Assembly (NCBI RefSeq): GCF_013280595.1
Contig: NZ_JAAATY010000013.1
Span: 124,001 to 188,000 of the forward strand
Direction: 5' to 3'
Origin: Kibdelosporangium persicum
GTDB taxonomy: Bacteria; Actinomycetota; Actinomycetes; Mycobacteriales; Pseudonocardiaceae
DNA length: 64,000 nt
Shown here: positions 1 through 64,000 of the stretch, one piece after another
How positions within the stretch are numbered: position 1 is the first letter of the stretch
How the letters are laid out: every line of letters starts with the position of its first letter
Made by a program: the position numbers and the translations under genes
The notes under the pieces: generated by a model
What the model was told of the DNA's origin: nothing
The model's database searches: none
What the model saw: only the letters and a program-made list of their open reading frames with translations

Positions 1-862
1 TTTCGTCGTCACGGACGCTCCGGCTCAGCTCCAGGTGGACGAAGTCGGCCTCGTGCTCCGCGGCCACCTTGCCTTGTTCGTTGCGAGTGCCTTCCAACCG
101 GCCGCATTCGCGCTCCCACGAGCGGCAGGTCGCCAGGCCTTCGTCGGCCATGCCACCGGCGATCCGGCGGATCATGGCTCCGGCCTTTCCGGCGCCGGGC
201 GAGATCACCACGTCGGTGTCCGGCAGGCTGTCGTCGTGGAACCCGTGCACCTGCACCTGCGGGATGTCCCGTTCGGCCAGATCGGTGGCCACGGCGTGGA
301 ACGCGGAGTCGGTGCGGTGCGCGACGTCGCCGCGTTCGACCCGGCGGTGGGTGCCCGCGACCAACAACGCCGCGCCAGGCATCGCGCGGAACAGCGCCAG
401 CCCGATCCGTTCCGTGCCCAGGTCGGAGTTCGGGTGCGGTACTTCGACGGCCACCCGCACCGGTTCGGAGAGATCGACCAGGTACAGGCCCCATGCCCGA
501 TCGTCGGCGACCAGTGCGTACTCCCGGCCGGTCGCGGGATCTCGGCCCACGGTCAGCGTGAAGCCCAGTGGGCGTAGGGAATCGGCCAGCCGGGGCCGGT
601 CGATGCCCCGGCCGTCCTCGATCAACGGGCGCAGCGCGGCGACGATCTCCTTGCGCTCGTCCGCGCTCGGCGGCTCATACCGCGCGTCCGGCCGCAGCGT
701 CTCGGCGAAGCCCGCGAGCACGTCGTCGAGATCCGAAGGCGGCCGGACGACCGCCGCCGGGGCTTCGTCGTCGCCACTGATTCCCACCAGCACCCCCACT
801 CCTGCCAGGAGCGCGACGGTGATGGCCACCAGCGGTATCCACTTGCGCGCACTGAACGTCAT
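1..862 (-). CDS. Membrane-anchored protein of unknown function, truncated at window edge
   Basis: Reading the minus strand from an ATG at 862 gives an open frame that runs off the left edge, so only the N-terminal 287 residues are present. It begins with a short basic segment and one hydrophobic helix (residues about 7-28) followed by an acidic exported domain, so it is probably anchored outside the membrane. The later part contains VAGTHRRVERG, HRTDSAFHAV, QVHGFHDD and, near the edge, NEQGKVA and HLELSRSVR. Spaced His, Glu and Arg motifs of this kind recall N-formylglutamate amidohydrolase or poly-gamma-glutamate hydrolase folds, but I cannot assign the family. It is divergent from the envelope operon that starts about 110 bp away, and a link to that locus is only inferred. 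Confidence 0.6.
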   Translation of the reverse strand, partial: MTFSARKWIPLVAITVALLAGVGVLVGISGDDEAPAAVVRPPSDLDDVLAGFAETLRPDARYEPPSADERKEIVAALRPLIEDGRGIDRPRLADSLRPLGFTLTVGRDPATGREYALVADDRAWGLYLVDLSEPVRVAVEVPHPNSDLGTERIGLALFRAMPGAALLVAGTHRRVERGDVAHRTDSAFHAVATDLAERDIPQVQVHGFHDDSLPDTDVVISPGAGKAGAMIRRIAGGMADEGLATCRSWERECGRLEGTRNEQGKVAAEHEADFVHLELSRSVRDDE

Positions 863-974
863 CGCCGCGCAGTTTAGGGGCACCAAGTGATTTCGCCGCC
901 TTATGAACCACCGTGCGCATGAATCCGTATGCGAGGTGTGCCACCGCAGCCGACATATCGGAGTGGCGTTGAGG

Positions 975-3152
975 ATGTTCGACAGAAGGCGCAGGCGGAC
1001 GGATCTGGAGGGCCAGCTGGCGGAAGGCGGGTTCCCCGCCGGCGTCGGTGTGCCCTCGGCCGTGCTCGTGGGCCTGTTGGTACTGCTCGCCGGGTTCTGC
1101 GTACTGCACCTACGCGAGCCGGAGGTGTCCGCACCCCGGGCTGTCGTGGAGTCGCAGCAGGCGTTGGTGGACAGCCTGGCGAGATCCCTCGCCGCCACGG
1201 CCGCCCAGAACGTCGCGGACCTGCGCACCGCCGTCACGGTGTCCGATCCCGGGCGGGCGCCCGCGGACCTGCTCGCCGACGTGAACCAGAGCCAGCCGAA
1301 ATGGCGTGGCATGGCGGTGCTGGAGCGATCCACCCGCAAGCAGGTCGTGACCCGGGGCGAGCCGATCCCGGTCCCGGCGTCGATCACCGACTCGGCGGTC
1401 GTTCCGGTGGCCAGGCCGGACGGCACCCTCTGGATGCTCGTCACCGTGCCGATGCCCGGCGACTCGCAACGTGTGGTCATGGCGGCCACCGCGGCGGGCA
1501 TCCCCGCTGTGCCGCTTGACGCCGACCTGCGGCAAGGGCTGGTGCTGGCCAACCAGGAGGACAAGATCGTCGACTCCCGGGGCACGGTGCCGAAGGTCGA
1601 GGACACGGCCGCCCAGTCGCTGCTCGGCAGCGCGGCCGCGGCGGCGAGCACCGGGCAGACCGGCGCTTACGTGGGCGAACCCGGGCTGGAGCCCGGTGGG
1701 CCGGATTCGGCGCGGGAACGTGCCGTGGTCGTGGCCTACGCCCCCGTGGGGACCGGCGAGCTCGGCCTGTCCCTGCTGTCGGTGGCCCGTGCGCCCGTGG
1801 CCGAGGCCGGGCCCGCCCAGCAGGGAATCCGGCCGGCGCTCGCCTTGGTCGTGGTCGCGCTGCTCGGGTTCGGCCTGATCCGCGCGACGCTCGTCGGTCC
1901 GGTACGGCGACTGCGGTCGGACGCGTTGCAGGTCGCGAGCGGCGATCTGAAGCACCCGGTCCGGCTCCCGCATTCGGCGGAGACCCGCCGGATCGCCGCG
2001 GCCGTCGAGTACTGCCGCACGAAGCTGCGTGGCGAACCGGAACCCGTCGTCCGGCGCTTCCCGAGAATGTCCGCGCGTCTCGCGGTCGTCCTGGCCACCC
2101 TTGGTCTGCTCGCGTGGTCGGGATGGGTCGCGGTGACCGTGGGTGGCGGGACCGCGCGGGTGCCCGACTCGGTGGTCAGCGGCCATCGGAGCCAGGTCGG
2201 CAACGCCGCCGAGACGATCCACCGGACCGTCCGCGACGGGCTCGCCGACCTGCAGTCGGTCGCCGGGCTCAGCGGCTCGCAGGACCCCTCGTCGCTGGTG
2301 CCGGTCGTGCGTGAGCTCGCCGGGCAGGAGCGGTTCCGCAGCGTCTACCTGGTCGACAAGTCGGGAGTCGTGACGGGGGAGTCAGCAGGCAGGCCACCGT
2401 TGCGCGGTGTCAACGTGTTGCCGCCCGATCCCGGCGTCCGGTTGCAGGACACCGCCGGCCGGGTGCCGGTGTTGTTCGCGCACGCGGCGTTGAGCGGCGG
2501 CGACTACACGCTGGTGGGGGAGTTCGACGTGGACCACCTCGCCGATCTGCTGCGCCGCGCGCCCGGCCGGGTCCGCCTGGTCAACTCGGAGCTGCGCACC
2601 CTCGCCGCCACGGACGGCTTTGTCGCGTTCGAACAACTGCCCGGCGAGGACGCCAGGCGCGGTGTCACGGACGCACTGGCCGGACGGCCCGCCGCCCGGG
2701 TCGACGGCGAAGGGCGGAACCGCACGGTGATCGTGGCCCGGTCGGTCGACGACCTGCCGTGGGCCGTGGTGTCCGAGAAACCGGTGCGCGAGCTGAGCCT
2801 GCCCGGCAACGAGGTGCGCAACGGCGCGATGCTCGTCGCCCTGATCGGAGCCTTGCTCGCGGCGTTGTTGTTCGGCTGGCACTACCTGGTGCTGATCCGG
2901 CCGCTGCGCAGGCTTGCCGCCGCGGCGAAGTTCGAGGACGTGATCTACCCACAACGGCAGGACGAGATCGGAACCATCGCGTGCTGCCTGGAGATCTGCC
3001 GGCAGGCGTTGTCCGAAGGCGTGGGCAGGCTGGGCGCGGTCCGCAGGCCGCGCGGCGCCGCCACCGACCAGACCGTGCGACTGCCGCGGATTCCCGCCGA
3101 CGACCCGCTCGCCGACCCCGAACCGCGCCGCCGATCCCGAGCCGAGGTCTGA
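975..3152 (+). CDS. Membrane protein with two sensor-like extracytoplasmic regions and two HAMP segments
   Basis: The protein has about 725 residues in two similar halves. Each half is a transmembrane helix, an extracytoplasmic region of roughly 170-230 residues, a second helix and a HAMP-like linker (RPLRRLAAAAKFEDV is the second). No kinase, GGDEF or methyl-accepting domain follows, so it is not a complete receptor. The start is uncertain: ATG 975 has GAGG directly against it, TTG 969 has GGAG five bases upstream, and the frame stays open back to 903. The next gene starts 3 bp after the stop, so it is probably co-transcribed with the PgsB and PgsC homologues. The C-terminus ends in a tail with LPRIPADDP that recurs at the end of the PgsB homologue. 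A sensing or scaffolding role in polymer synthesis is inference. Confidence 0.7.
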   Translation: MFDRRRRRTDLEGQLAEGGFPAGVGVPSAVLVGLLVLLAGFCVLHLREPEVSAPRAVVESQQALVDSLARSLAATAAQNVADLRTAVTVSDPGRAPADLLADVNQSQPKWRGMAVLERSTRKQVVTRGEPIPVPASITDSAVVPVARPDGTLWMLVTVPMPGDSQRVVMAATAAGIPAVPLDADLRQGLVLANQEDKIVDSRGTVPKVEDTAAQSLLGSAAAAASTGQTGAYVGEPGLEPGGPDSARERAVVVAYAPVGTGELGLSLLSVARAPVAEAGPAQQGIRPALALVVVALLGFGLIRATLVGPVRRLRSDALQVASGDLKHPVRLPHSAETRRIAAAVEYCRTKLRGEPEPVVRRFPRMSARLAVVLATLGLLAWSGWVAVTVGGGTARVPDSVVSGHRSQVGNAAETIHRTVRDGLADLQSVAGLSGSQDPSSLVPVVRELAGQERFRSVYLVDKSGVVTGESAGRPPLRGVNVLPPDPGVRLQDTAGRVPVLFAHAALSGGDYTLVGEFDVDHLADLLRRAPGRVRLVNSELRTLAATDGFVAFEQLPGEDARRGVTDALAGRPAARVDGEGRNRTVIVARSVDDLPWAVVSEKPVRELSLPGNEVRNGAMLVALIGALLAALLFGWHYLVLIRPLRRLAAAAKFEDVIYPQRQDEIGTIACCLEICRQALSEGVGRLGAVRRPRGAATDQTVRLPRIPADDPLADPEPRRRSRAEV

Positions 3153-3154
3153 TC

Positions 3155-4573
3155 TTGCTGTTCCTGTTCGTGGTCTTCGCGACCGGTTGCCTGTCGTTGC
3201 TCGTGCTCGGCGTGGCCGAGCAACGCCGCCACTACGCCAACCTCCGTCGCATCCCGACCCGCGTGCTGGTGAACGGAATCCGGGGCAAGAGTTCGATCAC
3301 CCGGCTGTGCGCGGGTGCGCTGCGCGGCGGCGGGCTGGTGACCGTGGCGAAGACGACCGGCACGGCGGCCAGGTTCATCCATCCCGACGGCAGCGAGGAA
3401 CCGGTGTACCGGAAGTTCGGGATCGCCAACGTGGTCGAGCAGATCGGCATCGTGCGCCGGGCGTCGGCCTACCGGCCGGACGTCCTGGTGATCGAGTGCA
3501 TGGCCGTGCAGCCGGACCTTCAGGAGATCAACCAGAGCAAGCTGATCCAGTCCACCATCGGCGTGCTGTGCAACGTCCGCGAGGACCACCTGGCCGAGAT
3601 GGGGCCCACGCTGGACGACGTGGCCCGCTCGTTGAGCCGGTCCATGCCGGTCGGCGGTATCTGCGTGACCGCGGAGCGGGAACGTCTGCACATCCTCAAG
3701 GAAGAGGCGGCTCGCCGGGACTGCGAACTCGTGCCGGTCGACCCGTCGTCGGTGACCGACGAGCAGATGGCCGGGTTCGGCTGGATCACCTTCAAGGAGA
3801 ACGTGGCGATCGCGTTGGCGGTCGCCGACCTGCTGGGCGTGAACCGGCAGTCCGCGCTGGCCGGGATGTGGGCCGCGGCGCCCGATCCCGGTGTGCTGTC
3901 GGTGCAGCGCTACCAGGTGGGAGACCTGCGGCTGCGGTTCGCGAACGTCTTCGCGGCGAACGATCCGGAGTCGACGCTGATGAACATCGAGCAGCTGCTC
4001 GGCACCGGTGCGATCGCACGGCCGCTGCACGTGGTGATCAACTGCCGGCCGGACCGGGTCGAGCGGAACGGCCAGATGGGCGCGCTGATCCCGGAACTCG
4101 CGCCCGCCCGGGTCGTGCTGATCGGCGAGCCGACCCGCAGCGCGCGGGTCGCGATTCCGGGGGACTGGCAGGGCGAGGTGGTGGACCTCGGCGGCAGGCG
4201 CGACCCGGACAAGCTGCTGGCCGGTGTGCTGGCAGGGATGACGGGGTCGGTGTCGCTGGTGACCATCGGCAATATCCACGGGCAGGGCGAAGTCCTGCTG
4301 GACCACCTGGCGACGCTGCAACAGGCACCCGCCGACGCCGGGGATCAGGCTTCCGGTGCGCCGCAGCCGGTCGGAGCCGGACGGTCACTGGCTGGAAGTC
4401 AGTCCGCCGGTGAGTCGCGGCCTGGTGTCGTGCCCGCCTCGGAACCTCAGCCCCGCGTGCGAGCCCGGCCAGCCGGGTTCCGGCCCAGCCCGGTGCCGCG
4501 CCGGCCGTCGCAGATCCACGACACGACACCGTTGCCCCGCATCCCGGCGAGCGACCCGAGGAGCGGATCATGA
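3155..4573 (+). CDS. pgsB: PgsB/CapB-like poly-gamma-glutamate synthase, Mur-ligase family
   Basis: The 472-residue protein begins with a hydrophobic helix and has the Mur-ligase-type P-loop GIRGKSSI at residues 41-48, followed by ECMAVQPDLQ and NVREDHLAEMGP, which are typical of PgsB/CapB. This family uses ATP to join glutamates through the gamma-carboxyl at the membrane. The TTG start at 3155 is chosen because GAGG lies seven bases upstream and the upstream gene ends at 3152. It is somewhat longer than usual for PgsB because of a Pro-rich C-terminal extension of about 70 residues ending in DTTPLPRIPASDP, a motif shared with the preceding gene. It overlaps the PgsC gene by 4 bp. The polymer actually made is not proven from sequence. 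Confidence 0.85.
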   Translation: MLFLFVVFATGCLSLLVLGVAEQRRHYANLRRIPTRVLVNGIRGKSSITRLCAGALRGGGLVTVAKTTGTAARFIHPDGSEEPVYRKFGIANVVEQIGIVRRASAYRPDVLVIECMAVQPDLQEINQSKLIQSTIGVLCNVREDHLAEMGPTLDDVARSLSRSMPVGGICVTAERERLHILKEEAARRDCELVPVDPSSVTDEQMAGFGWITFKENVAIALAVADLLGVNRQSALAGMWAAAPDPGVLSVQRYQVGDLRLRFANVFAANDPESTLMNIEQLLGTGAIARPLHVVINCRPDRVERNGQMGALIPELAPARVVLIGEPTRSARVAIPGDWQGEVVDLGGRRDPDKLLAGVLAGMTGSVSLVTIGNIHGQGEVLLDHLATLQQAPADAGDQASGAPQPVGAGRSLAGSQSAGESRPGVVPASEPQPRVRARPAGFRPSPVPRRPSQIHDTTPLPRIPASDPRSGS

Positions 4574-5052
4574 TCGCGGGCGGCCTGCTCAGCGAGATCG
4601 CCACCCTCGGACTCGCCATCGGCCTGGTGTTCTCCCTGGTCTGCTACCTCGCGACGAACCTGTCGCCGGGCGGCATGATCACGCCGGGGTGGCTCGCGCT
4701 GACGATGGTCGAGGACTACCGGCGGGCCGGGATCATCGTGGCCACCACGGCGCTCACCTTCGTGCTGACCAAGATCCTGCAACGCGTCGTGATCCTCTAC
4801 GGCAAACGGCTGTTCGCGGCCGTGGTGCTGACCGGCGTGTTGTTGCAGACCGGGCTGTTCGTGCTGATCCAAAGCGACTACCCGCTGTTGTTCGCCCACC
4901 AGACGCTTGGCTTCGTCGTGCCGGGGCTGATCGCGTACCAGCTCGTGCGGCAGCCGCCGGTCGCCACCGTGCTGAGCACGGCGGCGGTCAGCCTGGCCAG
5001 CTACGGGGTGTTGATCAGCGGTGTGCTGGCCGGCCTGGTGCCGACCACGTGA
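4570..5052 (+). CDS. pgsC: PgsC/CapC-like membrane subunit of poly-gamma-glutamate synthase
   Basis: This 160-residue protein is almost entirely transmembrane, with about five helices, and has the length and early NLSPGGMITPGWLAL segment typical of PgsC/CapC. In known systems it forms the membrane part of the synthase together with PgsB. Its ATG overlaps the pgsB stop codon (ATGA), so translation is coupled. No PgsA-type metallophosphatase gene, normally the third component, is visible in the window; an NlpC/P60 hydrolase follows instead. Confidence 0.85.
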   Translation: MIAGGLLSEIATLGLAIGLVFSLVCYLATNLSPGGMITPGWLALTMVEDYRRAGIIVATTALTFVLTKILQRVVILYGKRLFAAVVLTGVLLQTGLFVLIQSDYPLLFAHQTLGFVVPGLIAYQLVRQPPVATVLSTAAVSLASYGVLISGVLAGLVPTT

Positions 5053-5070
5053 CGAAAGGCAGGAAGTGAC

Positions 5071-6087
5071 ATGTCGAAGACCAGCACGGCCGTACGGGCA
5101 GGTGCCCTGCTCGGGGTGATCGGCGTGGCCGCCGCCGCGTTCGTCTACTTCGACCAGGAGCCGTCCGCCTCGGCTCCCGCGGCACAGCAAGCAGCCGCCG
5201 CCCCGGTGCAGCGAACCGCGGACTACACCTTCGAGCGCCTGGACGATCCGGCACGCACCATCGTGCGGGACAGCCAGTCGGTCGTCGCCACGATGACCGA
5301 CGGCGCCCGGACCGTGGTGCTGAGCGGGCCGAGCCGGACCTTCCGGGAGCCGAAGGCCACCAAGGCCGAGGTCACCACGACCGCGTGGGTCCGCCTCGCG
5401 CCGCAGGCGTGGCGGGAAGGCGAGGAGTCGGCCGGCTGGTTCCGGCCATGGCTGGCCAAGGCGTTGAGCGACACCACACCGGACGTCCTGGCCGTGGCGA
5501 TGGAGTACGTCGACGGCGCCGCGGACGAGAAGAACGCCGAGGGCGTCCGGTTCCGTGGCGACGCGGCGTTCGGGCCGGTGGCGGCGACCGGTACGGGCAG
5601 GCTGGAACGGTCGGACTTCTACGACTACTTGGGCGTACCATGGTCCTTTGTGGACGGTACACGGACCACGCCGGACAGCAAGCATTACGGTGCCGTGGAC
5701 TGTTCCGGGTTCGTGCGGTTGGTCTACGGCTACCGGATGGAGTACCCGTTGCTCGGCACGAACACCCGCGGTCCTGGCCTGCCGCGGCGGGCGTACGCGA
5801 TGGCGGAGTTCGGCCCTGGCGTCACGCCCGTTCCCAACACCGGCCGCCGTGTCACCGCGTACGACTCCCTGCAACCAGGAGACCTGCTCTTCTTCGAAGT
5901 CGAAGGCGGCGCGGACGAACTCGACCACGCGGGCATCTACCTCGGCGTCGACTCCGACGGACGCCACCGGTTCATGTCCAGCCGTGAACGCGTCAACGGC
6001 CCGACCCTCGGCGACGTCGGCGGAACATCGCTGCTGGACGACGGCGGCATGTACTCCCGAGGTTTCCGGGCCGCCCGCCGCATCTGA
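5071..6087 (+). CDS. Secreted or membrane-anchored NlpC/P60 peptidase
   Basis: The 338-residue protein has an N-terminal hydrophobic segment (residues 8-27), a linker rich in Ala and Pro, a middle domain of unknown type, and a C-terminal NlpC/P60 domain. The likely catalytic residues are Cys211 in VDCSGFVRLVYG, His286 in LDHAGIYLG and His299 in RHRFMSS. The family cleaves gamma-D-glutamyl bonds in peptidoglycan, and the Bacillus PgsS (YwtD) member cuts poly-gamma-glutamate next to pgsBC. Placement 18 bp after the PgsC homologue, with AGGA ahead of the ATG, suggests release or trimming of the polymer, but a peptidoglycan role is equally possible. Confidence 0.8.
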   Translation: MSKTSTAVRAGALLGVIGVAAAAFVYFDQEPSASAPAAQQAAAAPVQRTADYTFERLDDPARTIVRDSQSVVATMTDGARTVVLSGPSRTFREPKATKAEVTTTAWVRLAPQAWREGEESAGWFRPWLAKALSDTTPDVLAVAMEYVDGAADEKNAEGVRFRGDAAFGPVAATGTGRLERSDFYDYLGVPWSFVDGTRTTPDSKHYGAVDCSGFVRLVYGYRMEYPLLGTNTRGPGLPRRAYAMAEFGPGVTPVPNTGRRVTAYDSLQPGDLLFFEVEGGADELDHAGIYLGVDSDGRHRFMSSRERVNGPTLGDVGGTSLLDDGGMYSRGFRAARRI

Positions 6088-6099
6088 AACCCCTGCTCA

Positions 6100-6151
6100 C
6101 CCCTCGTGAGTGGTTATCAGGGTTAGAACACGGATAACCACTCACGAGGGG
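6100..6151. repeat. Dispersed palindrome, copy 1 (inverted orientation)
   Basis: The two arms, 6100-6118 and 6133-6151, pair perfectly over 19 bp around a 14-base loop that contains GTTAGAAC. The loop is the reverse complement of the GTTCTAAC loop of the other four copies. It lies between two plus-strand genes and could end transcription of the NlpC/P60 gene. Confidence 0.9.
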
Positions 6152-6153
6152 GA

Positions 6154-6167
6154 TAGCCTGGGGCTCG
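6154..6167 (+). promoter_or_regulatory. Probable -10 element of a leaderless promoter
   Basis: TAGCCT at 6154-6159 lies seven bases upstream of the GTG at 6167, and there is no ribosome binding site between them. This is the common actinobacterial arrangement for leaderless mRNA. The element directly abuts the preceding palindrome. Confidence 0.5.
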
Positions 6168-7012
6168 TGAAAATCGGTGTGAACGTTCCCAACTACGGCC
6201 CGGGCACCGATCCGGGTGTCCTGCGTGACTGGGCGCGGACCGTGGAAGGACTGGGGTTCGACCTGCTGATGATGTCGGACCACGTCGCCGTCACGCCTGA
6301 CGTGGCCGAGAAGTATCCGGCGCCGTTCTTCGAGCCGTTCACCGCGCTTTCCTGGCTCGCCGGGGTCACCCATCGCGTCCGGCTGGGCACGACCGTGGTC
6401 ATCCTGCCGTATCGGCATCCCCTGGTCACCGCGCGAATGGCCGCGAACCTGGCCGACATCAGCGGCGGCCGGTTCATCCTCGGTGTCGGCGTCGGCTGGG
6501 CACGGCAGGAGTTCGAGGCCCTGGGTGTCCCGTTCACCCGGCGCGGGAAGCTGACCGACGAACACCTCCAGGTTATCCGCGACGCGTGGCGGAACGAGGA
6601 CGACTACCGCGCCGGACGAATCCCGATCTGGGTCGGCGGCAACAGCGACGCCGCGCTGCGCCGGTCGGTCCTGCTCGGCGACGCGTGGCACCCGTTGCGG
6701 GTGCCCGCGGCCGCGCTGGGCGAGGAGGCTTCCCGGTTGGCGGCCGTGGCGAAGCAGGAAAACCGTCCGGTGCCCGGGTTGGCGCCGCGGATCGTGCTGC
6801 AGCCCGCCGCCGAACCGGTGACAGGCCCCGATCGCCTGGCGGGCGAAGGGAATCTCGAGCAGATCGTCGGTGATCTCGCCACCCTGCGGTCACTCGGCGC
6901 GGAGGCGGTGCTGCTCGACACGTTCGGCGGCGACCCGGAAGAACTGAAGCACCCGGAAACGGCGTGGCGTGATCTCGCGGCGGTCGCCGCGGCCTGGAAG
7001 GAGCGGACGTGA
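6167..7012 (+). CDS. Luciferase-like (LLM) flavin- or F420-dependent oxidoreductase
   Basis: The 281-residue protein begins KIGVNVPNYG and has the TIM-barrel motifs of the luciferase-like family: MMSDHVAV, LGTTVVILPYRHP, ISGGRFILGVGVGW and a late GDAWHPLR. Similar actinobacterial proteins often use F420H2. The GTG at 6167 is preferred over the ATG at 6110, because the extra residues would come from the palindrome and only the GTG has a correctly spaced -10 element. It overlaps the next gene by 4 bp. The substrate is unknown. Confidence 0.8.
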   Translation: MKIGVNVPNYGPGTDPGVLRDWARTVEGLGFDLLMMSDHVAVTPDVAEKYPAPFFEPFTALSWLAGVTHRVRLGTTVVILPYRHPLVTARMAANLADISGGRFILGVGVGWARQEFEALGVPFTRRGKLTDEHLQVIRDAWRNEDDYRAGRIPIWVGGNSDAALRRSVLLGDAWHPLRVPAAALGEEASRLAAVAKQENRPVPGLAPRIVLQPAAEPVTGPDRLAGEGNLEQIVGDLATLRSLGAEAVLLDTFGGDPEELKHPETAWRDLAAVAAAWKERT

Positions 7013-7437
7013 ACCCGGCCGAGGAAGCCCTGCTGCGGCAAGCGATCGAGCTGGCCCGCGAGGCGCGCGAGGTGTACGGCAACCCGCCGTTCGGTTCGCT
7101 GCTCGCCGACGCGGACGGCAACGTGCTCGTGAAGGAGCGCAACACCACGCTGACCGACAAGGACATCACGGCGCACCCGGAGCTGAAACTGGCCCGCTGG
7201 GCCGCGCGCGAGCTGGACCCGGAGACCGCGGCGGCGACCACGATGTACACCAGCACGCAGCCGTGCGGCATGTGCACCGGCGCGATCGAGCGGTCCGGGC
7301 TGGGCCGCGTGGTCTACGCGTTGTCCACCGAGCAGTTCCTCAGCCTGCGGCCGCCTGTCGTGGGCGGCGAGTACCGCCTGGAAGGACCGGCGTTGTTCGA
7401 CGAGGCCCGCGTACCGGTGGACGGCTACTACCAGTGA
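7009..7437 (+). CDS. Cytidine/deoxycytidylate-type deaminase
   Basis: The 142-residue protein has the zinc-dependent deaminase signature: AHPELKL supplies the His and catalytic Glu, and TQPCGMCTGAIERS supplies the two cysteines. Length and layout fit the family that includes guanine deaminase and tRNA adenosine deaminase, but the base deaminated cannot be told. The GTG start overlaps the stop of the LLM gene, so the two are translationally coupled. Confidence 0.85.
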   Translation: MNPAEEALLRQAIELAREAREVYGNPPFGSLLADADGNVLVKERNTTLTDKDITAHPELKLARWAARELDPETAAATTMYTSTQPCGMCTGAIERSGLGRVVYALSTEQFLSLRPPVVGGEYRLEGPALFDEARVPVDGYYQ

Positions 7438-7496
7438 GCTTCGGGGAATGCGGCAGGCTGGTTGAATGTTGAACGAGTCGATCGACAGGAGGACCA

Positions 7497-7904
7497 GTGA
7501 TCGACAACTTCAACGACTACCAGCCCAACGGTCAGGTGGCGGCGGACCGGTGGGTGACGGCGACCCACCTCTTCGACCTGTCGCACGAGGAGACCACGGC
7601 GGACCGCTGGGAACGGGCGGAAGCGTTCTTCGCGGCGAAGGACTACGTCGCGGCGGCCAAGCTCCTCGGTGAAGTCGTCGACGAGGTGCCGGACCAGATC
7701 GGCCCGCGGCTGCTGCTGGCTCGCGCGTACTACCACTCGGCACAGCTGCGGCGGGCCGAGGAGCAGTTGCGCGAGATCATCGACCGGGACCCGGTCGAGC
7801 ACTACGCCTACCTGATGCTCGGCCGCACCCTCGAGCGGCAGGGACGGCACGACGAGGCCGGTCCCTGGCTGCGGATGGCCGACGCGTTCGGCGGCACGCG
7901 CTAA
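7497..7904 (+). CDS. Small tetratricopeptide-repeat protein
   Basis: The 135-residue protein carries TPR-like helical pairs between residues 40 and 125 (RAEAFFAAKDYVAAAKLLGE, LLLARAYYHSAQLRRAEEQL, LMLGRTLERQGRHDEAG). The GTG start at 7497 has AGGAGG nine bases upstream. Such small TPR proteins act as protein-protein adaptors; no partner is evident. Confidence 0.8.
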   Translation: MIDNFNDYQPNGQVAADRWVTATHLFDLSHEETTADRWERAEAFFAAKDYVAAAKLLGEVVDEVPDQIGPRLLLARAYYHSAQLRRAEEQLREIIDRDPVEHYAYLMLGRTLERQGRHDEAGPWLRMADAFGGTR

Positions 7905-7914
7905 GGTCCGTGGC

Positions 7915-8460
7915 ATGAACACGGCGCTGCTGATCGTGGACATGCAGGAAGTGCTGATGCCGCTCGTGTGGCGCGGTGAGGAACTGGCCGACCGGATCGC
8001 GTCACTCGCCCAGCGGGCACGTGAGCACGAGGTTCCGGTGGTCGCGATCCAACAGATCGGGGCCACCGGAACGATGTTCGACCCCGAGTCGCCGGGTACC
8101 CGCCTGGCCGATCGCCTCGACCTGCGGCCGACCGACGTGGTGCTGCGCAAGACGGCGACCGACGCCTTCTACGGCACCAACCTCGCCCCGATGCTCCTCG
8201 AGTGGGACGTGGACACCGTCGTGCTCGCCGGTGTCGCCACGGACTACTGCGTCGACGCGACCGCGCGGTCGTCGTTGAGCCACGGGCTGGACGTCGTGCT
8301 GGTCGGCGACGGGCACGCGCCGGCGGCGGAAGGCGATGCCGAGGCGGGCCTGAGTGCCGAGCAGATCATCGACCGGCACAACCGGATTCTGAGCACCGCT
8401 ATTCACCCGGGTGGGTCGGTTCAGGTCCGCCCGGCGGCGGAGGTCGTTTTCACCTCGTGA
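7915..8460 (+). CDS. Isochorismatase-like cysteine hydrolase
   Basis: The 181-residue protein has the family triad in sequence order: Asp9 in LLIVDMQ, Lys79 in VLRKTATDAF and Cys112 in ATDYCVDATARSS. Members hydrolyse amides or vinyl ethers such as nicotinamide, ureidoacrylate or isochorismate, and nothing here sets the substrate. A TAAGGT element eight bases before the ATG suggests a leaderless mRNA. The stop codon lies inside the left arm of a dispersed palindrome, so the repeat has set the C-terminus. Confidence 0.85.
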   Translation: MNTALLIVDMQEVLMPLVWRGEELADRIASLAQRAREHEVPVVAIQQIGATGTMFDPESPGTRLADRLDLRPTDVVLRKTATDAFYGTNLAPMLLEWDVDTVVLAGVATDYCVDATARSSLSHGLDVVLVGDGHAPAAEGDAEAGLSAEQIIDRHNRILSTAIHPGGSVQVRPAAEVVFTS

Positions 8461-8500
8461 GTGTTTATCGGTGTTCTAACCCTGATAAACACTCACGAGG
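8453..8500. repeat. Dispersed palindrome, copy 2
   Basis: Arms 8453-8469 and 8484-8500 pair perfectly over 17 bp around a 14-base loop with GTTCTAAC. The repeat sits between convergent genes and contains the TGA stop (8458-8460) of the isochorismatase gene. A bidirectional terminator is the simplest role. Confidence 0.9.
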
Positions 8501-8508
8501 GTGACCAG

Positions 8509-9468
8509 TCACTTGCCTTCGATCAGGCCCATCGCGAGGTCCGGGCTGAACGTCCCCGCGGGGATGCCCCTGATCGCGCCGCAGTCACCGTCGGAGTCAC
8601 CGGGGACCTTGACCCACAACAGCATTTCGGCGCCCCCGCCGACCTGCGACGGCGTGCCGAGTTTCCGTCCCGAGGGGTTGCACCACTCGCCGTCGGAGCC
8701 GTTGCCGTTGCGGCTGGTGTCGACCACGAACGGCTTGGTGTAGCTGAACTTCCTCGACAGGTTCGCGTTCACCTCGTTGCCGTACGCGGTGGACGCCGCC
8801 GTGGTGTGGAAGTTCGAGACGTTCAGCGCGAAGCCACGGATCGCACTCACGCCGGCCGCGTTGAGGCGCTCGGCCATGATGTCCGCGGCGATCCACGTGG
8901 CGTTGCCGCCGTCCAGGTAGGCCCAGGTGTTGGGTGCCTTCTGCGCGAACTGGTCCGCGGCGTAGCGCAACAGGTCCAGTCGCGTCTGCTGTTCCTTCAG
9001 CGGCAGGCAGGCCAGCTGGGCGACCGCGTCCGGCTCGATGATCACGATGGCCGGCTTGCCGCCGATGCCGTCGGCGAACTGGGAGATCCACGCCTTGTAG
9101 GCGTCCGGGCTGCCCGCGCCGCCGCTGGAATGCCCGCCACAGTCACGGCCCGGGATGTTGTAGGCGACCAGGATCGGCAGCTTGTCCACGACGTCGGCGG
9201 CCCAGGTGAACGAGTCCACCGCCGCCCGGACGTCGCCGCTCCAGTTGCCGAACCACCGGGCTCCGGCCTTGGTCGAGATGGCCGATCTGATCATGTCCAC
9301 CCGGGGCTTGTCGTTCGGGTGCTCACTGACCCAGACGGCCGGGTTCGAGTCCGGGTCGACGTAGAAACCGTTGGTCTTCTCGAGGGGATTGCCGTCGGCG
9401 GCCTGCGCCACCGGGACGGTCATGAGCAGCAGGGACGCGGCCAGCAGCCCGAGGCTTTTGATACGCAT
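8509..9468 (-). CDS. Secreted glycoside hydrolase family 6 (endoglucanase/cellobiohydrolase type)
   Basis: The 319-residue protein starts with a clear signal peptide (MRIKSLGLLAASLLLM, cleavage near AQA-ADG at residue 23). The mature part has GH6 marks: YNIPGRDCGGHSSGG with a candidate catalytic Asp, AIVIIEPDAV, and WVKVPGDSDG near the C-terminus where the family usually has WVKPPGESDG. No cellulose-binding module is present, so this is a short catalytic-domain-only form. The ATG at 9468 is chosen because it starts the signal peptide; upstream in-frame starts would add a non-signal leader. Confidence 0.9.
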   Translation of the reverse strand: MRIKSLGLLAASLLLMTVPVAQAADGNPLEKTNGFYVDPDSNPAVWVSEHPNDKPRVDMIRSAISTKAGARWFGNWSGDVRAAVDSFTWAADVVDKLPILVAYNIPGRDCGGHSSGGAGSPDAYKAWISQFADGIGGKPAIVIIEPDAVAQLACLPLKEQQTRLDLLRYAADQFAQKAPNTWAYLDGGNATWIAADIMAERLNAAGVSAIRGFALNVSNFHTTAASTAYGNEVNANLSRKFSYTKPFVVDTSRNGNGSDGEWCNPSGRKLGTPSQVGGGAEMLLWVKVPGDSDGDCGAIRGIPAGTFSPDLAMGLIEGK

Positions 9469-9520
9469 GACCGCCAACATGGCAGTCACCCGTACAAGAT
9501 CGGTATAAACCCGGGCGGCG

Positions 9521-10333
9521 TCAGGGCTTCCGGGCGACGGCACCCAGCGCGAGGCGTTGCACGGGGTCCTGGGCCTTGATCCGCGGACCGTCGGGCCACC
9601 AGTCGGACACGGCGACCAGGCCCGGCTCGATCAGCTCCAGCCCGTCCAGGTACGAGAGGATCTCCGACCGGGTACGGAAGTGCCCGAGCCCGACCTCGCT
9701 GTCCTGGTAGATCTCCCGCAGCTCAGGGGTGAAGGACCCGTCTTCGGGGTCGTAGGCGTGCGCGAGCACGACGTAGGACCCGGACGGCAGCCGGTCGATG
9801 TATCCGGCGAGGATCTCCGCGGGCCGGCGGGCGTCACTGACGTACTGGATGGTTCCGATATGGATGACCGCGACCGGCTCGGACAGGTCCAGGCACTTGC
9901 GCACGGTCGGGTGGTCGAAGAGCTGGTCCGGGGACCGGAAGTCGGCCTCGATGAAGTGCGTCCGCTCGTTCTCGGCCAGCAGCGCCCGGCCGTGCGCCAG
10001 CACGATGGGGTCGATCCCGGCGTAGACCACCGTCGCCTCGGGGTTCTGGCGCTGGACGACCTCGTGGGTGTTCTCGGTGTTGGGCAGGCCGGGCGCGCAG
10101 TCCAGGAACTGCCGGACGCCGCCGTCGCGCGCCAGGAACCGCGTCACCCGGCCGGCGAACGACCGGACGTCCCACGCCAGGTCGCCCAGTGCCGGCGCGC
10201 GTTGGAGCAGCCGGTCCCGCACGTCTCTGTCGACCTGGTAGTTGTCCTTGCCGCCGAGCAGCGCGTTGAAGATCCGCGCCACGCTGGGGCGGTTGGGGTC
10301 GATGAACGGCGCAGGGGTCTGGGGATCCGACAT
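9521..10333 (-). CDS. SAM-dependent methyltransferase, DUF574/Methyltransf_19 family
   Basis: The 270-residue protein carries the opening motif of this actinobacterial family, PSVARIFNALLGGKDNYQVD, then FLDCAPGLPNTENTHEVVQ and VVYAGIDPIVLAHGRALL, which form the SAM site. A paralogue lies in the cluster at 21118. The family is common in actinomycete genomes and its substrates are mostly unknown. The gene lies just outside the starter-unit operon, so cluster membership is doubtful. Confidence 0.8.
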   Translation of the reverse strand: MSDPQTPAPFIDPNRPSVARIFNALLGGKDNYQVDRDVRDRLLQRAPALGDLAWDVRSFAGRVTRFLARDGGVRQFLDCAPGLPNTENTHEVVQRQNPEATVVYAGIDPIVLAHGRALLAENERTHFIEADFRSPDQLFDHPTVRKCLDLSEPVAVIHIGTIQYVSDARRPAEILAGYIDRLPSGSYVVLAHAYDPEDGSFTPELREIYQDSEVGLGHFRTRSEILSYLDGLELIEPGLVAVSDWWPDGPRIKAQDPVQRLALGAVARKP

Positions 10334-10558
10334 TCGCTGTGTTTCGTTGGCCGACGACAGTGCTGGTTAGGGTCACCGTACCCGATCAAGGTCCAAGGTC
10401 CGGACCGGCGTGACTCCGGCACAGATTACGCTATGAAGCCTGGCGGTCACCTATGGTCGTGGATGTTCGGGCTGTCACGTCGCGCAACCGGCGATTCGGC
10501 TCGACGGTGGCCTCGCACTGCCTTAGCTTCGTCAGGTCAGTCCGGTGAGGAGGCGAAG

Positions 10559-10765
10559 GTGACCAACGGCGGGAGAGCGGTGTTCGGACCGATTGATCCG
10601 TGGGCGCTGTTGCCCACGGCGGCGCTGGTGAGCGTGGCTGTTGTCCTCTTCGTCAACGGTGTGGTCCTCGGCGGGCTGATCCCGGCCGTGCTGGCTGTGC
10701 TGATCGTCGCGTTCGACTCGTGGGCGAACCGGAGCGAGCGTGCAACGCAACGCCGTTCTCGCTGA
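10559..10765 (+). CDS. Small two-helix membrane protein
   Basis: A GTG at 10559 with GAGGAGG about seven bases upstream opens a 68-residue frame. The product is a short polar N-terminus, two closely spaced hydrophobic helices (about residues 16-50) and a basic C-terminus ending in RRSR. The strong ribosome binding site is the main reason to call it. It is convergent with the A-domain gene, whose stop is 5 bp away. Function unknown. Confidence 0.65.
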   Translation: MTNGGRAVFGPIDPWALLPTAALVSVAVVLFVNGVVLGGLIPAVLAVLIVAFDSWANRSERATQRRSR

Positions 10766-10770
10766 CGTCG

Positions 10771-12243
10771 TCACGGCGCCGAGAACGTGGCGCTCAGGGC
10801 CCGGCGGTCGATCTTGCCGTTCTGGTTCAGCGGGAACGTGTCGAACGCGGTGACGGTCCGGGGCATCATGTACGGCGGCAGGTGGCGGCTCAGGTCAGCG
10901 AGGAGTGCCTCCTCGTCCTGCGGGGTGCCGGTGTAGGCCGCCACCAGTTCCGTTTCGTCCTTGCCGGGCAGGGCGAGGACGACCGCGTCGGTGATTCCGG
11001 GTCGCTGCCGCAGGACTGCTTCTATCTCGCCCAGTTCGACGCGGTAGCCGCGGATCTTCACCTGATGGTCGATTCGGCCCAGGTGCACCAGTTGCCCGTC
11101 GTGGTAGGTCACGCGGTCGCCGGTGCGGTACCAGTGGGCGGCGGTCAGTTCGCCCGTGCCGTCGTAGATTTCCTTGTTCTCGGTGAGGAAACGGCCGATG
11201 TTGTCCGCCGGGTCGAGATAGCCCGGGAAGCGCTGGGGGCCGCGCAGGCACAGTTCGCCGTCGTCCAGGACGAGGTGTTCGAGCTGGGGGTACGGCGTGC
11301 CGATCGGAACTGTGCCGTTCGGGGGTTGGGGCCAGTTGTCCGGCGGCAGGCGGTATTCGGTGCAGGTCACGGTCATCTCGGTAGGGCCGTAGATGTTCTC
11401 CAGCACGCTGGCGGGCGCTGCCGTGTGCCACGCCGAGGCCTGCTGGAGCGTCAGGGGCTCGCCGCAGAACATGCTCCACCGCAACGACGGCATGCTGCCG
11501 GGCTTCAGCGCCTTCATCCGGTGCGCCAAGGAGATCACCGAAGGGACTGAGTTCCAGTGCGTGATCCGGTTGCGGTTGACGAAACGCACCGGCATCACCA
11601 GATCGCCGCGAGTCGGCACGACCAACGTCGCCCCGGAGCCCCAGGCGATGAACATGTCGTACACCGACGGGTCGAACGTCAGTTCGAAGAACTGGGAGAA
11701 CCGGGCTCCTGGACCGGCTTCGTACCGCGGAATCACGTGCGACAGGTACGAGCTGACGTTCCGGTGCGCGATGCGGACGCCCTTCGGTGCGCCGGTCGAC
11801 CCTGACGTGAACAGGATGTACGCGATGTCGTCCGGCCCCGCCGCGGATGCGGGAAGCGCGGGCGGAGGGCCGTCGAACGACCGCGGAGTCACCGTGGGAA
11901 CCGGCAGCTCGGCCGAGTCGGCCAAGGCGACGTCCAGTGCGGACATCCGGGCGATGGTGGCGTTGCGGGCGGGCGGGAACGACGGGTTCAGCGGAACCAC
12001 GGTCGCGCCGAGCCGTTGGATCGCCAGGTAACCGGCATACGCCAGAACGCTGCGAGCCGCCAGCAGGCCGACCCGGCGCGGAACACCGCCACAGTGCGCG
12101 ATCAACTGGCCGGCGACGTGCGCGGCCAGATCGGACAGCTCCCGGTACGTCAGCCGGGCCGGCCCGATCTCCAAGGCGATCCGGTCCGGGCCGTCGGCCG
12201 CGGACGCGGCGAACCAGTCGTACATGGTCTGCACCGTGATCAC
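10771..12243 (-). CDS. Stand-alone amino acid adenylation enzyme (second adenylating enzyme of the starter module)
   Basis: The 490-residue protein is a free-standing NRPS-type A domain with [14 protein letters not shown] (A3), [14 protein letters not shown] (A4), [11 protein letters not shown] (A5), YRTGDRV (A7), [15 protein letters not shown] (A8) and [11 protein letters not shown] (A10). No carrier or condensation domain is attached, so it must load a separate carrier or, as VinM does in vicenistatin biosynthesis, aminoacylate a carrier-bound amine. By analogy it may add a protecting amino acid to the beta-alanyl-type starter. The amino acid is not deduced. GTG 12243 overlaps the upstream stop (GTGA), which makes it the last gene of the starter operon. 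Confidence 0.85.
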
Positions 12244-13157
12244 ACCTCCGCGGCCAGGTCGGCGCACAGTTTCTCGGTCGCCGTGATGAGCCGGTCGAAC
12301 GCGGGCACGACCAGATCCGGCCGTGGCTTGCCGCGTTGCGCGGACTTGGCGGCGAAACGCAAGGACCGTGCCAGTTTGCTCCACGCCGCCAGCACGGGTT
12401 CCACCAGCGAGACGGACGTGAGTCCCCGTTCGGTGAACGCGGTCAGCCGGAACCGCTGGTGCACTCCGGCTGCCCACAGGTCGTCCACAGCGTCGACAAC
12501 GGCCTCGTCGTCCACGGTCAGGCGGTCGGCGAGCAGACGCAGCGTCGGCAAAGCGTCAACAGACCAGTCCTCAGTGGATGGTGCGGACGCGGGAACCTTG
12601 GCGAGCCACCGGTACGAGGTGTCCGGAGGCAGCGGGACCCGAGTACCCAAGGCGTGCGCGTCCCGGTTCCGGACGGCCACAGGAAGTCCAGGCATCGGCT
12701 TCATCGCACGCCGCAGTTGGGCGTCGGTCAGCCAACCCTCGAACGGGTACTGCCTGCCGTGCATGGTCATCGTGCTGAACCTGTCCACCACGAGCCACGT
12801 GTCGTTCCGCCGAGCACGCACCAGAATCCAATGAGGACCGTGCTGATCCTCGGGATACGGCGACCACGGCAGATGTGCGGCATCAGTGACCACGAGCACC
12901 TGGCCCGATCGAGCCAGTTCCCCGGCCACCAGCTCCCGGGCCACGTCCCAGGACGCGCTTGCCCGGTAAGCCAGCTCCTGGTCCTCGCGGTCCTGATCCA
13001 TCCGGGTGTGCTGGGAGAAGACCAGCCGGGAGCCGGGGGCGGCACGAACCCCGAGCCGGATCGCCGAGGCGATGTGCCACTGGAGGTCGGCGACCTCCCG
13101 GGACAGGTACTCGGCGAGGTTCGTGGTGTAGCAGCTCAACTCGGCCGACGGGGTCAT
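12240..13157 (-). CDS. BtrH-N-like papain-fold transferase/hydrolase, single domain
   Basis: The 305-residue protein resembles the N-terminal domain family of butirosin BtrH. Cys9 lies in [11 protein letters not shown], His109 follows [15 protein letters not shown], and Asp125 lies in WLVVDRF, giving a Cys-His-Asp triad in the expected order and spacing. BtrH moves an aminoacyl group from an ACP to an amine. The same motifs occur in the fusion protein at 18775, so this operon encodes two paralogues. The ATG at 13157 overlaps the phosphopantetheinyl transferase stop (ATGA). Transfer or removal of an acyl group on the starter amine is inferred from context only. Confidence 0.65.
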
Positions 13158-13651
13158 GGGCCTTCCTTCCGGTACGCGTAGCTGACCGGGATCGGCGACC
13201 GGCCGCGCAGGCTCACCCAGTGGCACGACCGCCACGTGCCCGAACCGCGTCCCGGTGGAACGTCGATGTCCCACGGCCTGCCGGCCAGTCCTTCCCCGGT
13301 GGTCTTCACCAGTGCCTCCCGGACCGTCCACGCCCACGCCCGTTCCGGCGAGCCGTCCGGGAGTTGCACGTCGATCCCGACGGCCCTGTCGACGCCGACG
13401 CACACGGCGAGGGCTCCCCGGTCATGTGACACGCTGATGCCCAGCCGTGGGTGTTCACGCAGGTACGGCTTGCCGCCGGGCTGGGTCACCACCTCGTCGC
13501 CGGCAGCCGCGGGAGCCACCGCGCGCAGCAGCGTCCGGAGCAAGGCCCTGCCTGCCAGGGACTCCCGCTCCCGAGATCCGGGCATACGGATCGGTGCGGT
13601 GGCGATCCACATCCCGTCGGCGACCTGGGTTATCCGAGTGCGGCGGAACAT
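13154..13651 (-). CDS. Sfp-type 4'-phosphopantetheinyl transferase
   Basis: The 165-residue protein has the Sfp-family signatures ISVSHDRGALAVCVG, VGIDVQL and WTVREALVKTTGEGL. It should attach phosphopantetheine from CoA to the serines of the pathway carrier proteins. It is short for Sfp-type enzymes (usually 220 residues or more), and the second metal-binding acid of the GIDxE motif is Gln here. The gene overlaps its neighbours on both sides (22 bp and 4 bp), so it is dedicated to this operon, which encodes two carrier domains. Confidence 0.8.
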   Translation of the reverse strand: MFRRTRITQVADGMWIATAPIRMPGSRERESLAGRALLRTLLRAVAPAAAGDEVVTQPGGKPYLREHPRLGISVSHDRGALAVCVGVDRAVGIDVQLPDGSPERAWAWTVREALVKTTGEGLAGRPWDIDVPPGRGSGTWRSCHWVSLRGRSPIPVSYAYRKEGP

Positions 13652-14715
13652 TCCGGGTCCGTCCCGTTCAGGATCGCCACGGCATCATCGGCCACAGTGG
13701 ACAGGACGATCTCGGTGGCACCGCCGCCGATGCCGAACAGTCCGGCCTGTGCACGAAGCTGTTGGATGCCGCCCGCCGTGAAGCCGTCCGCGCCTTGCAG
13801 GTGCGCGCATTCGGCGAGGACGTAGTCGACCGTGCTCGCGGCCGATGCCTTCACCAACGCGGCCGCGCCGGCGTCATGCTCGCGCACGATCCGGTCACCG
13901 ACATCGTTGGCCAGCGACTCCAGTTGCCGCAGACGAACGAGGCATTCTGCGAACCGTTGCCGAACACTTTCCAGATGCCACAGGGTGTTCTCGCCGTAGG
14001 AACGCGCCGAGAGCCGGTGCAGGGTGTCGGTCAGAACCCGGCGGCACAACGCGACCGACCACAGAGCACCGGCCAGGCGCTCAGTGCCGATGTGGCGGGC
14101 GAACGTGGCCAGACCACGGCCGGGACGGCCGACGACCTCCCCGGACCGCACGCGGTCGAACCGCACGTGACCGGTGCCGGAGCCGTCGAACAACGTGGTG
14201 TCCGCCGGGGTCACGGTCACGCCTGGTGCCGACGCCGGGACCAGCACCCACGTGAAGCTGGCGAAGTGCCGTCCCGGCTTGTGCCGGGCCAGCACCAGGA
14301 ACGCGTCGGCCGTGGTCGCGTTGGTGATCCAGCGTTTCTCGCCGGTGACCTCGATGCCTTCGCCGGTGATCCGAACCTCGGTGCGCAACGCGGTCAGGTC
14401 CGACCCGGCGCCGACGTCTGTGGCCGCCAGGGCGATGGTGTCGATGCCTGCCAGAAGCCTCCGGAACACCTCGACGGGCCCTGTGGCCAGGACGGGCAAC
14501 ACGGTCGCCAGTTGCACGCACACGGAAAGCGTTGTGCCGATGGAGAAGCGGCGGTCGACTGCGGCGAGGAGAGCCCCGAGCCGGGCCGGGGCGACCGGAT
14601 GGGCCCACTCGATCAACCCGGCCCGGCCGAGAGCGCGCCACACTTCGCGCCCTGACGCGTCGGACGGCAGGTCCAGTGCCTCGGTCCACGTGGGTGCCAC
14701 CAGCAGGTCAGACAA
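13630..14715 (-). CDS. Acyl-CoA-dehydrogenase-fold flavoprotein lacking the usual catalytic Glu
   Basis: The 361-residue protein has the layout of acyl-CoA dehydrogenases: helical N-terminus, ALAATDVGAGSDLTALRT and EKRWITNATTADAFLV in the beta domain, and a C-terminal helical bundle. Near the C-terminus, where the family usually has YEGT with the base Glu, the sequence is GIGGGATEIVL, so that Glu is replaced by Gly. It may use a different base or act as a flavin oxidase or monooxygenase. It overlaps the second flavoprotein gene by 8 bp. The likely substrate is the aminoacyl thioester on the small ACP. Confidence 0.75.
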   Translation of the reverse strand: MSDLLVAPTWTEALDLPSDASGREVWRALGRAGLIEWAHPVAPARLGALLAAVDRRFSIGTTLSVCVQLATVLPVLATGPVEVFRRLLAGIDTIALAATDVGAGSDLTALRTEVRITGEGIEVTGEKRWITNATTADAFLVLARHKPGRHFASFTWVLVPASAPGVTVTPADTTLFDGSGTGHVRFDRVRSGEVVGRPGRGLATFARHIGTERLAGALWSVALCRRVLTDTLHRLSARSYGENTLWHLESVRQRFAECLVRLRQLESLANDVGDRIVREHDAGAAALVKASAASTVDYVLAECAHLQGADGFTAGGIQQLRAQAGLFGIGGGATEIVLSTVADDAVAILNGTDPECSAALG

Positions 14716-15856
14716 AACGGACCTCCGGGTCGAGCAGGGCCAGCCTGCCGTCCGCCAGGTGCAGCCGGTCGTTGCTGTAGTTCAACGCGGCCGACCGCAG
14801 GTCACGCAGGGCCAGTTCCAGCCGGGTCGGCGAGTCCCTGAGGTAGCCGTGCCGCAGGCCGACCGCGTCCACCAGGTCGTTCACCGCCGCATGGCACTGT
14901 TCAGCCGCGGTGATCTTCAACGCGTTCAGCAGCAACTGGTGGTTGGGCACGGACAGATCCGGCGAGGCGAAGACGGTCTGTTCGGCCCGGCGCAGCAAGG
15001 CGTGCACACCGTCAAGGCGTTGGCGTGCGGTGGAAAGCCGGGTCAGCAACAGTTCGGACCTGATGTCGAACCGGTCGCGTCCTTCCTTGCCGCGGATCAT
15101 CCGCAGCACGCGGGACAGCGCGCCCGCTGCGGTGCCGAGCCACGCGGCGGACCAGCCGAGATGGGCCAGCGGTGCGAAGATCGTGGTGGCGATGTCCGGG
15201 AACGTGCCGTGCTCACCGATCACCTGCTCCGCGGGAACGCTGCCGACGAGTTTCATCGGCACGCTGTGGCTGGCCCGCATGCCCATCGGCTGCCAGTCGC
15301 CGGACGCGGTGACCTCCAACTGGTCCCGGTCGGCGTAGACCAGCGAGACCTGGTTGGGCGAGCCGGCGTCCGGGCTGCGCATCGTGATCAGGAATCCGTC
15401 CGCGTACACACCGCCGGTCACGATCGGCGCGAAGCGGTCGATGGCCAGCGTCGTGTCGCCGCTGAGCGCTGACTCGGCGCTGAGCAGGTGCCCGCCCTTG
15501 CCTGCCTCGGTGGTCACCGAAGCCAGGTAGATCCTTCCCTGCCCGATGCGTTCGAGCAGGTCGGTGCGGAACGGCTCGCGTGCGTGCCGGACCACCGCGG
15601 CCACCTGCTGGCAGTGCATCACGAAGATCATCGCCAGTGACATGTCGGTACGGCCGAGCCTGATCCCCAGATCGACCATGTCGGTCACGGTGCCGCCCAG
15701 GCCGCCGTGCCCGGCGGGCACCAGCAGGCCGAGCAACTTCGTGCGGCGCAACTCGTCCAGTGCTTCGACCGGGAATGTCGCGTCCCGGTCGGTCGTGGCC
15801 ACGTGCCGTTCGGCGGTCCTGACAACCTGGTCGGCGAGTTCGCTCAGGGTGGTCAT
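14708..15856 (-). CDS. Acyl-CoA-dehydrogenase-like flavoprotein, second copy
   Basis: The 382-residue protein has LLGLLVPAGHGGLGGTVTDM, GRTDMSLAMIFVMHCQQ and a C-terminal bundle with RDLRSAALNYSNDRLHL. The C-terminal part looks more like the DszC or flavin-dependent monooxygenase branch of the fold than like true dehydrogenases, and no YEGT-type catalytic Glu is seen. It is only distantly related to its neighbour, so the two are not a simple duplication. The ATG at 15856 overlaps the ACP stop codon. Oxidation of the carrier-bound starter is inferred. Confidence 0.7.
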   Translation of the reverse strand: MTTLSELADQVVRTAERHVATTDRDATFPVEALDELRRTKLLGLLVPAGHGGLGGTVTDMVDLGIRLGRTDMSLAMIFVMHCQQVAAVVRHAREPFRTDLLERIGQGRIYLASVTTEAGKGGHLLSAESALSGDTTLAIDRFAPIVTGGVYADGFLITMRSPDAGSPNQVSLVYADRDQLEVTASGDWQPMGMRASHSVPMKLVGSVPAEQVIGEHGTFPDIATTIFAPLAHLGWSAAWLGTAAGALSRVLRMIRGKEGRDRFDIRSELLLTRLSTARQRLDGVHALLRRAEQTVFASPDLSVPNHQLLLNALKITAAEQCHAAVNDLVDAVGLRHGYLRDSPTRLELALRDLRSAALNYSNDRLHLADGRLALLDPEVRFV

Positions 15857-16107
15857 GCGACGGCTCCGGTCTCGCCGGGCAGTTCCGCCGCGATCGCACG
15901 CCACAAGTTGCCCGCCGTGGCGAAAGTGGTGTCGCCCATCTCGTCGTCCGGCAGCATGACGCCGAAGGTGTCCTCGATGGCGAACAGCAGCTCGATGGAC
16001 TGCATTGAGTCCAGCCCGAGTGCCCGCAGGTCGGAGTCCTCGGTGATCGGTTTGCCGTTCGCGAACTTCAGGAACCTGGCCAGCAGTTCGGTGAAGCGCT
16101 CGTCCAT
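15853..16107 (-). CDS. Free-standing acyl carrier protein for the amino-acid starter
   Basis: The 84-residue protein has the carrier signature LGLDSMQSIELL with phosphopantetheine site Ser34, and an acidic helix after it. It is distinct from the PKS ACP at 31434 and sits between the PLP decarboxylase and the flavoproteins, 3 bp after the decarboxylase stop. In vicenistatin and butirosin the equivalent carriers (VinL, BtrI) hold the amino acid during adenylation and decarboxylation, and I infer the same use here. Confidence 0.9.
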   Translation of the reverse strand: MDERFTELLARFLKFANGKPITEDSDLRALGLDSMQSIELLFAIEDTFGVMLPDDEMGDTTFATAGNLWRAIAAELPGETGAVA

Positions 16108-16110
16108 GGG

Positions 16111-17301
16111 TCATGTCTCCGTTGGATTGCGGGTGAGGGCGAGACGGGAGATCCGGGGCGGTGCGTCGCCGTCGACGACCACTTCGATGGGCAGCGGGTG
16201 GCCGAGGAACGCGACGAGGCTCGCGTACAGGCCGTAAGCGCCGACGTTGGGAATCGCGAGCACGTCACCCGGTCGCACGTCAGGCACCGGGGCCGATCGC
16301 GCCCACAGGTCCAGCGGTGTGCACAGTGGACCGGCCAGCATCGCGTCGGTGAGATCATCGCCGGGCGACCGCACATCCGGGACCAGCGGCGGCAGCCGGC
16401 GCAGACCGGACATCCCGCCGAGGTGGTTGATCCCCGAGTCGAGGACCAGAACCCGTTTGCCGTGTGACTGCTTGACGTCCAGCACGGTCGTGTACAGCGT
16501 GCCCGCGGTGCCGGCCAGGTAACGGCCCGACTCGAACGCGATGGTCAGGTCGTGTCCACTGAGCATCCGGTCGAGTTCGTCCCGCAACCCGGTGAGGTCC
16601 ACCGCTTCGCCCGCGCGGGCGAAGGGGGCGCCGAACCCGCCGCCGAGATCGAGCATGTGCATGTCGGCGCCGTGCTTCCGCAGCACCTCGCACAGCCGGA
16701 CTCCGGTGTCCAGTGACCGCTGGAACTGGGCCACCAGATCGTCCACTGTGGTCAGATTGGTGCCCATGTAGAGGTGCAGCCCGGACACGGTCACGTGTGG
16801 CCTGCTCGCGAATTTCTCCGGCTCGGCGAGCACCCACGACGTGTCCGCGCCGAACTGGGACGCGACGCCGGTCATCGCCAGGCCCTGGCCCGGGCTTGGC
16901 TGGTCGTCGTTGATCCGCAGCAGGCAACGGACCTCGACGCCGTGGATGGCGGCGATGCGGTCGAGCTGGTCCAGACCGGTCACCGAGTCCACGGAGAACC
17001 TGCGGATGCCCGACGCGATGGCGTGCGCGAGATCCTGGTCGCGTTTGCCAGGGCCCGTGTAGAGCACCTCGTCGGGGGGCCAGCCCGCCGCGAGTGCCGC
17101 GTCGAGCTCACCCGCCGAGCACACTTCCGCGCGGGCGCCGCCTGTCCGGATCTCGGCGAGCAGATCCGGATGCGGGTTGGCTTTGAGCGAGTAGTACAGG
17201 ATGGACTTGGCAGGCAGGGCACGGACCAGGGCAGCCTGGTTCGCCCGGACCTGTGCCAGGTCGTAGACGTACGCCGGGGTTTCCGGCAGCTTGTCATCCA
17301 C
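16111..17301 (-). CDS. PLP-dependent decarboxylase, fold type III (VinO/BtrK-like)
   Basis: The 396-residue protein belongs to the diaminopimelate/ornithine decarboxylase group. Lys40 in YYSLKANPHP is the PLP lysine, MLDLGGGFGAPF binds the phosphate, and GPLCTPLD carries the inter-subunit Cys. In butirosin (BtrK) and vicenistatin (VinO), members of this group decarboxylate an amino acid held on an ACP through its side-chain carboxylate. Here it lies between its carrier protein and the aspartate-type ligase, so it should produce a beta-alanyl-type thioester. It overlaps the ligase gene by 8 bp. Confidence 0.88.
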   Translation of the reverse strand: MDDKLPETPAYVYDLAQVRANQAALVRALPAKSILYYSLKANPHPDLLAEIRTGGARAEVCSAGELDAALAAGWPPDEVLYTGPGKRDQDLAHAIASGIRRFSVDSVTGLDQLDRIAAIHGVEVRCLLRINDDQPSPGQGLAMTGVASQFGADTSWVLAEPEKFASRPHVTVSGLHLYMGTNLTTVDDLVAQFQRSLDTGVRLCEVLRKHGADMHMLDLGGGFGAPFARAGEAVDLTGLRDELDRMLSGHDLTIAFESGRYLAGTAGTLYTTVLDVKQSHGKRVLVLDSGINHLGGMSGLRRLPPLVPDVRSPGDDLTDAMLAGPLCTPLDLWARSAPVPDVRPGDVLAIPNVGAYGLYASLVAFLGHPLPIEVVVDGDAPPRISRLALTRNPTET

Positions 17302-18778
17302 CGTCGGCCTCCACGAGCATCGCGGCTACCGCCTTGCGGTCGACCTTCCCGTTGCCGTTCAAGGGAAGACGGTCGGCCACCAGGCAACGGCCGGGGATCT
17401 TGAACTCCTCGATCTCCTGGCGCATCCCGGCGAGGACGTGCTGCGGCGCGTGTTCGGTCACGACCACGAGCACCGCCGCGCGCCCATCCTTGGGCGGCAA
17501 CACAACGGCGGACTGCACGCCGGGGACCCGCCGCGCCGCCGCTTCCACCTCGGTCGCGCTGACCCGCAGCCCTCGTTCCTTGTAGATGTCGTCGAGCCTG
17601 CCGACGAAGTGCAGGTGCCCGGACTCGTCCAGCCAGCCGTGGTCCCCGGTGCGCAGTTCCGGGAACAGCCCGTCCCGGCGGACGAACCTCTGCGCGGTCA
17701 TTTCGGGCTGCCGCCAGTAGCCGGACATCACGTTCGGCCCGCGGACCGTGATCTCGCCGATCTCGCCCACGCCCAGGCGGTTTCCCGATCCGTCCACAGT
17801 GAACACTTCGGTACCGGGCAGCGGCACGCCGCACGTCCCAGGGTTCGCCAGATCGGCGTCCGGCGGGGCGATGGTGGCGCGTTTGCACTCCGTCAGGCCG
17901 AACATCAACTGCACCGACAGGCCCGGTATCGCGGCACGCAACGCCGACAACACCGAAGCGGGCATGGCGGCGCCGGTGTTGGTCAGCAGGCGCAGCGCGG
18001 GTTTCGGCCCTTTGTGCCTGGGCAACAGCCTGGCGAGCGCCTCGGCCACGGCAGGAACCGCGGGCAGCACCGTCGTGCCTGCCGTGACGAGCTTGCGGAC
18101 CAGGGAAGGACCGACTTCGGCCGGGCGGCCCAGCCAGATCCGGGCGCCCGACGCGGCACCGAGGAACAACTGGTACATGCCGTAGTCGAAGGACAGGGGG
18201 AGCGGGCAGTAGACGACGTCCGTTTCGGCGTAACGCAGCATCGACTGGATGGCGTTCACCGCGAAGACGACCGGCTGGTGCGTGCTGACCACGGCCTTCG
18301 GCGCGGACGTCGTTCCGGAGGTGTAGAGCAGGAACAACGGGTCCACGGCCACCGGCTCGGGCCCGGTGTCCACGTCCCCGCGCTCCCGCAACGCCGGGTC
18401 GGTGACCTCCTCGATGCTCGCCACCCGGATGCCTCTGGCCTTCGCGGGTGTGGTGAGCTCGCCGGAGATCAGGAGCACCGGTTCGCAGTCGTCGAGGACG
18501 TGCGCCAGCGACGGTTCGGTGGTCTGTTCGTGCAGCACCGAGATGACCGCACCGATCCTCGACGCCGCGTAGATCAGCACCGGGTGCAAGACCGACGACG
18601 GGCTCAGCAGCACAATCCGGTCGCCCCGCCGTACACCCGTGTCCCGCAACCAGCGAGCTGTGCGGCGACTGGCCGCCGTCAACTCGCGATGCGTGAGGGT
18701 GGTGTCGCCGCCGGTGATCGCGGGACCGTCCGGCCAGCGCACGGCGGCCGTGTCGATGATGTGGTGCAGCAGAGTCAT
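17294..18778 (-). CDS. VinN-like aspartate-activating AMP ligase
   Basis: The 494-residue enzyme has LLYTSGTTSAPKAV (A3), FGLTECKRATI (A5), LRTGDHGWLD (A7), GRLDDIYKERGLRVS (A8) and LPLNGNGKVDRKA (A10). In the A5 region Lys299-Arg300 follows GLTEC. From memory, VinN uses a Lys-Arg pair at this place to bind an acidic amino acid that it activates through the beta-carboxylate. This fits the published finding that one azicemicin adenylating enzyme is aspartate-specific. The ATG at 18778 overlaps the upstream stop (ATGA) and replaces an earlier in-frame start that would lie inside the upstream gene. Confidence 0.82.
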   Translation of the reverse strand: MTLLHHIIDTAAVRWPDGPAITGGDTTLTHRELTAASRRTARWLRDTGVRRGDRIVLLSPSSVLHPVLIYAASRIGAVISVLHEQTTEPSLAHVLDDCEPVLLISGELTTPAKARGIRVASIEEVTDPALRERGDVDTGPEPVAVDPLFLLYTSGTTSAPKAVVSTHQPVVFAVNAIQSMLRYAETDVVYCPLPLSFDYGMYQLFLGAASGARIWLGRPAEVGPSLVRKLVTAGTTVLPAVPAVAEALARLLPRHKGPKPALRLLTNTGAAMPASVLSALRAAIPGLSVQLMFGLTECKRATIAPPDADLANPGTCGVPLPGTEVFTVDGSGNRLGVGEIGEITVRGPNVMSGYWRQPEMTAQRFVRRDGLFPELRTGDHGWLDESGHLHFVGRLDDIYKERGLRVSATEVEAAARRVPGVQSAVVLPPKDGRAAVLVVVTEHAPQHVLAGMRQEIEEFKIPGRCLVADRLPLNGNGKVDRKAVAAMLVEADGG

Positions 18779-19893
18779 GCGCGAACTCCGGTCTGCTTGG
18801 CGATCCGGCACAGGTCGTCGACCCGGTGCAGGTTCTCGGGGACCAGGTCGGCGGGATCGAGCTCGACGCCGAGCTCGTCCTCCAGCCGCTCGAGGATCTC
18901 CACCAGCCGGAACGAGCTGAACCGCGGCAACGCGGTGAACTCAAGGCCGTTGAGCAGCTTGGCCTCGGTCACGCCGAGCACCGCTCCGGCGATCGCGGCG
19001 ACCGCGCGGCGAAGCGCCTCGCCGATCAACGGGCCACTGTGGACATCCTGGCCGGTGGACGGTTCGGCGAACACCACACGGTCGGCGGCCAGCATCTCGC
19101 CGAGCCTGCTCACCAGCCATGGCGGCTCGTCCCGGCCACGCAGAACCCGTCGATACGCCAGGTAGGTCTGTTCGGACAACGAATCCCAGGCACGCAGGTG
19201 ACCGGCGAGATCGTCGGCGGGACGGCCGTTCAGTCGCCGGAACTTGGCGTGCAGCTTGCGTGACCGCGTCAGCAGCCACGTCTCCAACGTCAGCCGCTCC
19301 ACGGCTCGGGTCCGGTTCGGATTCCGTTCGTACGCGGCGAGGTAACCGTCGACGGCGACGTCGTTGATCGACGGTGTGAGACGGGGCAGCCCGGTGAAGG
19401 TGGGCTCGAAGTGGAACACCTCGGCCTTGGGCAGGCACAGCTGTTCCGGGCTGAGCTTCCACTTGCCGGGAGTGGCCGTGCCCCAAGGCGTTTCGTTCGC
19501 GTACGCGTCGACGACCGTGCAGTCCGGCGCCAGCAGGAAACTGTGCTCCATGTGCTGATGCCCGTGATACGGCGCCCACGGCAGTTCGTAGGCGTCAGCG
19601 ACCACGTAAACGAGGTCACGGCCGCTCGACCACTCGAACAACTCCGGTCCGGTGACGGTGGCCCGGTCTCGTGCCACCAGGCCGAGCACGTCCTCGGCCG
19701 TGGCGATCTGCTCGGCCAGGGTCGGCTCGACGGTGGGCAGGTCACCGGGCCGGTGCCGCCAGTGGAAGTTCAGCTGCGCGCCCAGGTTCAGGTGGGCGTC
19801 CGGGCCGTAGTGGTGGTCGGCGAGCACCGCGAGGTTGGTCTGCACGCAGTCCATCAGGTCGGCGTGCACGGACTCCGGCGACGGTGTGGCCAT
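18775..19893 (-). CDS. BtrH-N-like domain fused to a C-terminal acyl carrier domain
   Basis: The 372-residue protein has two parts. Residues 1-290 repeat the BtrH-like pattern: Cys16 in MDCVQTNLAVL, ELPWAPYHGHQHMEHSF with His117, and Asp129 in TVVDAYAN. Residues about 300-372 look like a carrier domain, with LPRFSSFRLVEILERLEDEL in place of the usual GLDSLxxVEL, leaving Ser327 as the candidate phosphopantetheine site. A transferase carrying its own acyl carrier would be unusual. It is translated first after the methyltransferase, with AGGAGAG ahead of the ATG, and is coupled to the aspartate ligase. Either a self-loading aminoacyl transferase or a docking partner for the decarboxylase set is possible. 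Confidence 0.65.
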   Translation of the reverse strand: MATPSPESVHADLMDCVQTNLAVLADHHYGPDAHLNLGAQLNFHWRHRPGDLPTVEPTLAEQIATAEDVLGLVARDRATVTGPELFEWSSGRDLVYVVADAYELPWAPYHGHQHMEHSFLLAPDCTVVDAYANETPWGTATPGKWKLSPEQLCLPKAEVFHFEPTFTGLPRLTPSINDVAVDGYLAAYERNPNRTRAVERLTLETWLLTRSRKLHAKFRRLNGRPADDLAGHLRAWDSLSEQTYLAYRRVLRGRDEPPWLVSRLGEMLAADRVVFAEPSTGQDVHSGPLIGEALRRAVAAIAGAVLGVTEAKLLNGLEFTALPRFSSFRLVEILERLEDELGVELDPADLVPENLHRVDDLCRIAKQTGVRA

Positions 19894-19902
19894 TGTTCTC
19901 TC

Positions 19903-20931
19903 CTAACTCCGGGTGGCTGGGACGGCTTCGATCAGGTGGTCGTCTGACTCGCCCACCCGGACCGCGTGCCGCGGCTGGAAACCAGCCGCCGTGAGTAAGG
20001 CGTGGAACTCGGCCTCGGTGCGTTCCATGCCGCCGAAGTTGACCAGCATGTTGATGTCCATCAGGTAGTCGTCCGGCGGGGACTGCGGATCGACGTGCGC
20101 GGGCAGGACCGACTCGACGAGCAGCACCCGGCCGTGACCGGGCACCGCGCGCCGGCAGTTGGCCAGGATCGCGGCCGCCCGTTTGTCGTCCCAGTCGTGC
20201 AGGATGTTCTTGAGCAGGTAGACGTCGCCGTCGCCGGGTACTTCGGCGAAGAAGTCGCCGGAGCGGATCTCGCACCGGTCCGCGACGCCTGCCGCGGTGA
20301 GGACTTCGTGGGCTTGGGCGACGCCGTCCTCGCTGTCGTACACGATCCCGCGGAGATCCGGTTCCGCCGCGAGGATCGAGGCGAGCAACGTCCCGTTCCC
20401 GCCGCCGACGTCGACCACGGTGCCGAACCGGGAGAAGTCGTACTGCTTGGTGATCGCGTCGGCGATCTCCTGGGTGCCTTCCCCCATCGACGCGTGGAAC
20501 ATCGCGGACAGCTCGGGGTCGGCCGCGATGTGGGTGAAGAAGTCCGTGCCGTGGATGCGGGGGAACGCCGACTGTCCAGTGCGGACACTCCAGTCCAGGT
20601 CACGCCAGCCGGACAGGATCGTCTCGTCCGTGCTCACCCGCACGATGGCGTACAGTGAGCCGGGAACGTCCCGGCGCAGCAATGACCCCGCCGCGGTCAG
20701 TTTGTAGTGTCCTGCCGTGGTCTCGGTCGTGAGGCCGATCGCGGTCAATGCCCGCAGCAGACGGCGCAGCGACGGCTCGTGCACACCGATGTCCGCTGCC
20801 AGGTCCACTGTGGAGCGGGTGTGGTCCGCGAGCCGCTCCGGCAGGTCGAGCCGGATGGCCGCGACGACCAATGAGGTGCTCGTGTAGCCCCACACCAGCC
20901 GCATCAGCGCCTGCCCTGGATCCTGCTGCAT
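19903..20931 (-). CDS. O-methyltransferase, plant-COMT-like (Methyltransf_2) family
   Basis: The 342-residue protein has the dimerisation and winged-helix N-terminus (LRRLLRALTAIGLTTE) and a SAM domain with VVDVGGGNGTLLASIL, SGDFFAEVPGDGDVYLL and KNILHDWDD, where the His is the usual catalytic base. Members methylate phenolic hydroxyls of aromatic polyketides, although a few methylate nitrogen. It is the first gene of the starter operon, separated by 9 bp from the next. A methyl group on the aromatic core or on the aziridine nitrogen would both fit azicemicin-type products. Confidence 0.88.
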   Translation of the reverse strand: MQQDPGQALMRLVWGYTSTSLVVAAIRLDLPERLADHTRSTVDLAADIGVHEPSLRRLLRALTAIGLTTETTAGHYKLTAAGSLLRRDVPGSLYAIVRVSTDETILSGWRDLDWSVRTGQSAFPRIHGTDFFTHIAADPELSAMFHASMGEGTQEIADAITKQYDFSRFGTVVDVGGGNGTLLASILAAEPDLRGIVYDSEDGVAQAHEVLTAAGVADRCEIRSGDFFAEVPGDGDVYLLKNILHDWDDKRAAAILANCRRAVPGHGRVLLVESVLPAHVDPQSPPDDYLMDINMLVNFGGMERTEAEFHALLTAAGFQPRHAVRVGESDDHLIEAVPATRS

Positions 20932-21117
20932 CTCCTGGCCTCCCTTGGCGATCCGCCCGTGTCAGCCAGCTTGGGCGGGGTACCGAAAAATGTTCAACAC
21001 CCGGTGCGCCAGGAAAGTGACAGGACTGTGTGAGACGTTGGTCAACACTACAAATGTCCTGGGATTGCCCGGCCGTGCGCTCGACGCGGGCGAAACGGCT
21101 CGGTTAGAAACGATGAC
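20932..21117. promoter_or_regulatory. Divergent promoter region between starter operon and cyclase operon
   Basis: These 186 bases separate two divergent operons. TCAACAC occurs twice (20994-21000 and 21042-21048), CTTGGCG at 20944-20950 matches a heptamer seen in the array before the P450 gene, and TGTCA and TGACA motifs lie at 20960 and about 21018. No clear -35/-10 pair was settled. Confidence 0.5.
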
Positions 21118-21915
21118 ATGACCGGCAATCCAACGACCACGCTGAACACCGAGGTCCCGCATTCCGCGAGGGTGTACGACTACATGCTCGGCGGGACGGA
21201 CAACTTCGCGGCCGACCGCAAGGTCGGCGACGACCTGATCGCCGCCATGCCGTGGATCCGCGGCGTGGTCCGGGCGAACCGCGCGTTCCTGCAGCGGGCG
21301 GTGCGGTTCGCGGCCGAGTCGGGCGTCGGGCAGTTCCTCGACCTCGGCGCGGGCCTGCCGACCTCGCCGAGCACGCACGAGGTGGCCAGGCAGGTGATCC
21401 CGGACGCCCGGGTGGCCTATGTGGACACCGATCCGATTCTGCTCGACCACGCCCGTAAGCTGCTGGGCGGCGGCACCGGCGGCACCGCGGTCGTGCGGGC
21501 CGACGTGCGTGACCCGGCCGCCACGCTGAGCCTGCCGGAGCTGCGGCGGACCATCGACTTCGACAAGCCGGTCGCCGTGATGCTGATCGGCCTGATGCAC
21601 CTGTTCCACGACGCCGACGACCCGTACGGCATGGTCGCGAAGTACCTCGCCGCGGTGCCGTCCGGCAGCATGCTGCTGTTCTCCCAGTTCACCGCGGACT
21701 TCACCCCGGAGACCGCCGGGGAGTTGCAGCGGATCTCCAGCGAGGCGGGCGAACCGGTGGCGATGCGCACCGGTGCCGAGATCGCCCGGTTCTTCGACGG
21801 CCTGGACCTGGTCGAGCCCGGTCTGGTGCAGATGCCGCACTGGCGTCCGGACGGCGAGCCGCCTGCCGGCTCGGACCACGTTTTCCTGTACGCGGGTGTC
21901 GCCCGCAAGCCCTGA
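21118..21915 (+). CDS. SAM-dependent methyltransferase, DUF574/Methyltransf_19 family
   Basis: The 265-residue protein begins with the family motif HSARVYDYMLGGTDNFAADR and has FLDLGAGLPTSPSTHEVARQ and VAYVDTDPILLDHARKLL. It is a clear paralogue of the protein at 9521. It heads the plus-strand operon with the TcmI-type cyclase and the acyltransferase, so it is more likely than its paralogue to act in the pathway, for example as the N-methyltransferase of an azicemicin-type aziridine. No good ribosome binding site precedes the ATG. Confidence 0.8.
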   Translation: MTGNPTTTLNTEVPHSARVYDYMLGGTDNFAADRKVGDDLIAAMPWIRGVVRANRAFLQRAVRFAAESGVGQFLDLGAGLPTSPSTHEVARQVIPDARVAYVDTDPILLDHARKLLGGGTGGTAVVRADVRDPAATLSLPELRRTIDFDKPVAVMLIGLMHLFHDADDPYGMVAKYLAAVPSGSMLLFSQFTADFTPETAGELQRISSEAGEPVAMRTGAEIARFFDGLDLVEPGLVQMPHWRPDGEPPAGSDHVFLYAGVARKP

Positions 21916-21930
21916 GAGGAAAGGAATCGG

Positions 21931-22257
21931 ATGTACACCACACTGATCGTCGGGCGGATGAACCCGGACGAGAAGGAGCTGATCGCCGGTCACTTCGCGG
22001 AGTTCGACAAGAGCGAGATGCCGCACCTGATGGGCACCCGGCGGCGGGAGCTGTTCAACTACAACGACCTGTACTTCCACCTGCAGCAGTTCGACGACGA
22101 CCACGACTCGGGCAAGGCCATCCGCAACGCGATGGACCACCCGCTGTTCGTCGACATCAGCAACAAGCTGGTCGCGATGATCGACCCCTACGACCCGAAG
22201 ACGTGGAAGCAGCCGACCGACGCGATCGCCAAGGCGTTCTACCGCTGGCAGCCCTGA
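21931..22257 (+). CDS. TcmI-type polyketide cyclase
   Basis: The 108-residue protein matches the small ferredoxin-like polyketide cyclases in length and pattern: MYTTLIVGRMNPDEK, LMGTRRRELFNYNDLYFHL and a C-terminus KAFYRWQP. Members close later rings of poly-beta-keto chains. With the aromatase/cyclase at 29677 it should set the fold of the aromatic core. AAAGGAA precedes the ATG, and the acyltransferase gene starts 3 bp after its stop. Confidence 0.92.
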   Translation: MYTTLIVGRMNPDEKELIAGHFAEFDKSEMPHLMGTRRRELFNYNDLYFHLQQFDDDHDSGKAIRNAMDHPLFVDISNKLVAMIDPYDPKTWKQPTDAIAKAFYRWQP

Positions 22258-22259
22258 GC

Positions 22260-23228
22260 ATGACCAGCCCGATCGCTCTGCTGCTGCCTGGGCAGGGCGC
22301 GCAGTACCCCGGCATGGCCGTGGAACTCTACGGCGCCGAACCGGTCTTCACCGCGGCCATGGACGAGTTCTTCTCGCTCATGGGCGCGGTGGGGGCCGGA
22401 CTGCGGGCCGACTGGCTCAGCGATCACCCCGTGGTCCCTCTCGACGACGCGTCGCGCGCGCAGCCGTTGCTCTTCGCCATCGGCTACGCGCTCGGCCGCG
22501 CGCTGATCGCGCGCGGCATCGTCCCTTCTGTCCTGATCGGACACAGCGTCGGCGAGCTGGCCGCGGCCGCCCTGGCGGGGGTGTACGACCCGCCGGGCGC
22601 GGCCCGGATCATCCTGGCCAGGTACGAGGCGATGGCGACCGCACCAGCCGGTGGCCTGCTCGCGGTCTCGGCCGCGGCCGGGGACGTGGAACGCCACCTG
22701 GACGCCCGGAGCCACGAAGGCGGAGTGGGCATCGCGGCGATCAACGCGCCGGGGATCACGGTGCTGGCAGGCCCGGAAGCCGAACTCGTCCGGATCAGGG
22801 AAGTGCTGGCGGGCAACGGGATCAGCGCCATGCGGGTCGGTTCCCGGCAGCCCTTCCACTGCCCGGCGGTGGCCGCGGCGGGTGAGAAGTTCGAGGCCGG
22901 CTTCGCCGGCGTGACACTGCGCCCGCCGCGAATCCCGATCGTCTCGACCCGCACCGCCCGGGTGGTCACGCCGGAAGAAGCCGTCACACCGGGTTTCTGG
23001 GCACGGCAACTCGACGCGCCGGTGCTGTTCTGGCCGGCCCTGGACACCCTGCTCAGCGCGGGGGCGTACACCGTGGTGGAAGCGGGCCCAGGAAAAGGAC
23101 TGTCCATGCTGGCCAGGAAACACCCGGCCGTCCGTGCCAAGCGAAGCACGGTGGTCTCACTCTCGCCGTCACGTGCCAGCGGCACCCTCACAGCATGGCA
23201 TGCCGGTCTCGACCACCTGACCACGTAA
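22260..23228 (+). CDS. Stand-alone acyltransferase (MAT-like fold, VinK-type role)
   Basis: The 322-residue protein has the acyltransferase signatures LLLPGQGAQYPGMA, IGHSVGEL with nucleophile Ser96, and RQPFHCPAV with His200. Most type II PKS clusters have no dedicated acyltransferase because they borrow FabD. In vicenistatin, VinK of this fold transfers the protected aminoacyl starter from the small ACP to the PKS ACP. The presence of this gene beside a full VinN/O/L-like set suggests the same task, though malonyl loading cannot be excluded. The ATG at 22260 is used because the cyclase stops at 22257. Confidence 0.82.
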   Translation: MTSPIALLLPGQGAQYPGMAVELYGAEPVFTAAMDEFFSLMGAVGAGLRADWLSDHPVVPLDDASRAQPLLFAIGYALGRALIARGIVPSVLIGHSVGELAAAALAGVYDPPGAARIILARYEAMATAPAGGLLAVSAAAGDVERHLDARSHEGGVGIAAINAPGITVLAGPEAELVRIREVLAGNGISAMRVGSRQPFHCPAVAAAGEKFEAGFAGVTLRPPRIPIVSTRTARVVTPEEAVTPGFWARQLDAPVLFWPALDTLLSAGAYTVVEAGPGKGLSMLARKHPAVRAKRSTVVSLSPSRASGTLTAWHAGLDHLTT

Positions 23229-23242
23229 CCTTCCCCCACCTC

Positions 23243-23294
23243 CCCCTCGTGAGTGTTTATCCGGGTTCTAACCCTGATAAACACTCACGAGGGG
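23243..23294. repeat. Dispersed palindrome, copy 3
   Basis: Arms 23243-23261 and 23276-23294 pair perfectly over 19 bp; the loop GGGTTCTAACCC is itself self-complementary. It lies between convergent genes and is followed on the plus strand by TTTT, consistent with an intrinsic terminator. Confidence 0.9.
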
Positions 23295-23297
23295 TTT

Positions 23298-24380
23298 TCA
23301 GCGGGACAGGATGGTGCGGAGGGTTTTGGCCATGGCTTCGGCCGCGTCGGTGACCGGTCCTGGGCTGCGCCACGCCACGAAGCCGTCCGGGCGGACGAGC
23401 AACGCCCCGTCCGGCGTGATGCCGTGAGCCGCTTCGAGGTCCGTCTCGCTGTGCAGGTGAGTACCGAAGCGATACGCCTGCACCGGCAGGCCGTGGGTGG
23501 TGTGCTGCCAAGTTCCGTTGGAGCCGATCAGGGCGACGAAGTCACGGCCGTAGAGGTCCAGCGTCGAGATCGGCCGGCCGATGAACGTGACACGGACGTG
23601 TGGCGCCCGGCTGCCGGGCTGCCCGCGGAGCTGGTGGGCAAGCAGCGGCGTGTTGTCGCCCGGGTCGACCACGGCATCCGAGGAGTACCGGTAGCCGAGA
23701 ACCATGGCCTCCGCTGGAGCCTTGGGCGGCACGGTGTCCGGGTGCCGTTCGGTCTGGTACGTGTCCACCAGCGTCGGCCCTGCCAGGCCTTTGACCACGG
23801 CGGCCAGTTTCCACGCCAGATTCTGGGCGTCTTGCAGGAAGATGTTCCCGTCGTCATGCGGCATGGTGTTGGCCGACTTGCCCACCAGGAACACCTTCCC
23901 GGCCCGGCACGTCCGATCACCCGCTGCCAGACCGAGCGCGACGCGGGTGCCGCTGTCCGGGCCGTCCGCGGCGACCAGGTAGTCGGCATGGATCTCGTAG
24001 TCGCCGTCCCCGTCCACAACGGTGGCGGTCACTCCATCCGCGCCCTGGCTGAACGAGCGCAACGACGTACCGAAGCACATCGTGACACCGAGCGCTTCGG
24101 CCCGGTCCCGCAGGACGGCTTCAACACCGGCGAAAGAAACGGCCGTACACGGACTGGCTTCCGTGGACGGCCCGGCAGCACACTGCCGCATGATGGTGTA
24201 TTCGAGACCGATCTGACGTAGCAGCTCCATCGTCCGTGGGTTCAGCGTGCGCCGCGTGCCGGGCGGCAGTTGCGGTTCACGTTCCACGACGACACAGCGA
24301 ACGCCGTGCCAGGCGAGGAACACCGCTGCCGACAGGCCGCTCAGGGCACCGCCGACGACAAGGACCTGGGTGCGTGGCAT
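23298..24380 (-). CDS. Shortened FAD-hydroxylase-like protein with missing substrate-binding region
   Basis: The 360-residue protein aligns with aromatic hydroxylases of the PHBH fold but lacks much of the middle. The dinucleotide motif is GGALSG, the DG motif is present (YLVAADGPDSGTR, Gly140), and the next motif, normally LAGDAAH, is FLVGKSANTMPHDDG with Lys168 in place of Asp. Only about 27 residues separate these motifs, against about 119 in the cluster hydroxylase at 28294, so about 90 residues of the substrate domain are gone. It is the last gene of the PKS operon. It may be inactive, structural, or a divergent enzyme; the frame itself is intact. Confidence 0.75.
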   Translation of the reverse strand: MPRTQVLVVGGALSGLSAAVFLAWHGVRCVVVEREPQLPPGTRRTLNPRTMELLRQIGLEYTIMRQCAAGPSTEASPCTAVSFAGVEAVLRDRAEALGVTMCFGTSLRSFSQGADGVTATVVDGDGDYEIHADYLVAADGPDSGTRVALGLAAGDRTCRAGKVFLVGKSANTMPHDDGNIFLQDAQNLAWKLAAVVKGLAGPTLVDTYQTERHPDTVPPKAPAEAMVLGYRYSSDAVVDPGDNTPLLAHQLRGQPGSRAPHVRVTFIGRPISTLDLYGRDFVALIGSNGTWQHTTHGLPVQAYRFGTHLHSETDLEAAHGITPDGALLVRPDGFVAWRSPGPVTDAAEAMAKTLRTILSR

Positions 24381-25205
24381 CTACTCCTCCTCCAGCAACG
24401 CGCGGACGGCCGGGACGACCTCGGCGGCGAACATGTCGATCTGCCTGGCGTGATCGTCCCGCGGCCAGTAGACGAATCCGTTCATCCCGCACTTCTCGGC
24501 AAGCTGCACGATCTGGTCCGTCCACTGCGCCACCGAGCCGTGGAACGGCTCGGCCGAGGGCGGACCGATGATCCCGGCGAGGTTGTAGACCTTCCTGATC
24601 GATCCGGGCGCGCGGCCGGCGAGCGTGGCGGCGGTGTCGATCCGTGCGGAGGCCCGTGGCAGCCGGTCGAGTCCCAGGTGCAGCAAGGACGGCTGCCAGC
24701 CGTCCGCCTTGGTGCCGACCAGATCGAGCATCCGGGGCCCGTTCGCGCCCAGCCAGATCTCCAGCCGGGGGCTCGGGCGCGGGCCGAAGTGCTCGGACGT
24801 CCACAGCGAACGGATCAGGTCGATCGCGTCGCTCAGCGCGTCCACCGCTTCGGCCGGGGTGCGGCGCGGACCGCCCATCGACACGATGTCGTCCCAGAAC
24901 GCGCCCGCGCCAAGCCCGAGACGCAGCCTGCCGCCGGTGAGGCAGTCCAGGCTGGCCGCGGACTTGGCGAGCATCGCGGGCGGCCGCAACGGCAGATTGG
25001 CCACGGTGGGGACAAAAGCGACGCGGCTCGTTCCGGCCGCGAGGTACGTCAACAGTGTCCACGTGTCGTAGTACGCCGGACGGTACGGGTGGTCCTGAAT
25101 GGTCACCAGGTCGAGACCGGCCTGGTCGATCCGGGCCGCCAGCCGCAGGGACTCGTGCGGATCGGCATGGGTGGGATTGACGTTCGCGCCGAAGATCAGG
25201 TCCAC
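24381..25205 (-). CDS. Luciferase-like flavin-dependent monooxygenase
   Basis: The 274-residue protein begins DLIFGANVNPTHADPHES and has the luciferase-like motifs TIQDHPYRPAYYDTW, FVPTVANLPLRPPAML and CLTGGRLRLGLGAGAFWDD. The GTG at 25205 is chosen because GAGGAG lies six bases upstream. It follows the FMN reductase by 10 bp and directly abuts the shortened FAD gene. With the reductase it forms a likely two-component flavin monooxygenase for oxidation of the polyketide. F420 use cannot be excluded. Confidence 0.82.
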   Translation of the reverse strand: MDLIFGANVNPTHADPHESLRLAARIDQAGLDLVTIQDHPYRPAYYDTWTLLTYLAAGTSRVAFVPTVANLPLRPPAMLAKSAASLDCLTGGRLRLGLGAGAFWDDIVSMGGPRRTPAEAVDALSDAIDLIRSLWTSEHFGPRPSPRLEIWLGANGPRMLDLVGTKADGWQPSLLHLGLDRLPRASARIDTAATLAGRAPGSIRKVYNLAGIIGPPSAEPFHGSVAQWTDQIVQLAEKCGMNGFVYWPRDDHARQIDMFAAEVVPAVRALLEEE

Positions 25206-25215
25206 GTCGCACTCC

Positions 25216-25794
25216 TCAGGTCTGGTACGGGCGCGCGGCCCGTGCTTCGCGCAGTGCCGTGGCCCACCAGATGAGCTGGTCCAGCATGCCTTTGGCGGCG
25301 GCGTCGCATCCGTCACGGTCGCGCGGCACCCCGGCTTCGTCGAAGCAGCTGCCGTGGAAGCTCACGACGTCCCTGATCGGCACCGCGTGCAGTTCGCCGA
25401 AGACCAGCCGGAGCTGCTCGACGGCCCGCAGCCCGCCGGATCGCCCGCCGTAGGACACAAATCCGACCGGTTTGGCGTGCCATTCGGTGAAGTGCCAGTC
25501 GATGGCGTTCTTCAGCACCGCCGGGAAACTCCGGTTGTACTCCGGTGTCACGATGACAAACGCGTCGGCGGCGGCCAGCCGTGGCGTGATGCCGCCGAGT
25601 GCGTGGGCGTCGGCGGTCTCCGGCGGCCACGTCGGACGGGCCATGCTCAGCGGTGGCCCGGTGGTCAGGTCCACGACGTCGAGGCACACGTCGTCGCGGT
25701 GGCCCGCTTCACCGACGAACCACTTGGCGACGACCGGGCCGGTGCGGCTGCCCGGCACGCTGCCGACGATCACGGCCAGCCGGATGGGATGCAT
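25216..25794 (-). CDS. NAD(P)H-dependent FMN reductase
   Basis: The 192-residue flavodoxin-fold protein has VIVGSVPGSRTGPVVAKW (FMN phosphate loop), VIVTPEYNRSFPAVLKNAID and GFVSYGGRSGG, the standard marks of the NADPH-dependent FMN reductase family. It most likely supplies reduced FMN to the luciferase-like monooxygenase encoded immediately downstream. It lies 3 bp after the carboxylase epsilon gene. Confidence 0.88.
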   Translation of the reverse strand: MHPIRLAVIVGSVPGSRTGPVVAKWFVGEAGHRDDVCLDVVDLTTGPPLSMARPTWPPETADAHALGGITPRLAAADAFVIVTPEYNRSFPAVLKNAIDWHFTEWHAKPVGFVSYGGRSGGLRAVEQLRLVFGELHAVPIRDVVSFHGSCFDEAGVPRDRDGCDAAAKGMLDQLIWWATALREARAARPYQT

Positions 25795-25797
25795 TGG

Positions 25798-25962
25798 TCA
25801 GCCTTTCCATGTGGGTGGCGTCCACGCCGGTGGCCGCCAGGTCGCGGGCCGCCGGGCCGGAGCGGGCTCGTGCTCGGCCCTCGCCGTGCCGAGCAGGACC
25901 AGGACCAGCGCGGCGAGTTCCTCGGCGGACGGATCGCCTTTGACCACCCGGATGCCGGTCAC
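25798..25962 (-). CDS. Acyl-CoA carboxylase epsilon subunit
   Basis: This 54-residue product starts at GTG 25962, overlapping the stop of the beta-subunit gene (GTGA). Its N-terminus IRVVKGDPSAEELAALVLVL is the core of the actinobacterial acyl-CoA carboxylase epsilon family, and the rest is a Pro- and Trp-rich tail. Such subunits stabilise the alpha-beta complex. Confidence 0.85.
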   Translation of the reverse strand: MTGIRVVKGDPSAEELAALVLVLLGTARAEHEPAPARRPATWRPPAWTPPTWKG

Positions 25963-27515
25963 TGCGGCGGGTTTCCGTGCTTACGGGCAGGCAGGGCGGA
26001 ATGCTTGGCGCGCAGCATCTCCAGCCCGGAGATCAGCACCGCCCTGGTCTGCCGCGGGTCGATGACGTCGTCGATCAGGCCACGCTCGGCCGCGTGGTAC
26101 GGGTGCATGAGCTCGGTCCGGTACTCCTTGATCTTCTGCTGACGCACTGCCTCGGCGTCCTGCGCCGCCGCGATCTCCCTGCGGAAGATGACGTTCGCCG
26201 CCCCGTCGGCGCCCATCACGGCGATTTCGTTGGTGGGCCACGCCAACGCGAGATCCGCCCCGATGGACCGGGAGTCCATCACGATGTACGCGCCGCCGTA
26301 CGCCTTGCGCAGCACCACGGAAATCCGGGGCACGGTGGCGTTGCAGTAGGCGTACAGAAGTTTCGCGCCACGGCGGATGATCCCGTCGTGCTCCTGGTCG
26401 ACACCGGGCAGGAACCCGGGCACGTCGACCAGCGTGACCAGCGGGATGTTGAACGCGTCGCAGAACTGGACGAACCGCGCGCCCTTCTCGCTGGCCTTGA
26501 TGTCCAGCGCACCGGCCATGGCCGAGGGCTGGTTGGCGACCACACCCGCCACGTGCCCGCCGATCCGGGCGAGCGCGCACACGATGTTGGGCGCCCAGCC
26601 CGCGTGCACTTCCAGGTAGTCGCCGTCATCGACGACCTCGGTGATCACCTCGCGGATGTCGTAGGCCTGGTTGGGGTTGGCCGGCACGAGGTCAAGCAAG
26701 CGATCGGTCGTGCGATCGTCCGGATCGGCGGTGCCGGACGACGGCGGCAGCTCACGGTTGTTGGCCGGTAGCAACGAAATCAGGTAGCGAACGTCATCGA
26801 GACACTCCTGTTCGCTGTCGTACACGAAGTGCGCGACGCCCGAGGACGTCGCGTGCACGTCCGCGCCGCCGAGACCGTTGTGCGTGACCTGCTCGCCGGT
26901 GACCGCCTGGACCACGTCCGGCCCGGTGATGAACATCTGCGAGATCTCCCGGACGGCGAACACGAAATCGGTCAGCGCGGGGGAGTAGGCCGCGCCACCG
27001 GCACACGGCCCGACCATCACGCTGATCTGCGGGATCACCCCGGACAGCCGGACGTTGCGCTGGAAGATCCCGCCGTAACCGGCGAGCGCGGTGACGCCCT
27101 CCTGGATACGGGCGCCCGCGCCGTCGTTCAGCGACACCAGCGGCGCGCCCGCGGCCTCGGCCATGTCCATGATCTTGTGGATCTTCATGGCGTGTGCCTC
27201 GCCGAGCGACCCGCCGAAGATCCGGAAGTCGTGCGCGTAGACGAACACTGTCCGGCCGTACACCGTGCCCCAGCCGGTCACGACTCCGTCGGTGTACGGC
27301 CGTTTCGCCTCCAGGCCGAAGCCGGCCGCCCGGTGCCGCCGCAGCGGCTCGATCTCGCGGAACGTGCCGGGGTCGAGCAGGAGGCCGATCCGTTCCCGCG
27401 CGGTCAGCTTGCCCTTGTCGTGCTGGCGGCGGGTGGCTTGCGGATCGGCGCCCGCCACGGCCAGGGCCTTGATGTCGGCCAGCTCGGCCAGCCGTTCGGA
27501 GTTGGTGGTCGGCAT
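25959..27515 (-). CDS. Acyl-CoA carboxylase beta subunit (carboxyltransferase)
   Basis: The 518-residue protein matches the AccD/PccB family over its whole length, with KGKLTARERIGLLLDPGTF, ARIQEGVTALAGYGGIF, GPCAGGAAYSPALTDF in the N-half and VDVPGFLPGVDQEHDGIIR, RKAYGGAYIVM in the C-half. It carboxylates acetyl- or propionyl-CoA from a biotinylated alpha subunit; no alpha gene lies in the window, so the alpha subunit must come from elsewhere. Position in the PKS operon points to malonyl-CoA supply. Confidence 0.92.
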   Translation of the reverse strand: MPTTNSERLAELADIKALAVAGADPQATRRQHDKGKLTARERIGLLLDPGTFREIEPLRRHRAAGFGLEAKRPYTDGVVTGWGTVYGRTVFVYAHDFRIFGGSLGEAHAMKIHKIMDMAEAAGAPLVSLNDGAGARIQEGVTALAGYGGIFQRNVRLSGVIPQISVMVGPCAGGAAYSPALTDFVFAVREISQMFITGPDVVQAVTGEQVTHNGLGGADVHATSSGVAHFVYDSEQECLDDVRYLISLLPANNRELPPSSGTADPDDRTTDRLLDLVPANPNQAYDIREVITEVVDDGDYLEVHAGWAPNIVCALARIGGHVAGVVANQPSAMAGALDIKASEKGARFVQFCDAFNIPLVTLVDVPGFLPGVDQEHDGIIRRGAKLLYAYCNATVPRISVVLRKAYGGAYIVMDSRSIGADLALAWPTNEIAVMGADGAANVIFRREIAAAQDAEAVRQQKIKEYRTELMHPYHAAERGLIDDVIDPRQTRAVLISGLEMLRAKHSALPARKHGNPPQ

Positions 27516-27529
27516 CGGTCTCACCCGGT

Positions 27530-28282
27530 TCAGTCGAGCAGCGCGCCACCGCTGGCGTTGATCAGCGCGCCGGTGATCCATCGCGCGTCGGCGCCGGCGA
27601 GGAAGCCGACGATGTCGGCGATGTCGGTGGTCTCGCCGACCCGCTTGAGCGCCGCCATCTCCGACAGGTGCGCCCTGATCTCCGGGTTCCGGAACACCGG
27701 CTCGGTACCGTTGTCGGTGACCCCGGGCACCACGCTGTTGATGGTGATCCCGCGTGGCCCCAGGTGTTTGGCGAAATGCAGGGACAGCTGTTCGACCGCG
27801 CCCTTGCTCATCGCGTACCCGATCTCCTGCGGGTTGCCGAAACGCGTGATCCCGGACGAGATGTTGATGATCCGCGCCCCGTCGGGCAGCAGGCCCAGCG
27901 CCCGCTGGATGATCAGGAACGGTGCCTTCGAGTTGACCTCGAACAGCTCGTCCAGCTGCTCGGCCGTGACGTCCTCGGGCTCCTGCACGGACTTGATCCC
28001 GGCGTTGTTCACCAGGATGTGCAGTTCGGCCGTGCCGGTGCGAGCCTTCAGCCCGCTCTCCAGCGCGTCGAACAGGTCGTCCACGTACCCGGGCGCACCG
28101 AACTGCGACCGCAGGGCGAAAGCCTGGCCGCCGTCCGCCTCGATGCCTTTGACCACCTCGTCGGCGGCGTCGGCCTCGGTCGCGTAGTGCACGGCGACCA
28201 GCGCGCCGTCCCGGGCGAGGCGCTGGGCGACGGCTCGGCCGATGCCCCGGCTGGCCCCGGTGACGAGTGCTGTCTTGGTCAT
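27530..28282 (-). CDS. Short-chain dehydrogenase/reductase
   Basis: The 250-residue SDR has the NADP loop TGASRGIG, NNAG, a serine in INISSGITRFG and YAMSKGAVEQL with Tyr and Lys of the active site. It is a second reductase of the PKS operon, different from the ActIII-type ketoreductase. AGGAGG lies ahead of the ATG. A post-PKS ketoreduction or dehydrogenation of the ring system is likely, but the position reduced is unknown. Confidence 0.88.
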   Translation of the reverse strand: MTKTALVTGASRGIGRAVAQRLARDGALVAVHYATEADAADEVVKGIEADGGQAFALRSQFGAPGYVDDLFDALESGLKARTGTAELHILVNNAGIKSVQEPEDVTAEQLDELFEVNSKAPFLIIQRALGLLPDGARIINISSGITRFGNPQEIGYAMSKGAVEQLSLHFAKHLGPRGITINSVVPGVTDNGTEPVFRNPEIRAHLSEMAALKRVGETTDIADIVGFLAGADARWITGALINASGGALLD

Positions 28283-28293
28283 GGGTCCTCCTG

Positions 28294-29670
28294 TCAGTTC
28301 GGCTGGCCGAACCAGCGATGCAGTGCGGCTGCCAGCTCCTGCCGGGTGCCGTCGACCCAGGCGATGTGGCCGTCCGGCCGGATCAGGGCGCGGTCGAACG
28401 GCAGACCGTCCACGCCGGTCAGCGTCAGCACGCGGCCGGCCCAGCGTTCGGCGCCGGAAGTGTTCAGCAGCACGCCTTTGCCTGTGCGCAGCGCGTCGAT
28501 CGGGGGCGTCCGGGTGCCGAGCAGCGGATGGCCGCCCGGGCCCATGTCGTAACGGATGCCGAGACCGCTGATCATCTCGGCGAGATGGGCGCGGACCGGC
28601 TCCATCGCCATCAGCTCGGCGAGGACGGTACGGACCGGCTCGACGTCCCGGTCGCCGAACAGCAGCTGCGTCTGCGCGGCGATGTTGGTCAGCACGTGTT
28701 CGCCGACCGGATGCCGTTCCTCGTGGTACGTGTCGAGCAGATCCACGTCGCCACGGACCTTCGCGGCGAGCTTCCAGCCGAGGTTCATCGCGTCCTGCAG
28801 GCCCAGGTTGAGCGCCTGCCCGCCGGTCGGCAGCTGCTGGTGCGCGGCATCACCGGCGAGCATGACCCGGCCCTTGCGGTACCGGGCAGCCTGCCGCCTG
28901 GCGTCGCCGAAGGCATTGAGCCACACCAGCTTGGCACCACTGATGTCCTCGCCGGTGACCCGGGACCAAGCCCCCACGAGATCCCCGAAGGCCGGCTCGG
29001 TCGTCCGGGGACGGGCGCCGAACTCGTGCACCATCACCCGTGTCAGGCCGTCCGGATAGCGGTACGCCGTCGCCACACCGCGCGAATGCCGTTCGAACCT
29101 GCGGTTCGGGATCTCGATGCCCACGATGTCGGCCCGGATCAGCTCACGTCCGGCGTCCTGTCCCGGGAAGTCGAACCCGGCCAGTCGCCGGACCGTGCTC
29201 TGCTCACCGTCACAGCCGACCACGTAGTCCGCCCGCAGAACGTCCACACCGGAGGTCTCCACATCGGACACCTCGACCTCGACACAGTCCGCCGTCTCGG
29301 TGAGCCCGGTGACCTCACGGCCACGGCGTACCCGGGCACCGAGCCGAGTGGCCCAGCGCTCGAGCAACGCCTCGGTCCGCGTCTGCGGCAGCTTCCACTG
29401 GCCCGGATAACGTGTGCCTGCCGTCAGGTCGAGCGGGATTCCGCCGAAGTGCCCCATCGGCAGGCACGGCAGGGTGCCGAGCTCGTCCAGCAGGCCGCGT
29501 TGGTCGAACAGTTCCATCGTGCGGGCGTGCAGCGCGGACGCACGGGACTCGGTGACCGGTTCGGTCAGCCGTTCCAGCACGATCACGTCGGCTCCGCCGA
29601 GCCGCAGCTCACCGGCCAGCAGCAGGCCCACCGGACCCGCGCCGGCCACGATGACGGACGTGTCCCGCAC
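28294..29670 (-). CDS. FAD-dependent aromatic polyketide hydroxylase (PHBH fold)
   Basis: The 458-residue flavoprotein has VIVAGAGPVGLLLAGEL (FAD binding), VVGCDGEQSTVR (DG) and MLAGDAAHQQLPTGGQALN (GD). Members such as PgaE or RdmE hydroxylate anthracycline and angucycline skeletons with NADPH and oxygen. It lies 6 bp from the aromatase/cyclase gene in the PKS operon. It ends shortly after HRWFGQPN, the common C-terminus of these enzymes. Confidence 0.9.
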   Translation of the reverse strand: MRDTSVIVAGAGPVGLLLAGELRLGGADVIVLERLTEPVTESRASALHARTMELFDQRGLLDELGTLPCLPMGHFGGIPLDLTAGTRYPGQWKLPQTRTEALLERWATRLGARVRRGREVTGLTETADCVEVEVSDVETSGVDVLRADYVVGCDGEQSTVRRLAGFDFPGQDAGRELIRADIVGIEIPNRRFERHSRGVATAYRYPDGLTRVMVHEFGARPRTTEPAFGDLVGAWSRVTGEDISGAKLVWLNAFGDARRQAARYRKGRVMLAGDAAHQQLPTGGQALNLGLQDAMNLGWKLAAKVRGDVDLLDTYHEERHPVGEHVLTNIAAQTQLLFGDRDVEPVRTVLAELMAMEPVRAHLAEMISGLGIRYDMGPGGHPLLGTRTPPIDALRTGKGVLLNTSGAERWAGRVLTLTGVDGLPFDRALIRPDGHIAWVDGTRQELAAALHRWFGQPN

Positions 29671-29676
29671 CTGAGC

Positions 29677-30627
29677 TCAGCTCCGCTTCTCGGCGTAGTC
29701 CTTGGCGTGCCCGAGGGTCGCGCGGCTGTTGGTGCTCAACGCGTTGCGAACGAACTGCTTCGCGTCGGCGACCGTGGCGTCGGCACCGAGGATCTCGGTG
29801 ACGTTCGCCGTGTTGATCACGACCGTGTGCTCGGAGGTCGCGGTGACCCCGGCGTCGTGCTCGACGAACTCCCAATAGCCGGTGTGCAACGCCATCAGCG
29901 CGGGCAAGGTGGTCTGCTTGTAGACGATCTTCTCGTTCGGGAAGCAGACCCGGACCGACTTGGTGGTGTGGGTCGAGCCGTCCTTGGTGCGCGTGTCCAT
30001 CTCCAGGATCTGCAGGCCGGGCGTGTCCTCCTGGAGCGAGACCCTGGCCACGTGCGGCAGCCGCTCGGTCCACTTGCCGGCCTCGTTGACGAACTCGTAG
30101 ACGTCCTTGGCGGAGCCGGCGATCTCGACGGTGTCGGTGAACGACAGCAGCAGATCCTCCTCGGCCGTCACTGTCGCGCGTTCGATGTTCGCCTTCAGCG
30201 CGCCCAGTTCCTTGCGGCTGTTGCTGTCCACCGCCTCGTCGATCCACTTGAGACTTTCCGGGTCGTCGTCGATCGCCCGGTAGTCGTGCCGCAGCCGGAC
30301 GCGGCTTTGCTTGTCCGACAACGGTTCGATGATCCAGCCACCGCCCATGGACGCGACCGGGGGCGGCGAGACCTCCTGGCGGAAGTCGATCCGGCGCTCG
30401 GCGGGCTTGAGCCACCGGCGTGAGGTCCAGTTCTTGGCCTCGCCGTTGGCCGTCGCCCAGATCCGGATCCGCTCCTCCTCGGCCGAGATCCCGGTCCGGT
30501 CGACGTACACCGTCGGCGGGAACAACCGAGGCCAGTGCACGCACTCGGCCAGCAGCCGGTAGACCTCGTCGGCACCGGCGTCCACGGTGATCTCGTGCTC
30601 GACCTCGCGCACGTTCTGGTTCGACAC
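29677..30627 (-). CDS. Di-domain aromatase/cyclase
   Basis: The 316-residue protein consists of two START/Bet v1-like domains (about residues 1-150 and 160-316). The first holds HEITVDAGADEVYRLLAE and the second FTDTVEIAGSAKDVYEFVN, the repeated start of each domain. Such di-domain enzymes close and aromatise the first ring after C9 ketoreduction. It is flanked by the ketoreductase and a hydroxylase, as in many angucycline-type operons. Confidence 0.92.
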   Translation of the reverse strand: MSNQNVREVEHEITVDAGADEVYRLLAECVHWPRLFPPTVYVDRTGISAEEERIRIWATANGEAKNWTSRRWLKPAERRIDFRQEVSPPPVASMGGGWIIEPLSDKQSRVRLRHDYRAIDDDPESLKWIDEAVDSNSRKELGALKANIERATVTAEEDLLLSFTDTVEIAGSAKDVYEFVNEAGKWTERLPHVARVSLQEDTPGLQILEMDTRTKDGSTHTTKSVRVCFPNEKIVYKQTTLPALMALHTGYWEFVEHDAGVTATSEHTVVINTANVTEILGADATVADAKQFVRNALSTNSRATLGHAKDYAEKRS

Positions 30628-30643
30628 GTCCTTCTCCCTCTGC

Positions 30644-31417
30644 TCAGAAGTTGCCGAGGCCGCCGCAGACGTTCAGCGCCTGCGAGGTGATGGACGCGGC
30701 CGTGTCCGAGACCAGGTAGCCGACCAGACCGGCCACCTCCTCCGGCGTGGAGTACCGGCCGAGCGGGATCTTGGCGTTGAACTTCTGCAGGATGGCGTCC
30801 TCGGTGGTGTTGTACGCGGTCGCGTACCGCTGCCGGACACCTTGTGCCATCGGCGTTTCGACGTAGCCGGGGCACACGGCGTTGACCGTGATGCCGGTCG
30901 GCGCCAGCTCGTTGCCCAGTGCCTTGGTGAAGCCCACGACACCGTGCTTCGACGCCGAGTACGGCGCGCCGAGCACCACGCCCTGCTTGCCCGCGGTGGA
31001 CGCGATGTTGATGATCCGGCCGCTCTTCTTGTCCCGCATGCCACCCGTGGTGAGCACCTCCCTGGTCATCAGGAAGACGCTGTTGAGGTTGGTGGCGATG
31101 ACGTCGTGCCACAGCTCGTCCGGGATGTCGGCGGTGGTGCCACCGCCCGGCCGGCCGGCGTTGTTGACCAGGATGTCGACCAGGCCGTAACGGTCGACGG
31201 CCGCCTGCACGAACCCGCGGATGTCGCCGGGCTCCCGCACGTCGCAGGCCGTGCCGTCGACGTCGAAGCCCTCCTTCTGCAAGGACTTGACGGTCTCGGT
31301 GACGTTGTCGGCGGTCCGTGCGCCGATGAAGACCTGGTGGCCCAGCCCGGCGAGCGCACGGGTGATGGCCAGGCCGATACCGCTGGTCGCGCCGGTGACA
31401 AGGGCTACTTTCGGCAT
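30644..31417 (-). CDS. ActIII-type polyketide C9 ketoreductase
   Basis: The 257-residue SDR has TGATSGIG at the N-terminus, NNAGRPGGG with the PGG motif linked to stereochemistry in this family, Ser140, Tyr153 (PYSASK) and Lys157. Length and motifs match ActIII-type enzymes that reduce the C9 carbonyl of the nascent chain. ATG 31417 is used; upstream in-frame starts would lie in the ACP gene. The preceding ACP gene ends 16 bp away. Confidence 0.93.
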   Translation of the reverse strand: MPKVALVTGATSGIGLAITRALAGLGHQVFIGARTADNVTETVKSLQKEGFDVDGTACDVREPGDIRGFVQAAVDRYGLVDILVNNAGRPGGGTTADIPDELWHDVIATNLNSVFLMTREVLTTGGMRDKKSGRIINIASTAGKQGVVLGAPYSASKHGVVGFTKALGNELAPTGITVNAVCPGYVETPMAQGVRQRYATAYNTTEDAILQKFNAKIPLGRYSTPEEVAGLVGYLVSDTAASITSQALNVCGGLGNF

Positions 31418-31433
31418 GCCTTCTGTCCTTTCC

Positions 31434-31694
31434 TCATGCCACGCTGAGCAGGCGTGCGTTGACGATGTCGAGCAGTGCGCGTGGGGTGCTGGCCTCGTTG
31501 AGCGCGTCGTCGCCGAGCGAGATCCCGTACTCGCGTTCGATCCGGCTGGTGGTCTCGAAGATGGCCAGCGACTCGTAGCCGAGCTCCTCGAACTCCGTGT
31601 CGAGGATGTGGCTGTCGAGGTCCACTCCCTCGTCCTCACCGGCGCACTCGCGCAGGATCGACTTGAGGTCCTCGATGGTGAACTTCTCCGGCAT
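31434..31694 (-). CDS. Type II PKS acyl carrier protein
   Basis: The 86-residue protein has the aromatic-PKS carrier motif ELGYESLAIFET with phosphopantetheine site Ser42, and it follows the KS/CLF genes as expected for the third part of the minimal PKS. It carries the growing polyketide chain. Confidence 0.95.
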   Translation of the reverse strand: MPEKFTIEDLKSILRECAGEDEGVDLDSHILDTEFEELGYESLAIFETTSRIEREYGISLGDDALNEASTPRALLDIVNARLLSVA

Positions 31695-31725
31695 GCTTCC
31701 TCCCTAACGGATTCGCCGTGCTGGT

Positions 31726-32937
31726 CTACCGGGCCGATCGCACGACCACGGCCGAGTTGAAACCACCGTGGCCACGGGCGACCACGAGCGCGGTGCGCAC
31801 CGGGCCGCCGCGCGTTCCGGTCACCAGATCCAGCTGGTAGTCCGGGTATGGATCACTGTGGACAGTCGGTGGCAGCACGCTGTCCCGGATGGCCAGCAGT
31901 GCCGCGGCCACGTCCAGCGGTGCCGCGCCCGCGTACAGCCGTCCGGTCATCGTCTTCGGCGCGGTGACAGGCACACCGCGCGGACCGAACACCTCGTTGA
32001 TCGCGTCGGCTTCCTGACGGTCGAGTTCCGGCACGGCGACCGCGTCGGCGAACACCACGTCGACGTCGCCCGGCGTGACGCCCGCGTCGTCGAGGGCAAG
32101 CGTGATCGCGCGCTTCAGGGCCGGTGGCCGTCCGGTGCCCGGTCGAGGGTCGAAAGTGGACGCGTAGCCGGCGATCCGGCCGTAGATCTCGGCTCCGCGT
32201 TGCCGTGCGGCGGCTTCGTCTTCGAGCACGAACAACGCGCCACCTTCACCTGGCACGTAACCCGAAGCCGACGCGTCGAACGGCAGATACGCCCGGTCAG
32301 GGTCGGTGGCCGTGCTGATCTGGCCGCTCGACAGATGCGAAATCCAGCCGTACGAGGAAAGTGAACCGTCCACACCGCCGGTGACGGCCAACGGCGTGCC
32401 CTTGCGGATCTGCCGTCGTGCCTGGCCGATCGCGTCCAGCCCGCCCGCGTGGTCACTGACCAGCGCGGCGCTCGGGCCCTGCATGCCGTTGCGGATCGAG
32501 ATCTGCCCGGTGTTCACCGCGTAGAACCAGGCGAAGGACTGGTACGCGCTGACGTACTTGCTTCCCTTGCTCCACAACGCCTGCAGTTCACGTTCACCGA
32601 ACTCGAACCCGCCGGCCGAGCTGGCTGTCACGACACTCATGTCGTACCCGTCCAGCTGGTCGGGCTTGACCCCGGCGTCGGCCAGGGCCCAGTCCGCGGT
32701 CACCAACGCGAGCCGTGTCATGTGGTCGGTCTGTGGCAACAGCCTGCTGGGCAGGTGTTCCTTGGCCACGAAGCCGGGCACCTCACCGGCCAGCTGAGCG
32801 GGATAGCCGCTCGGGTCGAAGCGGGTGAGGCGGCCGATGCCGCTGGTGCCGTCCAGCGTCGCGGCCCAGTAGTCCTTGGTGCCCAGGCCGTTCGGCGCCG
32901 TGACGCCGATCCCGGTCACCACCGCCGACGGGGTCAT
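31726..32937 (-). CDS. Chain-length factor (KS-beta) with His in place of the usual Gln
   Basis: The 403-residue protein is a ketosynthase homologue without the active-site Cys. Where the family normally reads SEQAGGLD, this protein reads SDHAGGLD, so the position of the characteristic Gln is His163. The C-terminal GHGGFNSAVVV is standard. CLF pairs with KS-alpha and sets chain length, and the Gln has been linked to malonyl decarboxylation and priming. Translation is coupled to KS-alpha by an ATGA overlap. Confidence 0.95.
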   Translation of the reverse strand: MTPSAVVTGIGVTAPNGLGTKDYWAATLDGTSGIGRLTRFDPSGYPAQLAGEVPGFVAKEHLPSRLLPQTDHMTRLALVTADWALADAGVKPDQLDGYDMSVVTASSAGGFEFGERELQALWSKGSKYVSAYQSFAWFYAVNTGQISIRNGMQGPSAALVSDHAGGLDAIGQARRQIRKGTPLAVTGGVDGSLSSYGWISHLSSGQISTATDPDRAYLPFDASASGYVPGEGGALFVLEDEAAARQRGAEIYGRIAGYASTFDPRPGTGRPPALKRAITLALDDAGVTPGDVDVVFADAVAVPELDRQEADAINEVFGPRGVPVTAPKTMTGRLYAGAAPLDVAAALLAIRDSVLPPTVHSDPYPDYQLDLVTGTRGGPVRTALVVARGHGGFNSAVVVRSAR

Positions 32938-34205
32938 GCGTGGTCCTTTCCCGGTGCGGTGAGCACCATCGCGCTCTGGAACCCGCCGAACCCGCTGGCC
33001 ACCGTCAGTACCGTGTCGGTGTCCTGTTCCCGTGCGGTCACGGGGATGTAGTCCAGGTCGCATTCCGGATCGGGGGTGTGCAGGTTGGCGGTCGGCGGCA
33101 GGACGTCGTGCTCCAGCGCCAGCACGGACGCGGCGACCTCGATCGCGCCGATGGCGCCGAGCGAGTGGCCGATCATGGACTTGATCGAGCTCACCGGGAT
33201 CCGGTACGCCTGGTCACCGAGGCTGCGTTTGAACGCCGCCGTCTCGTGCCGGTCGTTCTGTTTGGTGCCCGAACCGTGTGCGTTGATGTAGTCGATGTCC
33301 TCGGGGTTGACCCGCGCCTCGGCCATCGCCACCCGGATGGCCTCGGCCATCTCCCGGCCGTCGGCTTTCAGGCCCGTCATGTGGTAGGCATTGCACCGTC
33401 CGGCGAAGCCGGAGACGATCGCGTGGATGTGCGCGCCGCGTCCGCGTGCGTGCTCCACTTCTTCGAGCACGAACATGGCCGCGCCCTCGCCGAGCACGAA
33501 CCCGTTGCGGCTGGCGTCGAACGGACGCGAGGCGTGCTCGGGGTCGTCGTTGCGTGGGGTGGTCGCTTTGATCGCGTCGAAGCAGGCCAAGGTGATCGGT
33601 GTGATCGGCGCGTCCGTACCGCCCGCGATCACGATGTCGGCCGAGCCTTCACGGATCAGGTCACAGCCGTAGCCGACGGCGTCCACACCGGACGTGCAAC
33701 CGTCGGAGATCATGGCGGCGTGGCCTTCCGCGCCGACCGCCCACGCGACCTCGGCCACGATCGAACTGGGCACGAAGTAGTTGTAGAGATGCTTGGCCGC
33801 GTAGTTCTCGTCCAGCAGGTCCAGCCTGCCGTCGTCGCTGGCGGCCCGGTACTCCTCCTCCAGCCCGACGGACGCGCCGATCGCGCTGCCGACGCTCACC
33901 GCGACCCTGCCCGGGTCCACAGTGGACATGTCAAGTCCGCTGCCGGTCACCGCCTCCCGTGCGGTCACCACGCCGAACTGGGCAGCCCGGTCCATCCGGC
34001 GGATCTCCTGCGGGCCAAGGCCGAACGCGGCCGGATCGAAGTCGGCCTCCGCGGCGATCCGGGACCGGAACGGCGCCGGGTCGAAGTGCGTGACGAGCCT
34101 GGTGGCCGTGCGGCCCTCGGTGAGCAACCGCCAGAAGTCCGGTACGCCGATCCCGCCGGGGGAGATGACCCCGATGCCGGTGATGGCCACTTCCCTGCGG
34201 CTCAT
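32934..34205 (-). CDS. Ketosynthase alpha of the type II PKS
   Basis: The 423-residue enzyme has the active-site nucleophile Cys170 in ISDGCTSGVDAVG, and the two catalytic histidines in YINAHGSGTKQND and SMIGHSLGAIGA. GFGGFQSAMVL ends the protein. It catalyses the decarboxylative condensations together with the CLF. The ATG at 34205 overlaps the stop of the preceding hydroxylase gene, so the minimal PKS is translated from the operon that begins near 35698. Confidence 0.96.
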   Translation of the reverse strand: MSRREVAITGIGVISPGGIGVPDFWRLLTEGRTATRLVTHFDPAPFRSRIAAEADFDPAAFGLGPQEIRRMDRAAQFGVVTAREAVTGSGLDMSTVDPGRVAVSVGSAIGASVGLEEEYRAASDDGRLDLLDENYAAKHLYNYFVPSSIVAEVAWAVGAEGHAAMISDGCTSGVDAVGYGCDLIREGSADIVIAGGTDAPITPITLACFDAIKATTPRNDDPEHASRPFDASRNGFVLGEGAAMFVLEEVEHARGRGAHIHAIVSGFAGRCNAYHMTGLKADGREMAEAIRVAMAEARVNPEDIDYINAHGSGTKQNDRHETAAFKRSLGDQAYRIPVSSIKSMIGHSLGAIGAIEVAASVLALEHDVLPPTANLHTPDPECDLDYIPVTAREQDTDTVLTVASGFGGFQSAMVLTAPGKDHA

Positions 34206-35698
34206 GGCGTTTCCTTCGGGCCGAACCAGCGCTCCAGCGCGGTGGCGAGGTCGTCGCGGCTCTCCGGCGTCCAGGCCACGTGCGAGTCCGGCCGCAGGAG
34301 CACGGCAGCGGTGCCGTGCAGCGGCCCCGCCGGGTCGGCACCGTCGTGCGGCGAAGCGGTGATCACGTTCACCCGGTCGCTCCACGCCTCGGCGACCTGG
34401 CGCAGCCCGGCGTCGTCCGCGCAGTCGATCAGCACGCCACGGGCCGGGCGCATCAGTTCGGTGGTGCTGGTCTTGCCGTCCGCAGTGATCAGTTCGACGT
34501 GCGGCATCCGCTCGCCGAGCAACGGATGCCCGCCCTCGCCGACGTCGTACCGGACGGCCAGCCCGCTGACCATCCGCGCGAGGTGCCGGTGCACCTCCGG
34601 GTACTCGACCAGCTCGGCCATCACCTTGCGCAGCGGCAGCATTTCCTCACCGCGCAGGAACAGCAGGGCTTGGGCGCGGGTGTTCATCGTCAGCCGCTCG
34701 CCGACCGGGTGCCGTTCGCTGTGATACGTGTCCAGCAGGCTTTCCGGGCTGGTGCCGCGGACCACCGCGGCCAGCTTCCAGCCGAGGTTCACCGCGTCCT
34801 GGATGCTGGTGTTCATGCCCTGGCCGCCCGCGGGCAGGTGGATGTGCGCGGCGTCGCCCGCCAGCAGCACACGGCCGCGCCGGTACTCGGAGACGAGCCG
34901 GGTGGCGTCGGTGAAGGCGCCGATCCACACCGGGGTCGCGGCCGAGATGTCCTCGCCCGTCAGGCGTTTCCACGCCCCGGCGGCCTCCGCGAACGTGACC
35001 GGTTCGGTGCGCTTCTTCGGCGGGTTGTCCCGTTCGCAGATGGTGATCCGGAAGACGCCGTCGCCCAGCGGGCCGCCCATCACCATGCCGCCGGGGACCT
35101 TCTCGCCGATCTCCCTCGGCCGCATCTCGATGCCCTTGAGGTCGACCTGGAACATCTCCATGGTCCCCTCGACACCGGGGAAGTCGAAGCCGCACTGCTT
35201 GCGGACGCGGCTCCGGCCGCCGTCGCAGCCGACGAGGTACTGGCACCGCAACGTCCGCACGGTGCCGTCCGGCCCGGCCACCTCGACGTCGACACCGTCC
35301 GCGTCCTGCCTGACCGACTTCACGTCATGGCCCCGGCGAATGTCGGCCCCGAGTTCGGCGGCCCATTCTTCGAGCACGGTCTCGGTCTGCGACTGCGGCA
35401 CCGTGCGGTTGGCGAGATGAGGATTGCCCAGCACGCTGAAATCCAGCGGAATCCCGCCGAAATGGCCGAGCGAACTGGTCTCCGGATTGCCGAATCTCGG
35501 CAGCAGGCCGCGCTGGTCGAACACCTCCATGGTGCGGATGAACAGCCCAAGCCCGCGGGATTCCCCGGTCCGCTCGGCGAGCCGCTCGAGGACGATGACG
35601 CCTGCCCCGCCGAGCCGCAGTTCGGCCGCGAGCATCAGGCCGGACGGCCCGGCGCCGACGACGATCACGGGAGCGTCAACGGGCTTCCCCTTGACCAT
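34202..35698 (-). CDS. FAD-dependent aromatic polyketide hydroxylase
   Basis: The 498-residue PHBH-fold enzyme has [30 protein letters not shown] and [20 protein letters not shown]. Together with the protein at 41725 it forms a close pair: both share [19 protein letters not shown] and LLDTYHSERHPVG. It is the first gene of the PKS operon, upstream of KS-alpha. Hydroxylation or ring-opening of the polycyclic core is likely; the site is unknown. Confidence 0.9.
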   Translation of the reverse strand: MVKGKPVDAPVIVVGAGPSGLMLAAELRLGGAGVIVLERLAERTGESRGLGLFIRTMEVFDQRGLLPRFGNPETSSLGHFGGIPLDFSVLGNPHLANRTVPQSQTETVLEEWAAELGADIRRGHDVKSVRQDADGVDVEVAGPDGTVRTLRCQYLVGCDGGRSRVRKQCGFDFPGVEGTMEMFQVDLKGIEMRPREIGEKVPGGMVMGGPLGDGVFRITICERDNPPKKRTEPVTFAEAAGAWKRLTGEDISAATPVWIGAFTDATRLVSEYRRGRVLLAGDAAHIHLPAGGQGMNTSIQDAVNLGWKLAAVVRGTSPESLLDTYHSERHPVGERLTMNTRAQALLFLRGEEMLPLRKVMAELVEYPEVHRHLARMVSGLAVRYDVGEGGHPLLGERMPHVELITADGKTSTTELMRPARGVLIDCADDAGLRQVAEAWSDRVNVITASPHDGADPAGPLHGTAAVLLRPDSHVAWTPESRDDLATALERWFGPKETP

Positions 35699-35868
35699 GA
35701 GCTGTCGTTCCTTCCGTGCGATTTTCTCCGCGGCGCGAAAACACCCGCCGAAATGTTCGGTGATCCCCGTTCCGGCACTCGGTCAGTGCTGCCGGTTGCT
35801 GATATCGAGTCTTGTCGCCGGCCGTACTCCGCGTCAACGCGGTCGCTGCAAGAACAACCGCAAAGCTT

Positions 35869-35898
35869 TGTCAAGCGCATGTCAGGAAATGGCTCAGG
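35869..35898. promoter_or_regulatory. Phased heptamer repeats upstream of the PKS operon
   Basis: On the minus strand, reading toward the operon, CCTGAGC (35892-35898), CCTGACA (35880-35886) and CTTGACA (35869-35875) follow each other with spacings of 12 and 11 bp, that is about one helical turn. Direct repeats of this spacing are typical of OmpR-fold activators, and the last one contains a TTGACA that could be a -35 box. Similar heptamers occur before the P450 gene. Confidence 0.4.
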
Positions 35899-35933
35899 AT
35901 GACAAATCCCCGGTACCGCGACCGTCGCCCGGC

Positions 35934-36623
35934 CTATCGGCAGGCGAAACGAAAACCGACACCGCGAACCGTGCGAATCCAGTCACTGCCGCCCAGTTTG
36001 CTGCGCAGCGAACCGACGTGGGTGTCAATCGTGCGGCTGGCTCGCACGCTGGCGGCGTGCGGGGTTTGGTCGCCCCATACCTCGGCCATCAGCCGTTGGC
36101 GCGTGACGACGGTGCCGGCGTTGCGCGCCAGGTAGTGCAGCAGTTCGAACTCCTTGCGGGTCAGTTCGACGTGCCTGCCGTCCAGCCGCGCCTCGCGGGC
36201 GGTCGCGTCGATCTCCAGCGCGCCGATCGACAGGCTCAGTTCGACCGCGCGGGTCCGCTGACGCGGCCGCAGCCTGCGCATCAGCGCCTCGATCCTGGCC
36301 AGCAGCTCACGGAACTCGCACGGTTTGTCCATGCAGTCGTCCGAACCGGCCTGCAACGCGAGCACCCGCTCCAGCTTCGCGTCGCCGCCGGTGAAGGCGA
36401 TCATCGGAGTGTCACTGCGCTGGCGGATCCGCCGGCACAGCTCCACCCCGTCCATGTCGGGCAGTTCGAGGTCGAGCAGGATCAGGTCGGCGTCGCTGTC
36501 GGCCGTCAACGCCTCGCCGCCGGTGCCGACCGTGGCGATGTCGTAGCCGTGGCGGGTCAGGTTCTGCGGCAGTGAACTGGCCTTCTGCTGGTCCTCCACG
36601 AGCAGGATGCGCAGCGATTGCAT
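35934..36623 (-). CDS. OmpR/PhoB-type response regulator, probable pathway regulator
   Basis: The 229-residue protein has a receiver domain with Glu10-Asp11, phospho-acceptor Asp51 in ILLDLELPDMDG, Thr78 and Lys100, followed by a winged-helix domain with RTIDTHVGSLRSKLG and TVRGVGFRF. Unlike the atypical regulators of angucycline clusters such as JadR1, the phosphorylation pocket looks intact, yet no sensor kinase gene is in the window. ATG 36623 is chosen because it begins the receiver fold. It lies between the PKS operon and the export and tailoring genes and is the best candidate for cluster control. Confidence 0.85.
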   Translation of the reverse strand: MQSLRILLVEDQQKASSLPQNLTRHGYDIATVGTGGEALTADSDADLILLDLELPDMDGVELCRRIRQRSDTPMIAFTGGDAKLERVLALQAGSDDCMDKPCEFRELLARIEALMRRLRPRQRTRAVELSLSIGALEIDATAREARLDGRHVELTRKEFELLHYLARNAGTVVTRQRLMAEVWGDQTPHAASVRASRTIDTHVGSLRSKLGGSDWIRTVRGVGFRFACR

Positions 36624-37351
36624 GATCGATTTCCCCAGTGGTGGTTTCGGTACGATGCCTGCCTGCGAAATCATTCCCCAGGTATTGCTTTCCGCTTTCG
36701 GGCGCGCCGGGCCGTGGCCTTGTTTCCGCGAGGTTACGTCCACGCGCGGGGATGTCCCATTCGTCCAGCTGACCCGTGGCGTCGCGGAAACTTCTGGCAG
36801 ACGGTCAATGATCTCCCCAGTTTTGGCAACCGGAACGGCGGTCCTGTCAACCGTGGTAATCGAGAAGTGACACCGTGTCAAGTGACTGTCCACTCGCCGG
36901 TATGACTGTGCGTAGCCGATAAGCGGGCGGCCGTCCCGAGGATCATCCGATGTGGCGTTGACATGCGGGCGAGATTGCGTGATGTGAACGCAGCGTGGCT
37001 GGTGACAGTGTCACGTACTCGGCCGAAGGGTCAGCCTTTTCGCAGAGACACGCAGTGTGATGTTCGCCCCTGAATGGCGGCGAATGTGCGAGCCGGGTAA
37101 AGGATGTCAGGTCTTCGGCCGTCCATTGCGGGCGGCTGGCCGCGCCTTTTGTCTGGTTTCGGTGACGACGTCTTGTTCCGGTGGTTCGTTGGCGGACCGT
37201 CAAAAGACTTCAAACGTTCCGCCAAGTCGGCACGAGCGGGTTGTCACCCTTCGGCGATCGCGCCAAGCTCGGCTACGAGTCCCGCCCGGTCGTGCGGTGT
37301 TCTCCGACCCCCGGCCGGCGCATCACCCGTGAATCCGATGGGAGCGAGCCG
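36624..37351. promoter_or_regulatory. Long intergenic region upstream of the regulator and the SnoaL-like gene
   Basis: These 728 bases hold no convincing gene. They are the shared upstream region of the divergent regulator and SnoaL-like genes. Two short perfect inverted repeats are present, TGACACCGTGTCA at 36868-36880 and GTGACAGTGTCAC at 37002-37014, together with other TGTCA elements (36845). TTGACA at 36958-36963 followed by TGATGT after 16 bp is a possible but weak promoter. Confidence 0.5.
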
Positions 37352-37801
37352 ATGACACACGCGATCGAGACCGAACACGACACGCTGCTGCGTGAGCTGT
37401 CGCACCGAGCCGAGATCTCCGACCTGCTCGCCCGGAACTGGCGGACGATGGACGAGAAGGACTTCGACAGCGCCGCCGAGCTGTTCACCGACGACATCGT
37501 CCTGGTGATGGCGGGTGGCGAGCCGATCGTCGGTGCCGCCGAGGTGATCGAGTGCACCCGCGCCTTGAACGTCCCTTACGGGGCCACACAGCACAATGGC
37601 TGCAGCATCGGCATCGACCTGGACGGCGACCGGGCGACCGTGCACGCCAACGTGATCGGTGTGCTGGTCGGTGCGACGGACGATGTGCCGCCGGTCAGCG
37701 TGACCGCCGTCGGCGCCCGGGTCGGCGTTGTCCTGACTGAGCAGGGCTGGCGGATCAACCGCATCGAACTGACGCCGCGGTATCGGTATCCGGTCCGCTG
37801 A
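37352..37801 (+). CDS. SnoaL/NTF2-like protein
   Basis: The 149-residue protein has an NTF2-like layout: a helical start (LSHRAEISDLLARNWRTMDE), DFDSAAELFTDDIVLVMAG, and a beta-rich C-terminus ending in WRINRIELTPRYRYPV. In aromatic polyketide clusters such proteins act as cyclases or as cofactor-free hydroxylases. GGAG lies about seven bases before ATG 37352. Its exact reaction is not deducible. Confidence 0.8.
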   Translation: MTHAIETEHDTLLRELSHRAEISDLLARNWRTMDEKDFDSAAELFTDDIVLVMAGGEPIVGAAEVIECTRALNVPYGATQHNGCSIGIDLDGDRATVHANVIGVLVGATDDVPPVSVTAVGARVGVVLTEQGWRINRIELTPRYRYPVR

Positions 37802-37837
37802 CCGGTCCACTGCGGACGGACACGGTCACCCTGGACA

Positions 37838-37879
37838 CCCCGCAGCGGATCGGCGTGGGATCGCCGATCCGCTGCGGGG
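37838..37879. terminator. Strong stem-loop between convergent genes
   Basis: CCCCGCAGCGGATCGGCG (37838-37855) pairs perfectly with 37862-37879 over 18 bp around a six-base loop, followed by TCTTT. It separates the convergent SnoaL-like and flavin-binding genes and can act on both strands. Its sequence is unrelated to the dispersed palindromes. Confidence 0.85.
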
Positions 37880-37889
37880 TCTTTGCGGG

Positions 37890-38312
37890 TCAGCCGACGT
37901 CGCGGCGGTTGCTGGTGAACGGGGGCGCGTCCGGGTCGATGCCGAAGCTGATGACGCGTCGCGGGTGAATCCGGATGATCGCGCCGTCGAACCCGTTCGG
38001 CACACCGGCCCAGGCCGAGTCCGTGGCGTCGACGAGCGCCTCGCCGCGTCCGCGGATCTCCAGGCACCGCGGCTCCCACGACTCGTCCGACACGAGGTCG
38101 TCGATCACGAAGGCGACACGGTCGTTCTTGGTGACGTTGCGGAACTTCTGGCTGCCCGCCATCCGGCGCCCGCCGATGTCGATCGTGCCGGTACCGCTGT
38201 TGTAGCGAAAGGTGACCGGGTTGATCTGCAGGGTGCCGTCGGGTTGCGCGGTGGCCAGCCGGCCAAGTCGCTGACCGGTCAGGAAGTCGAACTCGATATC
38301 GGTGAAAACCAT
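37890..38312 (-). CDS. Pyridoxamine-oxidase-like flavin/F420-binding protein
   Basis: The 140-residue protein has the split-barrel fold marks of the PPOX family: QRLGRLATAQPDGTLQINPV, IDIGGRRMAGSQKFRNVTKN, RVAFVIDDLV and CLEIRGRGEAL. Many actinobacterial members bind F420 or FMN and reduce or oxidise small molecules. The ATG at 38312 has AGGA upstream. A tailoring reduction in the pathway is possible, but the gene could also be a bystander. Confidence 0.82.
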   Translation of the reverse strand: MVFTDIEFDFLTGQRLGRLATAQPDGTLQINPVTFRYNSGTGTIDIGGRRMAGSQKFRNVTKNDRVAFVIDDLVSDESWEPRCLEIRGRGEALVDATDSAWAGVPNGFDGAIIRIHPRRVISFGIDPDAPPFTSNRRDVG

Positions 38313-39016
38313 GACAGTTCCTCGTGATCCGGGTGGGTGATCGATGTGTCGGCGAACGGACGGCGAGTCCTGTGCCACAGTCGGCGACGATCCCGGCACA
38401 GTGCCCGGGAATGCTCCCGCTTGTCGTGGAGCACGCGGACGCCGGGCCATCGCGGCGATGCCCGTCCGCTTTCAGACAACCGCAGGAAGGGTCACGGCGC
38501 AACCTGTGTGAGGCGGTCAGTCGGGCGGATTCCGGTTCGTGCGCACGACTTCGCGGCACGGACGGGTGGCGGGGAGTGCTTGGCCGGGACGGGATCTTCG
38601 CGTTCTGCCCGCGTTCGGCGGTTCGGTCATGAACGGCTCCAGCAAGATCCACCGACTCCGATCCCCAGTCGTGCTCGCTCCGGACCCTCCGGCCCGACGT
38701 TCGACCATAGTGCGGTCCGGCCGCCGCCCGCCAGTGGTTCGCCGGTTTCCCCACCGGCATCGGAATCGCGGGCAGCATCGTGACGTAACAGACGGAACCA
38801 CCCAAACTCCGACCGGTATCGGCAGCCTTGACGGGAACCGCGAAGGCTGCGACTCTCGATGGAGACTGCGGTCGAGCGATTTCGCCTGGGGGAGACCAGC
38901 GCCCGTGCGTGCCGACAAGCCTGTGGCTGTCCCGGAAACGCCCCTGGGTTTGCGTGCCGCAGCGTCCGATCAGCGTTCTGGCTGGGTACATCTGTCCTGA
39001 AAGGAATGGTCAACCC
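38313..39016. other. Long intergenic region without a recognisable gene
   Basis: These 704 bases lie between the divergent PPOX-like gene and the MFS exporter. The open frames are short, without ribosome binding sites or family signatures. No clear repeat, RNA or operator was seen. It should contain both promoters and may include a decayed gene. Confidence 0.5.
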
Positions 39017-40345
39017 GTGGAACGAAGCCGATGGGGCCTGGTCGTGGCCGCCGGGCTGGCGGTGTTCGTCGTCCAGCTGGACGCCACGATCGTGAACATC
39101 GCGTTGCCGTCCATTGAGGACGATCTGCGGACGTCCACCTCGTTCGTGCAGTGGGTCGTGCTCGGCTACCTGACGCCGATCATCGGCTTGGGGCTGTGCG
39201 CCGGGCGCTGGGTGGACGCCGTCGATTCCCGCCGCGCGCTGACGCTGACGTGCGCGGGATTCGCCCTGTCGACGGCGGCGGCCGGGCTGGCGCCCGGGAT
39301 CGGGTGGCTGGTGGCGGCCCGGTTGGTCCAGGGCACGTTCGGTGCCATCCTGATGGCGCTTTCGTCAGTACTCGCGACCGTGTCGGTACGGCCGGACGCG
39401 CGAGCGCGGGCGTACGGCCTGATCATGCTGTTCGGCACCACCGGCGGGGTCACCGGGCCGGTGGTGGGCGGGCAGATCGTCGAATCGCTCGGCTGGCCGT
39501 GGATCTTCTACCTGTCCATCCCGCCGGTCGCGGCGGTCGCGTTGCTCGCCGCCGGGCAGTTGCCGCTGGGCGACCGGCTGACGTGGCCCCAGCGTCGCTG
39601 GCTCGTCGAGGCGGCCACGTTCGGCGGCGGCGCCGTGGCGGTCCTCTTCGCGCTGTCCCTCGCGGTGACCGAAAGTCCTGTGTGGATCGTCGTGGCACTG
39701 CTGGCCGTTCCGCTTGTGGTGGCGTGGTATCGAAGCCGCGACGCGGTACCGGTCCGTGAACTGCTGGGCACCCGGGGCGTCCTCGGCCCGCACGCGGCGC
39801 TTGTGCTGGTGTACGTGGGCCTTCACGTGCTGATCTTCGTGTTGCCCTTCTTCCTGCAGCACGGCCTGGGCACCACGCCGGGCACCGCCGGTCTCGTCCT
39901 GCTGGCGTATCCGGTCGCCGCTCTGGCGACGAGCTATGGCGCGGGCATGGTCGCCGACCGGGTCGGTACCCGGCCGGTCGCGGTGGCCGGTGCCGCGGTC
40001 ATCACCGTGGGCTTCGTCCTGCTCCTGCTCGCCGGTGGCGGGCCGGTCGACCTGTTCTGGCGGCTGGCCGTGGTCGGCGCCGGGTTCGGGCTGTTCAACG
40101 GGCAGTTGCAGGTGTTCCTGATGGGCAACGTGCCGCGCTCGCAGCTGGGGCTGACCGCGGCGACGTCGAACCTGGTGCGCCAGATGGGAAACGCGTTCGG
40201 CACGGCGACAGGTGCCGCGTTGTGGGCGCTGTCGGGCTCTTCGGCGTTGAGGTGGGGCGCGGCCCTGGCGGCGGTGTCCATGGTGATCGCGGGCGTGACC
40301 GTGGCGCGTTCCCGCTCCGGGCCGAAGGTCGAAGTTTCCTCGTAG
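39017..40345 (+). CDS. MFS exporter, drug:proton antiporter (DHA2-like)
   Basis: The 442-residue protein is an integral membrane transporter with about 12-14 helices. Early motifs QLDATIVNIALPSIEDDL, GRWVDAVDSRR (motif A) and FGTTGGVTGPVVGGQI (motif C of antiporters) place it with drug and antibiotic exporters. It lies within the cluster and probably exports the product and confers self-resistance. GTG 39017 is used, with AAAGGA about 11 bases upstream. Confidence 0.88.
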   Translation: MERSRWGLVVAAGLAVFVVQLDATIVNIALPSIEDDLRTSTSFVQWVVLGYLTPIIGLGLCAGRWVDAVDSRRALTLTCAGFALSTAAAGLAPGIGWLVAARLVQGTFGAILMALSSVLATVSVRPDARARAYGLIMLFGTTGGVTGPVVGGQIVESLGWPWIFYLSIPPVAAVALLAAGQLPLGDRLTWPQRRWLVEAATFGGGAVAVLFALSLAVTESPVWIVVALLAVPLVVAWYRSRDAVPVRELLGTRGVLGPHAALVLVYVGLHVLIFVLPFFLQHGLGTTPGTAGLVLLAYPVAALATSYGAGMVADRVGTRPVAVAGAAVITVGFVLLLLAGGGPVDLFWRLAVVGAGFGLFNGQLQVFLMGNVPRSQLGLTAATSNLVRQMGNAFGTATGAALWALSGSSALRWGAALAAVSMVIAGVTVARSRSGPKVEVSS

Positions 40346-40359
40346 GACATGACACAGGA

Positions 40360-40386
40360 ACCGCCAGGCGGGTTCCGCCTGGCGGT
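40360..40386. terminator. Stem-loop between convergent MFS and HxlR genes
   Basis: ACCGCCAGGCGG (40360-40371) and CCGCCTGGCGGT (40375-40386) form a perfect 12-bp stem with a three-base loop between two convergent genes. There is no long T run, so termination strength is uncertain. Confidence 0.7.
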
Positions 40387-40411
40387 CCTTCGCGCTCCGA
40401 TGCCGCCGGCA

Positions 40412-40813
40412 TCAGGGTGCCGTGCCGGTGCGCGTCCGGTGCTCGCGGATCTGGCCGTGGTGGTCCGCGACCCATGTGATCAGGGACGTGACGATCTGGT
40501 GGAGGCTGCGGCCCAGGGGAGTGAGGGCGTACTCCACACGCGGCGGCACCTCCGCGTAGGCGGTCCGGGTCACCAAGCCGTCCTGCTGGAGCTGGCGCAC
40601 GGTGAGGGTGAGCATCCGCTGGGAGATCCCGGGGACTTCGCGCCGCAGGTCGGTGTAGCGCAGCGGGCCGGCCGCCAGCACGGCGATCACCAGCATGCTC
40701 CACTTGTCGCCGACCCGGTCCAGTATCTGCCGGACGAAGTCCATCTGCTCAGCGGGGATGGCGGCGCACGGCCCTCGGCCCGCGGCGGCGTCGGGTCGGT
40801 CTGCGGTGTCCAT
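40412..40813 (-). CDS. HxlR-family transcriptional regulator
   Basis: The product of about 133 residues has the HxlR winged-helix core: ILDRVGDKWSMLVIAVLAAG, LRREVPGISQRMLTLTVRQL and ALTPLGRSL. Such proteins often sense oxidants or quinones and control a divergent oxidoreductase. Here the divergent gene is the SDR at 41012. ATG 40813 is preferred to the ATG at 40822, because GAGGGG lies at a suitable distance only for the former. Confidence 0.88.
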   Translation of the reverse strand: MDTADRPDAAAGRGPCAAIPAEQMDFVRQILDRVGDKWSMLVIAVLAAGPLRYTDLRREVPGISQRMLTLTVRQLQQDGLVTRTAYAEVPPRVEYALTPLGRSLHQIVTSLITWVADHHGQIREHRTRTGTAP

Positions 40814-41011
40814 GGCGCACATTCCCCTCCGGCACGCACATCGATGTGCCTTTTGTACGGGCTTCCATACTGGTCCATCATGGCGCTACGCACAAAAAGT
40901 AGGAATTGAAGGGCGGCTGCGCGGTTCCCGCCGCCCACGCCTGATCCACCCACCTGCCGGGCAGCTGATCCGCGCATGTCCCGGCGGTCACGACACGAAA
41001 GAGATCCGACT

Positions 41012-41710
41012 GTGCCCACTCTCGCCATCGTCGGCGCCGGTTCCGGCATGGGCCTGGCCATCGCCCGCACCTTCGGCAGCCGCGGCTTCGACGTAGCCCT
41101 GATCGCCCGCACCGAGCAGAAGCTGGAAGCACTGGTCGACCAGCTCGGCCAGGAAGACATCAAGGCCGCCGCGTTCCCCGCCGACGTCCTCGACCGCGCC
41201 TCACTGACCGACGCCCTGGACGCGGCCAAGGCCCACTTCGGCGGCATCGACGTACTGGAGTACTCGCCGGCCCCGCATTCCCCGGTGCCGGGCATCACCA
41301 TGGCCGCTCCCTCGGAGGTCACGGTGGACAACCTGCAGCCGCAGATCGAGTACAACTTCTACGGCGCCGTCACGGCTGCCCAGGCGGTTCTGCCCGCCAT
41401 GCGGGCGGCCGGCGCCGGGACCCTGCTGTTCACCACGGGCGGCGGCTCCGTGGACCCGGTGCCGATGCTGGCCAACATCAACGCGGCCGCGGCGGCTCTG
41501 CGCAACTGGGTGATCAACCTGAACAAGGAGCTGGCCGGCAGCGGCGTGTACGCCGGCCACGTGGTGATCAGCGTCTGGATCGGCGGGGGCGCCGTCGCGC
41601 GCGGCGGCGCCCCGGATGGCGTCCCGACGGCCACGCCCGAGCAGATCGCCCCGCTGTACTGGGACCTGTACGAGAACCGCGACCGGCCGGAGGCCATCTT
41701 CAGCGCGTAA
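41012..41710 (+). CDS. SDR-fold protein without the canonical Tyr-Lys pair
   Basis: The 232-residue protein has an SDR cofactor loop, VGAGSGMG, and a typical Rossmann body, but the active-site segment reads TTGGGSVDPVPMLANINAAAAALRNW: the place of YxxxK holds Asn and Ala. It may therefore be a binding or regulatory protein or use other residues. The GTG at 41012 follows the sequence AAAGAG. It is divergent from the HxlR regulator, which probably controls it, and its role in the pathway is uncertain. Confidence 0.78.
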   Translation: MPTLAIVGAGSGMGLAIARTFGSRGFDVALIARTEQKLEALVDQLGQEDIKAAAFPADVLDRASLTDALDAAKAHFGGIDVLEYSPAPHSPVPGITMAAPSEVTVDNLQPQIEYNFYGAVTAAQAVLPAMRAAGAGTLLFTTGGGSVDPVPMLANINAAAAALRNWVINLNKELAGSGVYAGHVVISVWIGGGAVARGGAPDGVPTATPEQIAPLYWDLYENRDRPEAIFSA

Positions 41711-41724
41711 CCGGGGCAGTACGC

Positions 41725-43188
41725 CTACGCGGGGCCGAACCACCGTTCGAGTGCCGCGGGAAGACCGGCTTTGCTGCCGGTCGCCCAGGCCAGGTGGCCG
41801 TCCGGACGGATCAGGTACGCGTCCGCGCCGTGCAACGGGCTGTCCGTGCCGTTGTCGACAGGTGCCGCCGTGACGATCTCCACTCGGTCCGACCAGGCAG
41901 CGGCGGCCTTGCGCAGCCCGGCGTTGCCGGCGCAGTCCAGCAACACACCGCGACCCGCGTGCAGCAACTCGGTGGTGCTGGTCTTCCCGTCCTCGTGCAC
42001 GAGATCGACGTGTGGCACCCGGCGGCCCAGCAGCGGGTGGTCGCCCTCGCCCATGTCGTACTGGATGTCCAGGCCGCTGACCATGCGAGCCAGGTGCCTG
42101 CTGACGTCCTCGTACTCGATCAGTTCGGAGATCACGTCCCGTAACGGCTGGATTTCCGTGCCGCCCAGGAAAAGCAGCCCTTGGGCCTGGGTGTTGGTCA
42201 GCAGGCGCCGCCCGACCGGGTGCCGTTCACTGTGGTAGGTGTCCAGCAGGTCGGCCGGTGCGGTGCCGCGGACCACGGCGGCGAGCTTCCAGCCCAGGTT
42301 CACCGAGTCCTGGATGCTGACGTTCATGCCCTGGCCGCCGGCGGGCAGGTGGATGTGCGCGGAGTCCCCGGCGAGCAGCACGCGGCCCATGCGATAGCTG
42401 GTCACCTGCCGGACCGCGTTGCCGTACGAACTGGTCCACACCGGGGTGCCGCCCGAGATGTCCTCGCCGGTGAGCCGCTTCCACGCCGCCACGACCTCGT
42501 CGAACGTGGCCGGGCTGGTGCGTGGCTTCGGCACGGCCGCGTGTTCGCAGATGACCAGCCGGGTCAAGCCTTCCGGCAGGTGACCCGCCATGACGAGGCC
42601 GCCCGGCACGGTCTCGCCGTACCTGCGCTCCCGTACCCGCACGTCCTTGACGTCGGCGAGGAACATTTCCATCGTCGCGGGAATTCCGGGGAAGTCGAAA
42701 CCCGCGCTCTTGCGCACCTTGCTACGGCCGCCGTCGCATCCCACGAGGTAGGCGCCACGCAGGCGATAAGCGCCCTGTGGGCCGTTCACCTCGATCTCAA
42801 CCCCCGCGTCGTTCTGGGTCAGCGACACCAGTTCGTGGCCGCGGCGGATTTCCGCGCCGAGTTCGGTCGCCCATTCTTCGAGAACCTTCTCGGTCTGCCA
42901 TTGCATCACTGTCTTGTTGGCCAGGTGCACGCCGTCGAGGACGCCGAGATCGAGGGTCAGGCCGCCGAAATGGTGGTAGGAGGTGGTCGTCAGGTCCCCG
43001 AACCGCGGCAGCAGGCCGCGCTGGTCGAAGACCTCCATCGTCCGCACGGTGAACCCCAGGCCACGGGATTCCCCGGTCGGCCTGGCGAGCTTCTCCACGA
43101 CGACGACGTCCACGCCGGCGAGCTGCAGTTCGCCGGCCAGCATCAGGCCTGCCGGACCCGCGCCCACGACGACAACGGCAGTGTCCAT
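41725..43188 (-). CDS. FAD-dependent aromatic polyketide hydroxylase
   Basis: The 487-residue PHBH-fold enzyme has [30 protein letters not shown] and VLLAGDSAHIHLPAGGQGMN. It is the close paralogue of the hydroxylase at 34202. AAGGAGA precedes ATG 43188. It shares a 255-bp divergent promoter region with the P450 gene, and its stop lies 14 bp from the convergent SDR gene. A post-PKS hydroxylation is likely. Confidence 0.9.
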   Translation of the reverse strand: MDTAVVVVGAGPAGLMLAGELQLAGVDVVVVEKLARPTGESRGLGFTVRTMEVFDQRGLLPRFGDLTTTSYHHFGGLTLDLGVLDGVHLANKTVMQWQTEKVLEEWATELGAEIRRGHELVSLTQNDAGVEIEVNGPQGAYRLRGAYLVGCDGGRSKVRKSAGFDFPGIPATMEMFLADVKDVRVRERRYGETVPGGLVMAGHLPEGLTRLVICEHAAVPKPRTSPATFDEVVAAWKRLTGEDISGGTPVWTSSYGNAVRQVTSYRMGRVLLAGDSAHIHLPAGGQGMNVSIQDSVNLGWKLAAVVRGTAPADLLDTYHSERHPVGRRLLTNTQAQGLLFLGGTEIQPLRDVISELIEYEDVSRHLARMVSGLDIQYDMGEGDHPLLGRRVPHVDLVHEDGKTSTTELLHAGRGVLLDCAGNAGLRKAAAAWSDRVEIVTAAPVDNGTDSPLHGADAYLIRPDGHLAWATGSKAGLPAALERWFGPA

Positions 43189-43300
43189 GTCTTCTCCTTG
43201 ACGGTGATTCGAGGCCAGATTCGACAGACCCAGCCACAGTAGGCCGGCGCGCGGAACGACGGAAAGAGCCGTCGCCCATTTTTGTGGCCGGTCCAGCAGA

Positions 43301-43374
43301 ATTGACGTTTCCGTGGCCGGCTTGGCGATTCCCTGACAGATTCTTGGCGCAGTCCTTGACGTGATCGCTTGACG
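43301..43374 (+). promoter_or_regulatory. Array of phased TTGACG-like heptamers before the P450 gene
   Basis: Heptamers ATTGACG (43301), CTTGGCG (43321), CCTGACA (43332), CTTGGCG (43343), CTTGACG (43355) and CTTGACG (43368) are spaced 20, 11, 11, 12 and 13 bp apart, all in the same direction. This looks like an activator array with one unit per helical turn. It ends 70 bp before the P450 start and lies in the promoter region shared with the divergent hydroxylase. Confidence 0.45.
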
Positions 43375-43443
43375 CGGAATCCCGCTGCCGGAGAAGCTGT
43401 CATCGAATTCTTTCGTCGATTCTCGCAGTGCGCGGAGGGGACA

Positions 43444-44601
43444 ATGACGACAACACAGGCGACTCCGCCACCGGCCGGGGACATCCGGGAAGTCGGCCCG
43501 GTGGCGCTGGTGACCATCCCGACCGGACAGACGGCGTACCTGGTGACCCGCTACAACGAAGCGGTGTTCGTGCTGTCGGACCCGATCTTCAGCCGCCAGG
43601 AGGTGTTCCGCACCCGGGGGACGAACTACACCGGGCCGGGCGCGAGCAGCACCGGCGACATGCTGCTGGACATGGACCCGCCGCAGCACACCCGGATCCG
43701 CGGGCTGGTGGCCAAGGCGTTCTCCCGCCGCAGGACCGAGATGATGCGGCCGGGGATCCAGCAGATCGTGGACGAGCTGCTGACCGGCCTGGCCGACCAC
43801 GGGCCGCCCGCCGACCTGGTGGACGCGCTCTGCCTGCCGCTGCCGATCACCGTGGTGTGCCAACTGCTCGGTGTGTCCTATGACGACCGCGCCTGGTTCC
43901 AGGAACGCTCGCTGGTGCTCGCGTCCACAGCGGACACGGCGGAGAGCAAACTGAACGCGGTGAACGAGCTACGGGCCTACCTGACCGAGATCATCGCCGA
44001 GAAACGCAAGGACCCGAAGGAGGATCTGCTCAGCGAGCTGGTGTCGGCCCGTGCCGAGGAACGGCTGACCGAGGAGGAACTGATCAACCTCGGTGTCCTG
44101 CTGCTGCCCGCCGGTTACGAGACCACGGCGAACCAGATCTGCAAGAGCATGCACGCCTTGCTGTTGCACCCGGACGAATATTCGCGGCTGTGCGCCGAGC
44201 CGGCCGGCGTCCCCGCGGCGTCGGAAGAGCTGATGCGCCTGTACCCCTCCGTGCTGACACCGGGTTTCCGGGTGGCGACCGAGGACGTGACCGTCGGCGA
44301 GGTGACCATCCCGGCAGGCAGCCTGGTCATCGTGTCCGACGCACTGGCCAACCGTGACCCCGAGATCTTCGCCAGGGCGGAGGAGATGGACCTCAGGCGG
44401 ACGAAGAACCCGCACCTCGCCTTCGGTCACGGCCTGCACTTCTGCCTCGGCGCCGCACTGGCCCGCGTGGAACTGGAGGCGGCGATGACCGGCCTGGTCA
44501 CCCGGTTCCCCGGCCTGCGGCTGGCCGTCGACCCGGAAACCATCCGCTGGCACACCGAGCGGCGCTTCCGCGGCCCGTCTGAACTGCCCGTCACCTGGTG
44601 A
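43444..44601 (+). CDS. Cytochrome P450 monooxygenase
   Basis: The 385-residue P450 has the oxygen-binding I-helix LLPAGYETTANQ, the EELMR ExxR motif and the haem loop LAFGHGLHFCLGAALARVE with ligand Cys334. Class I actinobacterial P450s of this size need separate ferredoxin and reductase, and none are encoded nearby. ATG 43444 is used because GGAGGGG precedes it. It may hydroxylate or cross-link the polyketide or the amine part. Confidence 0.93.
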   Translation: MTTTQATPPPAGDIREVGPVALVTIPTGQTAYLVTRYNEAVFVLSDPIFSRQEVFRTRGTNYTGPGASSTGDMLLDMDPPQHTRIRGLVAKAFSRRRTEMMRPGIQQIVDELLTGLADHGPPADLVDALCLPLPITVVCQLLGVSYDDRAWFQERSLVLASTADTAESKLNAVNELRAYLTEIIAEKRKDPKEDLLSELVSARAEERLTEEELINLGVLLLPAGYETTANQICKSMHALLLHPDEYSRLCAEPAGVPAASEELMRLYPSVLTPGFRVATEDVTVGEVTIPAGSLVIVSDALANRDPEIFARAEEMDLRRTKNPHLAFGHGLHFCLGAALARVELEAAMTGLVTRFPGLRLAVDPETIRWHTERRFRGPSELPVTW

Positions 44602-44632
44602 GGTCGCGGACCGGCCGCACGGCGTGACCCGG

Positions 44633-45535
44633 TTATCCGGCCGTCCACGGGCGGAGCTTCTCCGGGTTGAGCACGGCCCAGATGCGGGTGATCCGGTCCT
44701 CGGCGATGTCGAAGGCGAGCACCGCCACGGTGGCGCCGTCCTGCTGGGCCACGAGGCCGGGCTGGCCGTTGACCGTGCGCTCCAGGAAGGTCATGTTCCC
44801 GGGGGCGCGGCGGGCGAGGTCGATGAAGTACTGGGCGACGTGCTCGTTGCCGCCGATGGGCCGTGGCGCGGCGGTGACGAGGCCGCCGCCGTCGCCGGTC
44901 GCGGTCACGGCCGGGTCGAGCAGGCCGATGAGCGCGTTGATGTCCTTGGTCTCCCACGCCTCTTTGAAGCCCCGGACGATGTCGGCGCGCTTGGCCGGGG
45001 GCGCCGGGGGCGCCTGCGACGCGTCGATGCGGCGGCGGGCCGAGGAGGCCAGCTGGCGGCAGGCCGCCGGGCTGCGGCCGACGATCTCGGCCACTTCGGC
45101 GAAGGAGTAGCGGAAGACGTCGTGCAGGACGAACGCCACCCGCTCGGCCGGCGTCATCGATTCGAGCACCACCAGGAACGCCATGCTGACGGACTCGTCG
45201 AGGGTCACGCGGTCGGCCGGGTCGGCGGTGACCCACTCGGACGGCTCGGGGACCGGCTCCGGGATCCACTGGCCCACGTAGCGTTCCCGCCGCATCCGGG
45301 CTGAGCCGAGCAGGTCGAGGCAGACACGGCTGGCCACCCTCGTCAGCCAGGCGCCGGGCGAGTCGATCGCCTTCCGCTGCTGCGGGGACATGGCGTACCA
45401 GCGGGCGTACGTCTCCTGCACGACGTCCTCGGCGTCGGCGAGCGAGCCGAGGAGCCGGTACGCCAGATTGATCAGCTGACGCCGCTCCCGCATGATCGCG
45501 CTCAGGCTGTCTCCTGCCTCGGACTGCGTGCTCAT
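44633..45535 (-). CDS. ECF41-type (SigJ-like) sigma factor with SnoaL-like C-terminal domain
   Basis: The 300-residue protein has sigma region 2 (LAYRLLGSLADAEDVVQETYARWY), region 4 (FRYSFAEVAEIVGRSPAACRQL) and a C-terminal NTF2-like domain with RPIGGNEHVAQYFID. The fused domain controls activity in ECF41 factors, which usually regulate nearby oxidoreductase genes. The divergent DoxX-WrbA-SnoaL operon fits such a target. No separate anti-sigma gene is seen. Confidence 0.9.
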   Translation of the reverse strand: MSTQSEAGDSLSAIMRERRQLINLAYRLLGSLADAEDVVQETYARWYAMSPQQRKAIDSPGAWLTRVASRVCLDLLGSARMRRERYVGQWIPEPVPEPSEWVTADPADRVTLDESVSMAFLVVLESMTPAERVAFVLHDVFRYSFAEVAEIVGRSPAACRQLASSARRRIDASQAPPAPPAKRADIVRGFKEAWETKDINALIGLLDPAVTATGDGGGLVTAAPRPIGGNEHVAQYFIDLARRAPGNMTFLERTVNGQPGLVAQQDGATVAVLAFDIAEDRITRIWAVLNPEKLRPWTAG

Positions 45536-45597
45536 GGTGGTGCCGGCTCCCTTGGTCGCTTCCGCCTTACCCAGTCCGACGAAACGTCGCACCGGAG

Positions 45598-45622
45598 TGT
45601 GAGGTCAGCGCGTCACCTCACA
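45598..45622. promoter_or_regulatory. Inverted repeat between sigma factor and DoxX genes
   Basis: TGTGAGGT (45598-45605) and ACCTCACA (45615-45622) are perfect 8-bp arms separated by 9 bases, located in the 115-bp divergent region between the sigma factor gene and the DoxX gene. It is a candidate operator or a part of the sigma-dependent promoter. Confidence 0.45.
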
Positions 45623-45650
45623 TTACGGGGCGTTGTGTCGTCGGACGGGC

Positions 45651-46010
45651 ATGGACATCGCACTGTGGATCATCGCGGCCCTGCTGGCCGTGCTTTTCCT
45701 GGCCAGTGGCGCCGCGAAGCTGTTCGTCCCCGGCAAGGCGGTCGTCGAAGGCTTCAGCGTGGGCGCCGTCAAAGCCATCGGCGTGCTCGAGGTTCTGGCC
45801 GCCGCCGGCCTCGTCCTGCCCGCCGTACTGGGGATCGCGCCGGTGCTCGTGGCACTGGCCGCCGTCGGCCTGGCGCTGCTGATGGCCGGCGCGATGGTGT
45901 TCCACCTGCGCCGGCACGAGAGCCGGCAAGCCGTGGTGACACTGTCGCTGCTCGCTCTCGCCGCCTTCGTCGCGTGGGGCCGTTTCGGTCCCGCGCCGTT
46001 CGCCGCCTGA
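45651..46010 (+). CDS. DoxX-like membrane protein
   Basis: The 119-residue protein has about four transmembrane helices and the early LFLASGAAKLF motif of the DoxX family. Such proteins take part in redox defence in actinobacteria. It is divergent from the ECF41 sigma factor and followed 24 bp later by the WrbA gene. Confidence 0.85.
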   Translation: MDIALWIIAALLAVLFLASGAAKLFVPGKAVVEGFSVGAVKAIGVLEVLAAAGLVLPAVLGIAPVLVALAAVGLALLMAGAMVFHLRRHESRQAVVTLSLLALAAFVAWGRFGPAPFAA

Positions 46011-46034
46011 CTCACCAAAGAAGGACATCAACCC

Positions 46035-46646
46035 ATGGAACCGGTCAACGTCTCGATCATCTACTACAGTGCCACCGGCACTGTGCACGCTCTGGCACAG
46101 GCCGCCGCCGAGGGCGCCGAAAAGGCAGGCGCCCGCGTGCGGCTGCGCAAGGTCGCCGAACTGGCGCCGCCGGAGGCGATCAGCAGCAATCCCGCGTGGA
46201 GCCAGCACATCCAGGACACCGCCGACATCGCGGAGGTCAGCCCGGACGACCTGGCCTGGGCCGACGCGGTCCTGTTCGGCACGCCGACCCGATTCGGCAC
46301 CATCTCCAGCCAGGTGAAGGCGTTCATCGACACGACAGGTCCTTTGTGGTTCGCGGGCAAGCTCGCCGACAAGGTGTACTCGGCCTTCTCCGCGTCCAAC
46401 ACCGCCCACGGCGGACAGGAGTCCACCATTCTGGCGCTGAGCAACGTGTTCTACCACTGGGGTGGCGTCATCGTGCCTCCTGGCTACACCGACCCTGTCC
46501 AGTTCAAGACTGGCAATCCCTACGGCACGTCCCATGTGGCCGGTGACGGCGCGCCCAGTGAGGTGACCTTGCAGGCAGCCCGTTACCAGGCGCAGCGCGT
46601 CGTCGACACCGCGGCGGCACTCAAGATTGGTCGTGCCGCGTCATGA
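46035..46646 (+). CDS. wrbA: WrbA-type NAD(P)H:quinone oxidoreductase
   Basis: The 203-residue flavodoxin-like protein has IIYYSATGTVHALAQ (FMN phosphate loop), FGTPTRFGTISSQVKAFIDT and GGQESTILAL, characteristic of WrbA. It carries out two-electron reduction of quinones with FMN and would protect against quinone stress. It overlaps the next gene by 4 bp (ATGA) and is probably under the adjacent ECF41 sigma factor. Confidence 0.9.
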   Translation: MEPVNVSIIYYSATGTVHALAQAAAEGAEKAGARVRLRKVAELAPPEAISSNPAWSQHIQDTADIAEVSPDDLAWADAVLFGTPTRFGTISSQVKAFIDTTGPLWFAGKLADKVYSAFSASNTAHGGQESTILALSNVFYHWGGVIVPPGYTDPVQFKTGNPYGTSHVAGDGAPSEVTLQAARYQAQRVVDTAAALKIGRAAS

Positions 46647-47074
46647 CCACGTTGCAGGACATCACTGACCGAGTCGAAATCGAAGCACTGCGCGGCGAGT
46701 TCACCGACGCCGTGATGACGCGTGACTACGACCGGTTCGCCGCGCTGTTCACAGTGGACGGCGCGATGCGGATTCCCGAGGTCTCCGAGCTCGTCGGCCG
46801 CACCGAGATCCGGGCGGGAATCGAACGGATGCAAGGGTTCTGGGACTACTTCGTCCAGACCATCCACCCGGGCACGATCCAGCTCGCCGGGGACACCGCG
46901 ACCGGGCGTTCGTACATCTCGGAGTTCGGGCGCCTCCGGGACGGCAGCTCACACCTGAACTATGCCGTGTACCACGATCGTTACCAGCGCACCCAGGACG
47001 GCTGGAAGTTCACGGAGCGCGTCTACGAGATACGGTACATCGACAGCGCTCCGCTCACCGGCTCGGTTCCCTAG
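46643..47074 (+). CDS. SnoaL-like NTF2-fold protein
   Basis: The 143-residue protein has RGEFTDAVMTRDYDRFAALF and a beta-rich body ending in WKFTERVYEIRYIDS, an NTF2-like fold. It is translationally coupled to WrbA (ATGA) and completes the operon next to the ECF41 factor. It may be an isomerase or ligand-binding protein. Confidence 0.82.
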   Translation: MTTLQDITDRVEIEALRGEFTDAVMTRDYDRFAALFTVDGAMRIPEVSELVGRTEIRAGIERMQGFWDYFVQTIHPGTIQLAGDTATGRSYISEFGRLRDGSSHLNYAVYHDRYQRTQDGWKFTERVYEIRYIDSAPLTGSVP

Positions 47075-47124
47075 CGCCGTCGCTCGGGCGGCACGTATTC
47101 GAAGGCCGGGCCCGCGGTCGTCCG

Positions 47125-47172
47125 CCTCGTGAGTGTTTATCCGTGTTCTAACCCGGACAAACACTCACGAGG
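47125..47172. repeat. Dispersed palindrome, copy 4
   Basis: Arms 47125-47141 and 47156-47172 pair with one mismatch; the 14-base loop contains GTTCTAAC. It lies between the convergent SnoaL-like and ABC ATPase genes. Confidence 0.9.
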
Positions 47173-47175
47173 GGG

Positions 47176-48471
47176 TCAGCGGAAGCCGGTGTCGATGCGG
47201 TCGCCACGGGAGTCGAAGAAGTGCAGCAGTTCGCGCCGGATGACGACGTTGATCGTGCTGCCCCTGGTGACGTTGGTCCTCGGCGGAAGGCGCATGACCA
47301 GACCGGCTTTGCGTTTCTGGTGCCTGCCCGCCGTCGAGGTGGCCTGAGTTGTCTCGGGTTCCTCCGGTTTCGTCCCGCTGACGCGTTTCCAGACGCCGCG
47401 CATCGCCGTCAGCGGCCGTTGCCGGAACTGCTTCAGCTTCGTGGCCGGGGGAGTCCGGGGCGGCGGCGCCAGGTCGACTTCGATGCCCACCGCGCCGATG
47501 TCGACGAACGCGAGGGACTCGTGCCCGTGGTGTTCCAGGTACTGGACCTGCCCGCGCAGGGTGCAGTCCGCCACCGGCTCGGCGGCCGACAGCAGGGCCT
47601 CGGCCCGTATCCCGACCACGACCCGTTCGCCGTGGTAGTGCGCCAGTTGCCGGGCACGGGGATCCTGCCACGGCAGGGCGATCGTCTGCTCGCCGATCCG
47701 CAGCGAGACGTGACTGTCCACAGTGTTCCAGACCCAGGCCTCGAGCAGGTTGATCCGCGGTGTGCCGAGGAACGAGGCCACGAACATGGTCGCGGGCTTG
47801 TCGTAGACGCGGCCGGGCGTCCCGATGTCCTCTATGCATCCGCCGCGCATCACCGCGATGCGGTCGGCGAGCGTCAGCGCTTCGGTCTGGTCGTGGGTGA
47901 CGTACACGGTGGTGATCCCGGACGACCGGATGGTCGAGGAAATCTCGGCGCGCAGCTCGGAACGCAGCCCGCTGTCCAAGTTGGACAGAGGTTCGTCGAG
48001 CAGCAGCAGCTGCGGATCACGCACCAACGCGCGACCCATGGCGACCCGTTGCCGTTGGCCACCGGACATCTGGTTCGGCCAGCGCCCGAGCAGCTCCTGC
48101 AGGCCCAGGGCCGCCGCCGATTCGACGACGAGTTCGTCTCGCTCGTCCGGAGGCAGTCCGGAAGCCCGCAGGGGAAAGCCGATGTTCCCGGCTGCCGTCA
48201 TGTGCGGGTACAGCGCGAAGTTCTGGAACACCATCGCGACCTGACGCTGTTGCGGGGTGAGGTTGGTGGCGTCGGTGTCGTCCAGATACAGCGTGCCCGA
48301 CGTCGGCTCCTCCAGACCGGCGATGATGCGCAACAGCGTCGACTTGCCACAGCCGGACGGTCCGACGAGAACCATCAGCTCGCCGTCGGCCACGTCGAGG
48401 TCGACCTGGTCGAGCGCGATGCTGCCACCAGGAAAGACCTTGCTGATGGAGCGTAGTCCGATCGTCGCCAC
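47176..48471 (-). CDS. ABC transporter ATPase of the sugar/MsiK-UgpC family
   Basis: The 431-residue ATPase has [13 protein letters not shown] (Walker A), [11 protein letters not shown] (Q loop), [16 protein letters not shown] (signature) and [12 protein letters not shown] (Walker B), followed by MalK-type regulatory domains. A basic, Pro-rich insert lies near residues 340-390, within the C-terminal OB region. No permease or binding-protein genes are adjacent, so it may serve several transporters, as MsiK does. Confidence 0.88.
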
Positions 48472-48742
48472 TGTTCGCCTCCCGTCCCCTGCGGTATGCG
48501 CGGATCGTCACTGTTTCGGCCTGTCGCCGGTAGGGCAATAGCCCGAACGCGGGAAGCACCCGCAGTGATCGGGCGGATACGCCGACTGTCCGATACCGGG
48601 CTCAACGGTACGCCGTTGGGCGCGTCGTCGCGTCAGATCGGCTCTTGGCGGCCCGCCATCACGGTGTCCACGGCCAACTGGCATGTCCCGCCGGAGCGAC
48701 ACCCGTGGGTGCCGGTCCTTGTGCCGTCGGGGTCGTCCGTGT

Positions 48743-50302
48743 TCAGTGCCCGCGTCCGGCGGTGTAGCCGAGGTCCCGCCCGCACCGCGTCCAGATCACG
48801 TCCGGGCAGTCCAGGCCTTCGGCCGCGAGCTGCCGCTTGATGACCTTGAAGGTCGACGTCCGCGGCAGTTCGCGGACCGTGCGCACGTACTTCGGCACCT
48901 GTTTGGGCCCGAGGTCCGGCTGGGCGGCGAGAAACCGGCCGAATTCGGCGGGGTCCAGCGGTGTGCCGTCGGTGACGATGGCGGCCATCACCTGGTCTCC
49001 GGTCACCGGGTCGGGCACCGCGTAGACGGCGGTGTCGGTGATCGCGGGGTGCCGCAACAGGATTCGTTCGATCGGTGCGGTGCCGAGGTTCTCCCCGTCG
49101 ACGCGAAGCCAGTCACCGAGCCGTCCGGCGAAGTAGACGAACCCGTCGGCGTCGGCGTAGGCGAGGTCACCGGTGTGGTACCGGCCGCCGCGCAACCGGT
49201 CCGCGTCGGCTTCGGGGTCGCGGTAGTACCCGGCGAACCAGCCCGCGCCCGAGGTGTTGACGAGCTCGCCGACGGCCTCCTCGGCGTTGGTCAGCCGGCC
49301 GGCCGCGTCGAACTCGGCAGGCGGGCAGGGGCGGCCGGTGTCCGGGTGCACGATGGCCACGTCCCCGGTGGGCCTGCCGAGCGATGCCGGCGGGGTGTCG
49401 TCCGTGCGGGAGAAGCCCACTCCGCCCTCGGTCGAGCCGAACGCGTCGATCACCTTGCAGCCGAAGCGTTCCGCGAACGCGGTCAGGTCGGCGCCGGCGC
49501 CTTCGTTGCCGTAGACGAGCCGTAACGGGTTGTCCGCGTCGTCCGGGCGCGGCGCGGTGGCGACCACATAGGACAGAGGCTTGCCGACGTAGTTGGCGTA
49601 GGTCACGCCGAACTTGCGTACGTCGGGCAGGAACCCGGATGCCGAGAACTTCCGGCGCAGGGCGATGCCCGCCCCTGCCGCGAGCCCGACAGCCCATCCG
49701 GCCATGATGGCGTTGGAGTGGAACATCGGCATGGAGACGTACACGGTGTCCTGATTCGACAGCCCGAAGCGGTCGGCGAGCATCCGGCCAGGGAACGCGA
49801 TCTTGCCGTGCGTGCAGCGCACGGCCTTCGGGTCGCCGCTGGTGCCGGACGTGAAGATGAGCATGAGCAGGTCGTCCGCTGACGCGGGAACGGGATCGAG
49901 TGGCGCGTCCTGCGGTGTCGTCCAGGATTCGAGGTCTCGCACGTCCACGTCGAGCCCGTCCAGCAGCGGCTGGTACTTCCGCTCGGCGAGCACGAACTGG
50001 CAGTCCGTCAGCCGGGCGTCGCGCGCGAGCGCCTCGCCCCGCCTGGTGGGATTGAGCCCGACCAGCACCGCCCCGGAGAACGCGCAGGCGCCCAGCAGGA
50101 ACGAGAAGACCGGCACGTTGTCGGCCAGAATGCCGACGTGGGGCGGTATGTCCCACCGCAGGGCCGCCCGGAGCGCGGCCGCATGCCGGGCCGACGCCCT
50201 GACGTGCTCGGCCCAGGAATACGTCTCATCCTCGAACCGCAGACCACGCAGTTCGTCCCCAGCCCGGGCCAGCAGCAGGTCGGTGACCGACGGGACGTCC
50301 AT
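48743..50302 (-). CDS. Acyl-CoA synthetase, FadD17-like
   Basis: The 519-residue AMP-forming ligase has LIFTSGTSGDPKAV, DAFGSTEGGVGFSR, YHTGDLAYADADGFVYF and GRLGDWLRVDGENLG. The overall pattern resembles mycobacterial FadD17 of steroid side-chain degradation. A KstR-like operator lies 21 bp upstream of the ATG, which supports a role in sterol or fatty acid catabolism. It is not part of the polyketide cluster. Confidence 0.82.
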   Translation of the reverse strand: MDVPSVTDLLLARAGDELRGLRFEDETYSWAEHVRASARHAAALRAALRWDIPPHVGILADNVPVFSFLLGACAFSGAVLVGLNPTRRGEALARDARLTDCQFVLAERKYQPLLDGLDVDVRDLESWTTPQDAPLDPVPASADDLLMLIFTSGTSGDPKAVRCTHGKIAFPGRMLADRFGLSNQDTVYVSMPMFHSNAIMAGWAVGLAAGAGIALRRKFSASGFLPDVRKFGVTYANYVGKPLSYVVATAPRPDDADNPLRLVYGNEGAGADLTAFAERFGCKVIDAFGSTEGGVGFSRTDDTPPASLGRPTGDVAIVHPDTGRPCPPAEFDAAGRLTNAEEAVGELVNTSGAGWFAGYYRDPEADADRLRGGRYHTGDLAYADADGFVYFAGRLGDWLRVDGENLGTAPIERILLRHPAITDTAVYAVPDPVTGDQVMAAIVTDGTPLDPAEFGRFLAAQPDLGPKQVPKYVRTVRELPRTSTFKVIKRQLAAEGLDCPDVIWTRCGRDLGYTAGRGH

Positions 50303-50322
50303 CCCACCACCTCCACGCGGAC

Positions 50323-50336
50323 TAGAACGTGTTCTA
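50323..50336. promoter_or_regulatory. KstR-like operator
   Basis: TAGAACGTGTTCTA is a perfect 14-bp palindrome that fits the KstR consensus TnnAACnnGTTnnA. It lies 21 bp upstream of the FadD-like start codon, where repressor binding would block transcription. Confidence 0.65.
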
Positions 50337-50413
50337 TTCCTACCATCGTGGCGGCAAGGCCGGAAGACGACGGCGTTGGAGTACAGTGGTACGTCACCCC
50401 TGCCGAGGCGGGC

Positions 50414-52402
50414 TTACGTGACTCCTGCCGCGATCAGCTGCTGCCAGACATCGCCCTGGTCGACGACCTCGACACCCAGCTTCTCGGCTTTGGTCAGTTT
50501 GCTGGCGCCGACGTCGGCGCCGGTGATGAGCATGTCGGTGTTCGCCGAGACGGAGGACGCGATCGTCGCGCCTGCCTTCTCGCACAGCCGCTGAAAGGTG
50601 GGGCGGGGGACCTTCTCGCCGGAGCGGGGGTCGTTGATCGCGCCGGTGATGACCACTGTCTTGCCCGCGAGCGGGGCGTCGGACGCGACGGCGGGCGGGA
50701 GGTCCTCGTCACGCACGTCCAAGGAGACACCGCGTTCGCGCAGCCGTTCGAGCTCGGGCCGCAGCCGGGTGAGGTGCATGGTCAGCGAGGCGGCGACCTT
50801 CGGGCCGATGTCCTCCACGGCCACGAGCCGGTCCTCACCGGCGTCGGCGACCTGTTCGAGGGACGTGAACCCCGCGCGGCACAGCCGGGCCGCGGTGCCC
50901 TCGGAGGCCATCGGGATCGCCAGGCCGATCAGCGCCCGGCGCAGGCCGACCTGGCGGCCTGCGTCGATCGACTCGATCATGCGGGTGGCCGAGACGTCGC
51001 CGATCCGGTCGAACTCGAGCAACTGCTGTTTGGTCAGCCGGTAGAAGTCCGACGGGTGCTCGAGCAGCCCGGCCTCGGCCAGCCGCTCGATCCACATCGG
51101 ACCGACGGCCTCGATGTCGGCCGCGGCGCGCGACGCCCAGTGCACCAGCCGCCGGACGGTCTGCGCGGGGCAGGCGACGTTGGTGCAGAACAGTTCCCGG
51201 CTGTTTCCCTGTTCGGTCACCGGTTGCCCGCAGGACGGGCACGCGGTGGGCGGCACGATGTCCCGTTCGGCTCCCGTGCGTTTCGAGGCGTCGAGCACGC
51301 CCGCGACGAACGGGATCACGTCGCCCGCGCGCCGGACCAGCACCGTGTCACCGATCTTGATGTCGCGGGCGCGGATGACCTCCTGGTTGGCCAGCGTCGC
51401 CCGCATGACCGTCGTTCCGCCGACGAACACCGGCTCCAGCTGGGCGACCGGGGCGATCTTCCCGGTCTTGCCGACATCCCAGAGCACATCCGACAGCACC
51501 GTCGTCTTCTCTTCGGCGGCGAACTTGTACGCCAGCGCTCCGCGCGGCGAGCTCGACCGCGTCCCGGCGGCCGCGTAGGCGTCCCGGTTGGCCAGCCGCA
51601 GCACGGCGCCGTCCAGGTCGTAGTCCAGCTCGTTGCGCTGCTGCTCGATTTCGGCGATCACCGCCTGCGCCGCCTGCGCGTCGTCGCAGTGCCGCATGTC
51701 GGCGGCGTCGAATCCGAGCGCACGCAGCCCCTCGTGCAGGTCGGTCGCGGCGCTGTCGGTGGAGGTGTCCAGGTCGAAGGCGAAGAACCGCAGCCGCCGT
51801 TCGGCCACGGTGGCCGGGTCCTTCGCGCGCAGCGTGCCGGCCGCGGCGCCCCGCGGGTTGATCAGCGGCCGGTCCGGATGCGCGGTGTTGTACGCGGTGA
51901 ACGTGGAACGCAGCATCACGGCCTCACCGCGCACCTCGACCCGGCCGTCCGCGGGAATACGGTCCGGTACGCCGTCGACCAGCGCACGCACCAGGACAGT
52001 CACATCGTCGCCGGTCGTGCCGTCTCCTCGGGTGATCGCCCGCGACAGCCGCCCGTCCTGATAGACCAGGGCCAGCGACAACCCGTCCAGCTTCGGCATC
52101 ACGACCACCGGCTGGCCACCGAAGCGGTCGAAGAACGCCACGACCTGCTCAGGCCGCGTCGCCTTCTCCAGCGACAGCATCGGGCGTGAGTGCCGGATCG
52201 GCGCGTGCAGCACCGCGGGCGCGCCCACCTGCTCCAGCGGGTTCGGATCGGGCGCCAACTCCGGGTTGGCCTCGATCAACGTCCGCAGCTCGTCCTCGAT
52301 CGCGTCGTACTCGGCGTCCGCCACCAGCGGCGAGCCCCGGTAGTACGCGTCGCGCAGCACCATCACCCGGTCGGCGAGTTCCTGGATCCGTTCCCCAGCG
52401 TT
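50414..52402 (-). CDS. ligA: NAD-dependent DNA ligase, probably a second LigA
   Basis: The 662-residue protein has the adenylation motif VVVMPKLDGLSL with Lys105, an OB region, a four-Cys zinc finger starting CPSCGQPV, helix-hairpin-helix motifs, and a C-terminal BRCT domain with LAGKTVVITGAINDPRSG. The active-site motif reads KLDG rather than the more usual KIDG, and the domain sequences are divergent, suggesting a paralogue rather than the essential ligase. GTG 52402 is preferred: TACGTT lies seven bases upstream, a leaderless pattern. The frame is open to ATG 52435. Confidence 0.88.
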   Translation of the reverse strand, partial: NAGERIQELADRVMVLRDAYYRGSPLVADAEYDAIEDELRTLIEANPELAPDPNPLEQVGAPAVLHAPIRHSRPMLSLEKATRPEQVVAFFDRFGGQPVVVMPKLDGLSLALVYQDGRLSRAITRGDGTTGDDVTVLVRALVDGVPDRIPADGRVEVRGEAVMLRSTFTAYNTAHPDRPLINPRGAAAGTLRAKDPATVAERRLRFFAFDLDTSTDSAATDLHEGLRALGFDAADMRHCDDAQAAQAVIAEIEQQRNELDYDLDGAVLRLANRDAYAAAGTRSSSPRGALAYKFAAEEKTTVLSDVLWDVGKTGKIAPVAQLEPVFVGGTTVMRATLANQEVIRARDIKIGDTVLVRRAGDVIPFVAGVLDASKRTGAERDIVPPTACPSCGQPVTEQGNSRELFCTNVACPAQTVRRLVHWASRAAADIEAVGPMWIERLAEAGLLEHPSDFYRLTKQQLLEFDRIGDVSATRMIESIDAGRQVGLRRALIGLAIPMASEGTAARLCRAGFTSLEQVADAGEDRLVAVEDIGPKVAASLTMHLTRLRPELERLRERGVSLDVRDEDLPPAVASDAPLAGKTVVITGAINDPRSGEKVPRPTFQRLCEKAGATIASSVSANTDMLITGADVGASKLTKAEKLGVEVVDQGDVWQQLIAAGVT

Positions 52403-52470
52403 CACAGCGCACAACGTACCCGTGCCCACCGACATTCAGCGTTGCCGGCGAGCCTCCCGACTCGGACCGG

Positions 52471-53321
52471 TCAGTCGACGGTGTCCGGCGAGGGCTGGTC
52501 CTGGTGGCCCATCGCCCACGAAGCGAGGAAGCGCAGTCCTTCGTACGATCGCGAGCCGGGTTCGGCGATCCAGATGACGAGCTCCTGCTCGGGGTCGGCG
52601 CTGCAGGTGAGGGCGTCCCAGTCGAGGGTGAGCTCGCCGGCGACCGGGTGGTTGATGACCTTGAGGCCGCCGGTGCGGGGGCGACGTAACGGTCTGCCAC
52701 CATTGGCGGAACTGGTCGTCGTGGACGGACAGTTCACCGACGAGGGCGGTCAGTCTGGGGTCGTCGGGACGGGCCGCGGCCCGGCGGCGCAGCCCGGCGA
52801 CGGTGTTGTGGGCCGAGGCCTCCCAGTCCGGGTACAGCGACCGCATGGCGGGTCGGTGAAGATGTGCCGGACGTAGTTGCGTTTCTTCTCGGGGATGGTC
52901 GAGAAGTCGGTGTTCAGCAGGGCGGCGGCCATCGGGTTCCACGCCAGGATGTCCAGGTAACGCCCGAGGATCATGCCGGGCGTCACGCTGAGCTCGGTCA
53001 GCACGGCGAGCAGCTGCCGCTGTACTTTTTGGACAGTCCGCCGTGGCCGGTTGACCTGGCGTCCGGCCAGCTCGTACAGGTAGTCGCGCTGGGCGTCGTT
53101 GAGGTGCAGGACGCGGACCAGAGCGGCCAGCACGGACGTCGACGGAGTGATGCGGTCCTGCTCAGGGCGCGTGTAGTAGTCGGTGCTGATGGCGGCGAGC
53201 ACAGCCACCTCTTCCCGCCGCAGGCCGGTAACGCGCCGGCGCCGGTGGGTTCAGGCAGGCCGACGGCGCGGGGGCTGAGATCGGCCCGGCGGGCCTTGAG
53301 GAACTGATGAGCCGCGATCAT
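52471..53321 (-). pseudogene. Frameshifted XRE/MmyB-like regulator
   Basis: Pieces of one helix-turn-helix/MmyB-type regulator are spread over three reading frames. The start (FLKARRADLSPRAVGLPEP) lies in one frame; VAVLAAISTDYYTRPEQ to RHIFTDP lies in another after a shift near 53240; AMRSLYPDWEASAHN to DDQFRQWW follows a shift near 52855; and NHPVAGELTLDWDALT to the end follows further shifts near 52690. At least four frame changes separate the pieces, so the gene is dead unless the sequence has errors. It lies next to the LigA paralogue and an AraC gene. Confidence 0.8.
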
Positions 53322-53378
53322 GCACGCAGATGGTGGACCGCTGCTTCGCCGACCGATGTGGGCAGGGTGTTGCTGGCC

Positions 53379-54386
53379 TTACCGCGGTGCAGGTTCAGGG
53401 TGTGAACCATCGGCCCGCGCCTGATGTCGGTAGTCCTTGGGGGCGATGCCGTAGGCGGTGCGGAAGGCACGGCTGAACGCGGCGGGATGGGTGAATCCGT
53501 ACTGGGCGGCGATGTGGCTGATGGAGGCGGTGGTCAGGGCGGGGTCGGTGAGGTCGCGGCGGGCGCGTTTGAGACGTTGCTCGCGGATCCATGCGGCGAC
53601 CGTGGTGCCGTCGCGTTGGAAGAGCCGGTGCAGGTAACTGGTGGAGATGTGGTGCGCGGCGGCGACCATGCCCGGGGTCAGCCGCGGGTCGTGCAGGTGC
53701 TGCTGGATGAAGGTGCGGATGCGCAGGATCAGGGTGCGCTGGCGGCTGTCCGGCGCCAGGGTGCTGTCCGTTTCAAGGGTGTGTGCGAACAGTGCCGAGG
53801 TCAGGTCGGTCAGCACGGTGCCCAGTCGTGGGCCGTCGGAGGGCCGGTAGGCGCTGGTGTTCGTGGTCAGTTGGACGAGGAATCCGCCCAGCAGGGCAGC
53901 GATTCCCTGGCTGGGCAGCCGTTTTCCGACCAGGTGGTCGATCTCGGTGACAGGCAGCGAGAGCAGCTTCTTGGGTATCTCGACGCCTATGCACGTGACC
54001 AGTCCTTGGGTGCTGTGCGCTCGCAGTACGTAGGGCTGTGACGAGTCGTTGACGTGCAGATCATGGGGACCGTAGGTGGCTTCGTGCCGGCTCCAGGTGC
54101 GGCCGATCGTGCCGTGCTGGACCAGGACGAGGTTGTAGGTCTCGGGATCGGCCTGCCGGATCAGTCGTGCGGTGCGGCGCAGGGTGATCGGTTGCACGGC
54201 CATGGTCCACACCCAGATCAAGTCCAGGTTCAGTTTACGCTGGTGCAGCCGGAAACCGTCGATGTGGTCAGTGCTGGCGTCGTGGGGCGCCGGCAAGTCG
54301 GACATCGCCGCGCGTACGTAGTCGAACTGATCCGGCGCAGGCAGATCCTCGGTGGTGAACTCGAACTCGAGCACCTTGACCCCCAT
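53379..54386 (-). CDS. AraC-family transcriptional regulator
   Basis: The 335-residue protein has an AraC-binding-like N-terminal domain and a C-terminal two-helix DNA-binding domain: MVAAAHHISTSYLHRLFQRD and SISHIAAQYGFTHPAAFSRA. ATG 54386 is chosen because it begins the conserved domain; the frame is open further upstream. It is divergent from the secreted protein gene at 54650, a possible target. The ligand is unknown. Confidence 0.86.
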   Translation of the reverse strand: MGVKVLEFEFTTEDLPAPDQFDYVRAAMSDLPAPHDASTDHIDGFRLHQRKLNLDLIWVWTMAVQPITLRRTARLIRQADPETYNLVLVQHGTIGRTWSRHEATYGPHDLHVNDSSQPYVLRAHSTQGLVTCIGVEIPKKLLSLPVTEIDHLVGKRLPSQGIAALLGGFLVQLTTNTSAYRPSDGPRLGTVLTDLTSALFAHTLETDSTLAPDSRQRTLILRIRTFIQQHLHDPRLTPGMVAAAHHISTSYLHRLFQRDGTTVAAWIREQRLKRARRDLTDPALTTASISHIAAQYGFTHPAAFSRAFRTAYGIAPKDYRHQARADGSHPEPAPR

Positions 54387-54649
54387 CAAGGTCTTTGTCC
54401 GGGCGGAACGCTGTGCTCGTTTCGAGCATTCACGTGGAGCTGTTCCCTGCCGCCAGCATACCGCCGGTTGCCGGCGAGCGTCTTCGGCGACCAGTCCACC
54501 GTCACCAGATCCACGTTCGGCTGCCGTGGTGGACTCTCCGTCAAGAAACTGTGGACTCTCCGCCAACAACTCTTCAGGGATGTCGCGGCATCGTGGAGGA
54601 CATCCCCGCTCGATCCGAGAATGGGGTTCGCGTGAACTGGGGAGATCAA

Positions 54650-55147
54650 ATGCGAAAGACACGATCAATGGTGCTCGCGGCAGCCGCGAGCGTGGCGACG
54701 ATCGGGCTGACGCCGATGACGGCGTCAGCCGGCAACCATGTCGGCGCCGGGAGTGCCGAAGCGGGCTACTGCGCCGTCCACCTGGACAGTGGGCAGATCG
54801 CGTGTGCCGCCGACGCCGGGCAGGCCGCGGCGCAACTCCCGGCACAAGCGTTGCTCGTGGCCGAAGGTTTCGACAAGACCAACTTCGAGGGGGAGAACTA
54901 TATCGGCTTCTACAAGGAAAAGGAGTGCACCCCGGCGTACGACAACGAGAGGGACGTCAACTACGAGAGCCTTGGCGCGATGAACAACCGGATCAGCTCC
55001 ATTCGCACCGCTCACAGGTGTGATGTCAAGTTGTTCAATGGGGAGAACTTCACGGGGGCCTCCTCGGTGTGGATCGACGAGGCGCGCAATCTCGCCAATA
55101 TCGGAGATGGGTGGAGCAACCGGGCGAGCTCGATCAGGATCTCCTGA
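54650..55147 (+). CDS. Secreted peptidase-inhibitor I36/beta-gamma-crystallin-like protein
   Basis: The 165-residue protein starts with a signal peptide (MRKTRSMVLAAAASVATIGL, cleavage near ASA-GNH). The mature part has two Greek-key-like repeats with GFDKTNFEGENYIGFYKE and KLFNGENFTGASSVWID, and paired cysteines, as in the I36 inhibitor/crystallin-like family. GGGGAG lies five bases before the ATG. The target is unknown. Confidence 0.78.
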   Translation: MRKTRSMVLAAAASVATIGLTPMTASAGNHVGAGSAEAGYCAVHLDSGQIACAADAGQAAAQLPAQALLVAEGFDKTNFEGENYIGFYKEKECTPAYDNERDVNYESLGAMNNRISSIRTAHRCDVKLFNGENFTGASSVWIDEARNLANIGDGWSNRASSIRIS

Positions 55148-55153
55148 CCAAAC

Positions 55154-56781
<1,628 letters not shown>

Positions 56782-56900
56782 TCATGGGTCTCACCTCCTC
56801 GGGCGGTGTCACGGTCGACGGCAAGCTACAAGCCCGGGCATCGCCACGTCCAATCCTTTTTCCCAGCCACGTGATCACGCCGGTGGCGGACACCGCGTGC

Positions 56901-58025
56901 TTACGGCCGGCCTCGTTTGCCGCGCTTGGACCCGAGGTCCGCCGTCTTGTAGGTGACGAGCGGGACCGTGGTCGCCACCGGCGTCGCCAGGTCGTGGTCG
57001 ACGAGGTCACCGATCACCTGCTCGATGCGCTTGTAGGCAGTGGGTGCCTCTTCGAACAGCAGCTGACGATCGCCGCACACCACCACCGATCCCACCGGTG
57101 TCCTGCGCAGCTGGTCCACTGTGTGCTTGACCTTGCCGCGGCGCAGGGCGTCGGCACGTGACATCTTGCGGCCCGCGCCGTGCGCCACCGAATGGTTCGC
57201 CTCTGGTCCGGCGTGCGCGGCCACGAGGTAGGAATGGGTTCCTCGCGTACCGGCGATGAGCACGTCGCGGCCGTCTCCTGGCGCCGCGCCCTTGCGGTGC
57301 AGGTACACCCCGTCACGGATTTCGACCAGGTTGTGGCACTGGTCCACGATGGGCTCGGTGAACTCGGCGCCCAGGGCATCGGCGACGCGGGCGGCCAGCA
57401 GCCTGCGGTTGAGTGCTCCCCAGCGGACGGCTTCGTCGTGCGCCGCCAGGTAGGCATCGGCGTCGGCAGCCGGTCCCGCACCGTGGACCTCGGTGTGCGC
57501 CCGCAGGATTCGCTCGCCCAGCCCGCGCGATCCCGTGTGGACGATCAGGACGAGGTCGTCGGCGGCGAACCCGAGCCGGGTCGCGTGGCCCGGCTCGAAG
57601 ACGGTGCCGATCCGCGCCAGTTCGACGAAGTGGTTGCCGCGGCCGACCGTCCCGAGACCTTCGGTATGGCCGGCGGGAATGTCACTGTCCACAAGCGGAT
57701 CGCCCGGGTCCAGCGGCTGGTCGAGATCCGGGAACCTGGCGGCCAGCTTCTCGGGCACGGCACGTTTGAGCTTGATGGGGAAAACGGCGATGCCGCACCC
57801 GATGTCGGACCCCACGAGGAACGGGTACAACACGGTCGACGCCATGGCGGCGCCGATCGGCGCGCCCTTGCCGGGATGCAGGTCCGGCATGGCGGCGACG
57901 TGGATCATGCCGTCGAAGGCCGCCACCTGGTGGCACTGCGCGACGGCGTCGGACTCGATCCAACTCGACGGGGACGCGAAGACTGTGACCGTGGCCGAAC
58001 GCACGGCCGGGTTGTGCTGGGACAA
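56901..58025 (-). CDS. rtcB: RtcB-family RNA ligase homologue
   Basis: The 374-residue protein has the RtcB metal and GMP-binding motifs: MPDLHPGKGAPIG, GSDIGCG, VGRGNHFVEL, HTGSRGLGE and NHSVAHGAGRKMSR, with the His that forms the GMP adduct. Its shorter length suggests the RtcB-like (release factor H-associated) branch. The start is TTG 58025 with a GAAGAGAG region upstream. No tRNA or release-factor gene is adjacent, so its RNA substrate is unknown. Confidence 0.85.
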   Translation of the reverse strand: MSQHNPAVRSATVTVFASPSSWIESDAVAQCHQVAAFDGMIHVAAMPDLHPGKGAPIGAAMASTVLYPFLVGSDIGCGIAVFPIKLKRAVPEKLAARFPDLDQPLDPGDPLVDSDIPAGHTEGLGTVGRGNHFVELARIGTVFEPGHATRLGFAADDLVLIVHTGSRGLGERILRAHTEVHGAGPAADADAYLAAHDEAVRWGALNRRLLAARVADALGAEFTEPIVDQCHNLVEIRDGVYLHRKGAAPGDGRDVLIAGTRGTHSYLVAAHAGPEANHSVAHGAGRKMSRADALRRGKVKHTVDQLRRTPVGSVVVCGDRQLLFEEAPTAYKRIEQVIGDLVDHDLATPVATTVPLVTYKTADLGSKRGKRGRP

Positions 58026-58216
58026 GACGCTCTCTTCACTGGGAGTGGATGATGGCGCGGTGGTGTCCGTCAGAACGTCATGGGCCCACGGTCTCTCAAC
58101 TCACCGCACGCGGCAAGCGACTTTTGATCGTCTGCGCCGTTCGGTGCGTGATCGGCCCGGGATGCGCGACGGCCGGCGGACGACGCCGGGCACCGCCCAC
58201 CGGAAGGATGACCGGC

Positions 58217-59965
58217 ATGGAACCCGTTGTGGAGCAGGGCATCTCCAGCCTGCTGCGGCCGTATCTGAGGAGTTTCGCCGCTGTTGTCGTCCTCCAGGTC
58301 ATCGGCGCCGTCGCGGGGTTGGCGCCGCTGCTGGCGGTCGTCGAACTGGGCCGGACGCTGCTGTCTCCCGGGCCTGTCGATCACGACCATGTCTGGATGG
58401 TCGTGATCGCGGGCGCGGCCGGTCTGTTCGTACGGCTGCTGTTCACGGCCGCGTCCTCCGGAATCGGCCACGTGCTCGACAGCCGGGTGCAACTGGCGTT
58501 CCGGCGGCAACTGGCCGCGCACCTGGGGCGCGTACCGATCGGCTGGTTCTCCCGTCGCCGGACCGGTGAGCTGGCGAAGGTCGTGGGGGAGGACGTGAGT
58601 GCGGTGCACCCGTTCATCGCCCACACTCCCGGCGAACTGGTCGCCGCGTTCGTCGTGCCGCTGGTGTCGTTGCTCTACCTGGTCACCGTCGACTGGCGGC
58701 TCACGCTGATCACGGTGGTACCTGTGCTGCTGGCGGTGGCTGTGGTCCCGTTCATGATGACCTCGGCCCGGCTGCGGGAGCAGGAGGACCTCGACGCGGC
58801 CATGGGGCGGATCTCCAGTTCCGTGGTCGAGTTCGTCCAGGGCATCGCGGTGGTCAAGGCGTTCGGCGGAGGCGGCCGGGCCCACCGGAAGTTCCGCACG
58901 GCCGTTGACGACTTCGTCGAGAACTTCAACCGGTGGGTGCGCGGCATGTCCGTGCTCGCCGCGGCGATGCAGCTGGCGCTGTCGCCGCCGTTCGTGCTGC
59001 TGGTCGTGCTGATCGGTGGTGCTTGCCTGATCACGTCCGGTGGTATGGCGCCGGCCGACCTGCTGCCGTTCCTGTTGCTGGGACTGGGCTTGACCGCTCC
59101 GGTGGCGGCTCTGGGCCATGGCTTCGACGAAATGCAGGCCGCGCGCCGGGCGGTCGGCCGGATCCGGGACGTGCTCGCGGTTCCGCCGCTCCCCGAGCCC
59201 GCGAATCCCGTTGTGCCCAAGGGCCATCGGGTGGAGCTGCGGGACGTCCGGTTCGGTTACGAGGACGATCACGAGGTGCTGCACGGGATCGACCTGGTGC
59301 TGGAACCGGGGACGGTCACCGCGATCGTCGGACCGTCCGGCAGCGGGAAGTCCACAGTGGTCCAGCTGTTGCCCCGGTTCTTCGATCCGACCGCGGGTTC
59401 GGTCGTCCTCGGCGGCGCCGACCTGCGTGAGCTCGGCAGCCGTGCGCTCTACCGGACGGTCTCCTTCGTCTTCCAGGACGTCCGTCTGCTGCGGGCGCCG
59501 ATCGTGGACAACATCGCACTGGCGGTGCCGCACGCCGACATCGAGGACGTGGTCCGGGTCGCCAAGCTGGCGAACATCCACGACCGGATCCTGGAGCTGC
59601 CACGCGGATACGCGTCGGTGATCGGGGATGACGTCACGTTGTCGGGCGGCGAGGCACAGCGGATCTCGATCGCCCGCGCCCTGCTCGCCGACACGCCCGT
59701 CCTGGTGCTCGACGAAGCGACCGCCTTCGCCGACCCGCCGACCGAACAGGCTGTGCGCCAAGCGCTGGCGACGCTGGCGGGCGATCGGACCATTCTGATC
59801 ATCGCGCATCGCCTCGAAACGGTCGTCGACGCCGACACCGTCGTGATGCTGGAGAACGGGTCGATCGTCGAGCGCGGCAAACCAGCTGATCTGCTGGCCC
59901 GGAACGGGAAGTTCGCCGCGTTCTGGCGATCCCACGGTGGCACACGGCAAGGAGACGAGCCCTGA
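58217..59965 (+). CDS. ABC transporter, fused permease/ATPase (IrtA/YbtP-like half)
   Basis: The 582-residue protein has an N-terminal six-helix domain and a C-terminal ATPase with VGPSGSGKSTVVQ, SFVFQDVRLLRAPIV, LSGGEAQRISIARALL and VLVLDEATAFADPP. It pairs with the next gene as a heterodimeric transporter, and the pattern recalls siderophore-related IrtAB/YbtPQ. ATG 58217 is used because GGAAGG lies nine bases upstream. The substrate is not known; no siderophore synthesis genes are in the window. Confidence 0.85.
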   Translation: MEPVVEQGISSLLRPYLRSFAAVVVLQVIGAVAGLAPLLAVVELGRTLLSPGPVDHDHVWMVVIAGAAGLFVRLLFTAASSGIGHVLDSRVQLAFRRQLAAHLGRVPIGWFSRRRTGELAKVVGEDVSAVHPFIAHTPGELVAAFVVPLVSLLYLVTVDWRLTLITVVPVLLAVAVVPFMMTSARLREQEDLDAAMGRISSSVVEFVQGIAVVKAFGGGGRAHRKFRTAVDDFVENFNRWVRGMSVLAAAMQLALSPPFVLLVVLIGGACLITSGGMAPADLLPFLLLGLGLTAPVAALGHGFDEMQAARRAVGRIRDVLAVPPLPEPANPVVPKGHRVELRDVRFGYEDDHEVLHGIDLVLEPGTVTAIVGPSGSGKSTVVQLLPRFFDPTAGSVVLGGADLRELGSRALYRTVSFVFQDVRLLRAPIVDNIALAVPHADIEDVVRVAKLANIHDRILELPRGYASVIGDDVTLSGGEAQRISIARALLADTPVLVLDEATAFADPPTEQAVRQALATLAGDRTILIIAHRLETVVDADTVVMLENGSIVERGKPADLLARNGKFAAFWRSHGGTRQGDEP

Positions 59966-61677
59966 TGATCCGAACACTGCTCCGCGTCCTGGGACACGAG
60001 TACGCCCAGCCGGTACGACGCACGGTGACCCTGATGACGATCACCGCGATAGCCGAGGGCCTGTCCTACGCCCTGCTTGTGCCAGTTCTCCAGACGCTGT
60101 TCGGAAGCACGCCAGGGGATTGCTTACCCTGGCTGGTCGCGTTCGGCGCGGCGGTCGCGGTCTACGCGGTGCTGCGTTACGGCAGCGACCTGTCCGGTTT
60201 CCGCGTCGGCACCACGATGTTGCGCGGCATGTACTACCGGCTGGGTGATCACCTGGCGCGCCTGCCGATCGGCTGGTACAGCGCCGGCCGTGTCGGGCAG
60301 GTCTCCGTCCTGGCCGGTCAAGGCGTTCTTCAGGCGATGGGTGTGATCGCTCACCTGTTGGCACCGTTCATCTCCGCGTGTGTGACGCCGCTGACGATCG
60401 TTGCCGTGATGCTTTCGTTCAACTGGCACATGGGACTGGCGGCGTTGATCGCGGTGCCTGTCGTGGCCGTGATCCAGGTCCGGACGGGACGCGCGCTGGC
60501 CGCCGCGGACGCGGAGAGCGCCGGACGCGGCCAGGAGGCCAGCGCACGAGTCATCGAATATCTTCAGGCCCAGCCGGTGCTGCGAGCCGGTGGCCGGACG
60601 GTCGAGCGCTTCCGGTTGCTCGACGACTCGCTGCGCGACGTCCAACGGGCGTCCCGCCGTACCCTGGTGTCGGTGCTGCCCGGCGTCGTGGGTTTGACGC
60701 TCGTGGTGCAGGCGATGTTCACCGTGTTGCTGGTACTCGGTGCCTCCCTCGCGCTCGGCGGGGACATCGGTGCGGCCGAGGTGTTGACGATCCTGGTGCT
60801 GGCCGCTCGCTGCGCCGATCCGTTGCTGTCGTTGTCGGACATCGGCGGCAAACTGCGCGGCGCCCGTTCGGAACTGGCGAGGCTCGAAGCGTTGTTGCGG
60901 ACCGAGCCGCTGCCGCAGGCCGCCGAACCGGTCCAGCCGATCCGCCATGACCTGGAGTTCGACTCTGTCACGTTCCGGCACGGCAACCGCACGGTGATGG
61001 ACGACGTGTCGTTGTCCGTGCCGCAGGGACAACGGCTTGCCGTTGTCGGGCCGTCAGGAGCGGGCAAGAGCACCCTGCTGCAGTTGCTCGCGCGGTTCTA
61101 CGACGTGGACGCGGGCGCCGTGCGGGTAGGCGGAGTGGACGTGCGCATGATCGACGCCGAACTGTTGATGGCGCAGACAGCGTTCGTCTTCCAGGACGTC
61201 TACCTCTTCGACGGCACGATCGAGGAGAACGTGCGGCTCGGCCGTCCGGACGCCTCCGATGCCGAGGTGCGGGCGGCGGCGACCGCGGCGCGTTTGGACG
61301 AAGTCATCGAACGGCTTCCCGGCGGCTGGCAGGCGAATGTCGGCGAGGGCGGTGCGTCGCTGTCCGGTGGGGAACGCCAGCGCGTCTCGATCGCACGAGC
61401 ACTGCTGAAGGACGCGCCCGTCGTGCTGCTCGATGAGGTGACCTCCGCGCTGGACCCGGTCAACGAGGCGGCGGTCCACGAAGGCATCGAGCGCCTGATG
61501 GCGGGCCGGACCGTGGTGATGGTGGCGCATCGGCTGCGGACGGTCCAACGTGCCGATCGCATCGTGTTCCTGGACGGCGGCAGGATCGTGGAGGAAGGCA
61601 GTCATGAGCAGTTGTTGCGGCGTGGCGGCCGCTACGCCGGCTTCTGGAACGTCGCCATGACACCGGGGACGCCGTGA
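59965..61677 (+). CDS. ABC transporter, fused permease/ATPase (IrtB/YbtQ-like half)
   Basis: The 570-residue protein has a six-helix domain and an ATPase with VGPSGAGKSTLLQ, TAFVFQDVYLFDG, LSGGERQRVSIARALL and VVLLDEVTSALD. Its ATG overlaps the stop of the partner gene by one base (TGATG). The 3' end overlaps the convergent polyol dehydrogenase gene by 46 bp, both frames being coding. A heterodimeric siderophore or peptide transporter is likely. Confidence 0.85.
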   Translation: MIRTLLRVLGHEYAQPVRRTVTLMTITAIAEGLSYALLVPVLQTLFGSTPGDCLPWLVAFGAAVAVYAVLRYGSDLSGFRVGTTMLRGMYYRLGDHLARLPIGWYSAGRVGQVSVLAGQGVLQAMGVIAHLLAPFISACVTPLTIVAVMLSFNWHMGLAALIAVPVVAVIQVRTGRALAAADAESAGRGQEASARVIEYLQAQPVLRAGGRTVERFRLLDDSLRDVQRASRRTLVSVLPGVVGLTLVVQAMFTVLLVLGASLALGGDIGAAEVLTILVLAARCADPLLSLSDIGGKLRGARSELARLEALLRTEPLPQAAEPVQPIRHDLEFDSVTFRHGNRTVMDDVSLSVPQGQRLAVVGPSGAGKSTLLQLLARFYDVDAGAVRVGGVDVRMIDAELLMAQTAFVFQDVYLFDGTIEENVRLGRPDASDAEVRAAATAARLDEVIERLPGGWQANVGEGGASLSGGERQRVSIARALLKDAPVVLLDEVTSALDPVNEAAVHEGIERLMAGRTVVMVAHRLRTVQRADRIVFLDGGRIVEEGSHEQLLRRGGRYAGFWNVAMTPGTP

Positions 61678-62981
61678 CGGGCGATCTGGGCATCGGCCTC
61701 GGCGATCATCCGGCGGAAATCGGGGAAGTCCCGTAACGCGGGCCGCGTGCCGAGCAACGATTCCACGGTCTGGCCCTGGCAGCGCAGAAAACCAGCGAGG
61801 GCAAGGCAGATCATCCGCGGTGCCGTGCCCTGCCCGAGCAGCTCGGCGGCGGGGTCGAGCAGGCGTTGCGGGAGTTTGCGCAGGCCGTCCGCGGCGATCT
61901 GCGGCAGCTGATGGGTGATCCGCGGATTGGCCAGGCGGTGCAGCAACGCTTCGATCTCGGCGTCGCCGACGGTCTGGCCGAAGCGGACCAGCGACGCGCC
62001 GGTTTCGTTCCGCAGCAGGCGTTCGGCGTACGCGACGAACTCCGGGCGGGCCGCCACCTCGGCGGTCGTCCGACAGCCCGCGAGCGTTCCGAGGTAGGCG
62101 AACGCCGAGTGGGTGCCGTTCACCAGTCGCAGTTTGGCGGCCTGATGGGCGGCGATGTCCGGGACCAGGCGGACACCCACCCGGTCCCAGGCCGGCCGTC
62201 CGGCGGCGAAGTCGTCCTCGATCACCCAGTTCCGGTACGTCTCGCCGACCACCGCGCCCCGGTCGAGCAGGCCGAGCCGGGACGTGACCCTGGCGATGTC
62301 GTCCTCGGTGGTGGCAGGCACGATCTGATCCACCACTGTGGACGGGAACCGCACGTTCCCGGCGATCCAGCCGGCCAGGCCGGATTCGCCGGACAACGCG
62401 CAGAAGTCCAGCACCAGCCTGGCCACCAGAGGACCGTTGTCGGGAAGGTTGTCGCACGACAGCACGGTCAGCCCCGCCACCCCGGCGGCCCGTCGAGTCC
62501 GCAGACCACGGATCAGCTGGCCCGCCAGGGTGTGCGGGGGACGACCGGCCAGATCCGCGGCGACCTCAGGATCGTCGGCACGCAGGTGCCCGGTGACCAA
62601 GTCGTGGCGGTAACCGGACTCGGTGACGGTGATCGTCACGACATGAGTGTCCGGACTGGCCAGAACAGTCGTCAGCCGATCAGGTTCCGCGGGGGCCAGC
62701 AGCACTTCGCGCACACTGTCCACCACTCGCACATGATCAGTGTCGGCGTCTCGCTCGGTCACAGTGAACAGGCAGTCCTGCGCGGCCAGTGCGTCTCGAA
62801 CCGCCGGGCTGCGTTGGCTGACCGCGCAGATTCCCCAGTCCCCGGGCTCGGCACGCATCGCCTCCTGTGTGAACACCGCCTGATGCGCACGGTGGAACGC
62901 ACCCAGTCCCAGGTGGACGATGCCGATCCCGCCAGCCGGGCCAGCTCCGGTCCACGCGGACCTGGACAGTCGCTGGGTCAT
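61632..62981 (-). CDS. Mannitol/polyol 2-dehydrogenase family protein
   Basis: The 449-residue protein has the long-chain polyol dehydrogenase marks IVHLGLGAFHRAHQAVF (NAD loop), TVTESGYRHD, LSCDNLPDNG and KLRLVNGTHSAFAYLG with the catalytic Lys. Members interconvert mannitol or other polyols and ketoses, or reduce fructuronate. It overlaps the MFS gene by 4 bp, so uptake and oxidation of the same polyol are likely coupled. Confidence 0.9.
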   Translation of the reverse strand: MTQRLSRSAWTGAGPAGGIGIVHLGLGAFHRAHQAVFTQEAMRAEPGDWGICAVSQRSPAVRDALAAQDCLFTVTERDADTDHVRVVDSVREVLLAPAEPDRLTTVLASPDTHVVTITVTESGYRHDLVTGHLRADDPEVAADLAGRPPHTLAGQLIRGLRTRRAAGVAGLTVLSCDNLPDNGPLVARLVLDFCALSGESGLAGWIAGNVRFPSTVVDQIVPATTEDDIARVTSRLGLLDRGAVVGETYRNWVIEDDFAAGRPAWDRVGVRLVPDIAAHQAAKLRLVNGTHSAFAYLGTLAGCRTTAEVAARPEFVAYAERLLRNETGASLVRFGQTVGDAEIEALLHRLANPRITHQLPQIAADGLRKLPQRLLDPAAELLGQGTAPRMICLALAGFLRCQGQTVESLLGTRPALRDFPDFRRMIAEADAQIARHGVPGVMATFQKPA

Positions 62982-64000
62982 CGCTGGGTCACGGGCATGG
63001 CGGCGGCGGTGATGTCGACGTCCTTGCTTTCCTTGGACAGCCAGAACGCCACGAACGAGATCACCGCCGTGAAGATCATCCACACGGCGACAAGCCAGCC
63101 CTTCCCGCCCGCCTGTGCCACCAGGGCGGCCGCGATGAGCGGGGAGAACCCGCCGAGCGCGGCGCCGATCTCCCTGGATGCCGCGAATCCGGTGTAACGG
63201 ACCCGTGCGCCGAACAGTTCGGCGTAGAACGCCGGTTGCACCGCGATCATCGGTGCGAACCCGAGCGTGGTGGCCAGGACCAGCGCGATCCAGATCAGCA
63301 CGGGCTCTCTGGTGTCGAGCAACAGGAAGAACGGGAACGCGAACGCCGCCGTGAAGACCACGCTGAACAGGTTCAGCGGCCGCCGGCCGATCCGGTCGGA
63401 CAGCGCGCCGTACACCGGTTGCAGCGCGATGACGATGACGCTGAAGATGATCACGCCGGTCAGGCCGACCCAGCGCGGTAACGCCAACGTCTTGGTGATG
63501 TAGGTCAGGCTGTAGGTGGCGTAGATGTAGACGACCGCGGTGTCGCAGATGTGCGCGCCGATGCCGATCAGGAAGTTGCGCGGGTAGTGGCGGATCGCGT
63601 CCAGCACAGGCAACTTCACCGTGGTCTGGTCCGCGGACATCCGGCGGAACACCGGCGACTCGGCCACGCGCAGCCGGACGTACAGGGCGACCGCGATCAG
63701 CACGAAGCTGAACAGGAACGGGATCCGCCACGCCCAGGCGAGCACGGTCGCCCGGGAAAGCAGTTCCACCAGCAGGAACACCGCGGTGCCGGACAGGAGT
63801 CCGATTTGGACGCCGGTTTGCGCGAACGACGTGAAGAACCCGCGTCTCCCGGCGGGCGCGTGCTCGGCCAGCAACGTGGACGCGCCGCCGAATTCCGCCC
63901 CGGCGCCGAGCCCTTGGCACATCCGCAGCACGGTCAGGATGATGGGTGCCGCCACGCCGATGGTGTCGTACGTCGGCAGCAGGCCGATCAGTCCGGTGGA
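62978..64000 (-). CDS. MFS transporter, metabolite:proton symporter type, truncated at window edge
   Basis: At least 340 residues of a transporter are present; the frame stays open to the right edge, so the N-terminus is missing. It has about nine of twelve helices and GAEFGGASTLLAEHAP, RIPFLFSFVLIAVALYVRL and ALSDRIGRRPLNLF, as in the metabolite:H+ symporter (MHS) family. It is co-transcribed with the polyol dehydrogenase and probably imports its substrate or a related sugar acid. Confidence 0.85.
   Translation of the reverse strand, partial: STGLIGLLPTYDTIGVAAPIILTVLRMCQGLGAGAEFGGASTLLAEHAPAGRRGFFTSFAQTGVQIGLLSGTAVFLLVELLSRATVLAWAWRIPFLFSFVLIAVALYVRLRVAESPVFRRMSADQTTVKLPVLDAIRHYPRNFLIGIGAHICDTAVVYIYATYSLTYITKTLALPRWVGLTGVIIFSVIVIALQPVYGALSDRIGRRPLNLFSVVFTAAFAFPFFLLLDTREPVLIWIALVLATTLGFAPMIAVQPAFYAELFGARVRYTGFAASREIGAALGGFSPLIAAALVAQAGGKGWLVAVWMIFTAVISFVAFWLSKESKDVDITAAAMPVTQR

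Follow-up and report, generated by a model that had tools for sequence, protein, structure and literature searches.

A gene cassette in Kibdelosporangium persicum that probably supplies an aromatic antibiotic with an oxidised starter, perhaps of aziridine type, made from aspartate

The DNA analysed here, a window of 64,000 nucleotides from the soil actinomycete Kibdelosporangium persicum, appears to hold an azicemicin-type cluster in which an aromatic type II PKS is primed by an aspartate-derived, oxidised starter; we give this reading a probability of about 0.6. The starter, perhaps of aziridine type, would come from a cassette next to the PKS genes: nine closely packed genes, most of them overlapping, that run along the minus strand from 19893 to 10771. 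The direct evidence is which genes are present, how they are ordered and coupled, what they are related to and which residues they conserve; the enzymatic steps are all predicted. The nine genes are real and the block is not a product of chance, because it recurs with its order kept in other actinomycete genomes.

Read 5' to 3' on the minus strand the genes are U372, A1, DC, ACP, ACD1, ACD2, PPTase-like, BtrH-like and A2. The spacings from U372 to the BtrH-like gene are -4, -8, +3, -4, -8, -22 and -4 nt, and the last one, from BtrH-like to A2, ranges from -28 to +14 nt according to the start codon chosen for A2. A methyltransferase gene (PF00891; 19903-20931, minus strand) precedes U372 by 9 nt. 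The first-pass annotation had described a single coupled operon with starter enzymes, PPTase and flavoproteins. The gene spacings bear out the coupling from U372 to A2, but the stand-alone acyltransferase falls outside it, on the plus strand. The flavoproteins are present as two proteins of the acyl-CoA dehydrogenase fold, ACD1 and ACD2, to which that description gave too little weight. Its PPTase corresponds to a short PPTase-like protein (13154-13651, minus strand) with Sfp-like motifs spotted by eye, yet the matches to 4PPT_N (20.1 bits, cut-off 27) and AcpT (29.3 bits) are both below cut-off. U372 and the BtrH-like protein are cassette members which it did not mention.

The predicted loading enzymes could all be located. 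A1 (17294-18778, minus strand; PF00501) is a stand-alone, VinN-like adenylating enzyme whose top PDB sequence match is 3wvn (E 3.5e-102), an entry titled only 'Non-ribosomal peptide synthetase' which we take to be VinN. The TECKR motif is kept, and all 47 sequences of the alignment, that of the window among them, have D198, K299 and R300. By this kinship and these motifs A1 is predicted to be an aspartate ligase, and it resembles VinN-like ligases for a carboxy-bearing beta-amino acid. DC (16111-17301, minus strand; PF02784/PF00278) is a BtrK-like fold III PLP decarboxylase; BtrK is its top match in the PDB sequence search (E 1.2e-53), and K40 and C327 occur in 47/47 sequences, again counting the window. 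The free ACP (15853-16107, minus strand; PF00550, 46.7 bits) carries the motif LGLDSM, with the serine conserved in all 81 sequences including that of the window. The second adenylating enzyme, A2 (PF00501; TIGR01733, 324 bits), extends on the minus strand from 10771 to about 12234 with an uncertain start (12225-12267); linear gramicidin synthase A ranks first among its PDB matches, followed by 6akd and by 8k4r, presumably VinM. Thus the aspartate-type AMP ligase, the PLP decarboxylase, the free ACP and the second adenylating enzyme proposed in the first-pass annotation are all there, and the aspartate reading is backed by the 3wvn kinship and the motif residues.

In the conservation counts for A1, DC, the ACP, ACD1 and ACD2, and in the comparison of which cassette genes occur together, matches truncated at contig ends were scored as missing and the thresholds were chosen by us. 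Duplicates (L027, L032, and L023/L024/L025 or L044) were dropped from these counts and the ACD1 tree, and L102 was omitted from alignment A3 owing to a stop-codon error.

Two further proteins have a papain-like fold. U372 (18775-19893, minus strand) gave no match in the Pfam scan; its AF2 model (mean pLDDT 91), its conserved residues and a C-terminal match to ACPs (E 1.2e-6) indicate a papain-like domain followed by a carrier domain. C16, H117, D129 and S327 are invariant in 27 rows. In a larger alignment of 41, made up of the first 40 of 67 selected relatives plus the window and holding one Labedaea protein twice (L024, L044), each is present in 40-41. A fold search with the model put AziU3/U2 first (E 2.5e-5), with CtaG and CcbD, which have other chemistry, close behind; the likeness to AziU3/U2 is at the level of the fold (TM 0.39-0.47, rmsd 7.8-8.9 A, 15-16% identity). 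Of the 110 sequence matches of U372, the 60 best did not include AziU3/U2, nor did the 2 matches of its N-domain profile search. A role for U372 as an aziridine synthase of the AziU3 type, for which the evidence is the fold, was not adopted. The BtrH-like protein (12240-13157, minus strand; PF14399, 21.5 bits, below cut-off) has C8, H108 and D124 invariant in 21/21 and is related to U372. In PDB sequence searches the BtrH profile gave 1 match and the U372 N-domain profile 2, all with E > 0.6.

ACD1 (14708-15856, minus strand) is, judging from sequence, fold and tree, a predicted AlnG-like monooxygenase. TdsC/DszC are closest by sequence and by fold, KijD3 is also among the fold matches, and M80, H81, Q83 and Q84 are found in 92/92 sequences, window included. 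Ordinary acyl-CoA dehydrogenases score almost as well as TdsC/DszC in the fold search, and they thus stay close in fold; a dehydrogenase function is nevertheless less likely since Ala231 and Tyr360 stand where two such dehydrogenases have a Glu. Ala231, which is Ala in 89 of 92 sequences, aligns in a motif alignment with the Glu of isovaleryl-CoA dehydrogenase, and Tyr360, invariant across 17 aligned rows, sits at the position of Glu376 of MCAD. ACD2 (13630-14715, minus strand) resembles acyl-ACP dehydrogenases: it matches the RedW, MbtN and PigA profiles, each below cut-off, and the MbtN structure with E 1.8e-18, and its Glu212, which aligns with the Glu of 4kto, is present in 76/76 with the window counted. 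The ACP and U372 are accompanied by ACD1 and ACD2 both in loci that have A1/DC and in loci that lack them, so the two flavoproteins probably act on a carrier-bound group.

This retention also bears on a simpler explanation, that the cassette follows plain vicenistatin/fluvirucin logic and makes just a protected beta-alanyl starter, while ACD1 and ACD2 work elsewhere in the pathway. A1, DC, ACP, A2 and the acyltransferase do fit the enzyme logic for beta-amino acid starters (ligase, decarboxylase, ACP, second adenylating enzyme, acyltransferase) as given in PMC11284099. Since the two flavoproteins keep company with ACP and U372 whether or not A1/DC are present, and the genes scanned with Pfam between 9.5 and 47 kb gave no match to an alpha/beta-hydrolase of the VinJ type, we hold this explanation to be unlikely.

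The tree places ACD1 near proteins of alanosine-like loci. Its identity to the flavoprotein in ten such loci, called alanosine-like from gene content, is 66-70%: their flanks hold both Dap-synthase-like genes in seven and a molybdopterin-oxidoreductase-type gene in eight, and the Pfam scan covered one of the ten. PMC11705231 and PMC7347517 propose, as a hypothesis only, that an AlnG-type enzyme N-hydroxylates carrier-bound diaminopropionate. From the monooxygenase likeness of ACD1 and its alanosine-like grouping we therefore propose, tentatively and with rather low confidence, that the cassette is a portable machine for N-oxidation of carrier-bound 3-aminopropanoyl groups, in which the aziridine is closed via an electrophilic nitrogen. 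ACD1 would N-hydroxylate beta-alanyl-S-ACP, the reaction being the one proposed for AlnG on the diaminopropionyl group; A2 with U372 and BtrH-type proteins might turn the N-oxygen into a leaving group; once ACD2 had taken the alpha proton, attack of the alpha carbon on the nitrogen could give the aziridine. If true, this route would be distinct from sulfate displacement, and the cassette would feed several other pathway types.

The KS/CLF of an aromatic PKS reported earlier were found again: KS alpha (32934-34205; 92% and 84% identical in two other genomes), CLF (31726-32937; PF00109/PF02801; 88% and 81%, likewise) and a type II ACP (31434-31694) whose motif LGYESL was identified by eye. All are on the minus strand, as are a ketoreductase (30644-31417; PF00106), a two-domain aromatase/cyclase (29677-30627; PF10604 and PF03364), FAD monooxygenases (PF01494) at 28294-29670, 34202-35698 and 41725-43197, the last with matches in two related clusters, an FAD monooxygenase-like protein (23298-24380; PF01494), a short-chain dehydrogenase (27530-28282; PF13561), an acyl-CoA carboxyltransferase (25959-27581; PF01039) and a transcriptional response regulator (35934-36893; PF00072/PF00486). 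An MFS transporter (38828-40345; PF07690), also matched in two related clusters, and a cytochrome P450 (43369-44601; PF00067) are on the plus strand. The KS, CLF, ACP, ketoreductase, aromatase/cyclase, cyclase and FAD oxygenases form a tailoring set which we take to be of angucycline type. No KSIII Pfam match was obtained among the window genes scanned.

On the plus strand, the acyltransferase (22260-23228; PF00698) follows a gene of the SAM methyltransferase family (21118-21915; PF04672) and a TcmI-type polyketide cyclase (21931-22257; PF04673). It had been counted as part of the starter set; the protein exists, but it is neither in the coupled operon nor specific to the cassette. We rejected it as a cassette gene, for relatives of it are found beside type II PKSs where no cassette is near. 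Among 40 genome entries surveyed, some genomes being entered twice (e.g. G567 = G708), G568 and G575 have relatives of 50% and 54% identity at a distance of about 4-5 kb from a CLF gene; in these two genomes A1 sits on a different contig or some 1.1 Mb off. None of the 51 sequences of its PDB search was recognised as VinK, the dipeptidyl acyltransferase of the vicenistatin-type module.

A luciferase-like monooxygenase (24381-25316; PF00296) and an FMN reductase (25216-25794; PF03358), both minus strand, have overlapping genes and resemble the butirosin pair BtrO/BtrV. They could hydroxylate beta-alanyl-S-ACP to isoserinyl-S-ACP, after which the amine would displace the activated hydroxyl to give an aziridine. 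AziU3/U2 closes sulfated amino alcohols to aziridines according to PMC12559475 and PMC9570651, and the fold of U372 resembles it. Such a route we consider distinctly improbable: the luciferase gene stands outside the cassette in the compared loci and has no match in the Streptomyces sp. YIM 98790 stretch, and the scanned window genes gave no sulfotransferase Pfam match.

The suggestion that the unit is portable holds, since the same block with its order kept occurs in many other actinomycete loci. The cassette is found there whole or in part, and the two flavoproteins, the two papain-like proteins and the second carrier domain recur. Four, perhaps five, of the loci checked have a type II PKS: Actinosynnema sp. 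ALI-1.44 (KS 92%) and Labedaea rhizosphaerae (KS 84%) carry a close relative, YIM 98790 (KS 76%) has a more distant one, with rearrangement inside the locus, and in G460 a less similar one begins some 11 kb past the cassette. The flanks of about 10 kb hold a type II KS or CLF of at least 55% identity in 1 of 80 named loci; these flanks are short, and two of the other 79 carry one farther out. The cassette is therefore no proof of an aziridine polyketide. The 79 loci, like the distance in G460, would suit two adjoining but independent pathways, the cassette making a separate metabolite. We find this very unlikely, as the association is kept in Kibdelosporangium, Labedaea and Streptomyces with the intervening genes rearranged, and the four PKS-linked cassettes group together in the ACD1 tree, with support (90/52) that is not strong.

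The azicemicin-type reading is supported because A1 is nearest to 3wvn with its motif residues kept and DC is nearest to BtrK, because the cassette recurs in order and beside related type II PKSs elsewhere, and because of the shared genus, the angucycline-like tailoring genes and the lack of a KSIII Pfam match in the scanned genes. We counted against it the single locus in 80 with flanking KS/CLF, the acyltransferase that is not cassette-specific, the luciferase/FMN-reductase pair as a possible alternative oxidant, the near-equal scores of ordinary acyl-CoA dehydrogenases, and the fold-level nature of the U372 likeness to AziU3/U2. In the azicemicin-type reading the free ACP would receive aspartate from A1, attached through the side-chain carboxylate, as VinN kinship and the conserved residues suggest, and DC, by analogy with BtrK/VinO, would remove the alpha-carboxylate on the carrier to give beta-alanyl-S-ACP. 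A2 with U372 and the BtrH-like protein may acylate, transfer or deprotect the amine. Oxidation of the carrier-bound 3-aminopropanoyl group by ACD1 and ACD2 would come next and most likely yield aziridine-2-carbonyl or a related oxidised starter; this is the least certain step. The starter could be handed to the type II ACP or KS, perhaps by the acyltransferase, and extension and cyclisation would yield an angucycline-like core.

The locus supplies candidates for the enzymes with which nature builds aziridines on polyketides. It reveals which genes keep together and sets them apart from polyketide tailoring. Should ACD1 be an N-oxygenase, one enzyme family would join aziridine, alanosine-type and other nitrogen-oxidised natural products, and U372 plus ACD1 would be a sequence handle for genome mining.

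Compared with known systems, azinomycin offers AziU3/U2 as the top fold match of U372, at the low identity given above. The L-alanosine (aln) pathway with AlnG/AlaD is approached through the ten alanosine-like loci, whose flavoprotein was compared with ACD1; a 3-aminopropanoyl thioester would fit ACD1 in substrate geometry, and the remaining cassette genes are absent from those loci. The butirosin AHBA pathway (BtrI, BtrK, BtrH) shares a BtrK-like decarboxylase with an ACP, besides the sub-threshold BtrH_N match, but it uses glutamate for an aminoglycoside side chain, whereas aspartate is predicted here for a PKS starter. The vicenistatin/fluvirucin module (VinN, VinO, VinL, VinM, VinK, VinJ) likewise comprises a VinN-like ligase, a PLP decarboxylase, a free ACP, another adenylating enzyme and an acyltransferase, and feeds a modular PKS in place of an aromatic type II one. 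The first-pass annotation saw the same set here; the core enzymes agree, but our set has a pair of flavoproteins, two papain-like proteins and a further carrier domain in addition, lacks a VinJ-type hydrolase in the genes scanned between 9.5 and 47 kb, and has an acyltransferase that is not module-specific. The azicemicin cluster reportedly has two adenylyltransferases, one of them aspartate-specific, a decarboxylase, an extra ACP and oxygenases, and its starter is said to derive from aspartate. Two adenylating enzymes, a decarboxylase and an extra ACP are found here as well, a match in gene content. The azicemicin producer is a Kibdelosporangium according to PMC4384478. The azicemicin cluster of Kibdelosporangium sp. 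MJ126-NF4, a strain not named among the 80 cassette loci, and the window have genus and type II PKS in common, the window genome being of the same genus as Kibdelosporangium aridum. The azicemicin parallel, drawn from genus and gene content, is plausible.

The nine genes of the cassette lie on the minus strand of the window from 19893 down to 10771, in the order U372 (a papain-like domain with a carrier domain), A1 (VinN-like ligase), DC (BtrK-like decarboxylase), ACP, the acyl-CoA-dehydrogenase-fold flavoproteins ACD1 and ACD2, a PPTase-like gene, a BtrH-like gene and A2 (second adenylating enzyme). From U372 to the BtrH-like gene the spacings are -4, -8, +3, -4, -8, -22 and -4 nt; that of A2 is -28 to +14 nt, a range which comes from its uncertain start. 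A methyltransferase gene ends 9 nt ahead of U372. On the plus strand a stand-alone acyltransferase gene (22260-23228) stands behind SAM methyltransferase and cyclase genes. The core and tailoring genes of the type II PKS occupy 23.3-36.9 kb, and genes with matches in related clusters extend to ~44.6 kb. The window is part of contig 13 (bases 124001-188000) in a genome of 10.35 Mb. Among 8 genomes searched with a 1119-bp piece of record L101 from Kibdelosporangium aridum, one of the window's genus (G562) matched at 100%, which puts the window's genome in the genus of K. aridum. The ACP of the type II PKS (31434-31694) carries the motif LGYESL; the usual ACP motif is LGxDSL.

The amino-acid starter set recognized by the first-pass annotation is present, and homology gives good support to the aspartate logic of this set. 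The top PDB sequence match of A1 is 3wvn (E 3.5e-102), which we take to be VinN. In all 47 aligned A1 sequences, the window counted, the FD motif has its Asp and TEC is followed by Lys-Arg; the VinN residues Lys330 and Arg331 are presumably those for the carboxylate. DC has BtrK structures as its top PDB matches. A2 scores 324 bits with TIGR01733 as an amino-acid adenylation protein, and in the PDB it best matches linear gramicidin synthase A, followed by 6akd and 8k4r. In the starter logic outlined in PMC11284099 an acid-specific ligase acts first, the carrier-bound acid is decarboxylated and aminoacylated a second time, and VinK then transfers the product, with later removal by VinJ; aspartate is given there as the substrate of FlvN.

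Rather than a VinK, the acyltransferase could be a malonyltransferase or an editing enzyme. It keeps GHSVGE and, judged by eye, an Arg four residues ahead of Met, which we take to be the arrangement of FabD. At E ≤ 1e-75 it occurs in 21 of 390 family genomes, six of which were also covered by the search for CLF, the chain length factor of the type II PKS. It is near CLF in five of them (the window's genome, G567, G377, G568 and G575), unlike in G132 where it lies away from the CLF gene. In G568 and G575 it is ~4-5 kb from CLF, with A1 on another contig or ~1.1 Mb off.

The cassette is scattered and not universal, since U372 is found in 17/397 order-level genomes, A1 in 40/390 family genomes at E ≤ 1e-120 and ACD1 in 2/396 phylum-level genomes at E ≤ 1e-90, the window's genome counted each time. 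A scan of genome contigs gave 206 pattern matches, of which 164 were relatives and 80 were kept. With thresholds set by ourselves, 25 of the 94 tabulated loci have the complete set of nine genes, U372, A1, DC, ACP and ACD1 occur together in 47, 19 have a six-gene form that lacks A1, DC and BtrH, and 10 have ACD1 alone. The conserved heart is U372, ACP, ACD1 and ACD2, together with A2 in most tabulated loci; A1 and DC seem to be an optional supply of substrate.

Several loci deserve separate mention. The window's genome has a second, diverged cassette (G000:C27:28000-47999) with all nine genes matched and ACD1 ~58% identical; that 20-kb stretch has no KS/CLF match. At L083 the six-gene form (5807-14469) is behind a 460-aa protein without a Pfam match and an aminotransferase, whose families are found in 25 and 23 loci. 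In Micromonospora humi (L117:4461-15190) the cassette is accompanied by genes for myo-inositol-1-phosphate synthase, inositol monophosphatase and a flavin reductase. A 2-hydroxyacid dehydrogenase gene behind another cassette (L048:14502-15503; family in 6 loci) could be a spare copy of a drug target. One cassette comes from a contig labelled Burkholderia multivorans WS-FJ9 but clusters with actinomycete sequences in the ACD1 tree, and is possibly assembly contamination.

Cassette and type II PKS are side by side in the window, Actinosynnema sp. ALI-1.44, Labedaea rhizosphaerae and Streptomyces sp. YIM 98790. In genome G460 the starts of A1 and CLF are ~24 kb apart, with ~11 kb from the last cassette gene to the first PKS match, and the type II PKS is less alike. 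The whole-genome CLF search covered 40 handles, some repeating a genome, and 29 had a match at E ≤ 1e-60; in loci beyond these 40 a PKS is visible within the flanks only, so there may be further such pairs. The four type II PKS loci form one group at 90/52 in the ACD1 tree (92 rows, midpoint root), with its three Pseudonocardiaceae members at 98/87. Actinosynnema sp. ALI-1.44 (L043, genome G567) falls in the genus group of Kibdelosporangium aridum in the collection examined.

ACD2 resembles carrier-protein dehydrogenases through the RedW and MbtN profiles (below the NCBIfam cut-offs) and a match to the MbtN structure; its Glu212, kept in 76/76 sequences, aligns with the Glu of isovaleryl-CoA dehydrogenase 4kto. 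The top matches of ACD1 are TdsC/DszC in both sequence and fold, with ordinary acyl-CoA dehydrogenases scoring almost equally in the fold search and KijD3 also among the fold matches. His81 of ACD1, kept in 92/92, aligns with a TdsC His; the DszC His is presumably catalytic. A flavin-reductase family (PF01613, one member scanned, that of L117) occurs in 38/93 clustered loci, and a further PF01613 gene scanned in L046 belongs to a family of 2 loci.

In the ten loci without other cassette genes ACD1 is 66-70% identical. In the same midpoint-rooted tree these form one group (100/100) and fall with the type II PKS loci within one group of 34 rows (97/87). A Pfam scan of one of them, Streptomyces hirsutus L057, found PALP, ornithine-cyclodeaminase-like, AMP-ligase, thioesterase, PAS, FMN reductase, MFS and molybdopterin oxidoreductase; the PALP and ornithine-cyclodeaminase-like families are present in 7 of the ten loci and the molybdopterin oxidoreductase in 8. 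According to PMC11705231 and PMC7347517, alanosine clusters contain nitrate/nitrite reductases, the acyl-CoA-dehydrogenase-like AlnG/AlaD is hypothesized to N-hydroxylate diaminopropionate, and S. hirsutus has an AlnG homologue. We infer that L057 holds this homologue.

U372 matched no Pfam family. Its model (mean pLDDT 91) has AziU3/U2, CtaG and CcbD as closest folds, and titles of PDB entries (CtaG C11A/H128A, CcbD C19S) hint at cysteine chemistry in this fold. In the N-terminal domain C16 is kept in 40/41 and H117 and D129 in 41/41 aligned sequences; in the C-terminal carrier domain S327 is kept in 41/41, and all four are invariant in an alignment of 27 rows. ACPs are matched by the U372 profile at E 1.2e-6. 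Distantly related to U372 (hhalign probability 98.5) is the BtrH-like protein, with C8, H108 and D124 invariant in 21/21.

The product of the cassette is most likely an aspartate-derived, oxidized starter, and our best guess is an azicemicin-like aziridine. We hypothesize an N-oxidation route in which ACD1 would hydroxylate the nitrogen of beta-alanyl-S-ACP on the way to the aziridine, much as is hypothesized for AlnG and diaminopropionate. The azicemicin producer is, according to PMC4384478, Kibdelosporangium sp. MJ126-NF4, a strain not named among the 80 kept loci (of 164 relatives). Compared with known systems, U372, the BtrH-like protein, ACD1 and ACD2 lie outside the starter logic of PMC11284099, and the U372 model has a weak predicted fold likeness (TM 0.39-0.47) to AziU3/U2, described in PMC12559475 as functionally an aziridine synthase.
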